Origin: Sideroxydans lithotrophicus
GTDB taxonomy: Bacteria; Pseudomonadota; Gammaproteobacteria; Burkholderiales; Gallionellaceae
Assembly (NCBI GenBank): GCA_020723185.1
Contig: DYJI01000009.1
Span: forward strand, 1-64,000
DNA: 64,000 bases
Direction of reading: 5' to 3'
Part shown: piece by piece, positions 1 through 64,000 of the stretch
Position numbering within the stretch: position 1 is the stretch's first letter
Layout: each line of letters begins with the position of its first letter
Translations under genes and position numbers: made by a program
The notes under the pieces: generated by a model
The model's input: only the letters and a program-made list of their open reading frames with translations
What the model was told of the DNA's origin: nothing
Databases searched by the model: none

Positions 1-530
1 GCCCCAACACCTTTACGGTATCCAACCCCAGCCCGGCCGGCTTTACTGCCACTACACTGAGCGTGGTGAACCCCGCCAGTGCGGGGAGCCAGACCATCAA
101 GTTCGATTTCACCGGGACATCGCAGTTCGGCGGCAACTTTGGTGTGAACACACTGACCCAGGACGGTTTTGCTTCCGGTCGCCTGAGCGGTTTCACCACC
201 AGCGCGGACGGCACCATCCTCGGCCGTTATACCAACGGCCAGTCGCGAGCACTGGCGCAGGTGGTGCTGGCCAACTTCACCAGCCCGCAGGGGCTGCAGC
301 CGTTGGGCAACAACGCCTGGGCGGAGACTGCATCTTCCGGCGGTCCGCTGGTCGGCACGCCGGGTTCCAGCAGTCTGGGCGTGCTGCAGTCGTCGGCGGT
401 GGAGGATTCCAACGTGGACCTGACCGCCGAGCTGGTGAACATGATCACCGCGCAGCGCGTGTATCAGGCCAATGCGCAGACCATCAAGACGCAGGACCAG
501 GTGCTGCAGACACTGGTGAATCTGCGCTAA
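1..530 (+). CDS. flgE: Flagellar hook protein FlgE (3' part)
   Basis: This is the C-terminal end of the hook subunit; the gene starts before the window, and the reading frame enters at base 3. FlgE polymerises into the curved hook that joins rod to filament. The visible part has the hook/axial pattern LGRYTNGQSR followed by a C-terminal coiled segment (VDLTAELVNMITAQRVYQAN, then AQTIKTQDQVLQTLVNL), the helix shared by FlgE, FlgF and FlgG that packs in the D0 core. The stop at 528-530 lies 24 bases before flgF. Identity is firm from motif and neighbours; start and total length cannot be seen. Confidence 0.95.
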   Translation, partial: PNTFTVSNPSPAGFTATTLSVVNPASAGSQTIKFDFTGTSQFGGNFGVNTLTQDGFASGRLSGFTTSADGTILGRYTNGQSRALAQVVLANFTSPQGLQPLGNNAWAETASSGGPLVGTPGSSSLGVLQSSAVEDSNVDLTAELVNMITAQRVYQANAQTIKTQDQVLQTLVNLR

Positions 531-554
531 GTGAAAGGATGAGGGGAGACTGAC

Positions 555-1298
555 ATGGACAGGTTGATCTATACCGCGGCGACCGGGGCGAGCCATATCC
601 TGCATCAGCAGGCGACGGTGTCGAACAATCTGGCCAATGTCAACACGCCCGGGTTCCGCGCCAGTATCGACGCGTTCCGAAGCGTGCCCTTGCAGGGCGA
701 GGGGCTGGCGACACGTACCTTCGTGGTGAACTCCACTGCGGGCACCGATTTCACGCCGGGGGTGATGCAGCAGACCGGTCGCGCGCTGGATGTGGCGCTG
801 GACGGCAAGGGCTGGATCGCGGTGCAGGATGCCAACGGCAACGAGGCTTACACGCGCAACGGCAGCATGCAGATGTCGCCCAACGGTGTGCTGCAGACCC
901 GCACGGGACTGACCGTGTTGGGGGATGCCGGGCCACTCACCATCCCGCCCGACACCTCGATCACCATCGCCAAGGACGGCACCATCTCCACCGTGCCGAC
1001 CACCAACCAGAAGAACGGCGTGATCGCCGTGGGTCGTCTCAAGCTCACCAATCCGCCGGAAGAGCAGATGGTGCGCGGCGAGGACGGTTTGTTCCGCACC
1101 CGCGACGGCAACCCGGCTGAAGCGGATGCCAATGTCACCGTAGTCAGCGGCAGTCTGGAAGGCAGCAACGTCAACACGGTGGAGGCCATGGTCAACATGA
1201 TCACGCTGGCGCGCCAGTTCGATACGCATATGAAACTGTTGCAAAATGCGAACGACAACGCCAAGAAAGCCAGCTCGCTGCTCAATATCAACGGCTGA
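555..1298 (+). CDS. flgF: Flagellar proximal rod protein FlgF
   Basis: FlgF (247 residues, normal length) is a rod subunit in the periplasmic drive shaft of the flagellum. The N-terminus carries the axial-protein signature (VSNNLANVNTPGFRA, about residues 22-36), and the C-terminus has the matching D0 helix (NVNTVEAMVNMITLARQFD). The ATG at 555 has a GGGGAG ribosome-binding site about ten bases upstream. It lies between flgE and flgG. An unusually wide 154-base gap separates it from flgG, where many relatives have almost none. Confidence 0.96.
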   Translation: MDRLIYTAATGASHILHQQATVSNNLANVNTPGFRASIDAFRSVPLQGEGLATRTFVVNSTAGTDFTPGVMQQTGRALDVALDGKGWIAVQDANGNEAYTRNGSMQMSPNGVLQTRTGLTVLGDAGPLTIPPDTSITIAKDGTISTVPTTNQKNGVIAVGRLKLTNPPEEQMVRGEDGLFRTRDGNPAEADANVTVVSGSLEGSNVNTVEAMVNMITLARQFDTHMKLLQNANDNAKKASSLLNING

Positions 1299-1321
1299 TC
1301 CCTTCCCTGAGTCTCCCGATA

Positions 1322-1337
1322 CCGGGCGCTAGCCCGG
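1322..1337. repeat. Small perfect hairpin in the flgF-flgG gap
   Basis: A 6-bp perfect stem (CCGGGC, four-base loop GCTA, GCCCGG) lies 24 bases after flgF. No T-run follows directly, so it is not a canonical terminator; a processing or mRNA-stability role is possible. The rest of the gap (1338-1452) holds a tandem TTCGCCGG at 1382 and 1395 and the flgG ribosome-binding site. No sigma-28 or sigma-54 promoter was found there. Confidence 0.35.
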
Positions 1338-1452
1338 CTGCGATCCGCCAAATCGGGAATAAGCGCGTTTTTCTCCTTGTGTTCGCCGGATGCATTCGCC
1401 GGCAGCGGGGTAATGTGGCAAGCAAGCACAGTACACCGAAAGGACACGCATC

Positions 1453-2235
1453 ATGATTCGCTCATTGTGGATTTCGAAGACCGGTCTGGAAGCACAGCAG
1501 ACCCAGATGGACGTCATCTCCAACAACCTGGCCAATATCAATACGTCCGGTTTCAAGCGCTCGCGCGCCGTGTTCGAAGACCTGCTGTACCAGAACCTGC
1601 GCCAGCCCGGTGCGCAGTCTTCGCAACAGACACAGATCCCATCGGGCTTGCAGATCGGTACCGGTGTGCGTCCGGTGGCGGCCGAGCGCATCCACACCCA
1701 GGGCAACCTGCAGCAGACCGGCAACCAGCTGGATGTGGCGATCCAGGGGGCGGGCTTCCTGCAGGTGCTGATGCCGGACGGCACGACCGGCTATACCCGC
1801 GACGGTTCGCTCCAGTCAGATGGACAGGGGCAGCTGGTCACCGCCAACGGTTTTGTGGTGCAACCCGCTTTGACCATCCCTGCCAATGCGACCTCGATCA
1901 CCATCGGCCAGGACGGCGTGGTCAGCGTCACGCAGGCCGGGTCGAGTGCGCCGGTGCAGATCGGCAGTATCCAGCTGGCGACTTTCGTCAATCCGGCCGG
2001 ACTGGAGAGCATGGGGCAGAACCTGTACCTGGAGACCGCTTCCAGCGGCACCCCCAGCACCAACGTGCCGGGCACCAACGGTACCGGCACCCTGAGCCAG
2101 GGCTATGTCGAGACCTCCAACGTCAATGTGGTTGAAGAACTGGTGAACATGATCCAGACCCAGCGCGCCTATGAGATCAACTCCAAGGCCATCACCACAT
2201 CCGACCAGATGCTGCAGCGGCTTGGCCAGATCTAA
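1453..2235 (+). CDS. flgG: Flagellar distal rod protein FlgG
   Basis: FlgG (260 residues, the usual size) forms the distal rod that passes through the L and P rings. It has the axial N-terminal motif ([20 protein letters not shown], residues 18-37) and the C-terminal D0 helix ([20 protein letters not shown]). ATG 1453 has an AAGGAC ribosome-binding site. It is followed 11 bases later by flgH, the L-ring gene. A longer open frame overlaps its 5' half from 1377 in another frame, but this is a shadow. Confidence 0.97.
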
Positions 2236-2246
2236 CGAGGTGCATC

Positions 2247-2891
2247 ATGCGTAATTTGAGTGGAGTGATCAGCGTTCTGGCAGCCGGCTGGCTGCTGGTC
2301 GGCTGTGTGCCCAGTACCAATATCCGCGAGCCCCTGACTGCGGCACCGTCTTACGACCGCGCTGTGCCGCCACCGGCCAACGGCTCTATCTTCCAGGCGG
2401 GTGTGAACGACCGTCCACTGTTCGAGGACCGCCGTGCGCGCCGGGTCGGTGATGTCGTCACCATCAGCATCGTCGAGACCACTTCTGCCACCGGCAAGTC
2501 GGGCGTCACGCAGGAGAATACCGGCAGTCTGGCAGTGACCTCGCCGGCGATCACCGGCGGCCTCTCCGGCAACAGCAGCGTCAAGACCGGCATCAAGAAC
2601 GATGCTTCGGGTTCCAATACTTTCACCGGCACCTTGACCGCGACCGTCACCGAAGTGCTGCCCAACGGCAATCTGCGTGTGGCGGGCGAGAAGCAGGTCA
2701 GCATCCGCTATTCGGATGAGTACGTGCGCTTCTACGGCGTGGTCAATCCGGACGATATCAGCGGAAGCAACAGCGTGCTGTCGACCAAGGTGGCCGACGT
2801 GCATCTGGAATACAAGGGCGCGACCAATCTGGATGGCGCGGCGGTGACCAGCATGTTCGCGCGCATCTTCACCACTGTCCTGCCGTTCTAG
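2247..2891 (+). CDS. flgH: Flagellar L-ring lipoprotein FlgH
   Basis: FlgH (214 residues) forms the outer-membrane L ring, the bushing around the rod. The N-terminus is a lipoprotein signal: a hydrophobic stretch ending in the lipobox LVGC, with Cys 20 as the predicted acylated residue. The mature part carries family features such as DRRARRVGDVVTISIVE and the C-terminal segment GAAVTSMFARIFTTVLPF. Spacing to flgG is 11 bases and to flgI 9 bases, consistent with one transcript. Confidence 0.96.
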   Translation: MRNLSGVISVLAAGWLLVGCVPSTNIREPLTAAPSYDRAVPPPANGSIFQAGVNDRPLFEDRRARRVGDVVTISIVETTSATGKSGVTQENTGSLAVTSPAITGGLSGNSSVKTGIKNDASGSNTFTGTLTATVTEVLPNGNLRVAGEKQVSIRYSDEYVRFYGVVNPDDISGSNSVLSTKVADVHLEYKGATNLDGAAVTSMFARIFTTVLPF

Positions 2892-2900
2892 GAGACTGTC

Positions 2901-4004
2901 ATGAAAAGCATCCTCACCCTCATCTGCGCGGCACTGCTGGGGTTGGCCGCGATGCCGGCGGCGGCGGAACGTATCAAGGATCTGGCCAGCGTGCAGGGCG
3001 TGCGCGAGAACCAGCTGCTCGGCTACGGCCTGGTGGTCGGCCTCGACGGCAGCGGCGACCAGACCACCCAGACACCTTTCACCGTGCAGAGCACAATCAC
3101 CATGCTGGCGCAGATGGGCGTGACCCTGCCGCCCGGCACCAGCCTGCAATTGAAGAACGTGGCAGCGGTGACGGTGACGGCTTCGCTGCCCGCGTTCTCG
3201 CGCCCAGGCCAGACCATCGATGTCACGGTCTCGTCCATCGGTAACGCCAAGAGCCTGCGCGGCGGCACGCTGTTGATGACGCCTTTGAAAGGTGCCAACG
3301 GCCAGGTGTATGCGATGGCGCAAGGCAGTCTGGTGGTGAGCGGCGCGGGCGCGGCAGCGGGCGGCAGCAAGACCGTGATCAATCACTTGAGCGTGGGACG
3401 TATCCCGGCCGGTGCCACAGTGGAGCGCGAGGTGCCGACTGCGCTGGGGCAGGGCGACTATATCTATCTGCAACTGAACACGGCGGATTTCACCACGGCC
3501 GCACGCATGGCCGACACCATCAATCGCGATGTGTCGCCGGACTTCGTTATCGCCAACGCACTGGATGCGCGCACGGTGCAAGTCTCGGCCCCGCCCGGGT
3601 TCGAGCGCGTGCAGTTCCTGTCGCGTCTGGAGAACCTCTCCGTCGATGCGGCGGCCGGCAGCGCCAAGGTGATCGTAAACGCACGCACCGGCTCGGTGGT
3701 GATGAACCAGCAGGTCTCCCTGAGCGAATGCGCGGTGGCGCACGGCAACCTGACCGTGGTCATCAGTGCCGACAATGCAGTGAGCCAACCCAATGCGCTG
3801 GCGGGGGACACCGCAGCGGTCAGCAATGCAGACATCAAGATCGAGGCGTCCGGCGGTAATCTGCTGCATCTGAAAAACGGTGTGGCGCTGGGTGATGTGG
3901 TCAAGGCGCTGAACTCCATCGGTGCCACACCGCAAGACATGCTGGCCATCCTGCAGGCCATGAAGGCAGCCGGTGCCTTGCGCGCGGAACTCGAGATCAT
4001 CTAA
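2901..4004 (+). CDS. flgI: Flagellar P-ring protein FlgI
   Basis: FlgI (367 residues) forms the P ring in the peptidoglycan layer. A Sec signal peptide ends near ALLGLAAMPAAAERIKDLA, with probable cleavage after AAA at about residue 22. Conserved P-ring motifs follow: LLGYGLVVGLDGSGDQT and the C-terminal LGDVVKALNSIGATPQDMLA-ILQAMKAAGALRAELEII. AGGAGA precedes the ATG. It sits between flgH and flgJ; all three build or penetrate the cell envelope around the rod. Confidence 0.97.
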   Translation: MKSILTLICAALLGLAAMPAAAERIKDLASVQGVRENQLLGYGLVVGLDGSGDQTTQTPFTVQSTITMLAQMGVTLPPGTSLQLKNVAAVTVTASLPAFSRPGQTIDVTVSSIGNAKSLRGGTLLMTPLKGANGQVYAMAQGSLVVSGAGAAAGGSKTVINHLSVGRIPAGATVEREVPTALGQGDYIYLQLNTADFTTAARMADTINRDVSPDFVIANALDARTVQVSAPPGFERVQFLSRLENLSVDAAAGSAKVIVNARTGSVVMNQQVSLSECAVAHGNLTVVISADNAVSQPNALAGDTAAVSNADIKIEASGGNLLHLKNGVALGDVVKALNSIGATPQDMLAILQAMKAAGALRAELEII

Positions 4005-4013
4005 GGGCGGGCG

Positions 4014-4826
4014 ATGGCACTCTCACCGGACAGTTTGAACGGACTCGCGGCGGACAGCCAGGCGCTGGACCGTCTGCGCTATCAGGCGAAACAGGCACCG
4101 GATCAGGCGCTGAAAAAAGTCGCGCAGCAGTTCGAGATGGTGTTCCTCAACATGATGATGAAGAGCATGCGCGAAGCGACGCCGCAGGACGGTATGATGG
4201 ACAGCGAGCAGACCAAGCTGTTCACCGGCATGCTGGACCAGCAGTTGGCGCAGGAGATGTCCAAGCGCGGCGTGGGCTTGGCGGATGTGATGGTGCGCCA
4301 GTTGAGCGGCCAGCAACCCGTCGTCGTCGCACCGGCTCCGGCCGCTGTATCTTCCGCTTATCAGCCTATGACGCAGCAAGGTTTCATCGAGCGCATGCAG
4401 CCGCATGCCGAGCGTGCCAGCCGAAAGACGGGTGTGCCGGCCGATTTCATCATGGGGCAGGCGGCGCTGGAGAGCGGATGGGGCAAGCGCGAGATCAGGA
4501 ATGCCGACGGCAGCAGCAGCCATAACCTGTTCGGCATCAAGGCCGGCAGCGACTGGAAGGGCAAAGTCGCGGAAGTGACAACCACCGAATATGCCGACGG
4601 CGTCGCCAGCAAGCAGGTTGCCCGTTTCCGGGCCTATGATTCCTATGCCGATTCCTTCCAGGACTATGCCCGCCTGCTGAGCGAGAATCCGCGCTATGCG
4701 GGTGCCTTGGGTCAGTCGAATGCGGTAGACTTCGCCCAGTCGCTGCAGAAAGCCGGCTATGCCACCGATCCGCGCTATGCCGACAAGCTGGCGGGGGTGA
4801 TCGGCAGTATCAGCACAAAGGCCTAA
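4014..4826 (+). CDS. flgJ: Rod-cap / peptidoglycan hydrolase FlgJ
   Basis: FlgJ (270 residues) has the two-domain beta/gammaproteobacterial form. The N-terminal rod-cap domain (about 1-100) includes ALKKVAQQFEMVFLNMMMKS and ends near QQLAQEMSKRGVGLADVMVR. The C-terminal glucosaminidase/muramidase domain (about 125-268) has the catalytic-Glu region MGQAALESGWGKREI and HNLFGIKAG. It caps the growing rod and opens peptidoglycan for it. Its TAA stop at 4824-4826 overlaps the -35 element of the flgK sigma-28 promoter, so late-gene transcription starts exactly where the early operon ends. Confidence 0.96.
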   Translation: MALSPDSLNGLAADSQALDRLRYQAKQAPDQALKKVAQQFEMVFLNMMMKSMREATPQDGMMDSEQTKLFTGMLDQQLAQEMSKRGVGLADVMVRQLSGQQPVVVAPAPAAVSSAYQPMTQQGFIERMQPHAERASRKTGVPADFIMGQAALESGWGKREIRNADGSSSHNLFGIKAGSDWKGKVAEVTTTEYADGVASKQVARFRAYDSYADSFQDYARLLSENPRYAGALGQSNAVDFAQSLQKAGYATDPRYADKLAGVIGSISTKA

Positions 4827-4850
4827 AGTATTTTGGCGACCTGCCGATAA
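4824..4850 (+). promoter_or_regulatory. Sigma-28 (FliA) promoter for flgK-flgL
   Basis: TAAAGTAT (4824-4831), an 11-base spacer, then GCCGATAA (4843-4850). This differs from the enterobacterial FliA consensus TAAAGTTT-N11-GCCGATAA at one of 16 positions. Expected start of transcription is near 4857, about 22 bases before the flgK ATG. The site places the hook-junction genes in the late, FliA-dependent class. Confidence 0.9.
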
Positions 4851-4879
4851 ACTAGGCGAAGGATCGTCAGGAGAGTCAC

Positions 4880-6811
4880 ATGGCTTCAGTCTATAACATC
4901 GGTGTCAGCGCGCTAAAGGTGGCCCAGGCGGGCATCAGCGTTACCACGCACAACATCGCCAATGCGAACACGCCGGGTTATTCGCGGCAGGAGATCATCC
5001 AGGGCACACAGATATCGCAGAACCTGGGCCAGGGGTATTTCGGCTCGGGTGCGGATGTGATCGGCATCACGCGCCAGTACAGCGACTTTCTCGGTGCGCA
5101 GCTCACTGCGGCACAGACCCGTTCCAGCAACCTGTCGACCCAGTACGACCTGTCGGTGCAGGTCAGCAACCTGCTGGGTGACGCCGACGGCGGTTTGAAC
5201 ACCGCCCTGCAGGACTTCTTCGCATCGGCCAACACGGTCGCCAACTCGCCCGAATCACTGGCCGCGCGGCAGACCCTGATGGGCAGCGCGCAGTCCCTGA
5301 ACAACCGCATGCACACGCTGAACAGCCGTCTGGTCGAGATCCGCGACAGCCTGAACGGGCAGATCAGCAACAGTGCCAACCTTATCAACAGCTATGCCAA
5401 ACAGATCGCCGCCTTGAACGACAACATCGTCAAGGCGCAGGCGCAGGGCGGGCCGGCTCAGTTGCCGAACGACCTGCTGGACCAGCGCGACTATCTGGTG
5501 TCGCAGCTGAGCCAGGAGATCGGGGTCACCAGCGTGAAGCAGGTGGATGGTTCGATGGACGTTTTCATCGGCAACGGCCAGTCGCTGGTGATCGGCACCC
5601 AAGTGTCCTCGGTACAGGTCACGACCTCGGCAACCGATCCCAGCACGCTGGAATTGGCCTATGTCAGCAGCAAGGGGGCGATCAGCCGCATCCCGCAGGA
5701 TGCATTGCAGGGCGGCAACCTCGGCGGTTATCTGACCTTCCGTGACACCATCATGGATCCGGCCCGCAACGCTTTGGGCCGCATCGCCATCGGTATCGCC
5801 GACACGTTCAACACCCAGCATCAGCAGGGGCAAGACCTGGCCGGTGCCCTGGGCGGGAAATTCTTCAGCATCGCTACGCCTCAAGTCGCGGCAGCGACCA
5901 CCAATGTGGGCAACTCCACCGTGGCTGCGACCATCGCCGATCCGGGTAAACTGACCACGGACGATTACCTTCTGCAGTTCGACGGCACGGCTTACACCCT
6001 GTTCAACCGCACCACCAATACGGCAGTCCAGTCGTTCACCCCGGCTGCTTTGGCTACGCCGCAGACCGTGGCCGGTACCGGCATCACCCTGCAGCTGACA
6101 GCGGGGTCGGTTGCCGATGTTTCCGGTGATTCCTATGTGATCCGTCCCACGGTGGCGGGTGCGCGCGATTTCGGCCTGCTGGTCACCGACCCGGCCAAGA
6201 TCGCAGCCGCCAACCCTGTCCGTAGCAATGCACCCATCACCAATCTGGGCAACGCGACCATCGCACAGCCCACACTGGCGGGGACGCTGCCGCTGAATGC
6301 CAACCTGCAACAAGCGATCACCATCACTTTCACCAGTGCCACCAGCTACACGGTGAGCGGGACCGGTGCGCCGGCGGGAGCGCAGACCTACACCAGCGGG
6401 GCGGACATCACCATCAACGGCTGGACCACGAAAATCACAGGCACCCCCGCCGCGGGTGACACGTTCAGCGTCACGACCAATACCAACGCGTCCACTGACG
6501 GCAGCAACATGCTGAAGCTGGCGCAGCTGCAGACGGCCAATACGCTGGTCAACGGCACGACCAGCTACCAGGGGGCCTATGGTCAGCTGGTGTCGCAGGT
6601 CGGCACGCAGACGCGCGAACTGGAAGTGACCAGCAAGGCGCAGGCCACCATGCTGGCGCAGGTGACCAAATCGCAGCAGTCCGTATCCGGCGTCAATCTG
6701 GACGAGGAAGCCGCCAATCTGCTTAAATACCAGCAGGCATATCAGGCTGCGGCGAAGGCCATGGCGATCTCGCAATCCATGTTCGATTCATTGCTGCAAC
6801 TGGGAGGTTAA
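4880..6811 (+). CDS. flgK: Flagellar hook-associated protein 1, FlgK (HAP1)
   Basis: FlgK (643 residues) is the first hook-filament junction protein. It has the axial N-terminal motif (VTTHNIANANTPGYSRQEI, about residues 24-42) and the classic C-terminal D0 segment (SGVNLDEEAANLLKYQQAYQ, then AAAKAMAISQSMFDSLLQL). The middle is Thr/Ala-rich repetitive surface-domain sequence. A GTCAGGAGAG ribosome-binding site precedes ATG 4880. It is transcribed from the sigma-28 promoter ending at 4850 and followed 5 bases later by flgL. Confidence 0.97.
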   Translation: MASVYNIGVSALKVAQAGISVTTHNIANANTPGYSRQEIIQGTQISQNLGQGYFGSGADVIGITRQYSDFLGAQLTAAQTRSSNLSTQYDLSVQVSNLLGDADGGLNTALQDFFASANTVANSPESLAARQTLMGSAQSLNNRMHTLNSRLVEIRDSLNGQISNSANLINSYAKQIAALNDNIVKAQAQGGPAQLPNDLLDQRDYLVSQLSQEIGVTSVKQVDGSMDVFIGNGQSLVIGTQVSSVQVTTSATDPSTLELAYVSSKGAISRIPQDALQGGNLGGYLTFRDTIMDPARNALGRIAIGIADTFNTQHQQGQDLAGALGGKFFSIATPQVAAATTNVGNSTVAATIADPGKLTTDDYLLQFDGTAYTLFNRTTNTAVQSFTPAALATPQTVAGTGITLQLTAGSVADVSGDSYVIRPTVAGARDFGLLVTDPAKIAAANPVRSNAPITNLGNATIAQPTLAGTLPLNANLQQAITITFTSATSYTVSGTGAPAGAQTYTSGADITINGWTTKITGTPAAGDTFSVTTNTNASTDGSNMLKLAQLQTANTLVNGTTSYQGAYGQLVSQVGTQTRELEVTSKAQATMLAQVTKSQQSVSGVNLDEEAANLLKYQQAYQAAAKAMAISQSMFDSLLQLGG

Positions 6812-6816
6812 TCATC

Positions 6817-8022
6817 ATGCGCATCAGTACCAGCACACTGTTCAGTGAAGGCGTGACGGCCATGCAGCAGATGCAGAACAATCTGGCCCGCACCAATCTG
6901 CAGATCGCCACCGGTCAGCGCATGCTGTCGCCTGCGGATGATCCGGCTGCGGCGGCGCGCGCCATCGAGCTCAACCAGTCGGATGCCTCCAACACCCAGC
7001 TCGCGGCGAACCGTACGGCAGCGGCGAACACGCTCGCACTGGCGGAAGGGGTCCTGTCCGGTGTCACATCGGCACTGCAGGACCTGAAGAGCATCGGCGT
7101 GGAAGCGGGCGGTGTGATGACCAATGCCACCAGCATGAAAGGTATCGCCACCACCTTGCGCGGCCGCATGCAGGAACTGCTGGGGCTGGCGAACAGTACC
7201 GACGGTGTCGGCAACTATCTGTTCTCGGGCGGTCAGGGCAAGGTCAAACCCTTTGTCACGACGGCGACGGGTACGACCTATCAGGGCGATGATGTGCAGC
7301 GTCAGGTACAGGTGAGCGCCTCGCGCCAGATGGCCGCGACCGAAGCCGGTTCCGATATCTTCATGCGGGTCCGCAACGGCAACGGCTCGTTCCAGACTTC
7401 TGCGGGCACGGGTAACACCGGCACCGGCATCATCGACCAGGGGCAGGTACTGACCGCGCCGTTCAACGGCAACAGTTACCGGGTGACCTTCACCAGCGCG
7501 ACGACCTTCGATGTGCAGAACCTGACCTCCGCGACTACGGTTTCTACCGGCAACACCTATGTCAGCGGCCAGGCGGTCACTTTCGACGGCATCCAGTTCG
7601 AGATCAGCGGCGCACCCGCATCGGGGGATACCTTCGATGTGAAGCCCAGTGCCAACAAGAACGTGTTCGACACGCTGAATGACTTCATCGCGCTGGCGGA
7701 TGCGCCGCCTGCACCGGGCGATGCCCAGGCTGCCGCAAAATTCAACCAGGGGCTGCAACAGGTCCTGGCATCGCTGGACCAGGCCATGAACAGCGTGTTG
7801 TCTTCGCGTGCCACCATAGGCGGCCGTCTGCGCGAGATAGATTCCCTGCAGGCCACCGGCGAATCACTGGGGTTGCAATACAAGAACACGCTGTCGAAGA
7901 TACAGGACACGGACTATATCCAGGCAGTGACCGACCTGAACAAACAGCAACTTGCGTTGCAGGCGTCGCAACAGTCCTTCGCCCGCGTTTCGCAGCTGTC
8001 GCTGTTCGATTACCTGCGTTAG
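6817..8022 (+). CDS. flgL: Flagellar hook-associated protein 3, FlgL (HAP3)
   Basis: FlgL (401 residues) is the second junction protein, related to flagellin. The N-terminus shows the flagellin-like heptad region (MQQMQNNLARTNLQIATGQR) and ADDPAAAARAIEL. The C-terminus carries ATIGGRLREIDSLQ and the closing helix QQLALQASQQSFARVSQLSL. TGGGAGG at the end of flgK provides the ribosome-binding site. It is the last gene of the plus-strand flagellar block and is followed by a strong terminator. Confidence 0.96.
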   Translation: MRISTSTLFSEGVTAMQQMQNNLARTNLQIATGQRMLSPADDPAAAARAIELNQSDASNTQLAANRTAAANTLALAEGVLSGVTSALQDLKSIGVEAGGVMTNATSMKGIATTLRGRMQELLGLANSTDGVGNYLFSGGQGKVKPFVTTATGTTYQGDDVQRQVQVSASRQMAATEAGSDIFMRVRNGNGSFQTSAGTGNTGTGIIDQGQVLTAPFNGNSYRVTFTSATTFDVQNLTSATTVSTGNTYVSGQAVTFDGIQFEISGAPASGDTFDVKPSANKNVFDTLNDFIALADAPPAPGDAQAAAKFNQGLQQVLASLDQAMNSVLSSRATIGGRLREIDSLQATGESLGLQYKNTLSKIQDTDYIQAVTDLNKQQLALQASQQSFARVSQLSLFDYLR

Positions 8023-8041
8023 GGATCACCTTCTCGGCATT

Positions 8042-8078
8042 ACGGCACACGGAGCGATCCGTGTGCCGTTTTACTTTG
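8042..8078 (+). terminator. Rho-independent terminator after flgL
   Basis: A perfect 12-bp stem (8042-8053 with 8058-8069) closes on a GCGA tetraloop, which fits the stable GNRA class, and is followed by TTTTACTTT. It lies between convergent flgL and fliR. The T-rich side is on the plus strand, so it mainly ends the flgK-flgL transcript. Confidence 0.92.
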
Positions 8079-8083
8079 TGCTT

Positions 8084-8890
8084 TCAGAGCGGGGCGGGGA
8101 CGGGGCGGCCGCCGAGTTGCAGCATGATGCGGCCGACGGTATCCAGCGCCTGGTGGAACATGTATTCCAGCAGCGGGGCGAGGAACGGAAGCACCAGTGC
8201 CAGCACGATGAAGCCGACCCCGATGGTGATGGGGAAGCCGACGGCGAAGATGTTCAGTTGCGGCGCGCTGCGGGTGAGCACACCGAGCGCCAGATTGGTG
8301 ATCAGCAGGGCGGCGATGAGTGGCAGCGAGAATTGCAGCGCGTAAGCGAAGATGCTGCCGCCCCATTCCGCCGCCGTGCGGAACGCGCCTGCCGACGGTA
8401 GCGTGCCGGCGATAGGGAAAGACTGGAAGCTGTCGGCTAATGCGGCCAGCATGTACAGATGCAGGTCCATGGAGATGAAAGTCAGAGCCACGATGATGCC
8501 GAGGAACTGCGCCAGCACCGGACGGATGGTGGAGTTCTGCGGATCGAAGAAGTTGGCGAATCCGAGGCCCATCTGCATGCCCGCGATATCACCGGCCATC
8601 TCGATGGCGGCAAAGATCAGGCGGATCGAGAATCCCATCATCAGGCCGGCCACCATCTGCTGCAGCAGGATCAGGATGCCTTCGGCCGAAGCCGGGTCGG
8701 GCAGGTCATGCAAGTCCAGTGTGGGGGCGATGACGACGGTGAAGATGGCCGCCAGCCCGACCTTGATGCGTATCGGTACCTGGCGGTTGCCGATCACCGG
8801 CGCGCTGGCGATCAGCGCCAGCACCCGCGCCATGGGGTAGATCAGCATGGCGATCCAGGCGGTGAGCTGGGCGCTGGTGAAACTGATCAC
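8084..8890 (-). CDS. fliR: Flagellar export apparatus protein FliR
   Basis: FliR (268 residues) is an integral membrane component of the flagellar type III export gate, forming the FliPQR pore. Several hydrophobic helices are visible (for example VLALIASAPVIGNRQVPIRI at the N-terminus and PITIGVGFIVLALVLPFLA near the end). The start ATG at 8890 follows fliQ by four bases. It is the last gene of the minus-strand fliF-fliR operon and ends just before the flgL terminator. Confidence 0.95.
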   Translation of the reverse strand: MISFTSAQLTAWIAMLIYPMARVLALIASAPVIGNRQVPIRIKVGLAAIFTVVIAPTLDLHDLPDPASAEGILILLQQMVAGLMMGFSIRLIFAAIEMAGDIAGMQMGLGFANFFDPQNSTIRPVLAQFLGIIVALTFISMDLHLYMLAALADSFQSFPIAGTLPSAGAFRTAAEWGGSIFAYALQFSLPLIAALLITNLALGVLTRSAPQLNIFAVGFPITIGVGFIVLALVLPFLAPLLEYMFHQALDTVGRIMLQLGGRPVPAPL

Positions 8891-8894
8891 ACGC

Positions 8895-9164
8895 TCAACC
8901 TATGATGTAGGGGATGCTGCCGTACAGTCGGGTGATGTATTCCAGCATCAGGTTGACCATCCAGTGGCCGGCGAACAGCAGGGCGGCGAAGATGCCGAAC
9001 ACCTTGGGGATGAACGATAGTGTCATCTCGTTGATCTGTGTCGCAGCCTGGAAGATGCTGACGGCGAGACCGATGGCAAGGGCTGTCAGCAACATGGGTG
9101 CCGACAATATCAGGGTAAGTTCGATGGCCTGTTGGCCTATGGTCATCACGCTTTCGGGGGTCAT
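8895..9164 (-). CDS. fliQ: Flagellar export apparatus protein FliQ
   Basis: FliQ (89 residues, normal size) has two membrane helices and belongs to the FliPQR export pore. Conserved features include PMLLTALAIGLAVSIFQAAT, QINEMTLSFIPK and the second helix IFAALLFAGHWMVN. An overlapping frame of similar length (8887-9171) reads as low-complexity Arg/His-rich sequence and is a shadow. The gene sits between fliP (21-base gap) and fliR (4-base gap). Confidence 0.95.
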   Translation of the reverse strand: MTPESVMTIGQQAIELTLILSAPMLLTALAIGLAVSIFQAATQINEMTLSFIPKVFGIFAALLFAGHWMVNLMLEYITRLYGSIPYIIG

Positions 9165-9185
9165 GGGACACCTCTTTCAGAATTG

Positions 9186-9947
9186 TCAGGTATAGAAACT
9201 TTGCACCAGCGAGCCGATCAGCAGGTTCCAGCCGTCGGCCAGCACGAACAGCATGATCTTGAACGGCAGCGAGATGGTGGCTGGGGACAGCATCATCATA
9301 CCCATCGACATCAGCACGCTCGCCACCACCATGTCGATGATCAGGAAAGGGATGAAGATCATGAAGCCGATCTGGAAAGCGGTCTTCAATTCGCTGGTGA
9401 CATAGGCGGGCACCAGGATCTTCAGCGGGATGTTCTCCGGGCTCTCCAGTTCCTCGCTGTTGGAGATGCGCACGAACAGGGCCAGATCGGCTTCGCGTGT
9501 CTGGCGCAGCATGAATTCCTTGAGCGGTGCGCTGCCTTTTTCGTAGGCCGTCTCCAGGTTCATCTTGTTCTGGCTGTAGGGCAGGTAGGCCTCGTTATAG
9601 ATCTTTTCCAGCACCGGCGACATCACGAAGAAGGTGAGGAACAGCGACAGGCCGATCAGGACCTGTGTCGGCGGAGATGAAGGTGTGCCGATGGCGGAGC
9701 GCAACATGGCCAGCACGATGACGATACGCGTGAAGGCGGTCATCATCAGCAGGATGGCGGGCAGGAAGGTGAGCGACGTGATCAGGATCAGCGTCTGCAG
9801 GCTCAGTGTGTAGGTCTGTCCGCCGCCGGCAGCCGGTGTGCTGGTGATCGCCAGCATGCCCGCTTCGGCCGCATGCGCGACCGGCATGCCCAGGCACAAT
9901 GCGAAGAGCAGGAACAGGACGCCCTGCAGGGACGAGCGGCTAGCCAT
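9186..9947 (-). CDS. fliP: Flagellar export apparatus protein FliP
   Basis: FliP (253 residues from ATG 9947) is the core pore protein of the export gate. A cleavable signal peptide ([15 protein letters not shown]) is followed by the conserved block [20 protein letters not shown], the [17 protein letters not shown] helix and the C-terminal signature [20 protein letters not shown]. The frame is open upstream to 10058, but ATG 9947 is preferred: it has a GGAG ribosome-binding site, directly precedes the signal peptide and overlaps the fliO stop by 8 bases. Confidence 0.95.
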
Positions 9948-10389
9948 TGCGCTTCTCCATGTGCTGTCTGAGCCAGCTCTGGAACGATCTTTCAGGGACA
10001 CCGGCGCCCGTTGGAGCGCTTTCCGGGATGCTGCCTTTGGGCATGGTATGCAGGGCACTCACCTGTCCCGGTGCCACACCGACCACCAGCCAGGTGTCGT
10101 TCACTTCGACCAGCACGATGCGTTCGCGCTGGCCGACCGCGATGCCGCTCACCACCTTGAGTGCACTGAGGCCGCCGTGAGCAGGGTGGTTGATGCGTTT
10201 CAGGAACCATGCCACCGCCATCACGGCCGCCAGTACCAGCAACAGGCTGACGATCACCTGCAGCACGCTGCCGGACGACACACCGGCGGGCGGCGGGGGC
10301 GGGACGTAGGCATTGCGCGCGGCATCCGCCGCATGGGCGAGCGCAGAACAGGATGCTGCAAACAGGGCAGCAAGCAGACGGGTGAGCAT
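9940..10389 (-). CDS. fliO: Flagellar assembly protein FliO
   Basis: FliO (149 residues) is a small bitopic membrane protein that helps FliP assembly. The N-terminal 21 residues look like a signal sequence ([13 protein letters not shown]). A Pro-rich stretch, one membrane helix ([20 protein letters not shown]) and a cytoplasmic SH3-like domain follow ([20 protein letters not shown]). Sequence conservation in this family is low, so the call rests on architecture plus its place between fliN and fliP. Confidence 0.9.
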
Positions 10390-10403
10390 GGTTGTGTCCT
10401 GGT

Positions 10404-10805
10404 TTATTTGTTGATGCGGCGCAGTCGTTCCGACGGCGTGATGATATCGGTCAGGCGGATACCCAACTTGTCGTTCACCACCACCACTTCGCCCTGTGCG
10501 ATGAGGAAGCCGTTGATCAATACGTCCAGCGGTTCGCCGGCCATACCCGCCAGTTCCACTACCGAACCCTGTGCCAGTTGCAGCAGGTTCTTGATCGGCA
10601 TCTTGGTACGTCCCAGCTCCACGGTCAGCTGCACCGGGATGTCCAGGATCATGTCCAGATCGTTGTGCGCGGTCGCGCCGCCTTCCGCGCCGAATTGTTC
10701 AAATACATGCGGTTGAGCCGCCGGTGTCTCGACAGCGGCTTGTTCGGCCATCGCGGCACCCCAATCATCGGCGCTGATCGCGTCTTCTGTTGTGTCTTCA
10801 GCCAT
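10404..10805 (-). CDS. fliN: Flagellar motor switch protein FliN
   Basis: FliN (133 residues) is the C-ring protein at the base of the switch. An acidic, Ala-rich N-terminal tail precedes the SpoA domain (about 55-130), with ILDIPVQLTVELGRTKMPIK, GSVVELAGMAGEPLDVLING and GEVVVVNDKLGIRLTDI. Its start overlaps the end of fliM by 8 bases, indicating translational coupling of the two C-ring subunits. Confidence 0.97.
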   Translation of the reverse strand: MAEDTTEDAISADDWGAAMAEQAAVETPAAQPHVFEQFGAEGGATAHNDLDMILDIPVQLTVELGRTKMPIKNLLQLAQGSVVELAGMAGEPLDVLINGFLIAQGEVVVVNDKLGIRLTDIITPSERLRRINK

Positions 10806-11796
10806 TTTTTCCTCCAGTTTGAGATTCGCCCGTATCCGTCTTCACCATACGCTCGACCTTCAATGCATAGTGCGAGTTGGATATGCCGTATTTGCATTCC
10901 ATCACCGGCACGTTATCCACCATCACGCTGACATTCTCGGGCACGTCCAGCGGGATGACATCGTTGACTTTCATGCGCAGCACATGATCCAGCGTGGTCG
11001 AAGCATGGCCGAGGATGGCATTGAGCTCGATCTCCGCGGACTGGATCTGCTTGGACAGCATGTGCAGCCAGCGCTTGTCGGCGATGACGTGGTCGCCCTG
11101 CATGGTGCTGTAGAGCAGTTCGCGTATCGGTTCGATCATCGCGTACGGCATGCACACATGGATGGAGCCGCCGACGCCGGTGAACTCGACCTCGAAGGTG
11201 GTCACCACCACCACCTCGTTGGGGGTGGCGATGTTGGCGAACTGCGGATTGACTTCGGAGCGCAGGAACTCGAAGTCCAGCTTGTAGACCGGCTCCCAGG
11301 ATTTCGCATAGGCTTCGAACAGCACATCGAGCAGTTTCTGGATGATGCGATGCTCGGTCTGCGTGAATTCTCGCCCTTCGACGCGGGTGTGGAAGCGGCC
11401 ATCGCCGCCGAACAGGCTATCCACCACCATGAATACCAGATTGGGGTCGAAGATGAACAGCGCGTTGCCGCGCAACGGTTTGACCTGCACCAGGTTGAGG
11501 TTGGCCGGCACCGGCAGGTTGCGGATGAATTCGGAGAACTTCATCACCTTGACCGGGCCGACCGACACTTCCGAAGAACGATGGATGAAGTTGTACAGCG
11601 CGATGCGGAACAGTCGTGCGAAGCGCTCGTTGATGATCTCCATGGTGGGCATGCGCCCACGTACGATGCGCTCCTGCGTGGCCATGTTGTAGGAGCGGAC
11701 ACCTCCGGCTTCCGAGTCGTCCTTGACTTCCTCGGTCTCACCCGTGACGCCCCGCAGCAGCGAGTCGACTTCGTCCTGGGATAAGAATTCGCTCAT
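10798..11796 (-). CDS. fliM: Flagellar motor switch protein FliM
   Basis: FliM (332 residues) binds phospho-CheY and transmits the switch signal. The N-terminal CheY-binding peptide is clear (FLSQDEVDSLLRG, residues 4-16). The middle domain includes VFMVVDSLFGGDGRFHTRVE and EFTQTEHRIIQKLLDV, followed by a C-terminal SpoA domain (DVIPLDVPENVSVMVDNVPV). It is 14 bases downstream of fliL. Confidence 0.97.
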   Translation of the reverse strand: MSEFLSQDEVDSLLRGVTGETEEVKDDSEAGGVRSYNMATQERIVRGRMPTMEIINERFARLFRIALYNFIHRSSEVSVGPVKVMKFSEFIRNLPVPANLNLVQVKPLRGNALFIFDPNLVFMVVDSLFGGDGRFHTRVEGREFTQTEHRIIQKLLDVLFEAYAKSWEPVYKLDFEFLRSEVNPQFANIATPNEVVVVTTFEVEFTGVGGSIHVCMPYAMIEPIRELLYSTMQGDHVIADKRWLHMLSKQIQSAEIELNAILGHASTTLDHVLRMKVNDVIPLDVPENVSVMVDNVPVMECKYGISNSHYALKVERMVKTDTGESQTGGKNG

Positions 11797-11810
11797 GGCC
11801 TCACGATCCT

Positions 11811-12452
11811 CTACTGGATGATGAAATCGCTGAACAACACATCCACCACACCGGTGGTCTTGGGTTCTTTGGGGGCAGCCGGAGCAGGTGCTGTCGCGGC
11901 CGGCGCAGATTCCCCATGCGCTGTCTCGCTGTGTGCAGTCTCGCCGTGCGCGGCGGTAGCGTGCGCTGCAACGGGAGCCTCGATCTTATAGCCGAGGATG
12001 CCGTCCACTTCCGCGATCACCTGTTCGACCAGCATGGCCTTGCCTTCGGAGCTCACCAGCTCGGAAGGTTTCTTGCTGGATAGCAGGAACAGCAGTTTGC
12101 TGCGGATCTCGGGCATCGCATTCTTGATCTTGAGTTCCAGCTCGGGTTCCATGATCTTCAGTGTGATGCCAGCCTGCAAGTATTGGTCGCCTTCCTCGCG
12201 TTGCAGATTGACCGTGAACTTCTCGCCCAGCGGGATGAATTTGGGTTCCAGCACAGGAGCCGGCTTGTGCTCTTCAGCGGCATGCTCGGCGGCTGGCGCA
12301 CTTCCCTTGGTGAAATACCAGCCTGCACCGCCGGCGATGATGAGCACCAGCAGGCCGATCATGATGATCAGCAGTTTGCTGCTCTTCGCGGGCGCTGGTG
12401 CGTCCTCTGCGGGAGCGGCTGGTGCTGCGGGCTTTGCGGGTTTTGACGCCAT
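11811..12452 (-). CDS. fliL: Flagellar basal body protein FliL
   Basis: FliL (213 residues) is a single-pass inner-membrane protein that associates with stators. An Ala/Pro-rich cytoplasmic N-terminus is followed by one membrane helix (LLIIMIGLLVLIIAGGAGWY, about 28-47) and a periplasmic domain (FIPLGEKFTVNLQREEGDQY; SKLLFLLSSKKPSELVSSEG). A His/Ala/Glu-rich low-complexity insert (GETAHSETAHGESAPA) precedes the conserved C-terminal VLFSDFIIQ. A 92-base gap to fliK suggests room for an internal promoter, but none was identified. Confidence 0.94.
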   Translation of the reverse strand: MASKPAKPAAPAAPAEDAPAPAKSSKLLIIMIGLLVLIIAGGAGWYFTKGSAPAAEHAAEEHKPAPVLEPKFIPLGEKFTVNLQREEGDQYLQAGITLKIMEPELELKIKNAMPEIRSKLLFLLSSKKPSELVSSEGKAMLVEQVIAEVDGILGYKIEAPVAAHATAAHGETAHSETAHGESAPAATAPAPAAPKEPKTTGVVDVLFSDFIIQ

Positions 12453-12544
12453 CTCTGTTTCCTTTCCTGTTGATGATGATTATGCGGAAGGCAAAGCTTA
12501 CACCATCAATCGAATAAGACAGAAATCCGGGCGTATTTCAGGGT

Positions 12545-13702
12545 TCAGGCGAAAGTGTCCACCATGCCGTCGTGGCGGCTCAACCGTGTGGTCACCGGTA
12601 ATGGTGTCTCGTCGGCCCCATGTGCCCCAACGGCGCTGTCGTCGCCCCGGGCAGCGCCAGCCTGGCCGCGTTGCTGCTGTTCGCGCGGTGCCTGATCGCT
12701 GACTGTGGTGTTGCCCAGCGAGATGCCGCTGTCGGCCAGCATGTCACGCAGACGCGGGATGGATTGCTCGATGGCATCCCGCACTGCAGCGTGGGCCGAA
12801 GTGAACTGCAGGGTAGCCTGGTCGCCGTTGAGTTTGAGCGAGATTTCCAGCGGCCCCAGCTGTGCCGGATTCAGGTGCAGTTCGGCGCTTTGCGAACGCT
12901 GGGTCGCGATCCATGTCACCTTCTGGCTGAAATCGTCCGCCCATTGCGGCTGGTTCAAAGGTGTGGCGATAGCGGCCTGTGTCACAGCGGGTGCCGCTAC
13001 TGGGGGCGTGGCGGCCAGCGCGTTGGGGATGCCGGTCGTGGCGGTCGTAGTGGTCGAGGCCTGGATGATGGTGTCCGGCTTGGTGGTTGCGGCGGGGATG
13101 CCAGCCTTCTTCCCGGCTTGCAGCGCGGCAACGAATGCCGAGTCGGCTACCGGGTCTGGTTTGGCGGCACGCATCTCGCGCACTTCATGGGTCTCGACTT
13201 GCTTGCCAGCCTTGTTGTTGGCGGGCGCGGTATCCGGTTTGACCTCGCCTGCCACGTCGGGCAGGGCGCGGCGTGTGGCTGGATCGCTTGGCTCCACGTC
13301 TCCCCGCAACGCGGTGATGGCGGGTGTCACGGCATTAGTTGCGGCTGCAGCCGCAACCGCATCTTTCTGTGTCATCCCGGCCAAACGGCGGTCCTGTTGC
13401 AGCAGGCTGGCCAGCAGATCGGCCGGGACCGCAATGCCGTCTGGACGCAACTCGGTAGCAAGCGCTGGCAGCGATGCGTTCGGATCGGCAAGCGACGCGT
13501 CGCCCTCCTCAGGTGCGAGCGTCTTCAGGAGCGCGCTCTTGAGGTCGCGGCCTTGCGGGCTCAACTGTTTGGCCAGCAACTCGCCGAATGGTGCAGAGCC
13601 GGTGGAGAGGTCTTCGGCAACGGGTGCATTGTTGCCGGGTCTTGCGGCATCGATCTTGCCGCTGTTCGGTGTCTGGCTGCTGAGGATGGGCAGGCTGCTC
13701 AT
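12545..13702 (-). CDS. fliK: Flagellar hook-length control protein FliK
   Basis: FliK (385 residues) is the secreted ruler that sets hook length and triggers the export switch. The long N-terminal part is Ala/Thr/Pro-rich and low in complexity. The conserved hook-length domain (about 260-345) includes SAELHLNPAQLGPLEISLKL and PRLRDMLADSGISLGN. ATG 13702 is chosen over a TTG at 13720 because AGGGAG lies eight bases upstream. A second FliK-type protein is encoded at 28352-29422. Confidence 0.92.
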   Translation of the reverse strand: MSSLPILSSQTPNSGKIDAARPGNNAPVAEDLSTGSAPFGELLAKQLSPQGRDLKSALLKTLAPEEGDASLADPNASLPALATELRPDGIAVPADLLASLLQQDRRLAGMTQKDAVAAAAATNAVTPAITALRGDVEPSDPATRRALPDVAGEVKPDTAPANNKAGKQVETHEVREMRAAKPDPVADSAFVAALQAGKKAGIPAATTKPDTIIQASTTTTATTGIPNALAATPPVAAPAVTQAAIATPLNQPQWADDFSQKVTWIATQRSQSAELHLNPAQLGPLEISLKLNGDQATLQFTSAHAAVRDAIEQSIPRLRDMLADSGISLGNTTVSDQAPREQQQRGQAGAARGDDSAVGAHGADETPLPVTTRLSRHDGMVDTFA

Positions 13703-13716
13703 GGTCGTTCTCCCTG

Positions 13717-14184
13717 TCAATTCTTGCGGTCGGTGCGATGCAGGGCGGAGAAGCGTCCGCTCTGTTCATCCTGTTGGCGCTGGTCGGCTTTGGCTTCCAG
13801 TTTCTTCTCGTTGTCGGCATGGCGTTGTGCCAGCGCGTCGAACGATTTCATCTTGCGCGTGGTGTCCATCAACTCCCGGCGGCCGGTCTGCACCGAAGAG
13901 CCGGCTCTTGCGATCTCGGCCTGCTGTTGCTGGATCGCCTGATCGAGACGTTCGATGAAGCGCTGGAAGTTCTGCATGTCCATCGGCGACATGCCTTGTC
14001 TGGCGGCTTCCTCGAACTGGGCGGCGTAGTCGCGACGGTATTGTTGCAGCGCGGCCATTTTGGCCTGCGCATGTTGCTGTTGCTGGTTGAGTTTGCCCAG
14101 TTTGCGTGTGGCCGCATCGTTCTTCTGATGAGCCAGGTCTACCAGGGGCGACAATGTGAAGGGTTTGGTCATGGCGATCTTCAT
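13717..14184 (-). CDS. fliJ: Flagellar export chaperone FliJ
   Basis: FliJ (155 residues) is a coiled-coil protein that sits in the centre of the FliI ATPase ring. The sequence is almost entirely helical, with Gln- and Lys-rich heptads ([40 protein letters not shown]). The start overlaps the fliI stop as ATGA at 14181-14184; ATG 14172 is an alternative start four codons in. The call rests on order (fliI-fliJ-fliK), length and helical pattern. Confidence 0.92.
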
Positions 14185-15590
14185 CTATTGGCGGCGAACA
14201 AGGTCGAGAACTGCGCCTGACATGAACTATACGCTTCTGCCTGGTACATGCCTTGTTTGAGGAATCTTTCCATTTCCGGATAGCGTGCGATCGCCTCATC
14301 CAGCAAGGGGTCGCTGCCGGCGACATAAGCCCCCACGCTGACCAGGTCGTGGTTGCGCTGGTAATGCGCATACAAGCGTTTGAAATGCTGCACCTGCGAG
14401 AATTGCTCCTCGCTCACCAGATGACTCATGGCGCGGCTGATCGAGGCTTCGATATCGATGGCCGGATAGTGTCCCGCCTCGGCCAGGCGTCGCGACAACA
14501 CGATGTGGCCATCGAGGATGGCGCGCGCGGAGTCGGCGATCGGGTCCTGCTGGTCGTCGCCCTCGGTCAGCACGGTATAGAAGGCAGTGATGGAACCGCC
14601 GCCTTCGGCGCCGTTGCCGGCGCGTTCCACCAGTTGCGGCAGCTTGGCGAACACAGAGGGCGGATAGCCCTTGGTGGCGGGCGGTTCGCCGATGGCCAGC
14701 GCGATCTCGCGTTGCGCCATGGCGTAGCGGGTGAGCGAATCCATGATCAGCAGCACGTTCTTGCCCTGGTCGCGGAAATATTCGGCGATGGTGGTGGCAT
14801 AGGCCGCACCTTGCATGCGCAACAGCGGGCTGACGTCGGCCGGGGCAGCGACCACCACGGAGCGCTTCAGGCCTTCCTTGCCGAGGATGTCGGTGATGAA
14901 TTCCTTCACTTCGCGGCCGCGTTCGCCGATCAGCCCGACCACGATCACGTCGGCGCTGGTATAGCGCGCCATCATGCCGAGCAGCACGCTCTTGCCCACG
15001 CCGGAGCCGGCGAACAGGCCCATGCGCTGACCGCGCCCCACGGTGAGCAGGCTGTTGATGGCGCGCACGCCGACATCGAGTGCTTCGTTGATGGCTGCGC
15101 GTTCCAGCGGATTGATGGGGCGGCTCTGCAGGGCGGCGCTGCCGCTTTCCTGCAGCGGGCCGTATTGGTCGAGCGGGCGGCCTGCGCCGTCCAGCACGCG
15201 ACCGAGCAGGTGATCACCCACCGGCAGATGGCGTGCTAGGTCGGCGGTGCGGCGACGCAACGGTGCCTGTTCGCCGATCCGGTAGGGTGGGCGCACATGT
15301 TCCACCGGCACCACGCGAGCGCCCGGCACCAGGCCGTGCACATCGTTCTCCGGCATCAGGAACAGCTTGTCGCCGGCGAAACCGACCACTTCGGCTTCGA
15401 TGCGGTTGTTGGGAAGTTCTATCCAGCAGGTGCTGCCCACCGCCATGCGCAGGCCGACCGCTTCCATCACCAGTCCGGTGACTTTGGTCAGGCGGCCGCT
15501 GACCAGCAAAGGCGCGCTCTGCACTGCCATCTGGCGATGGATCTGCAGTGCGTCTTGCCAGCGCTGTTGGTGGGCGGTCTGCATGCTCAA
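14181..15590 (-). CDS. fliI: Flagellum-specific ATPase FliI
   Basis: FliI (469 residues) is the F1-beta-like ATPase of the flagellar export apparatus. It carries the Walker A motif [20 protein letters not shown], the motif [15 protein letters not shown], Walker B ([20 protein letters not shown]) and [20 protein letters not shown]. The start overlaps the fliH stop by 4 bases and the stop overlaps fliJ by 4 bases, so fliH-I-J are translationally linked. Confidence 0.98.
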
Positions 15591-16228
15591 TCCTCCTCGG
15601 CTTTCACCAGCCAGGGAGCGTCCTGCCCCATGGCCGCGATCACGCGCGACCAGCGCGCAGCCAGCGTGACATCGACCTGGCTGTTGGCCGTTTCAAGGCG
15701 CGCGTCGCCGCGCGCCATGCGCACGTCTTCCAGTATCTTCCAGCCGGTATGCGCGAGCTGTTCTCCCATGCGTGTGCGCAGCATGGCGGCATCCTCGGGA
15801 TTCAGGATCACATGCGCCGCCTGATTGAACACCGGCAGGCTGCCGATGGCTTCGCGCACCGCTGCCTGCAACAGCTCCGGCTGCACCTTGATGGTCTGCT
15901 GGACCACCTGGCGTGCGACATCCAGCGCCAAGCCGGTGAGTTCCTGCACCACCAGATCGTCGATCTGCTGGCTCAGTACATTGGCGAGTTCGACCAGGTG
16001 CTGGTTCTCCTGCGCGGCCTGCTGCAGGCCGTCGGCGTAGCCGCGCTGGCGGCCTTCCGCATAGCCCGCTTGTGCGGCTTCCTCGCGCGCCTGCTGCTGC
16101 ATCTGCTCCAGCTCGACGGCGGTCGGCAGGCTGGCTCGCACGCTGTGGTGCCCGGTTTCGAACGCGGGCAGCTCCCAGCGTTGCCAGGCGGTGAGTGAAT
16201 CTTCGGCACGGGTGGCGAAATCAGACAT
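15587..16228 (-). CDS. fliH: Flagellar export ATPase regulator FliH
   Basis: FliH (213 residues) binds and restrains FliI. After a short N-terminal segment there is a Gln/Glu/Ala-rich helix ([20 protein letters not shown]) with glycine-spaced repeats typical of FliH ([20 protein letters not shown]). The C-terminal domain resembles the V-type ATPase E subunit (EVHL-like region [15 protein letters not shown]). It overlaps fliG by 8 bases upstream and fliI by 4 downstream. Confidence 0.93.
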
Positions 16229-17213
16229 ACGCGTCTTCTCCCTTGCCGCCCAGCACTATCTGGCCTTCGTCGGCCAGACGGCGCACGACCTTGAGGATCT
16301 CCTTCTGCTCGGATTCCACTTCGCTGAGCTTCACCGGGCCCTTGGCTTCCAGGTCCTCGCGCAGCATCTCGGCCGCGCGTTGCGACATGTTCTTGAATAT
16401 CTTCTCGCGCATCTCTTCGCTGGCCCCCTTGAGGGCGACGATCAGCGATTCGGACTGCACTTCGCGCAGCACCAGCTGGATACCGCGGTCGTCCACTTCC
16501 AGGATGTCCTCGAACACGAACATCTCGTCCATGATCTTCTGTGCCAGCTCGGCATCGTGGCTGCGCACCGATTCGATGATCTCTTCCTGTGTGCTGCCGA
16601 TGTAGTTGAGGATCTCGGCGGCGGTCTTGATGCCGCCGCGTATGCTCTTCTTCGCCAGCGCGTTGCCGGACAGCAGCTTGGTCAGCACGTCGTTCAACTC
16701 GTGCAGCGCGGTCGGTTGCACGCTATCCAGTGTGGCGATGCGCAGCAGCACGTCGTTGCGCGTGCGCTCGGTCAGTTTGGTCAGCACGGCAGAGGCCTGG
16801 TCGGGTTCCAGATGAACCATGATGGTGGCGATGATCTGCGGGTGTTCATTGGCGACCAGGTCGGCCACCGAATCCGGGTCCATCCACTTCAGGCTCTCGA
16901 TGCCGCTGGTGTCGCTGTTGTGCAGGATGCGGTCGAGCAGTCCGGCGGCCTTGTCGTCGCCCAGCGCCTTGTTCAGCATGTCGCGGATGTAGCCGCTGGA
17001 ATCCATGCCGATGGTGGTCTTTTCCGAGGCGCTGGTGTGGAACTCGTCGAACACGTTGGCGATCTGTTCGCGCGACAGGTTCTTCAGTGAGACCATGGCG
17101 GAGCTGATCTTTTGCACTTCCTTGGGCTCCAGATAGCGCATCACCTCGGCGGCCTCGTCGGCACCGAGCGTCATGAGCAGGATCGCGCTCTTGTTTACGC
17201 CTTCGTCGCTCAT
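16221..17213 (-). CDS. fliG: Flagellar motor switch protein FliG
   Basis: FliG (330 residues) is the torque-generating rotor subunit. The N-terminal FliF-binding domain begins KSAILLMTLGADEAAEVMRY. The EHPQ motif is present (VANEHPQIIATIMVHLEPDQ), as is the charged C-terminal torque helix (VLREVQSESLIVALKGASEE). It overlaps fliF by 4 bases and fliH by 8. Confidence 0.98.
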   Translation of the reverse strand: MSDEGVNKSAILLMTLGADEAAEVMRYLEPKEVQKISSAMVSLKNLSREQIANVFDEFHTSASEKTTIGMDSSGYIRDMLNKALGDDKAAGLLDRILHNSDTSGIESLKWMDPDSVADLVANEHPQIIATIMVHLEPDQASAVLTKLTERTRNDVLLRIATLDSVQPTALHELNDVLTKLLSGNALAKKSIRGGIKTAAEILNYIGSTQEEIIESVRSHDAELAQKIMDEMFVFEDILEVDDRGIQLVLREVQSESLIVALKGASEEMREKIFKNMSQRAAEMLREDLEAKGPVKLSEVESEQKEILKVVRRLADEGQIVLGGKGEDAYV

Positions 17214-18835
17214 TCTTTATTCACCCATTCCTTGACCACCGTGGCGACGATCTTGGGGTCGTCCTTGGCCAGTTGCTTGGCGATCTGCAAATTGTTCTCG
17301 TAGGCATGGGCCGCCGACATCGGCTGGCCGTAACCCATGTTGCCACCTTCCTCGCTCTCACCACCGCCGGCATGTTCGGGGGTGGGGCTGAATTCTGCCG
17401 CCGACTTGAAGGCCGGTCGGATGATGCCGAACAGCAGGAAGAAAACGCCGCCGATGATCAGCAGATATTTGACGATATCCTTGGCCAGTTCGATGATCTC
17501 CGTCTGCTTCCAGATGGGGATCTCGGGCAGTGCTTCGGTCGTGTCGTTGAAGGCACTGTTGAGCAGGTTGAGCGTGTCGCCGCGCTGATCTTCGAAACCG
17601 ACCGCTTCCTTGATGAGCGAGGCGATCTGCGCCTTCTCCTGTTCGGTGTACGGTGTGGACACGATCTTGCCGTCCTTGTCCGCCACGTTGCGGTTGTTCA
17701 GTACCACGGCGACCGACAGGCGCTTGATGTTGCCGGTGGGCAGCTTGGTGTGCTGGATGGTGCGGTCCACCTCATAGTTGGTGGTCTGGGCCTTGTGCGT
17801 CTTGTCGGCTGCGGGCGCATTGGCCCCGGTGGCCGGGAGGGCAGTGGCGGGCGACACGATGGGCGCGGTGGCCGGTACCGGCGGCTGGTTGGTCAGCGCA
17901 CCCGGAACGCCGCCGGCCGTTCTCACGCCATCCAGCGCTTCCGTGCTTTGCATGCTGCGCACGGCGGCCTGGTTGGGCGGCTGGTTCGGCTTGTAGAGTT
18001 CCGAGGTCTGTTCGGTGGTGGTGAAGTCCAGGCTGGCGGTGACCTGCGCGCGCACGTTCTGGATGCCGGTGATCGGGCTCAGGATGTCCTCGATGCGCTT
18101 CACGTAATCCAGCTCGATCTGGCGCACATATTTCAGTTGCGAAGCATCCAGTATCTGGTGGTTGCCATCGCGCGCAGCGGAGAGCAGGGTGCCGCTCTGG
18201 TCCACCACGGTCACGTTCTGCGCCGGCATGTTGGGGACGCTGCTGGAGACCAGATGCACGATGGCATTGACCTGGCCTTCGTCCAGCGAGCGGCCGGCAT
18301 ACAGCGACAGCACCACCGAAGCGGTGGGTTTTTGCTTGTCCTTCACGAATACGCTGGGTTTGGGGATGGCCAGGTGGATGCGGGCATTGGCGACGGAGGC
18401 CATGGATTGCACCGAACGTGCCAGTTCGCCTTCCAGGGCACGCTGGAAGTTGACCTGTTCCAGGAACTGGCTGGTGCCGAACTTCTGGTTCTCCATCAGT
18501 TCGAAGCCGGTCGTGCCGCCCTTGGGCAGCCCCTGCGCGGCCATCTTCAGGCGCACTTCGTGCACACGGTCTGACGGCACCATCAGCGCGCCGCCGCCCT
18601 CGGCGAACTTGTAGGGGATGTTCTGTTGCTGCAGGGACTCGATGACCGCGCCGCCGTCACGCTCGGACATGTTGGCATACAGAACGCGGTAATCCGGGGT
18701 CTGCCCCCACATCCATAGTCCCGCCAGCAGCGCGACCGTTGCCGCGACAGCGACCATCAGTCCCAGTTTCTGCTGGCTGGGGATGCCCAGCAGCAGTTGC
18801 GCCATCGATGGATTGTTGATGTTCGTAGTAGCCAT
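17210..18835 (-). CDS. fliF: Flagellar MS-ring protein FliF
   Basis: FliF (541 residues) forms the MS ring in the inner membrane. Two membrane helices flank the periplasmic ring-building motifs: LMVAVAATVALLAGLWMWGQ near residue 30 and YLLIIGGVFFLLFGIIRPAF near 450. The YscJ-like domain has KFAEGGGALMVPSDRVHEVR. ATG 18835 is preferred because AAGGTGA lies seven bases upstream; an ATG at 18853 would add six residues. First gene of the minus-strand operon, it is divergent from fliE across a 232-base region. Confidence 0.96.
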   Translation of the reverse strand: MATTNINNPSMAQLLLGIPSQQKLGLMVAVAATVALLAGLWMWGQTPDYRVLYANMSERDGGAVIESLQQQNIPYKFAEGGGALMVPSDRVHEVRLKMAAQGLPKGGTTGFELMENQKFGTSQFLEQVNFQRALEGELARSVQSMASVANARIHLAIPKPSVFVKDKQKPTASVVLSLYAGRSLDEGQVNAIVHLVSSSVPNMPAQNVTVVDQSGTLLSAARDGNHQILDASQLKYVRQIELDYVKRIEDILSPITGIQNVRAQVTASLDFTTTEQTSELYKPNQPPNQAAVRSMQSTEALDGVRTAGGVPGALTNQPPVPATAPIVSPATALPATGANAPAADKTHKAQTTNYEVDRTIQHTKLPTGNIKRLSVAVVLNNRNVADKDGKIVSTPYTEQEKAQIASLIKEAVGFEDQRGDTLNLLNSAFNDTTEALPEIPIWKQTEIIELAKDIVKYLLIIGGVFFLLFGIIRPAFKSAAEFSPTPEHAGGGESEEGGNMGYGQPMSAAHAYENNLQIAKQLAKDDPKIVATVVKEWVNKE

Positions 18836-19067
18836 ACTGTTCACCTTGTTCATGCACCGCTTCTAGAAGGTTGTGGCCGGAACCGGTGGTCCTGCCCGTA
18901 CCTACACTCGTTTTACGATGCGGATTATCTGCCTGTCGAGCAAGTCCGGTCTGTGGAAAAGCGGGGGAATTCCGGCGTTATTCGGCTTTAAACCGCCATC
19001 CTGGCCCTGTTACTGTGCCGCCATCGGTCAATGCGCGCAAGCCGCGCCAGGTAAAAGGAGGTGTCCC
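18836..19067. promoter_or_regulatory. Divergent fliF / fliE intergenic region
   Basis: This 232-base region must contain promoters for the large fliF-fliR operon and for fliE. I searched by eye for sigma-28 (TAAA-N15-CCGATAA) and sigma-54 (GG-N10-GC) elements on both strands and found no match. At its right end is the only strong signal, the fliE ribosome-binding site AAAAGGAGGTG (19054-19064). The responsible promoter type is therefore unassigned. Confidence 0.4.
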
Positions 19068-19403
19068 ATGAGCATGAACGTGAGCAATGTAGACAATCTG
19101 CTGTCCCAGATGCAGGCGGCCGTCGCGGCCGCCCAGGGTAACGCCTTATCCGCCCCGAAGGCCACCGGCGCTGCCGGAGCTGTCGACTTCGCCAATGTGC
19201 TGAAGTCATCGCTGGATGGCGTGAACCAGATGCAGCGCGAGTCCGATGCGATGCAGAAGGCCTTCATACTGGGAGATGACAAGGTCAGCTTGAGTGATAC
19301 CATGATCGCCATGCAGAAAGCGAACATCTCGTTCCAGACTGCCGTGCAGGTGCGAAACAAGTTCGTGGCGGCCTATAACGACATCATGAACATGCAGGTG
19401 TGA
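19068..19403 (+). CDS. fliE: Flagellar hook-basal body protein FliE
   Basis: FliE (111 residues) is the adaptor between MS ring and rod. The C-terminal signature is complete: ILGDDKVSLSDTMIAMQKAN followed by ISFQTAVQVRNKFVAAYNDI. The frame is open far upstream (to 18873), but ATG 19068 is chosen because it directly follows an excellent ribosome-binding site (AAAAGGAGGTGTCCC) and matches the usual length. It is divergent from fliF and followed by the accessory island. Confidence 0.97.
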   Translation: MSMNVSNVDNLLSQMQAAVAAAQGNALSAPKATGAAGAVDFANVLKSSLDGVNQMQRESDAMQKAFILGDDKVSLSDTMIAMQKANISFQTAVQVRNKFVAAYNDIMNMQV

Positions 19404-19502
19404 GCGCTGAAACCTGCTCTTTCAGGGGTGTGACGAGTTTCGGTTGCCACTCATAAATGGTTGGCCAATATATCTATTGAGATATCCATACAGGAAGCCG
19501 GG

Positions 19503-20597
19503 ATGCAGACGATAGAGCAGATATTGCAAAAAGCGGTCGCTCACCATCAGGCAGGCGACCTGCAAGAAGCAGCGCAGGGCTATCAGGCCGTTCTGCAGGC
19601 TGAACCGGAACATCCGAAAGCAAATCACAATCTGGGCGCAATATATGTGGAGCTGATGCAGCCGGCCGATGGGTTGCCATTCTTCCTGGCCGCACTCAAT
19701 GCCGACCCCGTACACGGCCAATACTGGCTAAGTTATATCCACGCGTTGCAACAATCAGGTCAGTCCGATGTTGCGCAAGAGGTCCTTGCCATAGCACGCC
19801 AGCATGGTTTGAGCGGAGATGATGTCGATGCCCTGGAGGTGAGTTTGCACGTTCGGCAGACTGACTCGAAAGCCTTGCCATCAGTATTCTGTCCTGTTTG
19901 CGGCAGTGATCAGGCCTCTTTTCTGCCACTTCCCGATTTTTACCGCGAAAATGCTCGCCTTCACGGTTTCGAGCGTTTTGGTCAGGGCGAGATGATCTCG
20001 CTGGAAAAATATTCATGTAATCGTTGCGGTGCCTCTGATCGCGAACGCCTTTATGCACTGTGGGTGGATCAGCAACTGGAAAAGAATCTATTAAACCGCT
20101 CGGGCAAGGTGATGCATTTCGCTCCTGAGCCGGCACTATCGAAAAAGCTCAGGCAGTTGTTTATCGATTATGAGACTGCAGATTTCGGAATGGAGACGGT
20201 CGACTACAAGGTCGACATCCAGAACCTGCCATTTGCCAACGGAAGTTACGATTTTTTCATTTGCAGCCATGTTCTGGAGCATGTGGAAAGTGATGATCTG
20301 GCGATCGGTGAACTTTACAGGATCACCAAGCCCGGGGGATGTGGCATCCTTGTCGCACCGATCAGCCTGGGGCTGGAAAGAACGCTGGAAGATCCCGGCG
20401 TGACCGACGAGGCCGGTCGTTGGCGACTATTCGGTCAAAACGATCATGTCAGGCTTTATGCACATGATGATTATGTAAACAAGATACGCAGGCACGGCTT
20501 TCAAGTGACTGAGCTTGGCGAAGAGTACTTCGGGGAAGAGTTGTTCCGATCATTGGGACTCAAGCGTACAAGTATTCTCTATATCGTGAGCAAATAA
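19503..20597 (+). CDS. TPR - zinc ribbon - SAM methyltransferase protein
   Basis: This 364-residue protein has three parts. Residues 1-115 are a TPR-like module. Residues 130-175 carry two Cys pairs (CPVCG, C130/C133, and CNRCG, C172/C175), probably a zinc ribbon. The rest is a type-11-like methyltransferase with IQNLPFANGSYDFFICSHVL, EHVESDDLAIGELYRITKPG. ATG 19503 with AGGAAG upstream is preferred to a TTG at 19461. Its N-terminal module closely matches residues 9-118 of the OGT-like protein at 42917. It is first of a row of glycan-modification genes; acceptor unknown, but modification of a flagellin glycan is the likeliest role. Confidence 0.75.
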   Translation: MQTIEQILQKAVAHHQAGDLQEAAQGYQAVLQAEPEHPKANHNLGAIYVELMQPADGLPFFLAALNADPVHGQYWLSYIHALQQSGQSDVAQEVLAIARQHGLSGDDVDALEVSLHVRQTDSKALPSVFCPVCGSDQASFLPLPDFYRENARLHGFERFGQGEMISLEKYSCNRCGASDRERLYALWVDQQLEKNLLNRSGKVMHFAPEPALSKKLRQLFIDYETADFGMETVDYKVDIQNLPFANGSYDFFICSHVLEHVESDDLAIGELYRITKPGGCGILVAPISLGLERTLEDPGVTDEAGRWRLFGQNDHVRLYAHDDYVNKIRRHGFQVTELGEEYFGEELFRSLGLKRTSILYIVSK

Positions 20598-20654
20598 ACG
20601 GGCATCTGGTTCGGAACTTTCACCCTTGGGCGACTGCATGCTTCGGTGCGGAAA

Positions 20655-21824
20655 ATGAAAAAAATAACAACTTCTCGTGATCTTGCAATCAATGGTGCGG
20701 AACCGGCGTTCGAACAGCAGCTGCACGTCGGTCGCCCGAACATGGGAAGCCGCGAAGCTTTTATCCACTATGTGAATGACATATTCGATCGGCGCTGGCT
20801 TTCGAATAATGGTCCGCTGGTACAGGAGCTGGAAAGCCGTATCGCCAGCCATATCGGTGTGCGACATTGCGTCGCCATGAGCAACGGCACCGTGGCGCTG
20901 GAGATCGCCATTCGTGCGCTGGGAATGGCCGGCGAGGTGATCGTTCCCTCGTTCACATTCATCGCTACTGCACACGCCCTGCATTGGCAGGCCATCACCC
21001 CTGTGTTCGCAGACATCGATCCGGTAACCCACCATCTCGACCCGGCAGCGGTGAGGCGCATGATCACACCGCGCACCAGCGGGATCATAGGTGTCCACTT
21101 GTGGGGACGAGGCGCGCCCGTGGCGGGATTGCAGGAGGTCGCCGAGGAGCATGGGCTGAAGCTGATGTTCGATGCGGCGCACGCCTTTGGTTGTTCACAC
21201 AATGGCCAGATGATAGGCGGCTTCGGTGCTTGCGAGGTCTTGAGCTTCCATGCCACCAAGTTCTTCAATACCTTCGAGGGCGGTGCGGTCGTTACCAACG
21301 ATGACGAGCTGGCCGAGAAGATGCGCCTGATGCGAAATTTCGGGTTCATCGGGCTGGATAACGTCATCCATCCGGGTACCAACGGCAAGATGACCGAGAT
21401 ATCGGCCGCGATGGGTCTGGTCAATCTGGAAGCGCTCGATAGCGTGGTCGAGGCGAACAGGAGGAATTACGAAACATACCTGAGGATGCTCGCCGGGCTG
21501 CCCGGTATCCGCGTGCTGCCCTATGACGACCGGGAACGGAACAACTACCAGTATGTGGTGCTGGAAGTGGCGGAAGCGTGCCCGCAGACTCGCGATGCGA
21601 TCATTGAGGCGCTGCATGCAGAGAATGTCCGTGCTCGGAAATACTTCTGGCCCGGTTGCCATCGCATGAAACCCTACCGTGATCTGTTCCCGCATGCGGG
21701 TCTGATGCTGACTAACACTGAACGGGTGGCGAATGGCATCGTGGTTCTGCCGACGGGGCCGACACTCGATGAGGTCGCGATCGGCACCATTGCCGATGTG
21801 ATCAGAGTGCTGGTGGAGAGCTGA
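20655..21824 (+). CDS. DegT/DnrJ/EryC1/StrS-family sugar aminotransferase
   Basis: A 389-residue PLP-dependent aminotransferase of the nucleotide-sugar type, which would convert a keto-deoxysugar nucleotide to an amino sugar. The PLP lysine is K202 in SFHATKFFNTFEGGAVVTND. The cofactor-contact motif LMFDAAHAFGCSHNG (D173, H176) and the substrate-side AMSNGTVALEIAIRALG are present. The SFHATK-F-NTFEGGA pattern resembles VioA/QdtB-like enzymes making 4- or 3-amino sugars, but specificity cannot be assigned. A GTG three codons upstream (20646) is an alternative start. It ends two bases before the WbqC-family gene. Confidence 0.85.
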   Translation: MKKITTSRDLAINGAEPAFEQQLHVGRPNMGSREAFIHYVNDIFDRRWLSNNGPLVQELESRIASHIGVRHCVAMSNGTVALEIAIRALGMAGEVIVPSFTFIATAHALHWQAITPVFADIDPVTHHLDPAAVRRMITPRTSGIIGVHLWGRGAPVAGLQEVAEEHGLKLMFDAAHAFGCSHNGQMIGGFGACEVLSFHATKFFNTFEGGAVVTNDDELAEKMRLMRNFGFIGLDNVIHPGTNGKMTEISAAMGLVNLEALDSVVEANRRNYETYLRMLAGLPGIRVLPYDDRERNNYQYVVLEVAEACPQTRDAIIEALHAENVRARKYFWPGCHRMKPYRDLFPHAGLMLTNTERVANGIVVLPTGPTLDEVAIGTIADVIRVLVES

Positions 21825-21826
21825 GT

Positions 21827-22546
21827 ATGAGGCTCGCCATCATGCAGCCGTACTTCTTTCCATATATCGGCTATTGGCAGTTGATTCATGCAGCCGACCG
21901 TTTTGTGCTGTTCGACGATGCACAGTACATGCGGCACGGATGGGTCAACCGGAATCGGATCCTGAAGCCGGGTGGTGGCTGGCAGTACATCATGGTGCCG
22001 TTGCAGAAGCACGGGATGACGGCTGCCATAAGGGAGGTGCAGGCGCATCCAGACCTGAGCTGGCGGGAGCGTGTCGTGGCACAGTTGGCGCACTACCGGA
22101 AAAAAGCCCCCTGTTATGAAGAGACGATGGCATTGGTGAGAGAGGCGCTCTTCGGTCATGAACGGCAGGACATCAGCGGAATCAATGCCAACATCGTCGG
22201 TACGTTATGTCCAGCCTTGGGGCTGGACCGCGAAATCATCATCTCGTCAGAACGAGGTTTCGATTATGCGGACGTGAAAGATTCCGGAGAGTGGGCACTC
22301 AGGATTTCAGAGCAGATGGGGGCTACCGAATACATCAATCCGATCAGCGGCGCATCGCTGTTCGATGGCCGGAAATTCCTGGATAGCGGCATCCAATTGT
22401 CTTTTCTGCAGTCTCAGGAGATCACCTACCGTCAACCTGGTGCTTTTGAACCCGCGCTGTCGATCATTGATGTCCTGATGTTCAACGGAACGGAAGGGAC
22501 GCGACTGCTTCTTGATCACTACGCTATCGAACCGGCTGAATCATGA
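21827..22546 (+). CDS. WbqC-family protein
   Basis: This 239-residue protein matches the WbqC-like family, with the hallmark N-terminus MRLAIMQPYFFPYIGYWQLI followed by HAADRFVLFDDAQYMRHGW, VNRNRIL. WbqC proteins occur in O-antigen and glycan clusters beside DegT aminotransferases; a role in acylating or aminoacylating amino sugars has been suggested, but the reaction is not established. The start is two bases after the aminotransferase stop and its end overlaps the next gene by 4 bases, a tight transcriptional unit. Confidence 0.85.
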   Translation: MRLAIMQPYFFPYIGYWQLIHAADRFVLFDDAQYMRHGWVNRNRILKPGGGWQYIMVPLQKHGMTAAIREVQAHPDLSWRERVVAQLAHYRKKAPCYEETMALVREALFGHERQDISGINANIVGTLCPALGLDREIIISSERGFDYADVKDSGEWALRISEQMGATEYINPISGASLFDGRKFLDSGIQLSFLQSQEITYRQPGAFEPALSIIDVLMFNGTEGTRLLLDHYAIEPAES

Positions 22547-23235
22547 GCGACTACTGGCAAGGACACTATGACGCTGCCACGCTGGATTTCGACGGGGCGT
22601 TATTGAAACAAGTGGGGAAGACTGTAAATGGGGTCGAGGTCCCGGAGGGGCAGCTGGCTCTCATCGTTGGCAACATCATATCCCTGCTGGTGCTGGATAA
22701 AGCTGACGTGCTGGCAGACCTGTGCTGCGGGAACGGACTGATCACCAGGAGGCTGGCACCATTTGTGCGGGAGGTCGTCGGGATCGATTTTTCTCTTGGC
22801 TTGATCGAAACAGCCAAACGGACGTGCCCGCTGGCCAATATCGAGTACCGCCATGCGGATGTGACCGATCTGCCTGGCGGCTTCTTTGGCGGGTTCGGCA
22901 AGGTCCTGATGTATGAAGCGCTGCAGCATTTCTCGGAAGCGCAATTCGGTCACTTGCTCGGCCAGCTTGTGGCGCTGGCTCCGGGTGCCAAGGTGCTGTT
23001 GGGAAGCATCCCCGATGCGGAGCGTTTGCGCGACTATTACGATACCGAGGAAAAATACGAATTCTATTTGCAGCGCGAGCGTGAAGGCAGGCCGCACATG
23101 GGCCGTTGGTGGCATTTCGATGAGATAGCGCGATCAGCCGAGCCATACGGTTTCAAGGTGCAGCGCATACTGCAGCCGCAGGCACTCTACACGGCCTATT
23201 ACCGTTTCGATGTCCTGCTGGAGAGGACGGCATGA
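22543..23235 (+). CDS. SAM-dependent methyltransferase
   Basis: A 230-residue class I methyltransferase. Motif I is ADLCCGNGLITRRL (residues 58-71), motif II is VVGIDFSLGLIETAK, and a post-I acidic and aromatic region follows (YRHADVTDLPGGFFGGF). The overlap with both neighbours (4 bases each side) places it in the same unit as the WbqC protein and the sulfotransferase. Likely substrate is a sugar or sugar nucleotide in the same pathway; this is inference from context. Confidence 0.8.
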   Translation: MSDYWQGHYDAATLDFDGALLKQVGKTVNGVEVPEGQLALIVGNIISLLVLDKADVLADLCCGNGLITRRLAPFVREVVGIDFSLGLIETAKRTCPLANIEYRHADVTDLPGGFFGGFGKVLMYEALQHFSEAQFGHLLGQLVALAPGAKVLLGSIPDAERLRDYYDTEEKYEFYLQREREGRPHMGRWWHFDEIARSAEPYGFKVQRILQPQALYTAYYRFDVLLERTA

Positions 23236-24047
23236 AGAACATCGGAATCTTCGGAACGCCGCGATCCGGAACCTCATGGATCGGGCATATCTTCAATAGT
23301 CACCCGGATGTGGCGCTCAGATTCCAGCCCTTGTTCTCGTACGGACACAAGGGGAGCTTGTCGGAACATTCTTCCCGGGAAGAGATCGATGATTTCTTTC
23401 GGGATATTCTCAATTCCCGCGATGCCTTCGCCACGATGACGGCGGAATCGCAGAGGGATTATCCTTCGTTCCAGAAGTCCCCCCATCCCAGCCATGTGGT
23501 CTTCAAGGAGACGCGCTACCTGAATGTCGTCGGCAATATGCTGGCGCGAGGGGAAGGTTTGAAGATCATCGGTATCGTCCGGAACCCTCTGGCGGTGCTG
23601 GCCTCGTGGATGCAGGCACCCAAGGAGTTCAAGCCGGAATGGGACATGCTTAAAGAGTGGCGGCTTGCGCAAAGCAAGAATCAGGGCCGGCCGGAGGAAT
23701 TCTTCGGGTTTGACAAGTGGAAAGAATCGACCGAGGACTTTCTGATGTTCGAGAAGATGTATCCGCAAAAATTCATGCTGCTGCGTTATGCGGAGTTGAA
23801 TCACTCTCCGCAGGGAACCACGAGGAAGATATTTCGGTTCTGCGAACTGGATATGGATCCACAGGTTGAGAAGTTCCTGTCTGACAGCAAATCACGCCAC
23901 GACCCGGACCCGTATTCGGTTTTCCGGGCGCAGGCGAACGATGAAAGGTGGCAGGACGTGTTGCCCAGCGACATCGTCGGGACAATCAGGGATGAATTGA
24001 GAAACACTGCGCTGTATGAATTTATCGGTAATGGAAAGCATGCCTAA
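23232..24047 (+). CDS. PAPS-dependent sulfotransferase family protein
   Basis: A 271-residue protein with the two PAPS-binding signatures of the sulfotransferase superfamily: the 5'-phosphosulfate loop GTPRSGTSWIGHIF at residues 8-21 and the 3'-phosphate motif IGIVRNPLAVLASWM with R117 and S125. It would transfer sulfate to a carbohydrate hydroxyl. It overlaps the preceding methyltransferase by 4 bases and the following glycosyltransferase by 8. A sulfotransferase within a flagellar gene region is unusual and points to a sulfated glycan. Confidence 0.85.
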   Translation: MKNIGIFGTPRSGTSWIGHIFNSHPDVALRFQPLFSYGHKGSLSEHSSREEIDDFFRDILNSRDAFATMTAESQRDYPSFQKSPHPSHVVFKETRYLNVVGNMLARGEGLKIIGIVRNPLAVLASWMQAPKEFKPEWDMLKEWRLAQSKNQGRPEEFFGFDKWKESTEDFLMFEKMYPQKFMLLRYAELNHSPQGTTRKIFRFCELDMDPQVEKFLSDSKSRHDPDPYSVFRAQANDERWQDVLPSDIVGTIRDELRNTALYEFIGNGKHA

Positions 24048-26442
24048 GATCACGGTGATACTGACTTCGTTCAATCACGAAAAATACATCCGTGAAGCGA
24101 TCGATAGCATCCTGCAGCAGACATTCGGGGATTTCGAACTGTTCATCTGGGATGATGCTTCCCGGGATGGTTCGTGGGAGATCATCCGCAGTTATACCGA
24201 CGACCGTATCAAGGCCTTCCGCAATGATGTTTCCAGAAGAGGCATCTACGGGATCAACAAGACGATTTGCGAGCTGGCTTCGGGTCAGTACATTGCCATC
24301 CATCATTCCGATGATGTGTGGGAGCCGGAAAAGCTGGAGAGGCAACTTGCATATCTGGAGGCGCACCCGGAGACGGGGGCGGTATTCAGTAATGCACTGG
24401 CCATCGGTGAGGATAGTAAGCCGCTGACTGACAAGCAGCATTTCTATTCGGATGTATTCAGACAGCCGAACCGTTCCCGCCACCAGTGGCTGCGACATTT
24501 CTTCTTCTCGGGCAATGCGCTGTGTCATCCCAGCGTTCTCATGCGCAAAGCATGTTATGACGAGTGCGGAGTCTACCGGTTCGGGCTTGCGCAACTTCCG
24601 GATCTCGACATGTGGGTCCGTCTTTGCATGCGTTACGACATCCACGTGCTTCCGGAAAGTTTGATCCGGTTCAGGGTCAGGGATAACGAGGCGAATTCCA
24701 GCGGGAACCGCCCTGAAGTACGCATCCGCGACAGGTCCGAGTTCCACCACATCCTCAGGCAGTATTTCAGGGTCGTGTCTTTTGAAGAGCTGGTGGCCAT
24801 ATTCCCCGAGGCGGAAGTTTATCGTCGCGAGCAAGGCTGCATCCCTGGTTTCGTCATGTCCATGGTCTCGCTTGGGGCGAACGCATTCCCGTGGGCCAGG
24901 GCACTGGCGATCGAGACCCTGCTGGAACTGATGACTGATGAGAGCTCGCGTCAGCAGCTGCTTCATGTCTACCAGTTCGACTACAAGGATCTGGTCAACA
25001 TCACTGGCCAGCAAGACATCTTCTCTCTGGAAACAGTTGCCAGATTGAATGAGGAGCTGTTCAAGTGCGGTGAGTCGCTTGGGCAATTGCTTGCACTCAA
25101 TGAGAAGACACGGGCTGGTGAACCGGATGCAGACCGGGCGGGATACGAGCAAGCCGAGCATTTGTTCGAAGTGGGAAGAGTGGAGGAGGGTATTGCTCAA
25201 CTGGAGAAGTTGGCGGCGCAGGGTAGCCCGCTGTGGGAGGTGTACAACGACCTTGCCGTCCAGTGTTTCAATGCGGGGGAGCATGATCGTGCAGGTGAAC
25301 TGTTCAGGGAAGGCATGATCCTTGAGGGCACCGCCGGGATCGTTGCGAGGAACTACACTTCGATGCTTATGGCCACAGGGGATACGGGTGCGGCGCTGGA
25401 GATGCTTGGTCGTATCTTGCAGGAACACCCTGATGATGCTGATGTGATCGAGACGTTGCGCCAAATCTTGTCCAATCTGCCGTCTGACTCGGCAAACTTG
25501 TGGCGGCGCCTGGCAGTCGTCGCCGATGAGGGGAATTCCTGTCATGAGAGACGGTCGGCAGGTCGGGACGCGGAAGCGAGGAGTACAAATGATGTCCGGA
25601 TATTCCAGATCTACTACGACGAAAAGACGCGTGCGCAGCTCGATCCGGCTTTCATCCCGCTGGATAACTTGGAGAATCCGCGACCGGACTGGTGCGAATA
25701 TTGGCCGATCCGCAAAGTGTTGCTGGAGCAGACTTTTGACGACGACACTTATCTAGGCTTTTTTTCGCCCCGGTTCTTCGAAAAGACGGGGATGCGGGGT
25801 GAGGAGGTGCTGGCGGCGGTTCGGCAGTCGGGGGATGAGGTTGTGAGCTTCTCTCCGTTCTTCGATCAGGGCGCGATCCATATCAACCCATTCGTCCAGG
25901 GCGAAGTGAATCACCCGGGAATGATCGCTATCGCCCAGAATGTGCTGCAGTCGCTGGGCATAGAAATGGACTTGCAGACCACAGTATCCGACCGGACGAC
26001 GACCATCTTCAGCAATTATTTCGTTGCCCGCTACTCTTTCTGGAAGCGTTGGTTCGACTGCTTTGAGCGTATTTATGCGATCTGTGAAGGCCCGGATTCC
26101 GCCCTGAAGGCCAAACTGATCAGTCACACGCAATATCGTGCGGGTACTAACTATCAGATGAAGATTTTCATTCTTGAGCGGCTGGTTACGGTGCTCTTGG
26201 AAAAATTCCATCTGCAATGCGAACTGGCCCTGGATATTCGACGAGCACCGCTGTCGTTCCCCGGGACGGAAAGAGTAGTGGACGAACTGCTGGTGACAGA
26301 CTGGCTGAAGGGGCGTTTCCGGGTCACGGGCCAAGTGGGATATCTGGAGATTTTTGGACTCTATGTCGGCAGGCTGGTGCGTGAGGTTCTGAAGCCGAGT
26401 ATCGGGGAGGTCCCGGGCCATGATCCGGATCGATCCGGTTGA
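24040..26442 (+). CDS. GT2 glycosyltransferase - TPR - unrecognised C-terminal domain
   Basis: An 800-residue multidomain protein. Residues 1-240 are a family 2 glycosyltransferase: MPKITVILTSFNHEKYIREA, WDDASRDGSWEII, and the metal-binding-like HHSDDVWEPEKLERQLAYL (D91-D92). Residues about 365-490 are TPR-like helices (AEHLFEVGRVEEGIAQLEKL). Residues about 545-790 form a further domain that I do not recognise, with RIFQIYYDEKTRAQLDP, YLGFFSPRFFEKTGM and FSNYFVARYSFWKRWFDCFE. ATG 24040 gives an 8-base overlap with the sulfotransferase gene; ATGs at 24016 and 24031 are alternatives. It is the last gene of the plus-strand part of the island. Confidence 0.75.
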   Translation: MPKITVILTSFNHEKYIREAIDSILQQTFGDFELFIWDDASRDGSWEIIRSYTDDRIKAFRNDVSRRGIYGINKTICELASGQYIAIHHSDDVWEPEKLERQLAYLEAHPETGAVFSNALAIGEDSKPLTDKQHFYSDVFRQPNRSRHQWLRHFFFSGNALCHPSVLMRKACYDECGVYRFGLAQLPDLDMWVRLCMRYDIHVLPESLIRFRVRDNEANSSGNRPEVRIRDRSEFHHILRQYFRVVSFEELVAIFPEAEVYRREQGCIPGFVMSMVSLGANAFPWARALAIETLLELMTDESSRQQLLHVYQFDYKDLVNITGQQDIFSLETVARLNEELFKCGESLGQLLALNEKTRAGEPDADRAGYEQAEHLFEVGRVEEGIAQLEKLAAQGSPLWEVYNDLAVQCFNAGEHDRAGELFREGMILEGTAGIVARNYTSMLMATGDTGAALEMLGRILQEHPDDADVIETLRQILSNLPSDSANLWRRLAVVADEGNSCHERRSAGRDAEARSTNDVRIFQIYYDEKTRAQLDPAFIPLDNLENPRPDWCEYWPIRKVLLEQTFDDDTYLGFFSPRFFEKTGMRGEEVLAAVRQSGDEVVSFSPFFDQGAIHINPFVQGEVNHPGMIAIAQNVLQSLGIEMDLQTTVSDRTTTIFSNYFVARYSFWKRWFDCFERIYAICEGPDSALKAKLISHTQYRAGTNYQMKIFILERLVTVLLEKFHLQCELALDIRRAPLSFPGTERVVDELLVTDWLKGRFRVTGQVGYLEIFGLYVGRLVREVLKPSIGEVPGHDPDRSG

Positions 26443-26477
26443 GTCAGGCGGTGTGGCGCAGTCTGGGTGGGAGCACG

Positions 26478-27158
26478 CTAGTCGCCCCACTTTTCAAAGT
26501 ATTTGAGGCAGGAAGCTATCCAGTCATCCGATCCGAAATTTCCGGCGCTTTGATGTATCACCGAGAGCGGCCAAGTCCCCATGCGAAGATTGAGTGCCTC
26601 GGCCTGCCTGCAGAGATCGAGGTCGTAGAAGTGGAAATCGAATCTTTCATCGAATCGCAGACCGCAGTCGATCATGGTCTGGCTATGGCAGGCGAGCAGC
26701 AGGCCGTCGAGCAGTTTTACCTCCTGGCGGGATGGTCCGAACTTGCTGAGGTTGGCGGGGGGGAAGCCTTTGCCGTGCCCGACGATGCCGCTGAGATTTT
26801 CTTTTGCGTCCCACCTGAGATTGGTGTCGACAAAAGCCCACGAGGGTTGGAATGGCGCGCGCCGCTTATTGCCGGCAACGCCAATCAACTGGAACCTGTC
26901 GAGGGCAGTTTTGATCTCCAGCGGCCAGTCAAAGCCGCAGATATGGACATCATCATGAATGAACACAAGGATCGCCGGGTCATGTTTTGCAGCCTCGATG
27001 GCTTTGTTGTAGAGGAGTGGCAGTCCGAGAGTGTTCTGGGCAAACAGTAAGACTTCGACGGACGGGTAATCGTACAGGGCCAGCGATCTGCCGGTTGCTG
27101 TGCCGGTCGGGAAATCTTCTTTGCGTTCGCGCGTGGCGACCACGAATCTGATCTTCAT
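26478..27158 (-). CDS. Glycosyltransferase, GT2-like (StrF-type domain)
   Basis: A 226-residue protein in the opposite orientation, converging on the large glycosyltransferase with a 35-base gap. It starts MKIRFVVATRERKEDF and has an acidic metal-site-like motif LVFIHDDVHICGFDWPLEI (D69-D70), then HFYDLDLCRQAEALNLRMGT and IHQSAG. These features match the short GT2-like family found in StrF and flagellin/O-antigen loci. It lacks a membrane segment, so it is probably cytoplasmic. Donor and acceptor are not predictable. Confidence 0.75.
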   Translation of the reverse strand: MKIRFVVATRERKEDFPTGTATGRSLALYDYPSVEVLLFAQNTLGLPLLYNKAIEAAKHDPAILVFIHDDVHICGFDWPLEIKTALDRFQLIGVAGNKRRAPFQPSWAFVDTNLRWDAKENLSGIVGHGKGFPPANLSKFGPSRQEVKLLDGLLLACHSQTMIDCGLRFDERFDFHFYDLDLCRQAEALNLRMGTWPLSVIHQSAGNFGSDDWIASCLKYFEKWGD

Positions 27159-27245
27159 CTGTAAGTCTCCGGCACGATTGAGAGCGGGGTGCCCCTGTCG
27201 CAGTGATATTCTCCGCCCCGGGTGTGGACAGGCATTATCCGGCAG

Positions 27246-28016
27246 TCACTCCCCTGCACTTTTTTTCCGCGCAAGCTCACGTTGAGCCAGCGTGACATAG
27301 CGCTGCAACATCATGCGGGCCTCGGCATCGGGATTCACGAACACGCAGCCGGCGCGGCGATTCACTTCTCCGTTGCGTGCCGTGACTTCGAACACGTTCT
27401 TAACCTCGATGCCGGTCCGGATGGTACCGACATCCGGCAGTTCGATCTCGCAATCCTGGTAGGTCGATCCGGGTGTCAATTCCACGCTGTCTTCGGCGCA
27501 GACCAGAGCCACGCCGCCGATGCTGATGTCCATCACTGTCACTTCGTGGTGGACATGTTTCTTTGCCGCGTATGGACGGATGAGACATTTGAGCGCATTC
27601 GGCTCGACATTGAGCAGACGGTAGTAGTCGCGGCGTTGCAGACGCAAAAGCTTCCTGGGTAGTGGCAGGAAGAACGCTGCCGCGTTCTGGAACAGTCCCT
27701 GCGTGGTCTCCGTGGATACCCATTGCACTTTTGCCATGTTGTGGGTGCTGACGAACACGATGCGGTTGCTGCGCTCGATATTGCGGTTGTCGATGGGGTT
27801 GGGCGAGGCGTCGACCCATATGCCGGTTTCGTCAGCCGCCAGCAGCAGGGTGAGTACCACGCTGCTGTCCTCGTTGTAATAGAGCGCCACTCGATTGTGC
27901 TGCTGCACGATGTCGCGCAGGACGGAAAGGATCTCGCGCGGATTTCGCAGGATGAAATCGTTCTCGTCATCCTGGGCGAATACTTCGATCTTGAGCGGAA
28001 TCTCTTTGCTGCGCAT
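27246..28016 (-). CDS. ycgR: Flagellar brake protein YcgR (PilZ domain, c-di-GMP receptor)
   Basis: A 256-residue protein with the YcgR N-terminal domain (LRNPREILSVLRDIVQQHNR) followed by a PilZ domain. The c-di-GMP-binding signatures are both intact: RxxxR in LQRRDYYRLL and DxSxxG in VMDISIGGVAL. On binding c-di-GMP, YcgR acts on the rotor/stator to slow swimming. It lies downstream of the fliD-flhB2 genes on the same strand, and two diguanylate cyclases are encoded elsewhere in the window. Confidence 0.92.
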   Translation of the reverse strand: MRSKEIPLKIEVFAQDDENDFILRNPREILSVLRDIVQQHNRVALYYNEDSSVVLTLLLAADETGIWVDASPNPIDNRNIERSNRIVFVSTHNMAKVQWVSTETTQGLFQNAAAFFLPLPRKLLRLQRRDYYRLLNVEPNALKCLIRPYAAKKHVHHEVTVMDISIGGVALVCAEDSVELTPGSTYQDCEIELPDVGTIRTGIEVKNVFEVTARNGEVNRRAGCVFVNPDAEARMMLQRYVTLAQRELARKKSAGE

Positions 28017-28058
28017 GGTGCGACCCGTATTGAGTGGATACCCGCGCGATTCTAACGG

Positions 28059-28355
28059 TTAGGATGGTTTTGCGGTGGGGGGAATAGCGGGGATTTCTCC
28101 CCGCTCAAGACGGTATAGCCATGCCAGCAGCTCGGCCACGGCCAGATACAGCGCTGGCGGGATGTGCTGGTCCAGTTCGACCTGCATCAGCATCGCTACC
28201 AGTTCTGCCGATTCATGTACGAACACACCGTGTTCCTTGGCGCGTTCGATGATGGCCTGTGCGATCAGGCCGCGCCCGCTGGCCACGACTTTCGGCGCAG
28301 TGTCGCCGCTGCGATAGGCGAGGGCGACCGCCATCTGACGGTTGGGCCGGTTCAT
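28059..28355 (-). CDS. FlhB C-terminal-domain protein (FlhB2/FhlB-like)
   Basis: A 98-residue stand-alone version of the cytoplasmic domain of the export switch protein FlhB. It shows AVALAYRSGDTAPKVVASGR, LIAQAIIERAKEHGVFVHES and the closing helix ELLAWLYRLERG. It has no membrane helices and no NPTH autocleavage motif. Such proteins can substitute for the cleaved FlhB C-terminal fragment. It overlaps the fliK-like gene by 4 bases. Confidence 0.88.
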   Translation of the reverse strand: MNRPNRQMAVALAYRSGDTAPKVVASGRGLIAQAIIERAKEHGVFVHESAELVAMLMQVELDQHIPPALYLAVAELLAWLYRLERGEIPAIPPTAKPS

Positions 28356-29422
28356 TTCGCCCCCTCTGGCGTACGCTCGATGCGGCTCTGCAACACGGGT
28401 ACCCCGTGAGCGGCCAGTGATGTGACCAATTGTTCCGTGGCAGCCTCCATTGTGCGGGCGGTCCGGTCATCGGTCACTTCGAACTTCAGGCTGACCGCGT
28501 TTCCGTTCATGCTCAAACGAGCGGTCACGCCGCCCAATCTGGGCAGGTCAAGATGCAACTCGGTCACCCACTGTTTGCCATCCTCGCCATTATTTCCGGA
28601 TCGAGCATCCTCTTCCCGCACTTCCCAGCGCATATCCTGCCCCTGCCAGGCTTGTCCGATCCACACAACCTGCTTGTTCTCCAGGGCCTGTAGCTGCTGC
28701 TGAACGAGGGGCTGCAGATGCTCGGGGATGGCAGGCATGCGCGGGTTCGGCTCTGCGCCTGCCTGGAGGGCTGTCGGGGTGGCCGGCACCATGATTGATC
28801 GGGACTCTGGGGGGAGTAGCGCCGGTTGCTTCGCAGCAATCTGGGCGGTATCAGGGCGCAATTGATTATGCGGTTCCAGCATCAGTTGCGGCGTGCTGCG
28901 CGTGCCTGCGATCCATTGCGCCTGATGCGACTCATAGAACAGGCCGCTATGGCTCAGGCTCTGGTGCAATCGACCGGCGAGTTGTGAGGTGTCCGGTGCG
29001 GCGCGTTCACCTATCCAGAGCGGTTCGCGACGTGTCGGGGGAACGTAATCCTGCCGTATCGGCTGCTGCGACAAGGACGACAGCAGTCGTGCAGTGGAGC
29101 CGAGTTGTTCGGAAGTCGAAAGCGGGTTGGTCGAGGCAGCGAACGAAAAGGTGAGGCGGGGCTGTAGCGAGACGACTTGCAGACCGATCATGTCTCCGGG
29201 TTTGACGAAGGCCGGTAACTGCATCTGCACCGTTTGACTGGCGACTTTGACCTGGAACATATCGGCTGCTACCTTGGCTTGTACGGTCGCCTGGACCTGC
29301 TGGCCGACTTCCAGTTTGAGTGCGTTCTGTTGCGCCTGTTTGTCAGGTGTCGCCGTGATCAGCGGCTTGTCAGTGGTCGCGATCCGGGAAAGGGTGGCGG
29401 CGAGCAGGTCTGCGGGTAGCAT
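28352..29422 (-). CDS. Second FliK-like hook-length control domain protein
   Basis: A 356-residue protein with a variable, Gln-rich N-terminal part and a C-terminal flagellar hook-length-control-like domain (about 265-345: TELHLDLPRLGGVTARLSMN, then VTDDRTARTMEAATEQLVTS). It overlaps the FlhB2 gene by 4 bases, and FlhB and FliK are known functional partners in export switching. This is a paralogue distinct from FliK at 12545-13702. Whether it sets hook length or another export step is unknown. Confidence 0.8.
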   Translation of the reverse strand: MLPADLLAATLSRIATTDKPLITATPDKQAQQNALKLEVGQQVQATVQAKVAADMFQVKVASQTVQMQLPAFVKPGDMIGLQVVSLQPRLTFSFAASTNPLSTSEQLGSTARLLSSLSQQPIRQDYVPPTRREPLWIGERAAPDTSQLAGRLHQSLSHSGLFYESHQAQWIAGTRSTPQLMLEPHNQLRPDTAQIAAKQPALLPPESRSIMVPATPTALQAGAEPNPRMPAIPEHLQPLVQQQLQALENKQVVWIGQAWQGQDMRWEVREEDARSGNNGEDGKQWVTELHLDLPRLGGVTARLSMNGNAVSLKFEVTDDRTARTMEAATEQLVTSLAAHGVPVLQSRIERTPEGAK

Positions 29423-29442
29423 GGCTCATTGCCGCACACGTT

Positions 29443-29754
29443 TCAGCGATAAGCCTGTTGCAGGCGCTGCTCGCTGCGGGCGCTCTGCATGATCTTTTCC
29501 AGCTGGTGCATCCAGGTCACTGTCTTTTCGCGGATCGCCTTGTCGTCCGCCAGCATCTTTTTTATCAGTGCGACTTTTTGCAGGCGAGAAGCCTCGTCAG
29601 CAGGCACCCCGTCGCGCGGCTTGAGCTCGGCGACCTGCTTGCTGCAGCGGCGCTCCAGCGCGATCAGTTCATCCCACTCACCCGCTGCAGCGGCTTCACG
29701 CATCTTGCCCGTGATATCCGACAGGCGCTGGTAATCTTCGACGATCATGTTCAT
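29443..29754 (-). CDS. fliT: Flagellar export chaperone FliT-like protein
   Basis: A small helical protein of 103 residues, the size of FliT. It lies directly after fliS, where FliT, the chaperone for the FliD cap, is normally encoded. Features are YQRLSDITGKMREAAAAGEW, ELIALERRCSKQV and a C-terminal helix TVTWMHQLEKIMQSARSEQR. FliT families diverge strongly, so gene order is the main support. Confidence 0.82.
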   Translation of the reverse strand: MNMIVEDYQRLSDITGKMREAAAAGEWDELIALERRCSKQVAELKPRDGVPADEASRLQKVALIKKMLADDKAIREKTVTWMHQLEKIMQSARSEQRLQQAYR

Positions 29755-29757
29755 GAC

Positions 29758-30228
29758 TTACATTCTTCCGTATACGAGTGCGGCTTGCTTGTTGATATGG
29801 GGGGGGGCCTGTTCTGTCCGCGCCGGCTGTTGTGCGTTGGCGGTTACCTGGCGGATGCTGTCCCACGCGCCCTTCAACTCGTTCAGCAGGCGCGCGACCT
29901 CATCCAGCGCTTCCATGTCATAGTGCAGATTGGCATGGACCAGCCGCACGCACATGTAGCTGTAGAGTGCATCCAGGTTCAGAGCCAGTTCGCCTCCGAC
30001 ATTCTTGTCCAGACTGGCTTGCAGCCCCTCGCTGATGATCAGCATGGCTTTCGAGATGGCTTCGCCCTTGGCGGCGACATCCTTGCGCAGGATGCTGTTC
30101 TTGGCATTGGCAATAGCCAACAGGGCGCCCTGGAATAACATGGAGACCAGCTTGTGCGGGTCAGAACCGATGACGCTGGACTCCATGCCGACCTTGGCAT
30201 AGGAATTAAGTGCGGTGCGAGCGTTCAT
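29758..30228 (-). CDS. fliS: Flagellin export chaperone FliS
   Basis: FliS (156 residues) binds flagellin to prevent premature polymerisation. Family motifs: ALNSYAKVGMESSVIGSDPH, KLVSMLFQGALLAIANAKNS and LALNLDALYSYMCVRLVHAN. The C-terminal tail (residues 130-156) is extended and Gln/Pro-rich compared with E. coli FliS. Six bases separate it from fliD. Confidence 0.96.
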   Translation of the reverse strand: MNARTALNSYAKVGMESSVIGSDPHKLVSMLFQGALLAIANAKNSILRKDVAAKGEAISKAMLIISEGLQASLDKNVGGELALNLDALYSYMCVRLVHANLHYDMEALDEVARLLNELKGAWDSIRQVTANAQQPARTEQAPPHINKQAALVYGRM

Positions 30229-30234
30229 GATGTA

Positions 30235-31653
30235 TTACCCCCCGTTGCTGGTTAATTGCTGCGACAGATAGGCGCTGGTCGATTGCATGCTGGCCAGCAG
30301 GCTGTTCAGCGAACTGTACTGTTGTCTGTACATGCTTTCCAGACTGGTCATACGCACTTCCATCGCGTCGATCTGGACGGCGAGTTGCTTGATGGTGTTG
30401 TTCCAGCTGGTGGTCTGCGATTCGAAAGTGCCGCCGCCGCCGACAACGCCTTTGGCCCAGTCTTCAAAGCGCGTGGCGAAGCCGGTGCTGCTGTTGAACA
30501 GGGCTGCCACATCGGCAAAGCTGTTATTCATTGCGGTCGATAGCTTGCTGCTGTCCAGCTGCATGGTGCCGTCTGATTTGAAAGATATGCCCACTTCGAA
30601 CAGGTTGGTCAGGTTGCCGCTTCCAACAGCTGTTGCAGCGATCTCGCGCATTTGCACCTGGAGCGATTGCAGCGTCCTGTCGCCTGCCAGCGCAGATCCC
30701 GATTTGTACGCGGTGGTGTTCTTCATCGCCGAATACAGGTCGTTGTAGGCGGTGACCAGTGCCGTTGCCGCCGTGGTCACGCCGGCATTGTCACGCTCTA
30801 CCGTCAGCGAGGCGGGCGTGGTGGTGATTTGTTTCAGTGTCAGCGTCACACCCTCTATGGCATCCGTGACGACATTGGAGGTTTTGGTGATGTCGATGCC
30901 GTTCACGCTGAACTGGGCATTGCTGGCGGTGGCCGTCTCGGCCAGGTTCTGCGTGCCGGCCGGGTCATGCGCCAGCAGACTGGTGATGCCGGCATCCGCG
31001 CCGTCGGTCGTTATCCTGATACTGCTGGCGATACCGGTCTCGTTGGAGGACAGTGCCAGGCGGTACGGCGTGCCGCTGCCGTCGTTGACGATGCTGGCCG
31101 TCACGCCCAGGTTGGCGCCGTTGATCGCATCGCGTATACCCTGCAGGGTATTGTTGCTCGAATCGATGGTGACATTGGCCGTGGTGCCTGAGGGCGTGAA
31201 GCTGGCACCGGTATAGACACCGTTGGTCAGCGTGCCGCCGCTGATGGTGCCGAAGTCGAACGTGACCACGGTGGCGGCACCGCTGCCGATGGCGGTGGTG
31301 CTGCTGGTCTGTCCGGCGGCGACCAGCTTCTGCGATTGCGCGAGGCTGGTCACTTCCAGGGAATAGGTTCCCGCCACGGCGGTGCTGCCTGCGGTGGCGG
31401 AAAAGATACTGCTATCGGAGGATGTGGTCTTGAAAGACGTCAGGGTGCTGGAACTGGAACTGCCCAGATTCCTTGCCGCCGTCTGCAGGGCATCCACCTT
31501 GCTTTGCAACGTACCCAGCGCAGTGATCTTCGACTGGTAACTGGATTGTTTCTTGGTGAGCTGGTCGAGCGGAAGACGCGCGATAGTCATCAATCCGCCG
31601 ACGACTGCATCGACATCGATGCCGCCACCTGAAATTGATGATGTAGTTGCCAT
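30235..31653 (-). CDS. fliD: Flagellar filament cap protein FliD (HAP2)
   Basis: FliD (472 residues) forms the cap under which flagellin polymerises. The N-terminal region begins SISGGGIDVDAVVGGLMTIA, with RLPLDQLTKKQSSYQSKITA. The C-terminal helices (MTSLESMYRQQYSSLNSLLA, SMQSTSAYLSQQL) are the D0 core. Ser/Thr content is high throughout the middle domains. It is 17 bases downstream of flaG. Confidence 0.95.
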   Translation of the reverse strand: MATTSSISGGGIDVDAVVGGLMTIARLPLDQLTKKQSSYQSKITALGTLQSKVDALQTAARNLGSSSSSTLTSFKTTSSDSSIFSATAGSTAVAGTYSLEVTSLAQSQKLVAAGQTSSTTAIGSGAATVVTFDFGTISGGTLTNGVYTGASFTPSGTTANVTIDSSNNTLQGIRDAINGANLGVTASIVNDGSGTPYRLALSSNETGIASSIRITTDGADAGITSLLAHDPAGTQNLAETATASNAQFSVNGIDITKTSNVVTDAIEGVTLTLKQITTTPASLTVERDNAGVTTAATALVTAYNDLYSAMKNTTAYKSGSALAGDRTLQSLQVQMREIAATAVGSGNLTNLFEVGISFKSDGTMQLDSSKLSTAMNNSFADVAALFNSSTGFATRFEDWAKGVVGGGGTFESQTTSWNNTIKQLAVQIDAMEVRMTSLESMYRQQYSSLNSLLASMQSTSAYLSQQLTSNGG

Positions 31654-31669
31654 TCCGTTCGCTCCTTTG

Positions 31670-32026
31670 TCAGGCCTGGCGATTCAGCAGTTGTCCCTGC
31701 TGGAACTCGTCTATGCTGCGTGAGATCGCCAGCACTGCTTCAGATGGATACTGAAGCAGTGTATCCCCTGTCGTCTTGTCCTTCAAGGTGACGACCTGTT
31801 TCTTGGTGCTGTCGTCCACGCTGATGCTGAGTTCCACGTTCCTGTTGGCCTGTTGCAGGGCGGCGTTGATACGGCCGACCTCGCTCGACAGTTGCGCCGG
31901 CGTCGGGGGCGTCGCCTCGGCCTGGACGGGCTGACCCGCAGGCTGCGATGCAACGACCACTTGCCCGCCATTGCTGGCAGGCATCGCTGGAGCAGATACT
32001 CCACTATTTGTCGATTGGATGAGCAT
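31670..32026 (-). CDS. flaG: FlaG family protein
   Basis: FlaG (118 residues) is a small protein often encoded between flagellin and fliD and linked to filament length. It has the family's C-terminal block NRNVELSISVDDSTKKQVVT followed by LKDKTTGDTLLQYPSEAVLA. The N-terminal 45 residues are low in complexity. A hairpin separates it from fliC, so expression relative to flagellin is probably reduced by partial termination. Confidence 0.92.
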   Translation of the reverse strand: MLIQSTNSGVSAPAMPASNGGQVVVASQPAGQPVQAEATPPTPAQLSSEVGRINAALQQANRNVELSISVDDSTKKQVVTLKDKTTGDTLLQYPSEAVLAISRSIDEFQQGQLLNRQA

Positions 32027-32043
32027 TTTGCCTCTCCTTGTTC

Positions 32044-32074
32044 AAATCCCCGGCCGGTCACCCGGCCGGGGTTT
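32044..32074 (-). terminator. Hairpin terminator/attenuator between fliC and flaG
   Basis: A perfect 10-bp GC stem (32048-32057 with 32062-32071) has a 4-base loop, and flanking AAA/TTT can extend it past a single unpaired base. On the minus strand it follows the fliC stop. The run after it is only GATTTG, so termination is probably partial, which would lower flaG-fliD levels below those of flagellin. Confidence 0.7.
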
Positions 32075-32085
32075 CTGTACTACGT

Positions 32086-32802
32086 TTAACGCAACAGACT
32101 CAGAACGTTGTTCGGGATCTGGTTGGCCTGCGCCAGCATCGCGGTACCCGCTTGTTGCAGAATCATGTTGCGGGTCATGGCGGTGGTCTCGGCCGCGTAG
32201 TCGGTATCCATCACCCGGCTGTAAGCGGCTGCGGTATTCACCGACAGGGTCTGCAGGTTGGTGACCGCAGACTGGTACTTGGCCATATCCGCACCGTAGG
32301 TGGAGCGAGCGGTGGTCACCAAGGTGATGTCCGCATCGATGGTGGCGATGGCACCGGTGCCGGTAATTGCCGCCTTGGTGCCGGCGACGGTAGCCAGTGC
32401 GCCATCTGCACCGATAACCTTGGCGGTGCTGTTGCTGGCCAAGCCGAGCAGACGGGTGTTTTCAGCAGCCAGCGCGGTGAATTCAGCTCCGGAGGCGGTG
32501 CCACCCAGTTGCACCGCGATCTCGCGGATGCGCTGCAAGTTCTCATACACCTGAGCGTGGTAGCCGTCGTTGATCTGTGCTTCGGAAATGCCGTCGGCTG
32601 CGTTGCGTGCGGCGATGTTGGCACCGCGCATGGTCTTTTCGTAGCCGCTGGCCGTCACCATGCCGGTGGCATCGTCCTTGGCAGTGTTGATGCGTTTGCC
32701 GGAAGACAGGCGCTCCATAGCAGTCTGCAAGGCTGTGGCAGATTTGTTCAGTGCTGCGCCGCCGAAAAGAGCCGAGACGTTGGTGTTGATGACTTGTGCC
32801 AT
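32086..32802 (-). CDS. fliC: Flagellin FliC (very short)
   Basis: Flagellin of only 238 residues. The N-terminal D0/D1 region is standard (AQVINTNVSALFGGAALNKS; LSSGKRINTAKDDATGM), as is the C-terminal D1/D0 (VMDTDYAAETTAMTRNMILQ, ending LAQANQIPNNVLSLLR). The stretch between them (about residues 100-170) is short and rich in Ala, Thr and Gly, so D2/D3 outer domains are absent. It has a canonical GGAGA ribosome-binding site and a near-consensus sigma-28 promoter about 90 bases upstream. Short flagellins are common where the surface is built by glycans. Confidence 0.97.
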   Translation of the reverse strand: MAQVINTNVSALFGGAALNKSATALQTAMERLSSGKRINTAKDDATGMVTASGYEKTMRGANIAARNAADGISEAQINDGYHAQVYENLQRIREIAVQLGGTASGAEFTALAAENTRLLGLASNSTAKVIGADGALATVAGTKAAITGTGAIATIDADITLVTTARSTYGADMAKYQSAVTNLQTLSVNTAAAYSRVMDTDYAAETTAMTRNMILQQAGTAMLAQANQIPNNVLSLLR

Positions 32803-32890
32803 TTTAGTTCTCCTTAACTTGGTTCACTTGCGGCCATGTTGCCGCTTACTTTGGCTGCTTTGTGTAGCTTGGCAACCGCCGTTGAACCAG

Positions 32891-32917
32891 TTATCGGAGG
32901 GTTGGCGGGAAACTTTA
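32891..32917 (-). promoter_or_regulatory. Sigma-28 (FliA) promoter for fliC
   Basis: Read on the minus strand, TAAAGTTT (32917-32910), an 11-base spacer, then TCCGATAA (32898-32891). This differs from the FliA consensus at one position only. The expected transcription start is near 32884, leaving an 80-base leader before the fliC ATG. The promoter fills the gap directly after the diguanylate cyclase gene. Confidence 0.93.
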
Positions 32918-32926
32918 GGGAGAATT

Positions 32927-34561
32927 TCATTTTTCCTGCCCCGGCGCGGCAACGACGCGGTTCTTGCCGGTCTGTTTGGCCTGATACATGGCCTTGTCGG
33001 CACGCCCCAGCAGGTCCTCCTGGTCTTCGTCCGTGCCGCGCAGGGCGACCCCCGCGCTGAAAGTGACCAGGATGCGCTCGTTGTTGTGCAGGAAGAACCT
33101 CTTGGTCAGGTCGCGTTGCAGGCGTTGCAGGGCCTCGATCCCGGCAGCAAGGTCGGTATCCGGCAGGATGATGACGAATTCCTCACCGCCATAGCGTCCC
33201 ACTGTATCGGCAGGGCGCAGTGTCTCTTTAATGACCTTGGTCAGGTGTACCAAAGCCTGGTCGCCTGCATGATGGCCAAGGGTATCGTTCAATCTCTTGA
33301 AGTTGTCGATGTCGAGCAGGGCGACGCAGAGGGGGGTTCGGTTGCGGTCGGCCCGCTTCAGTTCCCGCTCCATGGTCTCGTCAAGTCCGCGCCGGTTGAG
33401 CGCGCCGGTGAGCTGGTCTTCGCGCACCAGCTCGCTGACCTGCATCAGTTCCTGTTCCAGTGCCTTGATGCGCGCTTCGGCTTCGTCGGCCTTTTTCTTG
33501 GTGTCCAGCAATTCTTCATGTGAACGCAGGGCGCTGGCCTGTATGACGCGGGTGTCGTGCATCACATCTTCCAGGATATGCCCCAGCAGGGTCAGGTTGT
33601 CCGCCTTGCTGATCTGCTGGCTGTATCCCTCGATCTTCTGGTGGTATTCGCCGGTGCTTGCGGTGAGGTTGCCCAGCCGGTCGATGAAGGTTGTCATCAG
33701 GCTCTTGAGCGTGGCCTTGGCGTCGGTCAGGCTTTGTTTCAGGCTGCTCTGTTTGATGATGGCGTCGCGCAGATTGCGCTCGGCATCAGCGATGGCATGC
33801 TTGTCCATCGGTTGCGAGATGATGGTCTGCAACGCGGAGACCTGGCCCTGCATCCATTCATCATCCGCCACCAGTTCGCTGACGTTCTCGACCAGCAGGC
33901 GCAGCAGGCGCAGCAAACCTTCCTGTATCTTCACCTTGTCGCCGCCGCGCAGTTCCAGCTTGAGCCAGAACTGGCGCAGCTGTTTGGCCAGATCGTTGAT
34001 CTTGGTGGGGTCGTCGGTGTTGCGCACCACCACGACCAAGCGCTTGATCTCATCTTCCAGCTCGGGGTGGGAGGGCAAGGTGTTCTCCAGCGACTGCGCC
34101 AGCAGATCGCGCAACTGCTTGAGCAGATCCTGTCCGTCGGCCATGCCTGCGGACTTTGCGGTTTCTGCAGCCGGCGCAGGGACGGGGGCGGCCGGAGTCG
34201 CTTCAGGCAGTGTGGCCGGTGCCAGATCGGGGGCGGCAGAGCCGCTCCCCCAAGAACGTATCAAGCCATTCAGCTTCTCGGACATCACGTCCGGCTTTCC
34301 GGCGAAGCGATTGAGTACGACTTCCAGTCCTTCTTTCTTGCGCGTGAGCGTGACACCTTTATGGGTCATCTCTAGCTGGCGCAGCAGATCGCGGATCAGC
34401 GCCGACCAGTTCGGGGTCGCAGTGCTACCCGAGGCTGCTTGTCCGCCGCCAAGTTCCTGAAAGACGCTTGCGTAATGCTCCGGAGTCGGGGCAAGGCCGC
34501 GTTCATCCAGTAACTTCAGGGTCTCGCGGGCCAGTTCTGCAGGTTCTTTATGCTTGCTCAT
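32927..34561 (-). CDS. Diguanylate cyclase (GGDEF domain)
   Basis: A 544-residue cytoplasmic protein. The N-terminal 370 residues are mostly helical with coiled-coil stretches (KKKADEAEARIKALEQELMQ) and no membrane segment. The GGDEF domain (about 375-540) has the active site GRYGGEEFVIILPDTD and an intact inhibitory site, RPAD, at the usual distance upstream. It should make c-di-GMP with product inhibition. ATG 34561 is preferred to the TTG one codon earlier. Placed just upstream of fliC, it is likely to feed YcgR. Confidence 0.9.
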   Translation of the reverse strand: MSKHKEPAELARETLKLLDERGLAPTPEHYASVFQELGGGQAASGSTATPNWSALIRDLLRQLEMTHKGVTLTRKKEGLEVVLNRFAGKPDVMSEKLNGLIRSWGSGSAAPDLAPATLPEATPAAPVPAPAAETAKSAGMADGQDLLKQLRDLLAQSLENTLPSHPELEDEIKRLVVVVRNTDDPTKINDLAKQLRQFWLKLELRGGDKVKIQEGLLRLLRLLVENVSELVADDEWMQGQVSALQTIISQPMDKHAIADAERNLRDAIIKQSSLKQSLTDAKATLKSLMTTFIDRLGNLTASTGEYHQKIEGYSQQISKADNLTLLGHILEDVMHDTRVIQASALRSHEELLDTKKKADEAEARIKALEQELMQVSELVREDQLTGALNRRGLDETMERELKRADRNRTPLCVALLDIDNFKRLNDTLGHHAGDQALVHLTKVIKETLRPADTVGRYGGEEFVIILPDTDLAAGIEALQRLQRDLTKRFFLHNNERILVTFSAGVALRGTDEDQEDLLGRADKAMYQAKQTGKNRVVAAPGQEK

Positions 34562-34664
34562 CAATATGTCGTGTGGGGTGCTGCACTATGGTGGGCATTA
34601 TCGGTTCTCTGCGCAACGGCGATACGCTGAATAGCACCGGATATTGCCTGCTTATCGGCCGGGT

Positions 34665-35297
34665 TCATTCGATCAGGTGATTGCTGATCGCGTAATGGAT
34701 GGCCTCGGCGTTGGTCTTGAGTTTCATCTTCTCCAGCAGTCGCATGCGGTAGACACTGATGGTCTTGGGGCTGAGCGACATGATCTCGGCCATTTCGCTC
34801 AGTTTCTTGCCCTGTGCCATCAGGCACAGCGTCTGGTATTCGCGGTTCGACAGGGTCTGGTGCGACAGCTCCTGATAGCCCTGTGACAGACCTTCCGCCA
34901 GTTGCTCGGCCATCTCGTTGCTGATGTATTTCTTGCCGTCCCCGACTTTGCGAATGGCGGTGAGGAGCTGCGCGGGCGCGCTCTGTTTGTTCAGGTAGCC
35001 GGAGGCGCCGGCTTTCATAGAGCGCACCGCATATTGGTCCTCGGCATGCATGCTGAGCATCAATACCGGGGTGTTCGGGCAATTGGCCTTGATCTGTTTG
35101 AGGACATCGATCCCGTTCTTGTCGGGCAGGCTGATGTCGAGCAAGACCATGTCGTAAGCGTTCTCCTGCGCCATCTGGATGGCCTGCATGCCGGTCTCGG
35201 CCTCTCCGGTGACGCGCATGTCGGGCGAGTCGTCGAGGATCTGCTTGAGTCCTTTGCGGATCAGTGCGTGGTCGTCTGCGATCAGTATCTTGAGCAT
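34665..35297 (-). CDS. NarL/FixJ-type response regulator
   Basis: A 210-residue two-domain regulator. The receiver domain has the phosphoacceptor D54 in MVLLDISLPDKNG, acidic residues in ILIADDHALIRKG, and a conserved Lys in SGYLNKQSAPA. The C-terminal LuxR-type helix-turn-helix is LSNREYQTLCLMAQGKKLSE with MSLSPKTISVYRMRLLEKMK. It is encoded 29 bases after the histidine kinase and is its probable partner. The UvrY/GacA-like C-terminus is compatible with a global motility or biofilm switch, but targets are not visible. Confidence 0.92.
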   Translation of the reverse strand: MLKILIADDHALIRKGLKQILDDSPDMRVTGEAETGMQAIQMAQENAYDMVLLDISLPDKNGIDVLKQIKANCPNTPVLMLSMHAEDQYAVRSMKAGASGYLNKQSAPAQLLTAIRKVGDGKKYISNEMAEQLAEGLSQGYQELSHQTLSNREYQTLCLMAQGKKLSEMAEIMSLSPKTISVYRMRLLEKMKLKTNAEAIHYAISNHLIE

Positions 35298-35326
35298 GAT
35301 GTCGTTAGGCTGCTGGTATCTGTCAT

Positions 35327-36472
35327 CTAGAACAAGGATTTCTGTGACTGTCCAAGTGTCACACCTTCAGCCATACCGTCTCGGGTGTGCGGGATGCTGA
35401 CCGATACGGTCACGCCTTGTCCGGGTGCGCTGGAGATTTGGACTTCGCCGCCGAAGTGGACCACCCGTTCCTGGATGCCGCGCAAGCCGAACGATCTGGG
35501 TTTTGCACGCGCCTCCTGACTGAATCCGCGACCATTGTCGCTGATAGCCAGGTCTATGCGCTCGGGGGTGTTGCGTATCGTGACCCTGACTTCGCTGGCT
35601 TGCGAATGCTTCATGATATTGGTGAGCGACTCCTGGAAGATGCGGAACAGGGCGATGGAGACATCGGGATGCAGCTCCATCTCCATTTCGTCCTCATTGT
35701 GGTCCAGCAGGACCTTGATGCTGGTGCGCTGCGCGAATTCGTCGGCTTCCATCTCGATGGCGGCCACGATGCCGAAGCTGTCCAGATAGCCGGGCCGCAG
35801 GCTGTGGGCCAGATTGCGCGCGGCAGTCATCGCCTTGTCCACCATGTTCTCGATGGTGGTCGTTTTGTCCGTCAGTATCCGCTTGCTCTTGGGGAGGCGA
35901 TCCTTGATCCATGCGAGATCCATCTTGATGGCGGTGAGCAGTCCGCCGATCTCATCGTGCACCTCGCGCGCGATGCGCAGGCGCTCCTGTTCCTTGGCAT
36001 CCTGGATATGGGAAGAGAACTCTCGCAGTTGTTCCTGTGAGCGCAGCAGCTCGAGTTCATCCAGCTTGGTTTTTGTGATGTTGACAATCAGGCCTTCCCA
36101 TTCGACATCACCGTCTGTATTGGTTTGCGGGGTGGAGCCCAGTGCCAGCCATTTCAGTTCGCCGTCCGCCAGGGTGACGCGCCCCTCCCAGCTCCAGAAT
36201 CCCAGGCTGGCGGCGGAACGCTCCATGCTGTCCCGGAACACGCTGCGGTCCTCGCTATGGATCAGATTCAAGAAGTTGCCGATATCGGCCTGCAGCTGTT
36301 GCGGGGTCAGCCCCAGCAAGGCTTGGCTGCCTTCGCCGATGTAGGAAAACGCGAGCACGCCCTGTTTGTTCCGCACAAGCTGGAATGCCATGCAGGGCAG
36401 GTTGGCGATGAAGTTGTCGAGGCGCAAAGGCTTGTTTGAGATGTCTGGCACAGTCTGTGTGGCTCTCTTCAA
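35327..36472 (-). CDS. PAS-domain sensor histidine kinase (HisKA_3 type)
   Basis: A 381-residue soluble kinase. A PAS-like sensor domain (about 25-135: [20 protein letters not shown]) precedes a HisKA_3 dimerisation domain with phosphoacceptor H172 in [20 protein letters not shown], and an ATPase domain with [18 protein letters not shown] and AISDNGRGF. No membrane segment is seen. The predicted start at 36472 is TTG with no clear ribosome-binding site; a GTG at 36451 is an alternative. It is co-transcribed with the NarL-type regulator. Confidence 0.9.
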
Positions 36473-36668
36473 GTCGGTTTGGGTCGTCGCTGCGGGACTG
36501 GAGGTCGGTACTCGCTGCGCATGTCTGTACGCCGCGACTGCCCAAAAACCAGCGAATCGAGGGTACTACACGCCAGCGGGTTTGGGCAATCGCTTTGCAT
36601 TCTTAGGTGTGGTCGATGGCAGCATGGCTGTTGGGCAATATCGTGTTTTTCAGGGCGCGTGATTGCGG

Positions 36669-36674
36669 TAGAAT
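36669..36674 (+). promoter_or_regulatory. Candidate -10 element for hisC
   Basis: TAGAAT lies 29 bases before the hisC ATG in the 231-base divergent gap between the kinase gene and hisC. No convincing -35 box sits 16-18 bases upstream (the nearest is T-rich). An inverted repeat TGCCCAAA/TTTGGGCA spaced about 40 bases lies further upstream, of unknown meaning. Confidence 0.35.
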
Positions 36675-36703
36675 CGCCGCTCGATATACAACGCTGCTTT
36701 TCC

Positions 36704-37798
36704 ATGTCTGCCGCCCGCACTGCTGTGTCCCCGCAACAACTGATCCGAAAAGAGATACAGGCCCTGCATGCCTACCATGTCCCGCCGTCCGCCGACATGG
36801 TAAAGCTGGACGCGATGGAGAACCCCCATCCGTTGCCTCAGGGCCTGCGTGACGAGATCGCGCGCCGTGTGGCGGATGCGGTGATCAATCGCTACCCGGA
36901 TGCGGGCGCACGCCAACTCAAGGAAGATATTCGTAAGGTAACGCAGTTGCCGGAAGGCATGGATGTGCTGCTGGGCAACGGTTCCGACGAGATCATCCAG
37001 TTGCTGGCGATGGCGGTGGCGCAACCGGGCGCTGTGTTGCTGAGCGTCGAGCCTTCGTTCGTCATGTACAAGATGATCGCCACCTTCGTCGGCATGCGTT
37101 ATGTGGGCGTGCCGCTGGCCGGGGATTTCTCACTCGATCTGGATGCGACACTGGCAGCCATCGAGCGCGAACGTCCTGCGCTGGTGTTTCTCGCCTATCC
37201 CAACAATCCCACCGGCAATCTGTTCGATGCGGGGGCGGTGCGTCGCATCATCGAGGCCGCTCCCGGACTGGTGGTGGTAGACGAGGCCTATTATGCCTTC
37301 GCCAGCGATAGCTTCATCCCGCAGTTGGGGAAGTATGACAATCTGCTGGTGATGCGCACCTACTCCAAACTCGGCATGGCCGGGTTGCGTCTGGGTTTCA
37401 TCGCGGGCGATAAAGCTTGGCTGGAACAATTGGACAAGCTGCGCTTGCCGTATAATGTCGGCGTCCTGCCGCAGCTGGTGGCGAGCACCTTGCTGGCGCA
37501 CCATGATGTGTTGCTGGCGCAGGCGGCGAGCATCAGGTCGGAGCGCACGAAGATGATGGCGGCCTTGGATGCGATGGCAGGTGTGCAGGCATATCCCAGC
37601 GAAGCGAACTTCATCCTGTTCCGCGTGGCAAAAGCCACGCAGGTGTTCGAAGGGTTGAAGCGGCGCGGGGTGCTGATCAAGAATCTGGACGGCGGACATC
37701 CGGCGCTGGTCGATTGTCTGCGCGTCACAGTGGGTACGCCCGAAGAGAACGAAATGTTTTATGCCGCACTACAGGATTCCATCAACCAACTCGCATAA
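36704..37798 (+). CDS. hisC: Histidinol-phosphate aminotransferase HisC
   Basis: HisC (364 residues) transaminates imidazole acetol phosphate to histidinol phosphate. Motifs: [66 protein letters not shown], and the PLP lysine in [20 protein letters not shown]. The frame is open to 36479, but ATG 36704 gives the standard length. It is the first his gene here; hisG and hisD are not in this window. HisB follows 8 bases later. Confidence 0.97.
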
Positions 37799-37806
37799 GG
37801 CGGACC

Positions 37807-38394
37807 ATGCGTAGCGCACAAGTCACCCGCAACACCCTCGAGACCCAGATCACGGTCGAGGTGAACCTAGACGGCACAGGGAAGGTAAAGCTGGACACCG
37901 GCCTGCCGTTCCTTGAACACATGCTGGACCAGATCGCGCGTCACGGCCTGCTCGATCTGGACATAAAAGCCAAGGGTGACCTGCATATCGATGCGCATCA
38001 CACCGTGGAAGACATCGGCATCACCCTGGGGCAAGCCTTCACGCAGGCCATCGGCGACAAGAAAGGCTTGCGCCGCTACGGCCATGCCTACGTGCCGCTG
38101 GATGAGGCTTTGTCGCGCGTGGTGCTGGACATCTCCGGCCGTCCCGGGCTGGTGTTCAATGCCGAGTTCGTGCGCGCCAATGTTGGCGAGTTCGAGGTCG
38201 ACCTGATCCGTGAATTCTTCCAGGGATTCGTCAATCACGCGCTGGTGACCCTGCACATCGACAATCTGGCGGGCGAGAGCGCGCACCATCAGGCCGAGAC
38301 CATCTTCAAGGCCTTCGGCCGTGCATTGCGCGTGGCGCTGGAGCAGGACCCTCGTATGGCCGGCGTGATGCCTTCCACCAAGGGAACGCTATAA
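37807..38394 (+). CDS. hisB: Imidazoleglycerol-phosphate dehydratase HisB
   Basis: HisB (195 residues) is the monofunctional dehydratase, without the phosphatase domain fused in enterobacteria. Metal-ligand motifs are [29 protein letters not shown] and [23 protein letters not shown] 37807 ([10 protein letters not shown]) is chosen over in-frame upstream starts because it follows AAGGCGG and gives the family length. It sits between hisC and hisH. Confidence 0.98.
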
Positions 38395-38399
38395 GTATC

Positions 38400-39035
38400 A
38401 TGGTCGATATCGCCATCGTTGATTACGGCATGGGCAATCTGCGCTCGGTCTATCAGGCCGTGCGCAAGGTCGCGCCGGCCGCGTCGGTGCAAGTCACCGA
38501 CGACGCGAGCGTGATCGCAGCCGCCGGGCGAGTGGTATTCCCCGGTCAGGGCGCGATGCCTGACTGTATGCGCGAGCTGGACGGGCGCGGCCTGCGCCAG
38601 GTGGTGCTGGATGCCGCGCGCAACAAGCCGTTCCTGGGTATCTGCATCGGCCTGCAGATGCTGTTCGAGCACAGCGCCGAAGGCGACATCCCGGGACTGG
38701 GCGTGTTGCAGGGCGAGGTGGTGCGCTTCGCGCATGAACTGAAGGATGCGCAGGACAACAAGCTCAAGGTGCCGCACATGGGCTGGAACGGCGTGCATCA
38801 CGCCGCCCACCCGCTGTGGGCAGGCATCGCGCAGGATGCGCGCTTCTATTACGTACACAGCTACTACGTGCAGCCGCGTGACAAGGACATCGTGCAGGGC
38901 ACCAGCGACTACCCGCAACCCTTTGTCTGTGCGGTGTCGCGTGGTAACTTGTTCGCCGTGCAGTTCCATCCCGAGAAGAGTGCGGCTGCCGGATTGAAAC
39001 TGCTGGAAAATTTCGTCAACTGGAATCCCGTTTAA
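38400..39035 (+). CDS. hisH: Imidazole glycerol phosphate synthase glutaminase subunit HisH
   Basis: HisH (211 residues) is the class I glutamine amidotransferase that supplies ammonia to HisF. The nucleophile Cys is in [17 protein letters not shown]. The His-Glu pair is in [20 protein letters not shown], and the oxyanion-side motif is [16 protein letters not shown]. It starts 5 bases after hisB. Confidence 0.98.
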
Positions 39036-39051
39036 CCACGATATTAATGCC

Positions 39052-39813
39052 ATGGATATTTCAACACTGATCATTCCCGCGATCGACCTGAAGGACGGCC
39101 AATGTGTACGCTTGCGCCAAGGCGAGATGGAAGGCGCGACCGTGTTCTCCGACGACCCGACTGCGATGGCCCGACACTGGCTGGAACAGGGGGCACGCCG
39201 CCTGCACCTTGTAGACCTGAACGGTGCTTTTGCCGGAAAACCCAAGAACGAGGCGGCCGTGCGCAGCATCGTCGAGGCGGTGGGCAGTGAGATACCGGTG
39301 CAACTGGGCGGAGGTATCCGCGATCTGGAGACTATCGAGCGTTATCTCGACTTGGGGCTGAGTTACGTCATCATCGGTACGGCAGCGGTCAAGGTGCCCG
39401 GCTTCCTGCACGAGGCTTGCGACGCCTTCCCCGGCCACATCATGGTCGGCCTGGATGCCAAGGGCGGCAAGGTCGCGGTGGACGGCTGGTCCAAGCTGAC
39501 CGGTCACGATGTGGCCGATCTGGCCAAGCGTTTCGAGGACTATGGCGTGGAAGCCATCATCTATACCGACATCGGCCGTGACGGCATGATGAACGGTGTC
39601 AACATCGAAGCCACCGTGGAACTGGCGCAGCCCTTGCACGTGCCGGTGATCGCCAGCGGCGGCATCACCAATCTGGACGATGTGCGCAAGCTGTGTGCCG
39701 TGCGCGGCGAAGGTATCACCGGTGCCATCACCGGCCGTGCCATCTACGAGGGCACGCTGGATTTCAAGGCCGCGCAAGCGCTGGCGGATGAGTTGACGAC
39801 GATCCAAGTCTGA
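39052..39813 (+). CDS. hisA: ProFAR isomerase HisA
   Basis: HisA (253 residues) is a (beta-alpha)8 isomerase of histidine biosynthesis. Catalytic-site regions are [18 protein letters not shown] (Asp) and [16 protein letters not shown] (second Asp). The phosphate-binding loops are [13 protein letters not shown] and [10 protein letters not shown]. It lies 16 bases after hisH and 4 bases before hisF. Confidence 0.98.
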
Positions 39814-39817
39814 CGCG

Positions 39818-40572
<755 letters not shown>

Positions 40573-40576
<4 letters not shown>

Positions 40577-40962
40577 GCGAATCCTGGTTGAACAAGGTGA
40601 ACTGGTCGGATGACGGACTGGTGCCTGCCATCGCACAAGATGCCGCCAGCGGTCGTGTGCTGATGGTGGCCTGGATGGATCGCGAGGCGCTCAGGCGCAC
40701 AGTGGAAACCGGCGAGGCCATCTACTGGTCCCGCTCGCGCAAGAAACTGTGGCACAAGGGCGAGGAATCGGGCCATGTGCAGAAGGTGAAAGAGATACGG
40801 CTCGATTGCGACGGCGATGTGATCCTGATGCAGATCGAGCAGGCAGGCGGCATCGCCTGCCATACCGGCCGCGAGAGTTGCTTCTACAGCAGGCTGGAGA
40901 ATGGCGAGTGGAAGACCATCGATGCGGTGTTGAAGAACCCGGACGAGATATACAAGCAATGA
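40573..40962 (+). CDS. hisI: Phosphoribosyl-AMP cyclohydrolase HisI
   Basis: HisI (129 residues) is the stand-alone cyclohydrolase. Metal-site residues are in [20 protein letters not shown] and [20 protein letters not shown], and [20 protein letters not shown] is conserved. The frame extends upstream to 40186 inside hisF, but ATG 40573 overlaps the hisF stop (ATGA) and gives the normal N-terminus. It ends with a second ATGA overlap into hisE. Confidence 0.97.
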
Positions 40963-41273
40963 ACGACATTCTGCAACGACTGACCGAGACACTGGAAGCG
41001 CGCAAGGGCGCGGCGGCCGACACGTCGTATGTCGCAAAGCTGTACAGCAAGGGCGACGATGCCATCCTGAAAAAGGTGATCGAAGAAGCGGGGGAAGTGT
41101 TGTTGGCAGCCAAGGATGGCGACAAGCAGCATCTGCTCTATGAGGTGGCCGATCTGTGGTTCCACAGCATGGTGCTGCTGGCGCACAAAGGCATGAACGT
41201 TGAACAGGTGCTGCAGGAACTGGCGCGTCGCGAAGGCGTGTCCGGTATTGCAGAGAAAGCGGGCCGCAAATGA
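40959..41273 (+). CDS. hisE: Phosphoribosyl-ATP pyrophosphohydrolase HisE
   Basis: HisE (104 residues) hydrolyses phosphoribosyl-ATP, the second step of the pathway. It is an all-helical MazG-like protein with [40 protein letters not shown] and [16 protein letters not shown], where acidic residues bind metal. Here it is separate from HisI, as in many betaproteobacteria. Overlaps of 4 bases on both sides couple it to hisI and the HIT gene. Confidence 0.97.
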
Positions 41274-41620
41274 GCGACGACTGCCTGTTCTGCAAGATCG
41301 TCCGCGGCGAGATACCCTGCCGCAAGGTGTACGAGGACGACGATGTGCTGGCGTTCCACGACATCCATCCGGTGGCGCCCGTGCATTTCATGCTGGTGCC
41401 CAAGCAACATGTGGCTTCGTTGCTGGAGGCGGATGCGTCGCATGCAGCGTTGTTGAGCAAGTTGCTGTTGCTGGCACCGAAGCTGGCGAAAGAGCAGGGA
41501 TTGGACAACGGCTTCCGCACCGTGATCAACAGCGGTAAAGGCGGCGGTCAGGAAGTGTTTCACTTGCATGTGCATGTCATCGGTGGCGGCAACATTCCGC
41601 CTATGGTCAAACGTAGCTAA
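41270..41620 (+). CDS. HIT-family (HINT-type) nucleotide hydrolase
   Basis: A 116-residue histidine-triad protein. The triad is [12 protein letters not shown] near the C-terminus, and the N-terminus has the HINT-like [24 protein letters not shown] proteins hydrolyse purine nucleoside phosphoramidates and aminoacyl-adenylates. This gene follows hisE in many betaproteobacteria; here it overlaps hisE by 4 bases and precedes tatA. Confidence 0.95.
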
Positions 41621-41637
41621 TCTATCAGGAGCGCATC

Positions 41638-41835
41638 ATGGGTTCATTCAGTATCTGGCATTGGTTGATCGTGTTGCTGGTCGTGGTGCTGATCTTCGGC
41701 ACCAAGAAACTGCGCAATATCGGCAGTGATCTCGGCGGTGCCGTGAAAGGCTTCAAGGAAGGCATGAAGGAAGGCGAAGACAAGGCCAAGCCGCAGGATA
41801 GCCGCACCATCGAAGGCGAGGCGAAGGAGAAATAA
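41638..41835 (+). CDS. tatA: Sec-independent translocase subunit TatA
   Basis: TatA (65 residues) forms the pore of the twin-arginine translocase. The N-terminal membrane helix ([18 protein letters not shown]), the FG hinge, and the amphipathic helix ([20 protein letters not shown]) are present, with a short charged tail. An AGGAGCG ribosome-binding site lies just upstream. It starts the tatABC set; the Rieske protein at 48324 is a probable Tat substrate. Confidence 0.96.
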
Positions 41836-41839
41836 CGCG

Positions 41840-42181
41840 ATGTTCGACATCGCGTTCTCCGAACTGGTGGTGGTCGCGCTGGTGGCGCTGATCGTCATCG
41901 GCCCCGAACGCTTGCCCGGCCTGGCGCGCAAGGCCGGCGAGTGGTGGGGGCGGACGCAGCGCTATGTGAACAAGGTCAAGCAGGACATCGCGCATGACAT
42001 GGCGGTGGAGGAGGCGACCAGGCTGCAGCACGATATCGAGAAACATATCGCCGAAGCTGAACAGGCCATGCAAGCGAACGGTCTGACTCTGGAACAGAGC
42101 ATCCTGCAAGCGCAGTACAAGAAGCCGGATGGTGCAGCACCGGCGACACCTCCCGCCGCACCGGGTGAAACGCCAAAATGA
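41840..42181 (+). CDS. tatB: Sec-independent translocase subunit TatB
   Basis: TatB (113 residues) forms the signal-peptide receptor with TatC. The N-terminus MFDIAFSELVVVALVALIVI with GPERLPGLARKAGEWWGRTQ is typical, including the Glu in the membrane helix. The amphipathic helix and a charged, Pro-rich tail follow. Its stop overlaps the tatC start by 4 bases. Confidence 0.95.
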   Translation: MFDIAFSELVVVALVALIVIGPERLPGLARKAGEWWGRTQRYVNKVKQDIAHDMAVEEATRLQHDIEKHIAEAEQAMQANGLTLEQSILQAQYKKPDGAAPATPPAAPGETPK

Positions 42182-42927
42182 GCAAGAGCGAGACATTGAT
42201 CGCGCATCTGGTCGAGCTGCGCTCGCGCCTGCTGAACAGTTTCCTGGCATGGTTGCTGGTGTTCATCTGCCTGTTCCCGTGGGCGGCCGAACTGTATGCC
42301 TTGCTGGCGCAGCCCATGCTGGACAAGTTGCCGCAGGGCGGCCAGATGATCGCCACCGATGTCACCACACCGTTCTTCGTGCCGCTCAAAGTCGCGATGA
42401 TGGTGTCCTTCGTCGTCGCGCTCCCCTTTGTCCTGTATCAGGTCTGGCGATTCGTTGCGCCGGGTCTGTATGCTCATGAGAAGAAGCTGGTGTTGCCGCT
42501 GATCATGGCCAGTACACTGCTGTTCCTGTGCGGCATGGCGTTCGCCTATTTTGCGGTATTCCCGGTGGTGTTCGGTTTCATCACGGCGGCTGCTCCGGCG
42601 GGTGTGGCGGTGATGACCGACATCGATAAATATCTGAGCTTCGTGATGGGTATGTTCCTCGCCTTCGGCATCACCTTCGAAGTGCCTGTTGTGGTGGTTA
42701 TTCTGGTACGCATGGGTTTGGTGACGGTGGAAAAGCTGCGCGAGGTGAGGTCCTACGTCATCGTCGGGGCCTTCATCATCGCAGCCATCGTCACGCCGCC
42801 GGATGTGGTCTCGCAATTCATGCTGGCGGTCCCGCTGTGGTTGCTGTACGAGGCGGGGGTGGTGGTGGCGGGTTGGACCGGCACGCGCGATCGCATCCCC
42901 AACGACAGCGTGACGGATGACCACTGA
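42178..42927 (+). CDS. tatC: Sec-independent translocase subunit TatC
   Basis: TatC (249 residues) is the six-helix core of the Tat receptor. The N-terminal cytoplasmic motif LIAHLVELRSRLLNSFLAWL and the periplasmic FVPLKVAMMVSFVVALPFVL are conserved, as are FVAPGLYAHEKKL and the helix FGITFEVPVVVVILVRMGLV. Its 3' end overlaps the start of the OGT-like gene by 11 bases. Confidence 0.97.
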   Translation: MSKSETLIAHLVELRSRLLNSFLAWLLVFICLFPWAAELYALLAQPMLDKLPQGGQMIATDVTTPFFVPLKVAMMVSFVVALPFVLYQVWRFVAPGLYAHEKKLVLPLIMASTLLFLCGMAFAYFAVFPVVFGFITAAAPAGVAVMTDIDKYLSFVMGMFLAFGITFEVPVVVVILVRMGLVTVEKLREVRSYVIVGAFIIAAIVTPPDVVSQFMLAVPLWLLYEAGVVVAGWTGTRDRIPNDSVTDDH

Positions 42928-45493
42928 TCCCGCGTACGCGCAGGTCGCTGAAACCCTGCAGCAGGCCGCCGCGCTGCATCAATCCGGACTGGCGGCCGCT
43001 GCAGCCGAACTATATCGGGTCGTTCTAAGTATCCTGCCCAAACATCCTGATGCCAACCACGAGCTGGCTGTCACCCTGCTACAGACCGGTCAGGCCGTAG
43101 CCGCCATCCCACATTTCCTTGTCGCACTCGAAGCGGATCCTGAGCGCCCGCGATTCTGGCTGAGTTATATCGATGCACTGGCCCAGGCCGGACAGCACGA
43201 TGCCGCGCGCGAGGTCCTGCAGATGGCACGGCAGCAAGGTTTGCAAGGAGAGGAAGCAGACGCATTGGTCGCACGTTTGTCATCTTCCAGTCAGTCGCCC
43301 CGATCATTGCAATCAGGGCAGAAAGCGCCGACACAAGCGCAACTCGACGAGTTGGTCATGCTGTTCAACCAGGGGCGGGTGGCAGATACGGCATCCCGTG
43401 CGCGAGCATTGACAGAACAGTTTCCCAAACACGGATTCGGATGGAAGGTATTGGGGCTGGCCTTGAAGCAGCTGGGCGATAACGAAGCAGCGATCCCCGC
43501 GATGCAGAAAGCTGCAGCCCTGTCGCCCAAGGAGGCGGATGTGCACAGCAATCTCGGTGTCGCGCTGCAGGATGCGGGGCGATTGAAAGAGGCGGAGGCC
43601 AGCTACCGGCGGGCGCTCAAACTCAAGCCGGACTATGCTGATGCTCATTGCAATCTGGGCACCTTGCTGCAGGACATGGGTAAGTTGGATGAAGCGGCGG
43701 CTGCCCATCGCCGAGCCTTGAGGTTGTCGCCTCGCCTTGCTGACGCACACTACAACTTGGGCAACACGCTGCGGGCAATGGGGCGTAGCGATGAGGCGGT
43801 GCAATGCTACCTGCGTGCGCTCGAATGCAGGCCGGATTACGCTCAAGCCTGTTGCAATCTGGGTATTGTGCTGCAGGATTTGGGTCGTTTCGACCAGGCA
43901 GAACAGATGTTGCGCCGCGCACTGGTAATCAAGCCTGATTATGTCGAAGCTTGCGCCAATCTGGGCAGTACCCTGAAGCGCCTTGGGCGACAGGAGGAAG
44001 CGGAAGAAGCTTACAGGCTGGCGCTGCAGCTTAATCCTGGTGCAGCTGAAGTGCACGGCAATCTCGGGGTTTTGTTGCACGAGATGGGCGAACTCGCTGA
44101 GTCTGAGGCGTGTTATCTCCGAGCTTTGCATCTGGCGCCTGATTTGCCGGATGTTCAAAACAATTACGGTGTGCTGCTGCAGGATCTGGGGCGGTTGGGT
44201 GAGGCAGAGGCAGCCTACCGAAAGGCCTTGTCACTCCGTCCGAACTATTTTCTGGCACATAGCAACTTGTTGTTCCTGCTTAACTACAGTCTTGATGTAT
44301 CGCAACAGGCAGCATTTGACGAGGCTTGCCGATTCGGGGCGTCAGTATCGTCCAGAGTCGGGCATCGCTATGCCAAGTGGTCGTGTGCAGAACACGGGCC
44401 TTTGCGCATAGGTTTCGTTTCGGGAGACTTCCGGAATCACCCGGTCGGCTATTTCCTGGAGAATCTGCTTCGTTACCTGGATCGGCAAACATTCGAGATC
44501 TATGCCTATCCTACGGATCCACGGGAGGACGAACTGACTGTGCGCCTCAAGTCATATTTCTCGGTTTGGCACCCCATATATGGGATGAATGACGAACTTG
44601 CGGCAAAAAGCATCCGTGATGATGGTGTGCATGTCCTGCTGGACTTGTCTGGTCATTCGCGCTTCAACCGGTTGCCGGTTTTTGCACTGAGACCTGCCCC
44701 GGTACAGGTTGCCTGGCTGGGATACTTTGCAACAACCGGGATGGCCGAGATGGACTATCTCATCGCGGATCCTTCAGTCTTGCTAAAGTCACAAGAGCGA
44801 TATTTCACGGAGAAGATATGGAGATTGCCTCAGACGCGGTTATGTTTCAGTCGCCCGGATATCGAAGTTGATGTGTCTCCTTTGCCTGCCAAGGTGAGCG
44901 GATTTGTCACTTTTGGTTGTTTTAACAATCTGGCCAAGGTGAACGATAGTGTCATCGGCCTGTGGGCGCGAGTGCTGCTTTCGGTGTCAGGGAGCCGGCT
45001 TTTCCTTAAGGCGAAGCAGCTTGGAGATGCCAGCGTTCGACAACAGACTGTTGCGCGTTTCGCTGCCTGCGGCATAGAAGCAGAGCGGCTGATCTTGGAG
45101 GGGGCAGAGTCCCGTGCAAAATATTTTGAGGCGTACCATCGTGTAGATATCTCACTGGATCCATTTCCTTATCCGGGGGGGACAACAACTATGGAGAGCC
45201 TGTGGATGGGGGTGCCTGTCCTGAATCTGACCGGCGATTCATTCCTATTGCGTCAGGGAGCTGGTCTGCTGACCAATCTGGGTTTGCAGGACTGGATTGC
45301 CACTTCGCGTGAAGATTATGTGCGACGAGCAGTCGGTTTCTCGGGTGATTTGCCTACGCTGGAAGAGCTTAGGAGCGAGCTTAGAATGCGTGTCGAAGCA
45401 TCTCCATTAATGGATGGCAAGCGCTTTGCAGCAGACTTCGGTGATGTGCTCCGGTTGTTCTGGGAAGCGTGTCCAAAAGTGAAACAACGCTAG
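42917..45493 (+). CDS. TPR - O-GlcNAc transferase-like protein (GT41/SPINDLY type)
   Basis: An 858-residue protein. Residues 1-120 are an N-terminal module shared with the methyltransferase at 19503 (FWLSYIDALAQAGQHDAARE here). About eight canonical TPR repeats follow (165-460, for example AEASYRRALKLKPDYADAHC). Residues 494-858 are a GT41 catalytic region: LRIGFVSGDFRNHPVGYFLE, VLLDLSGHSRFNRLPVFALR, and the UDP-site segment FPYPGGTTTMESLWMGVPVL. Bacterial members include flagellin glycosyltransferases such as FlmG. It interrupts the usual tatC to degS-like order and overlaps tatC by 11 bases. Protein O-glycosylation is the best guess, with flagellin as candidate target. Confidence 0.85.
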   Translation: MTTDPAYAQVAETLQQAAALHQSGLAAAAAELYRVVLSILPKHPDANHELAVTLLQTGQAVAAIPHFLVALEADPERPRFWLSYIDALAQAGQHDAAREVLQMARQQGLQGEEADALVARLSSSSQSPRSLQSGQKAPTQAQLDELVMLFNQGRVADTASRARALTEQFPKHGFGWKVLGLALKQLGDNEAAIPAMQKAAALSPKEADVHSNLGVALQDAGRLKEAEASYRRALKLKPDYADAHCNLGTLLQDMGKLDEAAAAHRRALRLSPRLADAHYNLGNTLRAMGRSDEAVQCYLRALECRPDYAQACCNLGIVLQDLGRFDQAEQMLRRALVIKPDYVEACANLGSTLKRLGRQEEAEEAYRLALQLNPGAAEVHGNLGVLLHEMGELAESEACYLRALHLAPDLPDVQNNYGVLLQDLGRLGEAEAAYRKALSLRPNYFLAHSNLLFLLNYSLDVSQQAAFDEACRFGASVSSRVGHRYAKWSCAEHGPLRIGFVSGDFRNHPVGYFLENLLRYLDRQTFEIYAYPTDPREDELTVRLKSYFSVWHPIYGMNDELAAKSIRDDGVHVLLDLSGHSRFNRLPVFALRPAPVQVAWLGYFATTGMAEMDYLIADPSVLLKSQERYFTEKIWRLPQTRLCFSRPDIEVDVSPLPAKVSGFVTFGCFNNLAKVNDSVIGLWARVLLSVSGSRLFLKAKQLGDASVRQQTVARFAACGIEAERLILEGAESRAKYFEAYHRVDISLDPFPYPGGTTTMESLWMGVPVLNLTGDSFLLRQGAGLLTNLGLQDWIATSREDYVRRAVGFSGDLPTLEELRSELRMRVEASPLMDGKRFAADFGDVLRLFWEACPKVKQR

Positions 45494-45522
45494 GAATTCA
45501 TTTCTCCGAACAACCTGCAGGG

Positions 45523-46683
45523 TCACTCCATGACTTTGGGTTTTGGTCGCTTGCCCACTCGGACTTGCACGACGACTTCATTCTCGTTGCGCAACAACTT
45601 CAGGCCGACATTCTGGCCGGGCGTGAGTGCGGAGATGGTTTCCAGCATCACTGTCGAATCAACCAGTGCATTGTCAGCGATACTCACCAGTATGTCGCCC
45701 GGTTTGATTCCGGCCTTGTCTGCGGGGCCGTTGCGCATGACTTCCGAGATGAGCACGCCGTGAGCGGCCTTGAGTTTGAAAGATTCGGCCAGTTCGGGGG
45801 TCATGTCCTGCACCGCCACACCGATCCAGCCGCGTGTGACAGAGCCGGTCTGGATGATCTGTTCCATGACTTTCTTGGCGGTGCTGACCGGGATGGCAAA
45901 ACCTATGCCCAGAGAGCCGCCGTTGGGTGAGTAGATGGCGCTGTTGATGCCCAGCAGATTGCCGCTGGCGTCGACCAGCGCGCCGCCGGAGTTGCCAGGG
46001 TTGATGGCGGCATCGGTCTGGATGAAGTTCTCGAAGGTGCTCAGCCCCAGATGGTTGCGTTTGAGCGCACTGACGATGCCCATGGTCACGGTTTGTCCCA
46101 CACCGAAGGGATTGCCCACCGCCAGAACGATATCACCGACGTGGGTGGCGTCGCCATTGGCAAAGGTTATCGCGGGCAGGGCATAGTTGACGTCTACCTT
46201 GAGCACGGCAAGGTCGGTCTCGGGGTCGGTGCCGACGATATGACCTTTGGCATTGCGGCCGTCGGCGAAGGCCACTTCGATTTGGTCGGCTGACTCAACC
46301 ACGTGGTGGTTGGTGAGGATATATCCGTCTTGGCTGACGATGACGCCAGATCCGAGGCTGGAGTTCTGTTGCGGCTGGTTGTCTTCGAATTCATCGCCGA
46401 AGAAGAAGCGGAATCTTGGATCGTCCATGAAGGGATGTGTCGATTGCTTCACTTCACTGGTGGTGAAGATGTTCACCACGGACGGCATCACTTTTTGCGC
46501 GGCGCTACTGAAACCGGGGCCGGTCAGGCTGGGGGCGTTTTCTTCCGGTTCGCTTTGGTACAGTGTCACGACGCCGCCGCGAGCGGCGGTGGGGAGCAGG
46601 CCTGGTTTGAGGGTGTGTATGACGAACAGAACTGCCAGCCCGATGGTGGTGGCTTGCGCGAACAGGAGCCAGAATTTACGCAT
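45523..46683 (-). CDS. DegS/AlgW-like membrane-anchored serine protease
   Basis: A 386-residue HtrA-family protease. An N-terminal membrane anchor (FAQATTIGLAVLFVIHTL) precedes the trypsin-like domain with the His motif YILTNHHVVESADQIE, the Asp in GTDPETDLAVLKVD, and the Ser motif TDAAINPGNSGGALVDASG. One PDZ domain (about 280-380) follows: GVLISEVMRNGPADKAGIKP, GDILVSI. A single PDZ and anchor fit DegS/AlgW, which sense envelope stress and trigger sigma-E release, rather than two-PDZ DegP. It is convergent with the OGT-like gene and divergent from the NIF3 gene. Confidence 0.92.
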   Translation of the reverse strand: MRKFWLLFAQATTIGLAVLFVIHTLKPGLLPTAARGGVVTLYQSEPEENAPSLTGPGFSSAAQKVMPSVVNIFTTSEVKQSTHPFMDDPRFRFFFGDEFEDNQPQQNSSLGSGVIVSQDGYILTNHHVVESADQIEVAFADGRNAKGHIVGTDPETDLAVLKVDVNYALPAITFANGDATHVGDIVLAVGNPFGVGQTVTMGIVSALKRNHLGLSTFENFIQTDAAINPGNSGGALVDASGNLLGINSAIYSPNGGSLGIGFAIPVSTAKKVMEQIIQTGSVTRGWIGVAVQDMTPELAESFKLKAAHGVLISEVMRNGPADKAGIKPGDILVSIADNALVDSTVMLETISALTPGQNVGLKLLRNENEVVVQVRVGKRPKPKVME

Positions 46684-46721
46684 GTTATGATCCAGTCAGG
46701 CCGTTGATAGGGACAGATGTG

Positions 46722-47468
46722 ATGCAATTAAAAGAATTGGCCGATTATATCGGAAGCGAGCTGGGGGTCGGCCGTTTTCGCGATTATTGTCCGAATGGTG
46801 TGCAGGTCGAGGGGCGGGCAGAGGTGCGGCGTATCGCGACCGGGGTCACGGCTTCGCGGGCCGTGCTTGATGCGGCAGCGGCGTGGGGTGCCGATGCCAT
46901 CTTGGTGCATCATGGGTATTTCTGGCGTAACGAGGATGCGGTCATCACCGGTGTAAAGAAGCAGCGTATCGCCTGTTTGTTGGCGGAGGACATCAGTCTG
47001 CTGGCTTATCATTTGCCTCTGGATGCACATTCGCTATGGGGAAACAACGCACAACTCGCCAAACGTCTGGGGTTGCTGGAGAGTGGCCGTTTCGGGGAGC
47101 AGGATGTCGCATGTCATGGCCTGCTGGCTCAGCCTGTGGCGCTGGCAGATTTCGCCAAGGCAGTGGCTGAAACATTGAGGTTCGAGCCAACGGTAGTGGG
47201 CGGGGCATCAGGGCGGGTCAACCGTATCGCCTGGTGTAGCGGTGCTGCCCAGGGATATTTCGAGCAAGCCATCTCACTGGGGGTGGATGCCTTCCTGACT
47301 GGCGAGATTTCGGAGAGCAATGTGCATATGGCGCGAGAAAGTGGTGTGGCCTACATTGCCGCAGGGCATCATGCGACGGAACGCTATGGTATTCAGGCCC
47401 TGGGGGCACATTTGGCGGAAAGGTTCGGCCTCGAACACCAGTTCTTTGATGAAGAAATCCCTGTTTAG
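46722..47468 (+). CDS. NIF3/YbgI-family dinuclear metal protein
   Basis: A 248-residue NIF3 family member, commonly annotated as a GTP cyclohydrolase 1 type 2 homologue. Metal-ligand motifs are NGVQVEGRAEVRRIATGVTA, AILVHHGYFWRNED and the C-terminal AAGHHATERYGIQALG. ATG 46722 (MQLKELADYI) is chosen over a TTG 18 bases earlier because GGGACAG lies about eight bases upstream. The biochemical role of the family is not established. It is divergent from the DegS-like gene with a 38-base gap. Confidence 0.92.
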   Translation: MQLKELADYIGSELGVGRFRDYCPNGVQVEGRAEVRRIATGVTASRAVLDAAAAWGADAILVHHGYFWRNEDAVITGVKKQRIACLLAEDISLLAYHLPLDAHSLWGNNAQLAKRLGLLESGRFGEQDVACHGLLAQPVALADFAKAVAETLRFEPTVVGGASGRVNRIAWCSGAAQGYFEQAISLGVDAFLTGEISESNVHMARESGVAYIAAGHHATERYGIQALGAHLAERFGLEHQFFDEEIPV

Positions 47469-47687
47469 GTGATGGGTATATAACCGAGTGTGCGTTGCAT
47501 TCTGAAAAGGCGTTGCGTAGTATTCGGCGTATAACCATGTAGGGTTATTTGTGTCGGTGTTTACGGCCGGCGCAGGAAGAAGTGACTTCCGGTTGCACAG
47601 GTCGTTTGGGGCAGCGCCATTCCGCTGCGAGGTAAGCCTTGCTGTTGCGCCGTATCGATGACGCACATGGGGTTACGGGGAGAAAGT
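47469..47687. other. 219-base intergenic region before the cytochrome gene
   Basis: No gene is seen. It holds three small inverted repeats: ATAACC/GGTTAT (47531-47548), GGAAG/CTTCC near 47574, and GCAGCG/CGCTGC near 47614. The first could weakly end the NIF3 transcript. The promoter of the cytochrome-petABC genes should be here, but no clear -35/-10 pair was found. Confidence 0.4.
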
Positions 47688-48119
47688 ATGAGAATCAGCA
47701 TAATGATAGGCGGCGCGCTGCTGGCCGCACTTTCCTTGAACGCGTTGGCTGAGGACAAAGCACTCATGCCGGCGCATAACGCGCTCAATGTGCTGCAGTC
47801 TGGAGAAGTGAGCTTCAGCAAGGATGTGATGCCTATCCTGCAGGACTATTGTGTGAGTTGCCATCATCCGTCACCGACATCCAAGGGCTATGCCAAGAGC
47901 GGCTTGGACCTGACTTCCTATGAAGGCCTCATGAAAGGCACCAAGTTCGGCAAGGTGGTCATCCCTGGTGACAGCCAAACCAGCACTTTCACCAAGCTGC
48001 TGACCGGCACCAACAAAGGACTGAAGATGCCGATGGGCTTGAATGCCAGCGGTACTCTGGATCGCCAATATATCCTGACGCTGCGCAAGTGGGTCAAGCA
48101 GGGTGCCAAGAACAACTAG
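47688..48119 (+). CDS. Periplasmic c-type cytochrome, Planctomycete-type (PSCyt1-like) domain
   Basis: A 143-residue secreted monoheme protein. A Sec signal peptide (MIGGALLAALSLNALA) ends near residue 21. The heme site is CVSCH at 55-59, within FSKDVMPILQDYCVSCHHPS. The downstream pattern SGLDLTSYEGLMKG, VVIPGDSQTS and KMPMG (likely axial Met) resembles the Planctomycete-type cytochrome domain. A GGGGAGAAAGT ribosome-binding site selects ATG 47688. It lies directly upstream of petABC, so it may exchange electrons with the bc1 complex; this is inference from position. Confidence 0.85.
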   Translation: MRISIMIGGALLAALSLNALAEDKALMPAHNALNVLQSGEVSFSKDVMPILQDYCVSCHHPSPTSKGYAKSGLDLTSYEGLMKGTKFGKVVIPGDSQTSTFTKLLTGTNKGLKMPMGLNASGTLDRQYILTLRKWVKQGAKNN

Positions 48120-48134
48120 CATCAAGCAGTAATT

Positions 48135-48168
48135 GCGGCGAATAGGCTGTCCAAGTAGTATTCGCCGC
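48135..48168. repeat. 10-bp perfect inverted repeat before petA
   Basis: GCGGCGAATA (48135-48144) and TATTCGCCGC (48159-48168) are exact complements separated by 14 bases. They lie 15 bases after the cytochrome stop. No T-run follows, so this is not a standard terminator. It could be an operator or an mRNA-processing hairpin separating the cytochrome gene from petABC. Confidence 0.5.
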
Positions 48169-48263
48169 CGGCAAGGGATCGAGTTGGGGAGACGATTCTG
48201 GGCTTGTCTGATAAAAACGTGACGGACAACGCCATGCCATCCTCCAGTACCGACGAGACGCCA

Positions 48264-48282
48264 GGGCAGCAGGGAGCTGCCC
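48264..48282 (+). repeat. Small hairpin in the petA leader
   Basis: GGGCAGC (48264-48270), loop AGGGA, GCTGCCC (48276-48282). It is a stable 7-bp stem about 40 bases before the petA start, without a T-run. A role in leader mRNA stability is possible; nothing more can be supported. Confidence 0.35.
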
Positions 48283-48323
48283 CAGTGGATATTTGACAAC
48301 GTATTACGGAAGGGATGAGGGTC

Positions 48324-48953
48324 ATGACAGACAATGTGGATCACGGCAAGCGACGAATGCTGATCGCTGCTACCGCTGCAGTGGGGGGGGTCGCCGCCGC
48401 CGGTGCAGGTGCACCGTTCGTATTGAGTTTGCAGCCTAGCGAACGCGCCAAGGCAGCCGGTGCGCCGGTCGAGGTGGATATCAGCAGCATCGAGCCGGGT
48501 ACGATGATCAGTATCGAATGGCAAGGCAAGCCGGTATGGATCGTGCGCCGTACCCAGGAAATGCTGGATCTGCTGCCCAAGAATGACGAAAACCTCGCTG
48601 ACCCGTCTTCATCCATTCCGCAGCAACCCGAGTACTGTAACAATGCGACCCGCTCCATCAAGCCGGAGATACTGGTCGTGCTCGGTGTCTGTACGCATCT
48701 GGGATGCTCGCCGACCTTCCGTCCAGAAGTTGCACCGGCCGATCTGGGGGCGCAATGGGCAGGGGGCTGGTTCTGCCCTTGCCACGGTTCGCGTTTCGAC
48801 CTGGCTGCCCGCGTGTTCAAGGGCGTGCCCGCACCGACCAACCTGATCATCCCCCCGCACATGTACCTGAGCGAGACTCGCCTGCTGGTCGGGGATGATG
48901 ATAAAAGCAAGCTAAAAGGCGGCCAGCCCGCCGATAAGGGGGCCGCAGCATGA
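48324..48953 (+). CDS. petA: Ubiquinol-cytochrome c reductase iron-sulfur (Rieske) subunit
   Basis: PetA (209 residues) carries the 2Fe-2S centre of the bc1 complex. Cluster motifs are both intact: VCTHLGCSP and FCPCHGSRFD. A twin-arginine-like N-terminus (HGKRRMLIAATAAVGGVAAA) doubles as the membrane anchor, fitting export by the Tat system encoded nearby. ATG 48324 has GGAAGGG upstream; ATG 48315 would add three residues. The stop overlaps the petB start by 4 bases. Confidence 0.96.
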   Translation: MTDNVDHGKRRMLIAATAAVGGVAAAGAGAPFVLSLQPSERAKAAGAPVEVDISSIEPGTMISIEWQGKPVWIVRRTQEMLDLLPKNDENLADPSSSIPQQPEYCNNATRSIKPEILVVLGVCTHLGCSPTFRPEVAPADLGAQWAGGWFCPCHGSRFDLAARVFKGVPAPTNLIIPPHMYLSETRLLVGDDDKSKLKGGQPADKGAAA

Positions 48954-50188
48954 TGAACCTTCTGAAAAATCTGATCGGTTGGATCGATGAGCGCTTCCCG
49001 CTGGTATCCACCTGGAAAGCGCACCTGTCCGAGTACTACGCGCCGAAAAACTTCAACTTCTGGTATTTCTTCGGTGGCTTGGCGCTGCTGGTGCTGGTGA
49101 TCCAGATCCTCAGCGGTATCTTCCTGACCATGAACTACAAGCCGGACGCTCTGTTCGCGTTCGCCTCGGTCGAATACATCATGCGTGATGTGCAGTGGGG
49201 CTGGCTGTTGCGCTATATCCACTCCACCGGCGCATCGATGTTCTTCGTGGTGGTCTATCTGCACATGTTCCGCGGCTTGATGTACGGCTCGTATCGCAAG
49301 CCGCGCGAGTTGCTGTGGATCATCGGCATGATCATCTATCTGGCGTTGATGGGCGAGGCATTCATGGGCTATCTGTTGCCGTGGGGACAGATGTCCTTCT
49401 GGGGTGCTCAGGTGATCGTGAACCTGTTCTCTTCCGTGCCGTTCATCGGTCCGGATTTGGCGATCATGATCCGTGGCGACTTCGTGGTATCCGATATCAC
49501 GCTGAACCGATTCTTCGCCCTGCACGTGGTGGCGATCCCGCTGGTACTGGTACTGATCATCGTGGCGCACTTGGTGGCGCTGCATGAGGTCGGTTCCAAC
49601 AATCCGGATGGCGTTGAGATCAAGAAACACAAGGATGCCAATGGCGTGCCGTTGGACGGCGTGCCGTTCTTCCCATACATGGTGGTCAAGGATGGCGTGG
49701 CGGCAGTGGCCTTCCTGATGGTGTTCAGCGCGGTGGTGTTCTTCGCGCCGGACATGGGCGGCTATTTCCTGGAGTACAACAACTTCGTGCCGGCCAACCC
49801 GATGAAGACACCCGAGCACATCGCGCCGGTGTGGTACTTCACGCCTTACTACGCCATCCTGCGTGCGGTGCCGCCGATGTTCGGCTCCCAGTTCCCGGGT
49901 GTGGTGGCGATGGGCGTGGCGACCGTGATCTTCTTCGCGTTGCCTTGGCTGGATCGCGGCCCGGTCAAGTCAATCCGCTATCGCGGCCCGATCTACAAGA
50001 CCTTCCTGGCCGCTTTCGTGGTGAGCTTCGTCGGCTTGGGCTATCTGGGTCTGATGCCGGCAACGGAAACCTACACTCTGATCTCGCGCATCCTGGCGGT
50101 GGTGTACTTCGCGTTCTTCTTCCTGATGCCCTGGTACACGAAGATCGACGCATGCAAGCCCGAGCCTGATCGCGTGACGTCCAAATAA
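48950..50188 (+). CDS. petB: Ubiquinol-cytochrome c reductase cytochrome b subunit
   Basis: PetB (412 residues) is the fused-length cytochrome b with eight expected helices. Diagnostic regions are NYKPDALFAFASVEYIMRDV with LLRYIHSTGASMFFVVVYLH (heme His), MGYLLPWGQMSFWGAQVI and PEHIAPVWYFTPYYAILRAV (the PEWY-like Qo motif appears as PVWY). Two adjacent ATGs (48950 and 48953) are possible starts. It overlaps petA by 4 bases and precedes petC by 19 bases. Confidence 0.97.
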   Translation: MMNLLKNLIGWIDERFPLVSTWKAHLSEYYAPKNFNFWYFFGGLALLVLVIQILSGIFLTMNYKPDALFAFASVEYIMRDVQWGWLLRYIHSTGASMFFVVVYLHMFRGLMYGSYRKPRELLWIIGMIIYLALMGEAFMGYLLPWGQMSFWGAQVIVNLFSSVPFIGPDLAIMIRGDFVVSDITLNRFFALHVVAIPLVLVLIIVAHLVALHEVGSNNPDGVEIKKHKDANGVPLDGVPFFPYMVVKDGVAAVAFLMVFSAVVFFAPDMGGYFLEYNNFVPANPMKTPEHIAPVWYFTPYYAILRAVPPMFGSQFPGVVAMGVATVIFFALPWLDRGPVKSIRYRGPIYKTFLAAFVVSFVGLGYLGLMPATETYTLISRILAVVYFAFFFLMPWYTKIDACKPEPDRVTSK

Positions 50189-50207
50189 TTGAGAGGGGTT
50201 CGTTGAA

Positions 50208-50915
50208 ATGAAAGCTATCAAGAAAGTAATCGTAGGGGCGATGCTGGCCTGCATGCCGGTACTTGCTGCCGCAAGCGAGGGCGGCGTGCATCTGGATAAG
50301 GCACCGCTCAACCTGCAGGATCAGGCCTCCCTGCAGCGCGGAGCCAAACTGTTCACTTCGCGTTGTCTGGCCTGCCACTCGGCCTCTGCCATGCGCTACA
50401 ACCGCCTGAACGACATCGGCATGTCCGACGACCAGATCAAGGCAGAGTTGGAGTTGCCGGAAGACGTCAAGGTCGGGTCGACCATGCAGTCCGCAATGGA
50501 CTCCAACTCCGCCAAGATGGCCTACGGCGTCGCGCCGCCCGACTTGAGCGTGATCGCACGTTCACGCAGTGCGGATTGGCTGTATAGCTACATGCGTACG
50601 TTCTATGCCGATCAGAGCAAGACCAGCGGCTGGAACAATGCGGTCTTCCCCAGTGTCGCCATGCCGTTCGTGCTGGCGGACATGCAGGGTGAGCAAGCCA
50701 TGGAAGACGGGCACCTGGTGTTGAAAACGCCGGGTTCCATGTCCGTCGCCGAGTACGACGCTGCCATTGCCGATCTGACCAACTATCTGGTGTTCATGAG
50801 CGAGCCGGCCATCCTGGTCCGCCACCAGATCGGCTGGATCGTATTGATCTTCCTGTCCATTCTTCTTGTTCTGATGTATGCACTGAAGAAGGAGATATGG
50901 AAGGATATTCACTGA
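50208..50915 (+). CDS. petC: Ubiquinol-cytochrome c reductase cytochrome c1 subunit
   Basis: PetC (235 residues) is cytochrome c1. A signal peptide (VIVGAMLACMPVLAAA) precedes the heme motif CLACH at 53-57, followed by RYNRLNDIGMSDDQIKAELE. The axial Met region is VAMPFVLADMQGEQ. A C-terminal anchor helix (IGWIVLIFLSILLVLMYALK) ends the protein. It is the last gene of petABC and is followed by a hairpin terminator. Confidence 0.97.
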   Translation: MKAIKKVIVGAMLACMPVLAAASEGGVHLDKAPLNLQDQASLQRGAKLFTSRCLACHSASAMRYNRLNDIGMSDDQIKAELELPEDVKVGSTMQSAMDSNSAKMAYGVAPPDLSVIARSRSADWLYSYMRTFYADQSKTSGWNNAVFPSVAMPFVLADMQGEQAMEDGHLVLKTPGSMSVAEYDAAIADLTNYLVFMSEPAILVRHQIGWIVLIFLSILLVLMYALKKEIWKDIH

Positions 50916-50974
50916 GGAGATTGAATTCGGGATGCGGTTCGTGTTAGTTTCCGCTCCCGTTGCAGTCTGCGCCG

Positions 50975-51010
50975 AGATGGCGGGGCAAATGCTCCGCCAT
51001 CTGGTTTTTA
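50975..51010 (+). terminator. Rho-independent terminator after petC
   Basis: A 12-bp stem (50975-50986 with 50991-51002, one G-T pair) closes on AAAT and is followed by GGTTTTTA. It lies 60 bases after petC and separates the bc1 operon from sspA. Confidence 0.82.
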
Positions 51011-51041
51011 ACGCTACATAATTGTATTCAGGTGGTTTTTT

Positions 51042-51641
51042 ATGATGACACTCTACTCGGGCACAACCGACCCCTATAGCCATCGTTGCCGTTTCGTGCT
51101 GTTTGAAAAAGGCATGGACTTCGAGGTGATCGATGTGGATGTATTCAACATGCCGGAGGATCTGGCCGTGATGAATCCCTACAACAAAGTGCCGGTACTG
51201 GTCGAACGCGACCTGATCCTGTACGAAGCCAATATCATCAACGAATATATCGACGAGCGCTTCCCGCATCCCCAGCTGATGCCGCCCGATCCGGTGATGC
51301 GCGCCCGCGCGCGCCTGTTCCTGCATCGCTTTGAGCAGGAATTGTTCTGTCACATCGAAGGCTTGGAAAGCAATAACGCCAAAGCTCAGGAGAAAGCGCG
51401 TGCGGCCGTGCAGAGCAATCTGACCCAGATTGCCCCGATCTTCGCCAAGCAGAAGTTCATGCTGGGCGATGAATTCTCCATGCTGGACGTGGCGATCGCG
51501 CCGCTGTTGTGGCGTCTTGAGCACTATGGTATTCAGCTCGACAAGGACGCTACGCCGATGATGAAGTATGCCGAGCGTCTGTTCTCGCGCCAAGGTTTCA
51601 TCGAGGCCCTGACGCCTGCCGAAAAGGCCATGCGCAAGTAA
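51042..51641 (+). CDS. sspA: Stringent starvation protein A (SspA)
   Basis: SspA (199 residues) is a glutathione S-transferase-fold protein that associates with RNA polymerase. It begins MMTLYSGTTDPYSHRCRFVL and has the thioredoxin-like MNPYNKVPVLVERDLILYEA, NIINEYIDERFPHPQL followed by a helical C-terminal domain. An AGGTGG ribosome-binding site is present. As in E. coli, sspB follows directly. Preceded by the petC terminator, it should have its own promoter in 51003-51041. Confidence 0.95.
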   Translation: MMTLYSGTTDPYSHRCRFVLFEKGMDFEVIDVDVFNMPEDLAVMNPYNKVPVLVERDLILYEANIINEYIDERFPHPQLMPPDPVMRARARLFLHRFEQELFCHIEGLESNNAKAQEKARAAVQSNLTQIAPIFAKQKFMLGDEFSMLDVAIAPLLWRLEHYGIQLDKDATPMMKYAERLFSRQGFIEALTPAEKAMRK

Positions 51642-51646
51642 TCGCT

Positions 51647-52051
51647 GTGATAGACGAGCCGTCCACCAAACCTTATCTGATTCGAGCCATCTATGAATGG
51701 TGCGCAGATGCCGGATACACCCCGTATCTGGCGGTGCAGGTGGATGAATACACGCAAGTGCCGATGGGCTATGTGAAGGACGGTCAGATTGTCCTGAATA
51801 TCGGTGGGGATGCGGTGAAGAATCTGCAGCTTGGCAATGAGGACATCAGTTGCAACGGCCGCTTCGGCGGAGTCGCCCACCAGCTGATGATCCCGGTTGC
51901 AGCAGTCATCGGTATCTTTGCCAAAGAGACAGGGCAGGGGCTGGTATTCCAGGCAGGCGAATCGGCTCCTTTGTCATCGACTGAGCCGCCAGATGAGCCG
52001 CCCTCCCCTCCGGCATCCTCAGGCAGGCCGCAGCTCAAGGTCGTCAAATAA
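51647..52051 (+). CDS. sspB: ClpXP adaptor SspB
   Basis: SspB (134 residues) delivers ssrA-tagged proteins to ClpXP. Motifs: KPYLIRAIYEWCADAGYTPY, LAVQVDEYTQVPMGYVKDGQ and CNGRFGGVAHQLMIPVAAVI. The C-terminal tail has a Pro/Ser-rich linker ending GRPQLKVVK, the ClpX-binding end. The start is GTG at 51647, five bases after sspA, with little ribosome-binding site of its own, suggesting translational coupling to sspA. Confidence 0.95.
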   Translation: MIDEPSTKPYLIRAIYEWCADAGYTPYLAVQVDEYTQVPMGYVKDGQIVLNIGGDAVKNLQLGNEDISCNGRFGGVAHQLMIPVAAVIGIFAKETGQGLVFQAGESAPLSSTEPPDEPPSPPASSGRPQLKVVK

Positions 52052-52080
52052 AAAAGCCGCAGCACTCTGCGGCTTTTTTA
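52051..52080. terminator. Bidirectional terminator between sspB and rpoH
   Basis: A perfect 12-bp stem (52051-52062 with 52067-52078), loop CACT, has A-runs on the left and T-runs on the right, so it works on both strands for convergent sspB and rpoH. It is directly adjacent to the sspB stop codon. Confidence 0.93.
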
Positions 52081-52102
52081 TTTGCGCTTAGTCCAGCGAT
52101 TA

Positions 52103-52960
52103 CTAGGCTTGTGCCAGCAGGCCGCCCATCTTGCTGAAGGCTTTCTGCTCAATCTGGCGGATCCGTTCCGCCGATACGCCGAATTCATCGGCCAACTCGT
52201 GCAGCGTGGCGCTTCCATCCTCTTTCAGCCAGCGTGCCTCCACGATGCGGCGGCTGCGTTCATCCAGTGCAGACAAGGCGTTCGCCAATCCTGTCGATTG
52301 CAAACGTTCCTGCTCCGATGTCTCCAGAATGACGGAGGGCTCATGTGCCTCATCATCAGCCAGATATCGCACGGGTGAGTAGCTCTCATCCTCATCATTG
52401 CCAGCCAATGGGTCGAGTGACAGTTCATGGCCAGCGAAACGCGCTTCCATCTCCACCACGTCGTGTTCGCTGACGTTCAACTGCTGGGCGATCTCGCTCA
52501 CCTGCTGCGGACGCAGCGGCTCCAGTCCTTTCTTAAGGCTGCGCAGGTTGAAGAACAATTTGCGTTGTGATTTGGTCGTGGCGATCTTCACCATGCGCCA
52601 GTTGCGGATCACGAACTCATGGATCTCGGCGCGGATCCAGTGCAGGGCGAACGAAACCAGACGCACACCACGCTCCGGATCATAACGTTTCACCGCCTTC
52701 ATCAGGCCGATATTCCCTTCTTGGATCAGGTCGGCTTGCGGCAATCCATAGCCGATGTAGCCGCGTGCCACGCTGACCACGACACGCAGGTGCGACAGCA
52801 CCAGTTGGCGGGCAGCCTCAAGATCGTTCTGCTGGCGGAAGCGTGTCGCCAACTCCAATTCCTGCTCATGGGTCAGGACCGGAAAGCGGTTGACGGCCTG
52901 CACATACCCCTCCAACCCGCCTGCGGCGGATGGCATTGGCAGATTCATGCTTGCATTCAT
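52103..52960 (-). CDS. rpoH: Heat-shock sigma factor RpoH (sigma-32)
   Basis: RpoH (285 residues) directs heat-shock transcription. Region 2 is clear (HLRVVVSVARGYIGYGLPQA, DLIQEGNIGLMKAVKRYDPE, FALHWIRAEIHEFVIRNWRM), the RpoH box QRKLFFNLRSLKKGL follows, and region 4.2 is LHELADEFGVSAERIRQIEQ. The gene lies after ftsYEX as in E. coli. Its promoter overlaps a CIRCE-like operator, so HrcA repression of the sigma factor itself is likely. Confidence 0.97.
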   Translation of the reverse strand: MNASMNLPMPSAAGGLEGYVQAVNRFPVLTHEQELELATRFRQQNDLEAARQLVLSHLRVVVSVARGYIGYGLPQADLIQEGNIGLMKAVKRYDPERGVRLVSFALHWIRAEIHEFVIRNWRMVKIATTKSQRKLFFNLRSLKKGLEPLRPQQVSEIAQQLNVSEHDVVEMEARFAGHELSLDPLAGNDEDESYSPVRYLADDEAHEPSVILETSEQERLQSTGLANALSALDERSRRIVEARWLKEDGSATLHELADEFGVSAERIRQIEQKAFSKMGGLLAQA

Positions 52961-52981
52961 GGTCTTTCCTCCTTTGCGGTG

Positions 52982-53011
52982 ATTCTAGCACTCCTGTACT
53001 GAGAGTGCCAA
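52982..53011 (-). promoter_or_regulatory. rpoH promoter with CIRCE-like (HrcA) operator
   Basis: On the minus strand TTGGCA (53011-53006) and TAGAAT (52987-52982) are spaced 18 bases, a good sigma-70 promoter 21 bases before the rpoH ATG. Covering it is TTGGCACTC-N9-GAGTGCTAG (53011-52985), which matches the CIRCE consensus TTAGCACTC-N9-GAGTGCTAA at 16 of 18 positions with the exact spacing. CIRCE is the HrcA repressor's operator. hrcA is not in this window. Confidence 0.85.
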
Positions 53012-53024
53012 AGGGGGATTTGGT

Positions 53025-53930
53025 TCAACGGGGCTCGATCTGCCAAAGGTGCTGCGAAACCGAGAACCAGGCTCCCAGCCACCCCAGATAGCCGGAAAAG
53101 GCGAACAGGGCGAGGCTGTCCGGCCAGGAAAGCGTGTGTAACTGGAAATCGCTGGAATACAGCTGGGTGAGGTCAGCCAGACTGCCGTTCAGCAACCACA
53201 GGCTGGCGGAGACCAGCAGCCATGCCACGATGCCTCCGGTCAACCCTTGCAGCAGTCCGAAATACAGGAAGGGGCGGCGGATGAAGCCGTCGCTGGCACC
53301 GATCAGTTTGGACACCTCTATCTCGTCGCGCCGGGTCAGGATCTGCAGGCGTATGGTGTTGAACGTGATGGCGATCAGCGCAAGGCTGAGAGTGGTCGCG
53401 AGGATGGCCGTAGCCAATCTTCCCAAGCCCAGCAACGCATCCAGTTTCTTCACCCAAGCCGAGTCGAGTTGCACATGATCGAACTGCTGCCATGATCGCA
53501 GCTCCTGATGGAGTGCTTCCATCGCGTCGGCATCGGTCGACTTGGGATAGATGATGAAGGTGTCCGGCAACGGGTTGTGCGGCAGGTCGCCTACCATGTC
53601 CGATGCGCCGGTGCTTTGCTGCAATTGCAGCAAGGCCGTATCGCGCGAGACGAATTCCACTCTGGAGACGCGGTCATTCGCTTCCAGTCTCTCCCTGAGC
53701 GCGCGCAGTTCTGGGTCGCGTCTTCCCGCATCCAGGAACACGCTGATCTGCGGTGTTTCAGCCACCGATGAGGCGAGATGCTGCACACTCTTCAACAGCA
53801 CATAGGTGCCGACCGGCAGGCTGAGCGCGATGCCGATGATGGTCATGTTGAGCAGCGAAGCGCCGGGCGTGAGCCACAGGCGGCTCAGTGTGGTTTGCAG
53901 CACATGCAGGTGTTCGCGCAGCCTCTTCAT
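53025..53930 (-). CDS. ftsX: Cell division ABC-type protein FtsX
   Basis: FtsX (301 residues) is the membrane partner of FtsE that controls septal peptidoglycan hydrolases. A cytoplasmic N-terminus leads into the first helix (LLNMTIIGIALSLPVGTYVL), a periplasmic domain with ISVFLDAGRRDPELRALRER, and three C-terminal helices (TAILATTLSLALIAITFN, LYFGLLQGLTGGIVAWLLVS). ATG 53930 follows GGGAGCGCGAC. The frame is open upstream to 54155 inside ftsE, but that extension is shadow. The start overlaps the ftsE stop by 4 bases. Confidence 0.95.
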   Translation of the reverse strand: MKRLREHLHVLQTTLSRLWLTPGASLLNMTIIGIALSLPVGTYVLLKSVQHLASSVAETPQISVFLDAGRRDPELRALRERLEANDRVSRVEFVSRDTALLQLQQSTGASDMVGDLPHNPLPDTFIIYPKSTDADAMEALHQELRSWQQFDHVQLDSAWVKKLDALLGLGRLATAILATTLSLALIAITFNTIRLQILTRRDEIEVSKLIGASDGFIRRPFLYFGLLQGLTGGIVAWLLVSASLWLLNGSLADLTQLYSSDFQLHTLSWPDSLALFAFSGYLGWLGAWFSVSQHLWQIEPR

Positions 53931-54592
53931 GTCGCGCTCCCTTGTTGCAGCATACCGTGATCCAGATGCAGCGCGCGCGCGGGGAAACGCTGCAGGACGC
54001 TCTGGTCGTGGGTGGATATCAGCAGTGTCACACCGACCTGATGGAAAGACCTGAAGATATTCAATATCTCGGCGGAGTATTCCGCGTCGAGATTGCCGGT
54101 GGGTTCGTCCGCCAGCAGGATATCGGGCCGGCTGACGATGGCCCGCGCGATGCACAGGCGCTGCTGCTCGCCGCCCGACAGGGCGATCGGGTTGGCTTTT
54201 TCGCGTGCGAGCAGGCCGACTTTGTCCAGCGCGGCGCGCACGCGCTTGGCGGCCTCGCGATGGTCGAAGCCACTGATCTGCAGGGGGAGAAGCACATTGT
54301 CGAAGGCGCTGCGGTCGAACAGCAGCTTGTGGTCCTGGAAGATCAGGCCGATGTTGCGGCGCAATGCAGGGATCGCTTCGCGCTTGATGGCGCGGATGTT
54401 GTGGCCGTTGATCAGCACGCTGCCGCTGGTGGGGCGTTCGATGGCGGCGATGAGTTTCAGCAGTGTGCTTTTGCCAGCGCCGGAGTGGCCGGTGAGATAC
54501 ACCATCTCGCCTTGGGCGATGTTGAAACTCACATCCTGCAAGGCTTCATGGCCGCCCGGGTAGCGTTTGTAGACCTGGCCGAAGTGGATCAT
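53927..54592 (-). CDS. ftsE: Cell division ATP-binding protein FtsE
   Basis: FtsE (221 residues) is the ATPase of the FtsEX complex. Motifs: Walker A GHSGAGKSTLLKLIAAIERP, Q-loop LIFQDHKLLFDRSAFDNV, signature LSGGEQQRLCIARAIVSRPD, Walker B ILLADEPTGNLD and H-loop LISTHDQSVL. ATG 54592 (MIHFGQVYKRYPGG) overlaps the ftsY stop as ATGA. A longer in-frame extension to 55186 overlaps ftsY and is rejected. Confidence 0.97.
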   Translation of the reverse strand: MIHFGQVYKRYPGGHEALQDVSFNIAQGEMVYLTGHSGAGKSTLLKLIAAIERPTSGSVLINGHNIRAIKREAIPALRRNIGLIFQDHKLLFDRSAFDNVLLPLQISGFDHREAAKRVRAALDKVGLLAREKANPIALSGGEQQRLCIARAIVSRPDILLADEPTGNLDAEYSAEILNIFRSFHQVGVTLLISTHDQSVLQRFPARALHLDHGMLQQGSAT

Positions 54593-55542
54593 CGCTCGAT
54601 ATCCAGCAGGGCTGCGATGAAATCCTCGGCGTTGAACGGCTTGAGGTCGTCCAGCCCTTCGCCCACGCCGATGAAACGCACGGGGATGGGATGGGCGCGG
54701 GCGATGGCGGCGATGACGCCGCCCTTGGCCGTGCCATCCAGCTTGGTCAGCACCAGGCCGCTGATATCCAGCGCATCGCCGAACGCCTTTACCTGCGACA
54801 AAGCGTTCTGGCCGGTGTTCGCATCCAGTACCAGCAGTACCTCGTGCGGGGCACCGGGTAGGGCCTTGTCGATCACGCGCTTCACCTTCTTGATCTCTTC
54901 CATCAGGTGCGCTTGCGTCGCGAGGCGGCCGGCGGTGTCTGCCAGTACCACATCGATGCAGCGTGCCTGAGCTGCCTGCACCGCATCGTAGATGACGGCG
55001 GCGGCATCGCCGCTCTGTTGCGCGATGACAGTCACATCGTTGCGCTTGCCCCATTCCATCAGTTGCTCGCGCGCGGCGGCGCGGAAGGTATCGCCGGCCG
55101 CGAGCAGCACCGACTTGCCCTGGTTCTGGAAGTGCTTGGCCAGTTTGCCGATGGAGGTGGTCTTGCCGGCACCATTGACGCCGCACAGCATGATGACGAA
55201 GGGCCGGTTCGCCGCGATGTCCAGCGGTTTGGCCAGCGGCTGCAACAACTTCAGTAGCGCATGCGCCAGCGCCTCTTTCAACTGGCTTGCCTCGGTCAGG
55301 CGCTGTTCCTTGACTTGGCGACGCACATCGGCGAGCAGTGTCTGTGTGGCGTCCATGCCCACATCGGCCGTGATGAGCAGGGTTTCCAGTTCTTCGTAGA
55401 GTTCGTCGTCGATGCGCGCGCCGGGAACCAGCAGAGCAGTCAGTTGTCCACCGGTCCGCGCCAAGCCATCGCGCAAGCGCTTGGCCCAGCCGCTATCGCT
55501 GGATTTGCTGTCAGGGCTTTGTTTTTTCAGGAAACTGAACAT
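54589..55542 (-). CDS. ftsY: Signal recognition particle receptor FtsY
   Basis: FtsY (317 residues) is the SRP receptor GTPase that docks ribosomes to the Sec translocon. The acidic A domain of E. coli is missing; a short N-terminus (MFSFLKKQSPDSKSSDSGWA) leads into the NG domain. GTPase motifs: MLCGVNGAGKTTSIGKLAKH, the DTFRAAAREQL box, VLADTAGRLATQ and LTKLDGTAKGG. It is first in ftsY-E-X and divergent from the M16 gene. Confidence 0.97.
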   Translation of the reverse strand: MFSFLKKQSPDSKSSDSGWAKRLRDGLARTGGQLTALLVPGARIDDELYEELETLLITADVGMDATQTLLADVRRQVKEQRLTEASQLKEALAHALLKLLQPLAKPLDIAANRPFVIMLCGVNGAGKTTSIGKLAKHFQNQGKSVLLAAGDTFRAAAREQLMEWGKRNDVTVIAQQSGDAAAVIYDAVQAAQARCIDVVLADTAGRLATQAHLMEEIKKVKRVIDKALPGAPHEVLLVLDANTGQNALSQVKAFGDALDISGLVLTKLDGTAKGGVIAAIARAHPIPVRFIGVGEGLDDLKPFNAEDFIAALLDIER

Positions 55543-55609
55543 GGGCCGGGAAAGGTTTGGAGGAATGTCGCATAATGCGCCCGCATTTTAACGTTTCAGG
55601 ACGATCCAC

Positions 55610-56962
55610 ATGAGATTTTATGCATTCTGTTTGGGGCTGTTAGCAGCTTTCTGTGCGCAGGCCGACGTTTTCGAACAGACGCTTGCCAACGGATTGAAAG
55701 TCATCGTGAAAGAGGACCGCCGTGCACCGGTGGTCGTGCAGCAGATCTGGTATCGCGCCGGCAGCATGGATGAGAAGACCGGGGTCACCGGCGTCGCACA
55801 TGTGCTGGAACACATGATGTTCAAAGGCACCCGGGCAGTTCCGGCCGGGGAGTTCTCGCGCCGTATCGCCGCCGCCGGCGGGCGCGAGAACGCTTTCACC
55901 AGCTATGACTACACCGCTTATTTCCAGCAAATGCACAAATCGCAACTGGAACTGGCGATGAAACTGGAAGCCGACCGCTTGCATAACCTGAACCTGAGCG
56001 ATGAGGAATTCGCCAAAGAGATCCGTGTGGTGATGGAAGAGCGGCGCTGGCGCACCGACGACGATGCGCATGCCTTGCTGGACGAACGCATGATGGCCAC
56101 CGCTTATCAGGAGCACCCCTACCGCAACCCCATCGTCGGCTGGATGAACGATCTAAACAACATGACGGCGGAGGATGCGCGGCTCTGGTACCAGACTTGG
56201 TATGCCCCCAACAACGCGACGCTGGTCATCGCAGGAGATGTCGATGCGAAGCAGGTGTTCGCCCTAGCCCGCAAACACTATGGACGCATCAGTGCAGGCA
56301 AGTTGCCTGCACGCAAACACTATGAGGAACCGGCGCAGCTTGGGATCAAACGCATCGTGGTGAAGGCACCCGCCGAGTTGCCGCATCTGGTCATGGCCTA
56401 TCACGCCCCGACCCTGCGCGATGTGGATAAGGACTGGCAGCCCTATGCGCTGTCAGTCCTGGCCGGTGTACTCGACGGCAACGATTCGGCACGTCTGAAC
56501 AAGTCATTGGTGCGCGAGCGGCAAGTGGCGACCAGCATCGGAGCCGGCTATGCCAATACTTCGCGCGGTCCGACCATGTTCTCGCTGGAAGCCACACCCG
56601 CAGCAGGCACATCGGTGGAGGCGCTGGAAGCAGCGATACGCGAACAATTGCAAATGATCGTGCGTGACGGCGTGAGTGAGGAAGAGTTGCGCCGCGTGCG
56701 CGCCCAGGTCACCGCCGCCGAGGTGTACAAGCTCGATTCCCTGTTCTATCAGGCGATGCAGATCGGGCAGATGGAAAGCATCGGATTGTCCCACCGTGAC
56801 TTGCCGTTGATGCTGCAGAAACTGCAAGCTGTGACTGCGGAGCAAGTGCAGGCTGTGGCGCGCGACATCCTGCGCGACGACCAGCTGACCGTCGCCGTGC
56901 TCGACCCGCAACCGCTGGCAGCGGACAAGCCGCAACGGGGAGGGTATGCCCATGCGCACTAA
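55610..56962 (+). CDS. M16-family zinc metalloprotease (active subunit)
   Basis: A 450-residue processing-peptidase-like enzyme. A signal peptide (AFCLGLLAAFCAQA) suggests periplasmic location. The inverted zinc motif HxxEH is intact as GVAHVLEHMMFKGT (H64, E67, H68), with downstream glutamates in EFAKEIRVVMEERRWRTDDD. The C-terminal M16 half has GPTMFSLEATPAAGTSVEAL. The stop overlaps the following M16 gene by 11-17 bases. Pairs like this act as heterodimers. Confidence 0.93.
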   Translation: MRFYAFCLGLLAAFCAQADVFEQTLANGLKVIVKEDRRAPVVVQQIWYRAGSMDEKTGVTGVAHVLEHMMFKGTRAVPAGEFSRRIAAAGGRENAFTSYDYTAYFQQMHKSQLELAMKLEADRLHNLNLSDEEFAKEIRVVMEERRWRTDDDAHALLDERMMATAYQEHPYRNPIVGWMNDLNNMTAEDARLWYQTWYAPNNATLVIAGDVDAKQVFALARKHYGRISAGKLPARKHYEEPAQLGIKRIVVKAPAELPHLVMAYHAPTLRDVDKDWQPYALSVLAGVLDGNDSARLNKSLVRERQVATSIGAGYANTSRGPTMFSLEATPAAGTSVEALEAAIREQLQMIVRDGVSEEELRRVRAQVTAAEVYKLDSLFYQAMQIGQMESIGLSHRDLPLMLQKLQAVTAEQVQAVARDILRDDQLTVAVLDPQPLAADKPQRGGYAHAH

Positions 56963-58265
56963 ACTCCTGACTTTTGTCCTGCTGTGCGGATCCGCAGTCG
57001 GCGCGTTCGCCACACCCCAGATACAACACTGGCAAGCGGCCAGCGGCGCGCGCGTGTATTTCGTGGAAGACCACAACCTGCCCATGCTGGATGTGGCGGT
57101 CAGTTTTCCGGCCGGCAGTGCCTATGATAGTGCGGACACGAAAGGTGTGGCGGGACTGACCCATGGTTTGCTCGATCTGGGCGTGCAAGGCATGAACGAA
57201 GACGACATCGCACGCAAATTGGCAGATGTCGGGGCCAGGGTCGCCAGCAGTTTCGATTCGGATCGTTCCGCCATCACCTTGCGCACCTTGAGCAGTGCGG
57301 CGGAGCGCGATGTGGCGCTGGATATCCTGGCGCGCGTGCTGCAGCAGCCGCAGTTCCCGCAAGCGGTCCTGACGCGTGAGAAGACTCGCCTGATCGCCTC
57401 CCTGCGTGAGGCGGAGACCAAGCCGGAATTCCTTTCCGAGAAAGCGTTCGGCAAGGCTGTGTTCGGCACCCACCCCTACGGCTGGCAAGCCGAGGTTGCG
57501 GATATCGAAAAGATTCAACGTGACGATCTGCTGGCGTTCTATCGTGCCCACTATGGTGCTGGGGATGCCGTCGTGGCACTGATGGGGGATATCACACGGC
57601 AACAGGCGGAAGCCATCGCGCAGCGATTGACCGCGCAACTGCCTCCGAGCGGGGGCGTCGCCGCCTTGCCTGCCGTTGACAGGCTGCATGCATCCAGCGA
57701 GCAGCGCATCACGCACCCCGCCAGCCAAAGCCACATCCTGCTCGGTGCGCCTGGGATCGCGCGCAACGACCCGGACTATTTTCCCTTGTATGTCGGCAAC
57801 TACATCCTGGGCGGCGGCGGTTTCGTATCGCGCCTGATGAACGAAGTCCGTGAAAAGCGCGGCATGGCTTACAGCGTGTACAGCTATTTCGTGCCCATGC
57901 AGCAACCGGGCGCGTTCCAGATCGGTCTGCAGACCAAGAAGGAGCAGGTGGACGAGGCGCTGCAGGTGGTGCGCAAGACCCTGCGCGATTTCGTGGATAA
58001 GGGCGTGACGGAAGACGAGCTGCGCGCGGCCAAGCAGAACATCATAGGCGGCTTCCCGTTGCGCATCGACAGCAACCGCAAGATCCTCGATTACCTGAGC
58101 GTGATCGGCTTCTACGAGCTGCCGCTCACCTATCTGGATGAATTCCAGGCGCGTGTCGAGCAGGTGGATGTGCGGGCGATCAATGATGCTTTCCGTCGCC
58201 GTATCGATCCCGATGCCATGGCGACCGTGATCGTCGGTGGGCAGGTGGCAGGAGAGACGAAATAA
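56952..58265 (+). CDS. M16-family protein lacking the zinc motif (partner subunit)
   Basis: A 437-residue M16 homologue with signal peptide (FVLLCGSAVGAFA). Where the active enzyme has HVLEH this one has GVAGLTHGLLDLGVQG, so it cannot bind zinc by the usual ligands. The C-terminal half keeps the substrate-binding R/Y-type region VREKRGMAYSVYSYFVPMQQ. It is probably the non-catalytic half of a heterodimer with the upstream gene. ATG 56952 is favoured by GGGGAGGG; ATG 56946 is an alternative. Its TAA stop overlaps the ATA start proposed for rsmD. Confidence 0.9.
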   Translation: MRTKLLTFVLLCGSAVGAFATPQIQHWQAASGARVYFVEDHNLPMLDVAVSFPAGSAYDSADTKGVAGLTHGLLDLGVQGMNEDDIARKLADVGARVASSFDSDRSAITLRTLSSAAERDVALDILARVLQQPQFPQAVLTREKTRLIASLREAETKPEFLSEKAFGKAVFGTHPYGWQAEVADIEKIQRDDLLAFYRAHYGAGDAVVALMGDITRQQAEAIAQRLTAQLPPSGGVAALPAVDRLHASSEQRITHPASQSHILLGAPGIARNDPDYFPLYVGNYILGGGGFVSRLMNEVREKRGMAYSVYSYFVPMQQPGAFQIGLQTKKEQVDEALQVVRKTLRDFVDKGVTEDELRAAKQNIIGGFPLRIDSNRKILDYLSVIGFYELPLTYLDEFQARVEQVDVRAINDAFRRRIDPDAMATVIVGGQVAGETK

Positions 58266-58797
58266 ACAAGGTCAGGATCATCGGCGGCACGCATCGCAGC
58301 CGCATCATCACCTTTCCCGATAGTGCCGGTTTGCGCCCGACGCCCGATCGCGTGCGTGAGACGTTGTTCAACTGGCTGGGCCAGACGCTGTATGGCAAGC
58401 GTTGCCTGGACCTGTTCGCAGGCAGCGGCGCGCTGGGGTTCGAAGCGGCCTCGCGTGAGGCGGAGCGGGTGGTGATGGTGGAGCAAGACCGCGCTGTATA
58501 TAAGGTCTTGCAGGACTCGCTCCGCAAGCTGGACTTCCCGAATGTAGCGTTGCACTGCGATGATGGGATAAAATTCGCCATGCAGACGAATATGACGTTC
58601 GACGTCGTCTTTCTTGACCCCCCGTTCCAGAGCGATCTTTTGACTCGACTCATGCCGCGTTTGGCGCAGCTACTGAGCAAAGACGGTGTGGTCTATGTGG
58701 AAAGCGGGGCCGCGTTCGAAGCGGGGGAAGACTGGCGGGTGCTGAAGCAACGGCGCGCCGGAGCGGTACATTACCAACTATTGGAACGCGCCCAGGC

Positions 58798-58801
<4 letters not shown>
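58262..58801 (+). CDS. rsmD: 16S rRNA m2G966 methyltransferase RsmD, apparent ATA start
   Basis: RsmD (179 residues as called) methylates G966 of 16S rRNA. The motifs [56 protein letters not shown] and [11 protein letters not shown] are all in one frame. From the in-frame stop at 58184 to a TTG at 58331 there is no ATG, GTG, TTG or CTG, yet the conserved IIGG region lies in that stretch. The codon where the family usually begins (x-N-K-V-R) is ATA at 58262, with GGAGAG five bases upstream, overlapping the previous stop as ATAA. An ATA start, or an ATG-to-ATA sequencing change, is the simplest reading. Confidence 0.88.
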
Positions 58802-59543
<742 letters not shown>

Positions 59544-59566
59544 TCCGCTTCGCCTCGCTCTGACAC

Positions 59567-59595
59567 AGCCGCCCGCAGGGGCGGCTTTGTTTTTT
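59567..59595 (+). terminator. Rho-independent terminator after ferredoxin
   Basis: AGCCGCCC (59567-59574), loop GCAG, GGGCGGCT (59579-59586), followed by TTGTTTTTT. It ends the M16-M16-rsmD-coaD-fdx run, 24 bases after the fdx stop. Confidence 0.9.
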
Positions 59596-59665
59596 GCTTC
59601 AACTTTCCCGCCGGCGGGTGTAGCCTGTCCGCACGCATCGGAACGACAAGGTGCGGGGAGGGGAG

Positions 59666-62347
59666 ATGAAGAACCGATATCAACCGCTGACCGTCCTGCT
59701 GGTGACGGTCGCATCCTTGATGCTGGGCGGTTTCCTGCTTTTCATCAGTCTGCGCGGCACGATAAGCGAGATGGTGAACGCCGACCTCGCGGCCGTCGCC
59801 ACCCTGAAATCGCGCCAGGTAGAGTCGTGGTTCGAGGACCGTGATGCCGACGCCGGGTCGCTGGCGATCGATTCCTTCTTCTCGCGCGCGGTCCAGCGAT
59901 GGTATGCGGGAGGATCGCAGGATGACCGACAGCGGGAGAAGATCGTCAAACATCTGGACGGATTCATCTCGCTGCACCGTTTCGATGCGGCCGTGCTGCT
60001 GGATGGTAAGGGGCGACCGGTGTTGCAGGTGGGAGCAGGCCCGCACGATATCCGTCATGCTCAGGTGCAGATCGCACAGGCGATGGCGAGCAACGAGACC
60101 GTGTTCGTCGACATGCACCGGCATGGCGACGCAGCGCCGGAGCTGGATTTCATCTCGCCGCTGCGGATCGAGGGGAAGGTGGTCGGTGCCTTGTATCTGA
60201 TGGAAGATGCCGGCAGGCATCTGTTCCCTTTGCTGGATGATGATGCAGACCGGAGCGAACTGGTCGAAACGCACCTGGTGCGCCGCGAGGGCGACCAGGT
60301 GATGTATCTGAGCCCGTTGTCCGGTGTGCCCGATGCCGCACTTTCCTATCGTTTGCCGCTCAGAGGACCGTCCGTCACCGCTCAGGCCCTGATGCAAAAC
60401 CGGCGTGCGCTGCAACTGGGGCAAGACCATCTGGGCAGGCAGGTGCTCGCCTATGCGCTGCCGATCCGGCACACCGAGTGGATGCTGGTCACCAGTGCCG
60501 ATGAGGCGACGGCCTATGCGCTGCTGCGGAGACTGGAGATCGTCGCACTTGCGCTGATGACGTTCATCCTCCTGTTGACCGTCGCTTGGTTCGCGCAATG
60601 GCAGCGCCGGCAGGGTAGCCTGCATCAGGCGAGGGAGATGCAGATCCGGCTGGCTGGCGAGGAACGTTTCCATACCGTGTTCGACCATGCGGCGCTGGCC
60701 ATGGCGCGCCACGCCCTGAACGGCGACATAATGGAAGTCAACGACAGATGGTGCACGACCTTCGGCTATGCACGGGACGAGCTGGCGGCTCGCAGGCTGA
60801 ACTGGCAGCAGCTCACCTTGCCTGACGATCTGGCGGAGAGTGCAGGCCAGGTGCAGCGACTGCTGTCGGGCGAAACGCCGGACATTCAGATGGAGAAGCG
60901 CTACCTGCGCCAAAACGGCCAAGTGTTCTGGGGCGAGGTGCGGGTCTCGCTGGTGCACGACGAGAGCGGTGCGCCGGATTATTTCATCAGTACCGTGCAG
61001 GACATCAGCGAACGCAAGCGACTGGAAGAGGAGCGCAACGCCAACCTGCTGCTGCTGCAGATGGCGCTGGATGCGGCGCAAGAGGCGGTGTGGGAATGGG
61101 ATCTGCAGAGCGGCAAGGCTAGATTCAGCCCAGAGTATTACACCATGCTGGGTTACCTGCCCAACGAGTTCCCGGCCGATCATCGGTCTTGGTTGGAGCG
61201 CATCCACCCCGACGACCGGGACAAGGTGTGGCGGACCATACGGGAAGAATTGAAGCAGCACCAAGACATCTACGTGGCCGAATACCGGATGCAGACCAAG
61301 GATGGACGCTACCGATGGATCCAGGGGCGCGGCAAGTGCGTGGCGGTGGACGCGCAGGGCGAGCCGGCGCGGCTGGTCGGCATCAACATCGACATCCATG
61401 ACCGCAAACAGGCAGAGTTGCAGATCAGCCATCTGGCATACCACGACAAGCTGACCGGTCTGCCCAATCGCGCCCTGTTCTTCGACCGCTTCTCGCAAGC
61501 GATCTCCCGGGCGAAACGCGACCAGTGTCGCGTGGCGCTGCTGTTCGCCGACCTGGACGGATTCAAGCAGGTGAACGACACGCACGGCCATGAGGCGGGT
61601 GATGAGGTGCTGCGCATGGCGGCGCAGCGATTGCTGGCTTGCCTGCGCGCGGTCGATACGGCGGTGCGGTTCGGTGGCGACGAGTTCGCCGTGATATTGA
61701 GCGATGTGGAAGACAGGGCGCAGGTGGCGCAAGTGGCGGAGAAGATAGTGCATGCTTTTGAGGCCGAGATGACGCTCGCGCAAGGTGCTGGCTGCCAGAT
61801 CGGTGTGAGCATCGGCATCAGCCTCTTCCCGGACAACGGTTCGACCATGGACGGTCTGCTCACCGCCGCCGACCGGGCCATGTATGACAGCAAACATGCC
61901 GGCAAGAACACCTATACCTTCTTCGGAGAGCGCGCTTCCGAGCTGGATGAGCAGTGGATCAGGTTCGACCAGTCGCATCTGATCGGTATCGCGGAGATCG
62001 ACGAGCAGCACCGCAACCTCGTGCGTATGGTGAACAAGCTGAACAGCGAATGGCGCAAAGGCACGTCGGATACCGGCTTGCTCGCCTTGTTCGATGAGCT
62101 GGTGACCGCGACCGCCGAGCATTTCGAGACCGAAGGGCGGTATATGGCCCAGTACGCCTACCCGGAACAGCGGACGCACGAAAAAGAGCATGCCCTGTTG
62201 GTGGACGAGGCGATGCGTTTGCGCAAGGGTTTGAGTGAGGGCGGCGAGCTGCTCGCCCTGCAAACGATCAAGGATTGGCTGATCAACCACATCCTGCACG
62301 CGGATACTAGGCTCGCGCGCTACCTGACAGCCCGCGGAGTGCGCTGA
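59666..62347 (+). CDS. Membrane diguanylate cyclase with PAS-PAS-GGDEF-hemerythrin domains
   Basis: An 893-residue sensor enzyme. N-terminal helix (LLVTVASLMLGGFLLFISL), a periplasmic sensor of about 250 residues, and a second helix (IVALALMTFILLLTVAWFA, near 300) come first. Two PAS domains follow (FNDRW-like EVNDRWCTTFGYARDEL; ARFSPEYYTMLGYLPNEF). The GGDEF domain has VRFGGDEFAVIL and an RAVD inhibitory site. The C-terminal ~130 residues are a bacteriohemerythrin: IAEIDEQHRNLV, TAEHFETEGRYM, RTHEKEHALL and WLINHILHADTRL. The di-iron site suggests oxygen-controlled c-di-GMP synthesis. ATG 59666 follows GGGGAGGGG. Confidence 0.92.
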   Translation: MKNRYQPLTVLLVTVASLMLGGFLLFISLRGTISEMVNADLAAVATLKSRQVESWFEDRDADAGSLAIDSFFSRAVQRWYAGGSQDDRQREKIVKHLDGFISLHRFDAAVLLDGKGRPVLQVGAGPHDIRHAQVQIAQAMASNETVFVDMHRHGDAAPELDFISPLRIEGKVVGALYLMEDAGRHLFPLLDDDADRSELVETHLVRREGDQVMYLSPLSGVPDAALSYRLPLRGPSVTAQALMQNRRALQLGQDHLGRQVLAYALPIRHTEWMLVTSADEATAYALLRRLEIVALALMTFILLLTVAWFAQWQRRQGSLHQAREMQIRLAGEERFHTVFDHAALAMARHALNGDIMEVNDRWCTTFGYARDELAARRLNWQQLTLPDDLAESAGQVQRLLSGETPDIQMEKRYLRQNGQVFWGEVRVSLVHDESGAPDYFISTVQDISERKRLEEERNANLLLLQMALDAAQEAVWEWDLQSGKARFSPEYYTMLGYLPNEFPADHRSWLERIHPDDRDKVWRTIREELKQHQDIYVAEYRMQTKDGRYRWIQGRGKCVAVDAQGEPARLVGINIDIHDRKQAELQISHLAYHDKLTGLPNRALFFDRFSQAISRAKRDQCRVALLFADLDGFKQVNDTHGHEAGDEVLRMAAQRLLACLRAVDTAVRFGGDEFAVILSDVEDRAQVAQVAEKIVHAFEAEMTLAQGAGCQIGVSIGISLFPDNGSTMDGLLTAADRAMYDSKHAGKNTYTFFGERASELDEQWIRFDQSHLIGIAEIDEQHRNLVRMVNKLNSEWRKGTSDTGLLALFDELVTATAEHFETEGRYMAQYAYPEQRTHEKEHALLVDEAMRLRKGLSEGGELLALQTIKDWLINHILHADTRLARYLTARGVR

Positions 62348-62362
62348 GCGGGCACGGATGCA

Positions 62363-62391
62363 TTGACACCAGAACGTTCGTTCTCTACCAT
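62363..62391 (+). promoter_or_regulatory. Promoter of the LexA-type gene with internal operator candidate
   Basis: TTGACA (62363-62368), a 17-base spacer, and TACCAT (62386-62391) form a good sigma-70 promoter. Inside the spacer is GAACGTTCGTTC (62372-62383), which fits GAAC-N4-GTTC, the core of the Gram-positive-type LexA box, rather than the CTGT-N8-ACAG box usual in beta/gammaproteobacteria. An 8-bp palindrome CTGTACAG follows at 62406-62413. Binding here would block RNA polymerase, giving autorepression. Confidence 0.7.
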
Positions 62392-62421
62392 GCAGACCAT
62401 CCGTTCTGTACAGGTGATGCC

Positions 62422-63021
62422 ATGACCGACCTCCATCCTTCCGCGCAGCGGGACGCCGAATATCTGGCCAGATTGCAGGATTACTATTCCGACTGGAAGA
62501 GCATCCCGTCCTATGCCGCCTTGTGCGACGTGTTCGGTATCGCCTCGAAATCCTGGGTGAAAGCCATCCTCGACCGGCTGGGCGAGGCCGGTTTCCTGGA
62601 ACGCACGCCGGACGGCATGTGGATCCCGACGCGCGAGTTCTTCGCGCGGCCGCTGGCCGACAGTTCCGTCCCCGCCGGCATGCCGGTCACGGTCAGCGCG
62701 ACGCAGGGCGAGTACTACGTGCTGGACGAGATGCTGATCGACAAGCCCTCGCAGACCACGCTGATCCCGGTCAAGGGAGACTCGATGGTGGAAGCTGGCA
62801 TCCATGACGGCGATGTAGCGGTCGTGGAAAAGCGCCATCTGGCCAATGTCGGCGACATCGTGGTCGCCATCGTGGACGGCGAATTCACCCTGAAGACACT
62901 GGACAAGGAGCGCGGCAAATTCATCCTGCGCCCGCAGAACCCCGCGTATCCGGTCATCCGACCGCAAGGCACGCTGGAGATCTTCGGTGTCCTCGTCGGT
63001 CTCGTGCGCAAATATCGCTGA
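62422..63021 (+). CDS. lexA: LexA-type repressor (winged helix + S24 peptidase)
   Basis: A 199-residue LexA-like protein. The N-terminal domain (about 1-70) resembles the LexA winged helix but is divergent (YAALCDVFGIASKSWVKAIL, LDRLGEAGFLERTPDGMWIP). A probable Ala-Gly cleavage site is in SSVPAGMPVTVSA. The catalytic Ser is in PVKGDSMVEAGIHDGDVAVV and the Lys in GEFTLKTLDKERG. Such proteins self-cleave on activated RecA during the SOS response. It is monocistronic with a strong promoter. It may be the main LexA or a second LexA-like repressor; other copies outside the window cannot be excluded. Confidence 0.85.
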   Translation: MTDLHPSAQRDAEYLARLQDYYSDWKSIPSYAALCDVFGIASKSWVKAILDRLGEAGFLERTPDGMWIPTREFFARPLADSSVPAGMPVTVSATQGEYYVLDEMLIDKPSQTTLIPVKGDSMVEAGIHDGDVAVVEKRHLANVGDIVVAIVDGEFTLKTLDKERGKFILRPQNPAYPVIRPQGTLEIFGVLVGLVRKYR

Positions 63022-63159
63022 CCCATTCCGCCTGCCTGCTGACAAGTATCCGCAACTCACGTATGTTCCCTGCCGTGGGGAGGCGCCCCGGGTGCGGTCG
63101 CCTGTCCCGGTTGTCTTGAGATCGCGGTCTTGCTGGGGAATGCTGATGGGGGGGGTCTG

Positions 63160-64000
63160 TTGAGCACGTTTTTTCCGACATGTTTGAGATGTCTGGCTGC
63201 AGCCTTGCTCTGCCTCTTCTCCGTGTCCGTAACGTGGGCAGCCGAACCGAGAAAGGTCGTGCTGCTGCTCAGCGAGCAGCATGCGTCTTATCAGCATTTC
63301 CGGCAGGCATTCGCGCAGAACCTGTCGCCTGACGTTCGGCTGGAAGTGCGCACGCTGGCGCAGCAGACGGATATCCCCGAGGCGGACATCCTGGTGACGG
63401 CGGGAAGCAAGGCCATGCAATGGGCCGCAGACCGATGGCATGGTGCGATGCTGGCCACCATGCTGTCCAGCAATAATTTCCAGCAATTGCGTGCCGGCAG
63501 GCCACTCCCGCATCCTTTGTCTGCATTGTTCCTCGATCAGCCGCTCCCGCGCCAGGTTGCGCTGATCCGTGCAGCGTTGCCATCATTGAGCAGGGTGGGG
63601 GTGTTGTATACGCCGGACGGGGATTTCGCCCAGCAGCCCTTGCAACAGGAGCTGGCCAGGCAGGGGGCATCGCTGCACAGCCAGACGGTGCAGCCGGACG
63701 ACAGCCTTGCCGCCAGGCTCGAGGAGCTATTGGCACGGAGCGACATCCTGCTGGCGGTGCCGGATAGCCGGATATACAACTCCTCCACCATACGGAACAT
63801 CCTGCTCGGCAGCTACCGGCGTGGCATCCCCGTGATCGGTCTGTCCGCAGCCTATGTCAATGCCGGGGCCTTGTGCGCGGTGTATTCGACACCCGAGCAG
63901 CAGGCTGCGCAATCGGCCGGGATGGTTTCCGAGTTCCTGCAGCGGGGTAGCTTGCCTTCCCCGCGATTCCCTCAGTTGTACCAGATCGCGCTGAACGCCG
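63160..64000 (+). CDS. Periplasmic ABC-type substrate-binding protein (5' part)
   Basis: The frame is open from TTG 63160 to the window end, about 280 residues, and is incomplete. A Sec signal peptide is clear (CLAAALLCLFSVSVTWA, cleavage before AEPRK). The mature part has the alternating beta/alpha pattern of the ABC_sub_bind family, with RKVVLLLSEQHASYQHFRQA, LPSLSRVGVLYTPDGDF and RRGIPVIGLSAAYVNAGALC. No ATG is available in frame; TTG has a GGGGGG ribosome-binding site about five bases upstream. Related proteins are often sensory or type IV pili-associated; ligand unknown. Confidence 0.72.
   Translation, partial: MSTFFPTCLRCLAAALLCLFSVSVTWAAEPRKVVLLLSEQHASYQHFRQAFAQNLSPDVRLEVRTLAQQTDIPEADILVTAGSKAMQWAADRWHGAMLATMLSSNNFQQLRAGRPLPHPLSALFLDQPLPRQVALIRAALPSLSRVGVLYTPDGDFAQQPLQQELARQGASLHSQTVQPDDSLAARLEELLARSDILLAVPDSRIYNSSTIRNILLGSYRRGIPVIGLSAAYVNAGALCAVYSTPEQQAAQSAGMVSEFLQRGSLPSPRFPQLYQIALNA

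Follow-up and report, generated by a model that had tools for sequence, protein, structure and literature searches.

What do the seven sugar-modification genes make that lie inside a flagellar gene cluster of Sideroxydans lithotrophicus, and is flagellin their target? The window analysed here is a stretch of 64,000 nucleotides (contig DYJI01000009.1, assembly GCA_020723185.1). An earlier note on this DNA had placed seven such genes between fliE and the late flagellar genes and proposed a glycan island for flagellin, with sulfated and methylated amino sugar as product. The island itself is well supported by the data below; the presence of sulfate and the role of flagellin as acceptor are inferred from gene content.

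Gene content and borders of the island

All seven frames lie where the earlier note had put them and belong to the families that it named, as confirmed by Pfam (Table 1). They form an insert with fliE on the left and the PilZ to fliC genes on the right. Six genes are on one strand and the seventh, coding for a small GT2-like protein, is on the other. The right flank is read on the minus strand, where the PilZ gene is followed by FlhB C-terminal-like, FliK-domain, FliT, FliS, FliD, FlaG and flagellin genes. The close packing described earlier holds in part: the WbqC and methyltransferase genes overlap by 4 bases, the methyltransferase and sulfotransferase genes by 4, and the sulfotransferase and GT2-TPR genes by 8 (with the ATG at 24040 assumed as start), whereas the DegT and WbqC genes are separated by a gap of 2 bases. 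The spacer from the TPR-methyltransferase gene to DegT is 57 bases.

Table 1. Features of the island, its borders and two related genes (window positions; the start of fliE was read from the sequence)
Feature	Position	Strand	Evidence
fliE, left border	19069..19403	+	PF02049 108 bits
TPR + SAM-methyltransferase, 364 aa	19503..20597	+	Pfam
DegT/DesI-like sugar 4-aminotransferase	20655..21824	+	PF01041 361 bits
WbqC family protein	21827..22546	+	PF08889 214 bits
SAM-dependent methyltransferase	22543..23235	+	PF13649 47 bits
PAPS-type sulfotransferase, 271 aa	23232..24047	+	PF00685 59 bits, PF13469 58 bits
GT2 glycosyltransferase + TPR + C-terminal part, 800 aa	24040..26442	+	Pfam, GT2 96 bits
Small GT2-like protein	26478..27158	-	PF13712 31 bits, cut-off 27
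PilZ/YcgR-like (PilZN/PilZ) gene, right border	27246..28016	-	PF07317 79 bits
fliC flagellin, 238 aa, proposed acceptor	32086..32802	-	Flagellin_N
TPR + GT41-like glycosyltransferase, possible initiating enzyme, outside island	42917..45493	+	PF13844 174 bits

The G+C fraction is 0.553 for the island (19404-27245), 0.619 for the left flank (8000-19403) and 0.598 for the right (27246-35000), a dip of 6.6 and 4.5 points, respectively. This dip is weak proof alone, because window stretches at about 44-53 kb also have a G+C of 0.55-0.59 and fliE and the PilZ gene are themselves at 0.58. Alignment with genome G006, a relative with an empty site, stops in the fliE stop codon and restarts on the right within the PilZ gene, 25 bases in from its 3' end.

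A strict scan detected no sigma-28-like promoter before the island. A loose scan was near chance (35 sites against 25 expected), its sole nearby plus-strand site overlapping the first start codon. Sigma-28-like sites were found upstream of flgK and fliC, with no good one upstream of the island. Sigma-54 sites occurred at chance level, and sigma-70 promoters and terminators were rarer than in shuffles. One promoter-like site lies within fliE and one terminator-like site within the first gene; neither was counted as evidence. At the thresholds used, no Rfam family or tRNA gene was found in the window. In the phage-family search DegT matched an aminotransferase phrog at 155 bits, and the other island genes gave weak matches or none.

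A variable interval in the genus

Across the genus, the stretch between fliE and PilZ is a hot spot of variation. Among 19 genus genomes showing both borders it is empty (26-69 bp) in nine, and it is filled with varying glycan genes in ten. All four of the closest relatives examined there have it empty. Full-length relatives (71-72%) of the TPR-methyltransferase were found in three of 60 other genomes (G022, G028 and G029). Each sits in a flagellar-linked island together with relatives of the GT2-TPR protein and of the small GT2-like protein, the latter at 44-66%; relatives of these two were sought in the fetched loci only. In G029 the TPR-methyltransferase relative adjoins fliE, and in G028 it lies downstream of that gene. 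The fliE island of G007 holds a second sulfotransferase, at most distantly similar to that of Sideroxydans, and a NeuB-family gene, and in G012 and G025 fliE is followed by neither PilZ nor clear glycan genes. The GT41-like gene present in the other nine filled intervals is absent from the Sideroxydans island. In the window such a gene stands apart and overlaps a preceding frame, which we take to be tatC-like; G006 and G009 have the same arrangement.

The proposal of a flagellar glycan island is thus supported by the genus comparison. Glycosyltransferases stand beside a DegT sugar-synthesis gene, presence and content vary among relatives, and G+C is lowered, as it also is elsewhere in the window. 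The inner genes (DegT, WbqC, methyltransferase and sulfotransferase) have the look of a mobile sugar cassette, flanked by genes that other islands of the genus share.

Predicted enzymes and precursor supply

By sequence, the best match of DegT is DesI: TIGR04427 (DesI) scores 497 bits, below its curated cut-off of 650, and PDB 2po3 scores 387.6 bits, with 202 for the next best. The WbqC protein follows the aminotransferase slot in all six cassettes aligned. Its AF2 model (pLDDT 88) has no PDB fold match at E<=0.001, and so no mechanism is drawn for it. In the sulfotransferase, PRSGTS and R117, P119 and S125 are invariant in the six aligned sequences; we take these motifs to be the 5'-phosphosulfate loop and the 3'-phosphate motif. 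A sequence search of the PDB gave no credible relative, and the fold search gave 125 matches at E<=0.001, where all 50 of the matches listed are sulfotransferases with TM (query) of 0.42-0.58. The C-terminal 323 aa of the GT2-TPR protein match no Pfam family at a threshold as loose as E 5 and were matched in one of 369 class genomes, their own.

Precursor genes are present elsewhere in the genome. Both rmlA and rmlB are over the cut-off on another contig (C9), and PAPS could be supplied by cysC/APS kinase (231 bits, C9:152435), the only other match being partial (22 bits) at 55060 in the window. The seven genes include no VioB-type acyltransferase, ACP, VioS or VioR and no flippase, ABC exporter or polymerase family. 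The earlier note saw no pseudaminic/legionaminic acid genes in the set, and across the genome no NeuB of this kind was detected. The sole NeuB match (39 bits, partial, cut-off 22.1) was rejected; it falls in what is presumably a DAHP-synthase-like frame flanked by HisC-like and TyrA-like ones, all named by sequence without a family scan.

Flagellin_N has two matches in the genome, fliC and a gene at 6817-8022 that we take, from its place, to be flgL. FliC is short, and its central Ser+Thr fraction (0.19) is not raised relative to four empty-site relatives (0.16-0.25). Eight flagellins were recovered by a motif rule, the other seven at 0.16-0.27, and Ser/Thr content was dropped as evidence of glycosylation since these eight gave no signal.

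The inner cassette in other bacteria

The four inner families occur in the same order in polysaccharide loci of Algibacter (L091), Mangrovimonas (L092), Lutibacter (L093, with one extra gene within the order) and a Lucinoma symbiont (L094), and Accumulibacter (L090) holds the cassette in part. The flagellar genes of the window have no match in the first four of these loci. Identity to the cassette loci is 38-43% for WbqC and 34-54% for the sulfotransferase. In L091-L094 the methyltransferase in the same slot is 26-32% identical, and the aminotransferase slot holds another DegT type, at 30-36% identity to that of Sideroxydans. Exporter or rml-like genes adjoin some cassettes: ABC2/Wzt, tested with Pfam, beside that of Algibacter, and rml genes, read by eye, near that of the symbiont.

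Within the genus, a polysaccharide locus of G016 carries a 75% identical DegT, WbqC, APS kinase and another sulfotransferase-family gene; the G016 genome has no FliF match. The APS kinase is beside the DegT-WbqC pair there, and in L093 one precedes the cassette by about 4 kb. The sulfotransferase has a match in 29 class genomes, its own included; neighbourhoods were followed for G158 and G094, the latter with a degenerate cassette copy, and the short locus of G051 was covered by one BLAST. The earlier note had named occurrence of the gene set in relatives, at O-antigen loci unconnected with flagellar genes, as evidence against its proposal. Such an occurrence, at polysaccharide loci, was found for the inner cassette in distant bacteria, and in part inside the genus, in G016. 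It follows from these loci that the combination of amino sugar, methyl and sulfate is a transferable set and not a flagellum-specific invention.

Discussion

We favour, as the most likely account though with real reserve, a flagellin glycosylation island whose product is made in the following way. RmlA and RmlB would provide dTDP-4-keto-6-deoxyglucose, which the DesI-like DegT would aminate at C4 to dTDP-viosamine. WbqC, whose gene follows that of the aminotransferase, is likely to act on this amino sugar. One or both methyltransferases would add methyl, and the sulfotransferase would add sulfate from PAPS made through APS kinase. The TPR parts of the TPR-methyltransferase, the GT2-TPR protein and perhaps the GT41-like protein (42917) may serve to recognise flagellin in the cytoplasm, and the TPR-fused enzymes would attach and finish the glycan before flagellin export. 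The sugar, the order of steps, sulfation and the acceptor are what we infer here from the observed genes, their order and site, the conserved cassette, the precursor genes and the motifs. A further proposal, which we hold only tentatively, is that a mobile cassette for sulfated sugars, used elsewhere for surface polysaccharides, was captured by the hot spot, that filaments carry a sulfated, methylated 4-amino-4,6-dideoxyhexose as a bacterial parallel to the sulfated archaellum, and that the genus swaps such cassettes at fliE-ycgR.

The favoured route accords with the hot spot, the shared island genes, the low G+C, the DesI match, rmlA, rmlB and cysC, the sulfotransferase motifs and fold, the sulfotransferase of G007, the APS kinase near the cassette in L093 and G016, and the binding of flagellin by the TPR part of Caulobacter FlmG, as given in the portion consulted of PMC7591256. 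Against it stand the cassette in non-flagellar polysaccharide loci and in part in G016, the short FliC with Ser+Thr not raised, the want of a good sigma-28-like site, of a VioB-kind N-acyltransferase and of a GT41-like gene in the interval, the low G+C elsewhere in the window, and G012 and G025.

The non-flagellar loci, with the exporter and rml genes beside some of them and the sulfotransferase-family gene of G016, would also fit an island whose sulfated, methylated amino sugar is destined for LPS or an exopolysaccharide, with fliE merely a convenient insertion site. We consider this unlikely, though not negligibly so: the seven genes lack flippase, exporter and polymerase, rmlA and rmlB are on the separate contig C9, and genomes of the genus repeatedly carry glycan genes at this site, some of them common to other fliE islands. 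Somewhat less probable still is a flagellin glycan whose methylated amino sugar lacks sulfate, the sulfotransferase-like protein being inactive in the pathway or the cassette decaying, as its copy in G094 has done. DegT and methyltransferase sets for flagellin are described in the consulted parts of PMC3927599 and PMC4875605, and the product would then be like that of Pseudomonas syringae; the Sideroxydans frame, however, is open and keeps the invariant residues, APS kinase is present, and distant bacteria retain the same order of genes. Direct methylation or other modification of flagellin or other flagellar proteins, without a glycan, recalls the methylation-only islands of Enterobacteriaceae (PMC4875605, consulted sections) but is very improbable, given that the set includes two GT2-type genes and an aminotransferase for nucleotide sugars.

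The favoured flagellin island has partial parallels, described here from the portions of the sources consulted. Enterobacteriaceae islands (De Maayer and Cowan 2016, PMC4875605) are likewise variable flagellar-locus inserts with glycosyltransferases, DegT and SAM methyltransferases; their G+C averages 5.2% below the genome, they undergo piecewise horizontal exchange, and they include GT41 enzymes with methyltransferase domains. They are inserted, however, at fliC/fliA and not at fliE/ycgR-like, and the main text of that paper contains neither WbqC nor sulphotransferase nor any word starting with sulf. The viosamine island of P. syringae pv. tabaci 6605 (PMC3927599) shares the use of a dTDP-viosamine aminotransferase and a methyltransferase for the flagellin glycan, but its acyl genes vioB, vioS, vioR and acp are not represented in the Sideroxydans seven, its seven listed genes include no sulfotransferase, and it lies between glutamine synthase and histidine kinase genes. 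FlmG (PMC7591256) joins a TPR part to a glycosyltransferase part, a candidate way to aim at flagellin; it is TPR with GT-B and transfers pseudaminic acid, whereas the Sideroxydans protein is GT2 with TPR and an unmatched C-terminal part, so that the likeness is one of working only. In Halobacterium salinarum sulfotransferases serve the N-glycan and the motility filament is N-glycosylated (PMC11980604, PMC6591318), although that glycan is N-linked and archaeal and the filament unrelated.

On our best reading, the sulfotransferase cassette is what is new in comparison with known flagellin glycosylation islands; no sulfated bacterial flagellin glycan was found in the literature searched, the chemistry being known from archaea. 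If the favoured explanation is true, the filament would be strongly negatively charged, with this charge determined by an exchangeable cassette, and one mobile module would link polysaccharide and flagellin chemistry. The constant place of WbqC after the aminotransferase slot in the aligned cassettes makes its role testable, and the empty-site relatives provide a natural comparison for what flagellin glycans do.

Results

All seven genes of the island lie where the earlier note had placed them. The fliE gene is on the plus strand and ends at 19403, 99 bases before the start of a six-gene plus-strand unit; the seventh gene, encoding the small GT2-like protein (GT2b), is on the minus strand. Of the overlaps claimed within the unit three are real (4, 4 and 8 bases), and DegT and WbqC are separated instead by a gap of 2 bases. 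Because no terminator-like site was found between fliE and the first island gene, and no good sigma-28-like site upstream of the latter, the island could possibly be transcribed by read-through from fliE.

FliF, the TPR-methyltransferase (TPR-MT), DegT and the sulfotransferase were each searched against 61 genomes (own genome plus 33 genus, 3 family and 24 order members), and 34 fetched stretches were compared with the window genes. The interval between fliE and the PilZ/YcgR-like gene on the right border was measured by BLAST in 33 sequences, namely the window and 32 of the 34 stretches; L056 and L057 belong to different families within the order and were excluded. Both borders are visible in 19 of the 33. 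Nine sites are empty, with 26–69 bp between the matches (G006, G009, G013, G023, G024, G026, G030, G032 and G033), and ten are filled, with 3.5–16.9 kb (own genome, G005, G007, G008, G011, G014, G015, G028, G029 and G031). Every filled interval contains glycan-gene matches, and nine contain a GT41-like TPR gene, the exception being that of the window. Six further stretches have fliE and no PilZ gene: glycan-gene matches follow fliE in G003, G004 and G027, no clear ones were found downstream of it in G012 and G025, and for G002 the sequence available amounts to only 3 kb. The other eight sequences gave no fliE match in this BLAST measurement. Among genomes in which FliF gave a single match, the four closest to the window (G006, 92%; G009, G032 and G033, 90%) all have an empty site; the fliE-site comparison does not include G021, where FliF is split into two parts (94% and 88%). 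In G032, GT41-like, DegT and WbqC matches sit between a GGDEF gene and a flagellin gene.

The window does have a GT41-like TPR gene outside the island, and the 5' end of this gene overlaps the preceding tatC-like frame. The same arrangement, with counterparts at 63–65%, occurs in G006 and G009, and since these relatives lack an island, the enzyme may be a core O-glycosyltransferase of the genus, acting on flagellin or another protein.

Coordinates of the features discussed (L, fetched locus; C, contig)
Feature	Genome	Position
Seven-gene island	own	19503-27158
WbqC	own	21827-22546
GT2-TPR, C-terminal 323 residues	own	25471-26439
GT41-like TPR gene	own	42917-45493
fliE island	G007	L044:3128-18226
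PF13469 match	G007	C4:111471-112013
Polysaccharide locus	G016	L049:6471-11820
GT41-like, DegT and WbqC matches	G032	L052:5732-18933
Degenerate cassette	G094	L089:5876-10557

Full-length relatives of TPR-MT (71–72%) were found in only three of the 60 other genomes, G022, G028 and G029, all remaining matches spanning single domains. They lie beside fliE in G028 and G029, and one end of fliF is on the G022 contig. Searches within the fetched loci placed relatives of GT2-TPR (52–61% over the matched parts) and GT2b (44–66%) in the same three islands. What lies between these shell genes differs among islands: in the window it is the cassette DegT-WbqC-methyltransferase-sulfotransferase, and in G028 another DegT (36%), WbqC, methyltransferases, a hexapeptide protein and a PhyH protein. 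The C-terminal part of GT2-TPR matched no Pfam family and turned up in none of the 368 other genomes of the class that were searched; within the genus, a GT2-TPR relative in G028 spans almost the full length, this part included.

The window sulfotransferase is rare, matched in 29 of 369 class genomes, its own included. Strong matches were limited to G158 (34%, E 1e-43) and G094 (31%, E 3e-31, broken frames), and the other 26 were weak (E 3e-10 or worse) and for the most part short pieces. A polysaccharide-type locus of G094 holds degenerate DegT, WbqC, methyltransferase and sulfotransferase genes. A sequence search of genome contigs gave five cassette loci, from Accumulibacter (L090), Algibacter (L091), Mangrovimonas (L092), Lutibacter (L093) and a Lucinoma symbiont (L094), and flagellar genes of the window used as queries had no match in any of them (12.5–20.8 kb). 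The gene order is that of the window in L091–L094, with one aminotransferase-like gene inserted between WbqC and the methyltransferase in L093; in L090 the sulfotransferase match is 55% and the methyltransferase match only partial. ABC2 and Wzt genes adjoin the cassette in L091, and an APS kinase lies about 4 kb upstream in L093. L094 and the G158 contig, whose frames we take to be rmlB, rmlA, rmlC and rmlD, are apparently one record.

Identity to the window DegT in the aminotransferase slot is 30–36% in L091–L094, 41 and 32% in L090, 57–75% over broken pieces in G094 and 75% in G016. The last is a genus member in which a search for FliF gave no match; its polysaccharide locus combines a DegT-WbqC pair with an APS kinase and with genes of the inositol-phosphatase and sulfotransferase families, among what are presumably flippase-like, rmlC-like and rmlD-like frames. 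The cassette was therefore likely assembled from polysaccharide loci.

The window DegT is nearest to DesI (2po3, 387.6 bits; runner-up, 202), scores under the curated DesI cut-off, and retains the SFHATK stretch, whose lysine is presumably catalytic. In the same genome rmlA (524 bits) and rmlB (511 bits), both above cut-off, lie together on contig C9, which also carries an APS kinase. WbqC, which follows the aminotransferase in the window and related loci, has a confident predicted fold with no significant known-fold match among solved structures. The PAPS-site motifs of the sulfotransferase are kept in all six aligned sequences, and its model (pLDDT 83) matches sulfotransferase structures with modest TM-scores.

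A PF13469 search of 34 genomes (own, 20 of the genus, 13 of the order) gave matches in 13; only those of the window and G007 lie inside an observed fliE-PilZ interval. The two proteins share a Pfam family and are at most distantly similar, BLASTP aligning just 43 residues (E 0.005). The G007 island also contains a NeuB-family gene, a thiamine-diphosphate enzyme, an epimerase, a TylF-type methyltransferase and a GT41-like gene. Three sulfotransferase models run on the stop-free frames of the 33 sequences gave no copy beyond the models' own members.

Discussion

Among the open-licence papers listed for flagellin together with sulfotransferase or sulfate, the titles and abstract openings name sulfated archaeal glycans and no sulfated bacterial flagellin. 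Words in sulf- are absent from the main texts of PMC4875605, PMC3927599, PMC7591256, PMC5109656 and PMC3958885, as is sulphotransferase, the one sulph- form looked for, from that of PMC4875605.

In summary, the fliE-PilZ site holds a real flagellum-linked glycan island of known kind, and its unusual point is the sulfotransferase-bearing cassette, elsewhere located in polysaccharide loci. The sulfated, methylated amino-sugar glycan proposed in the earlier note is a plausible predicted product. If sulfation of the flagellar glycan is real, the two at most distantly similar enzymes of the window and G007 argue that this site probably acquired a sulfotransferase twice.
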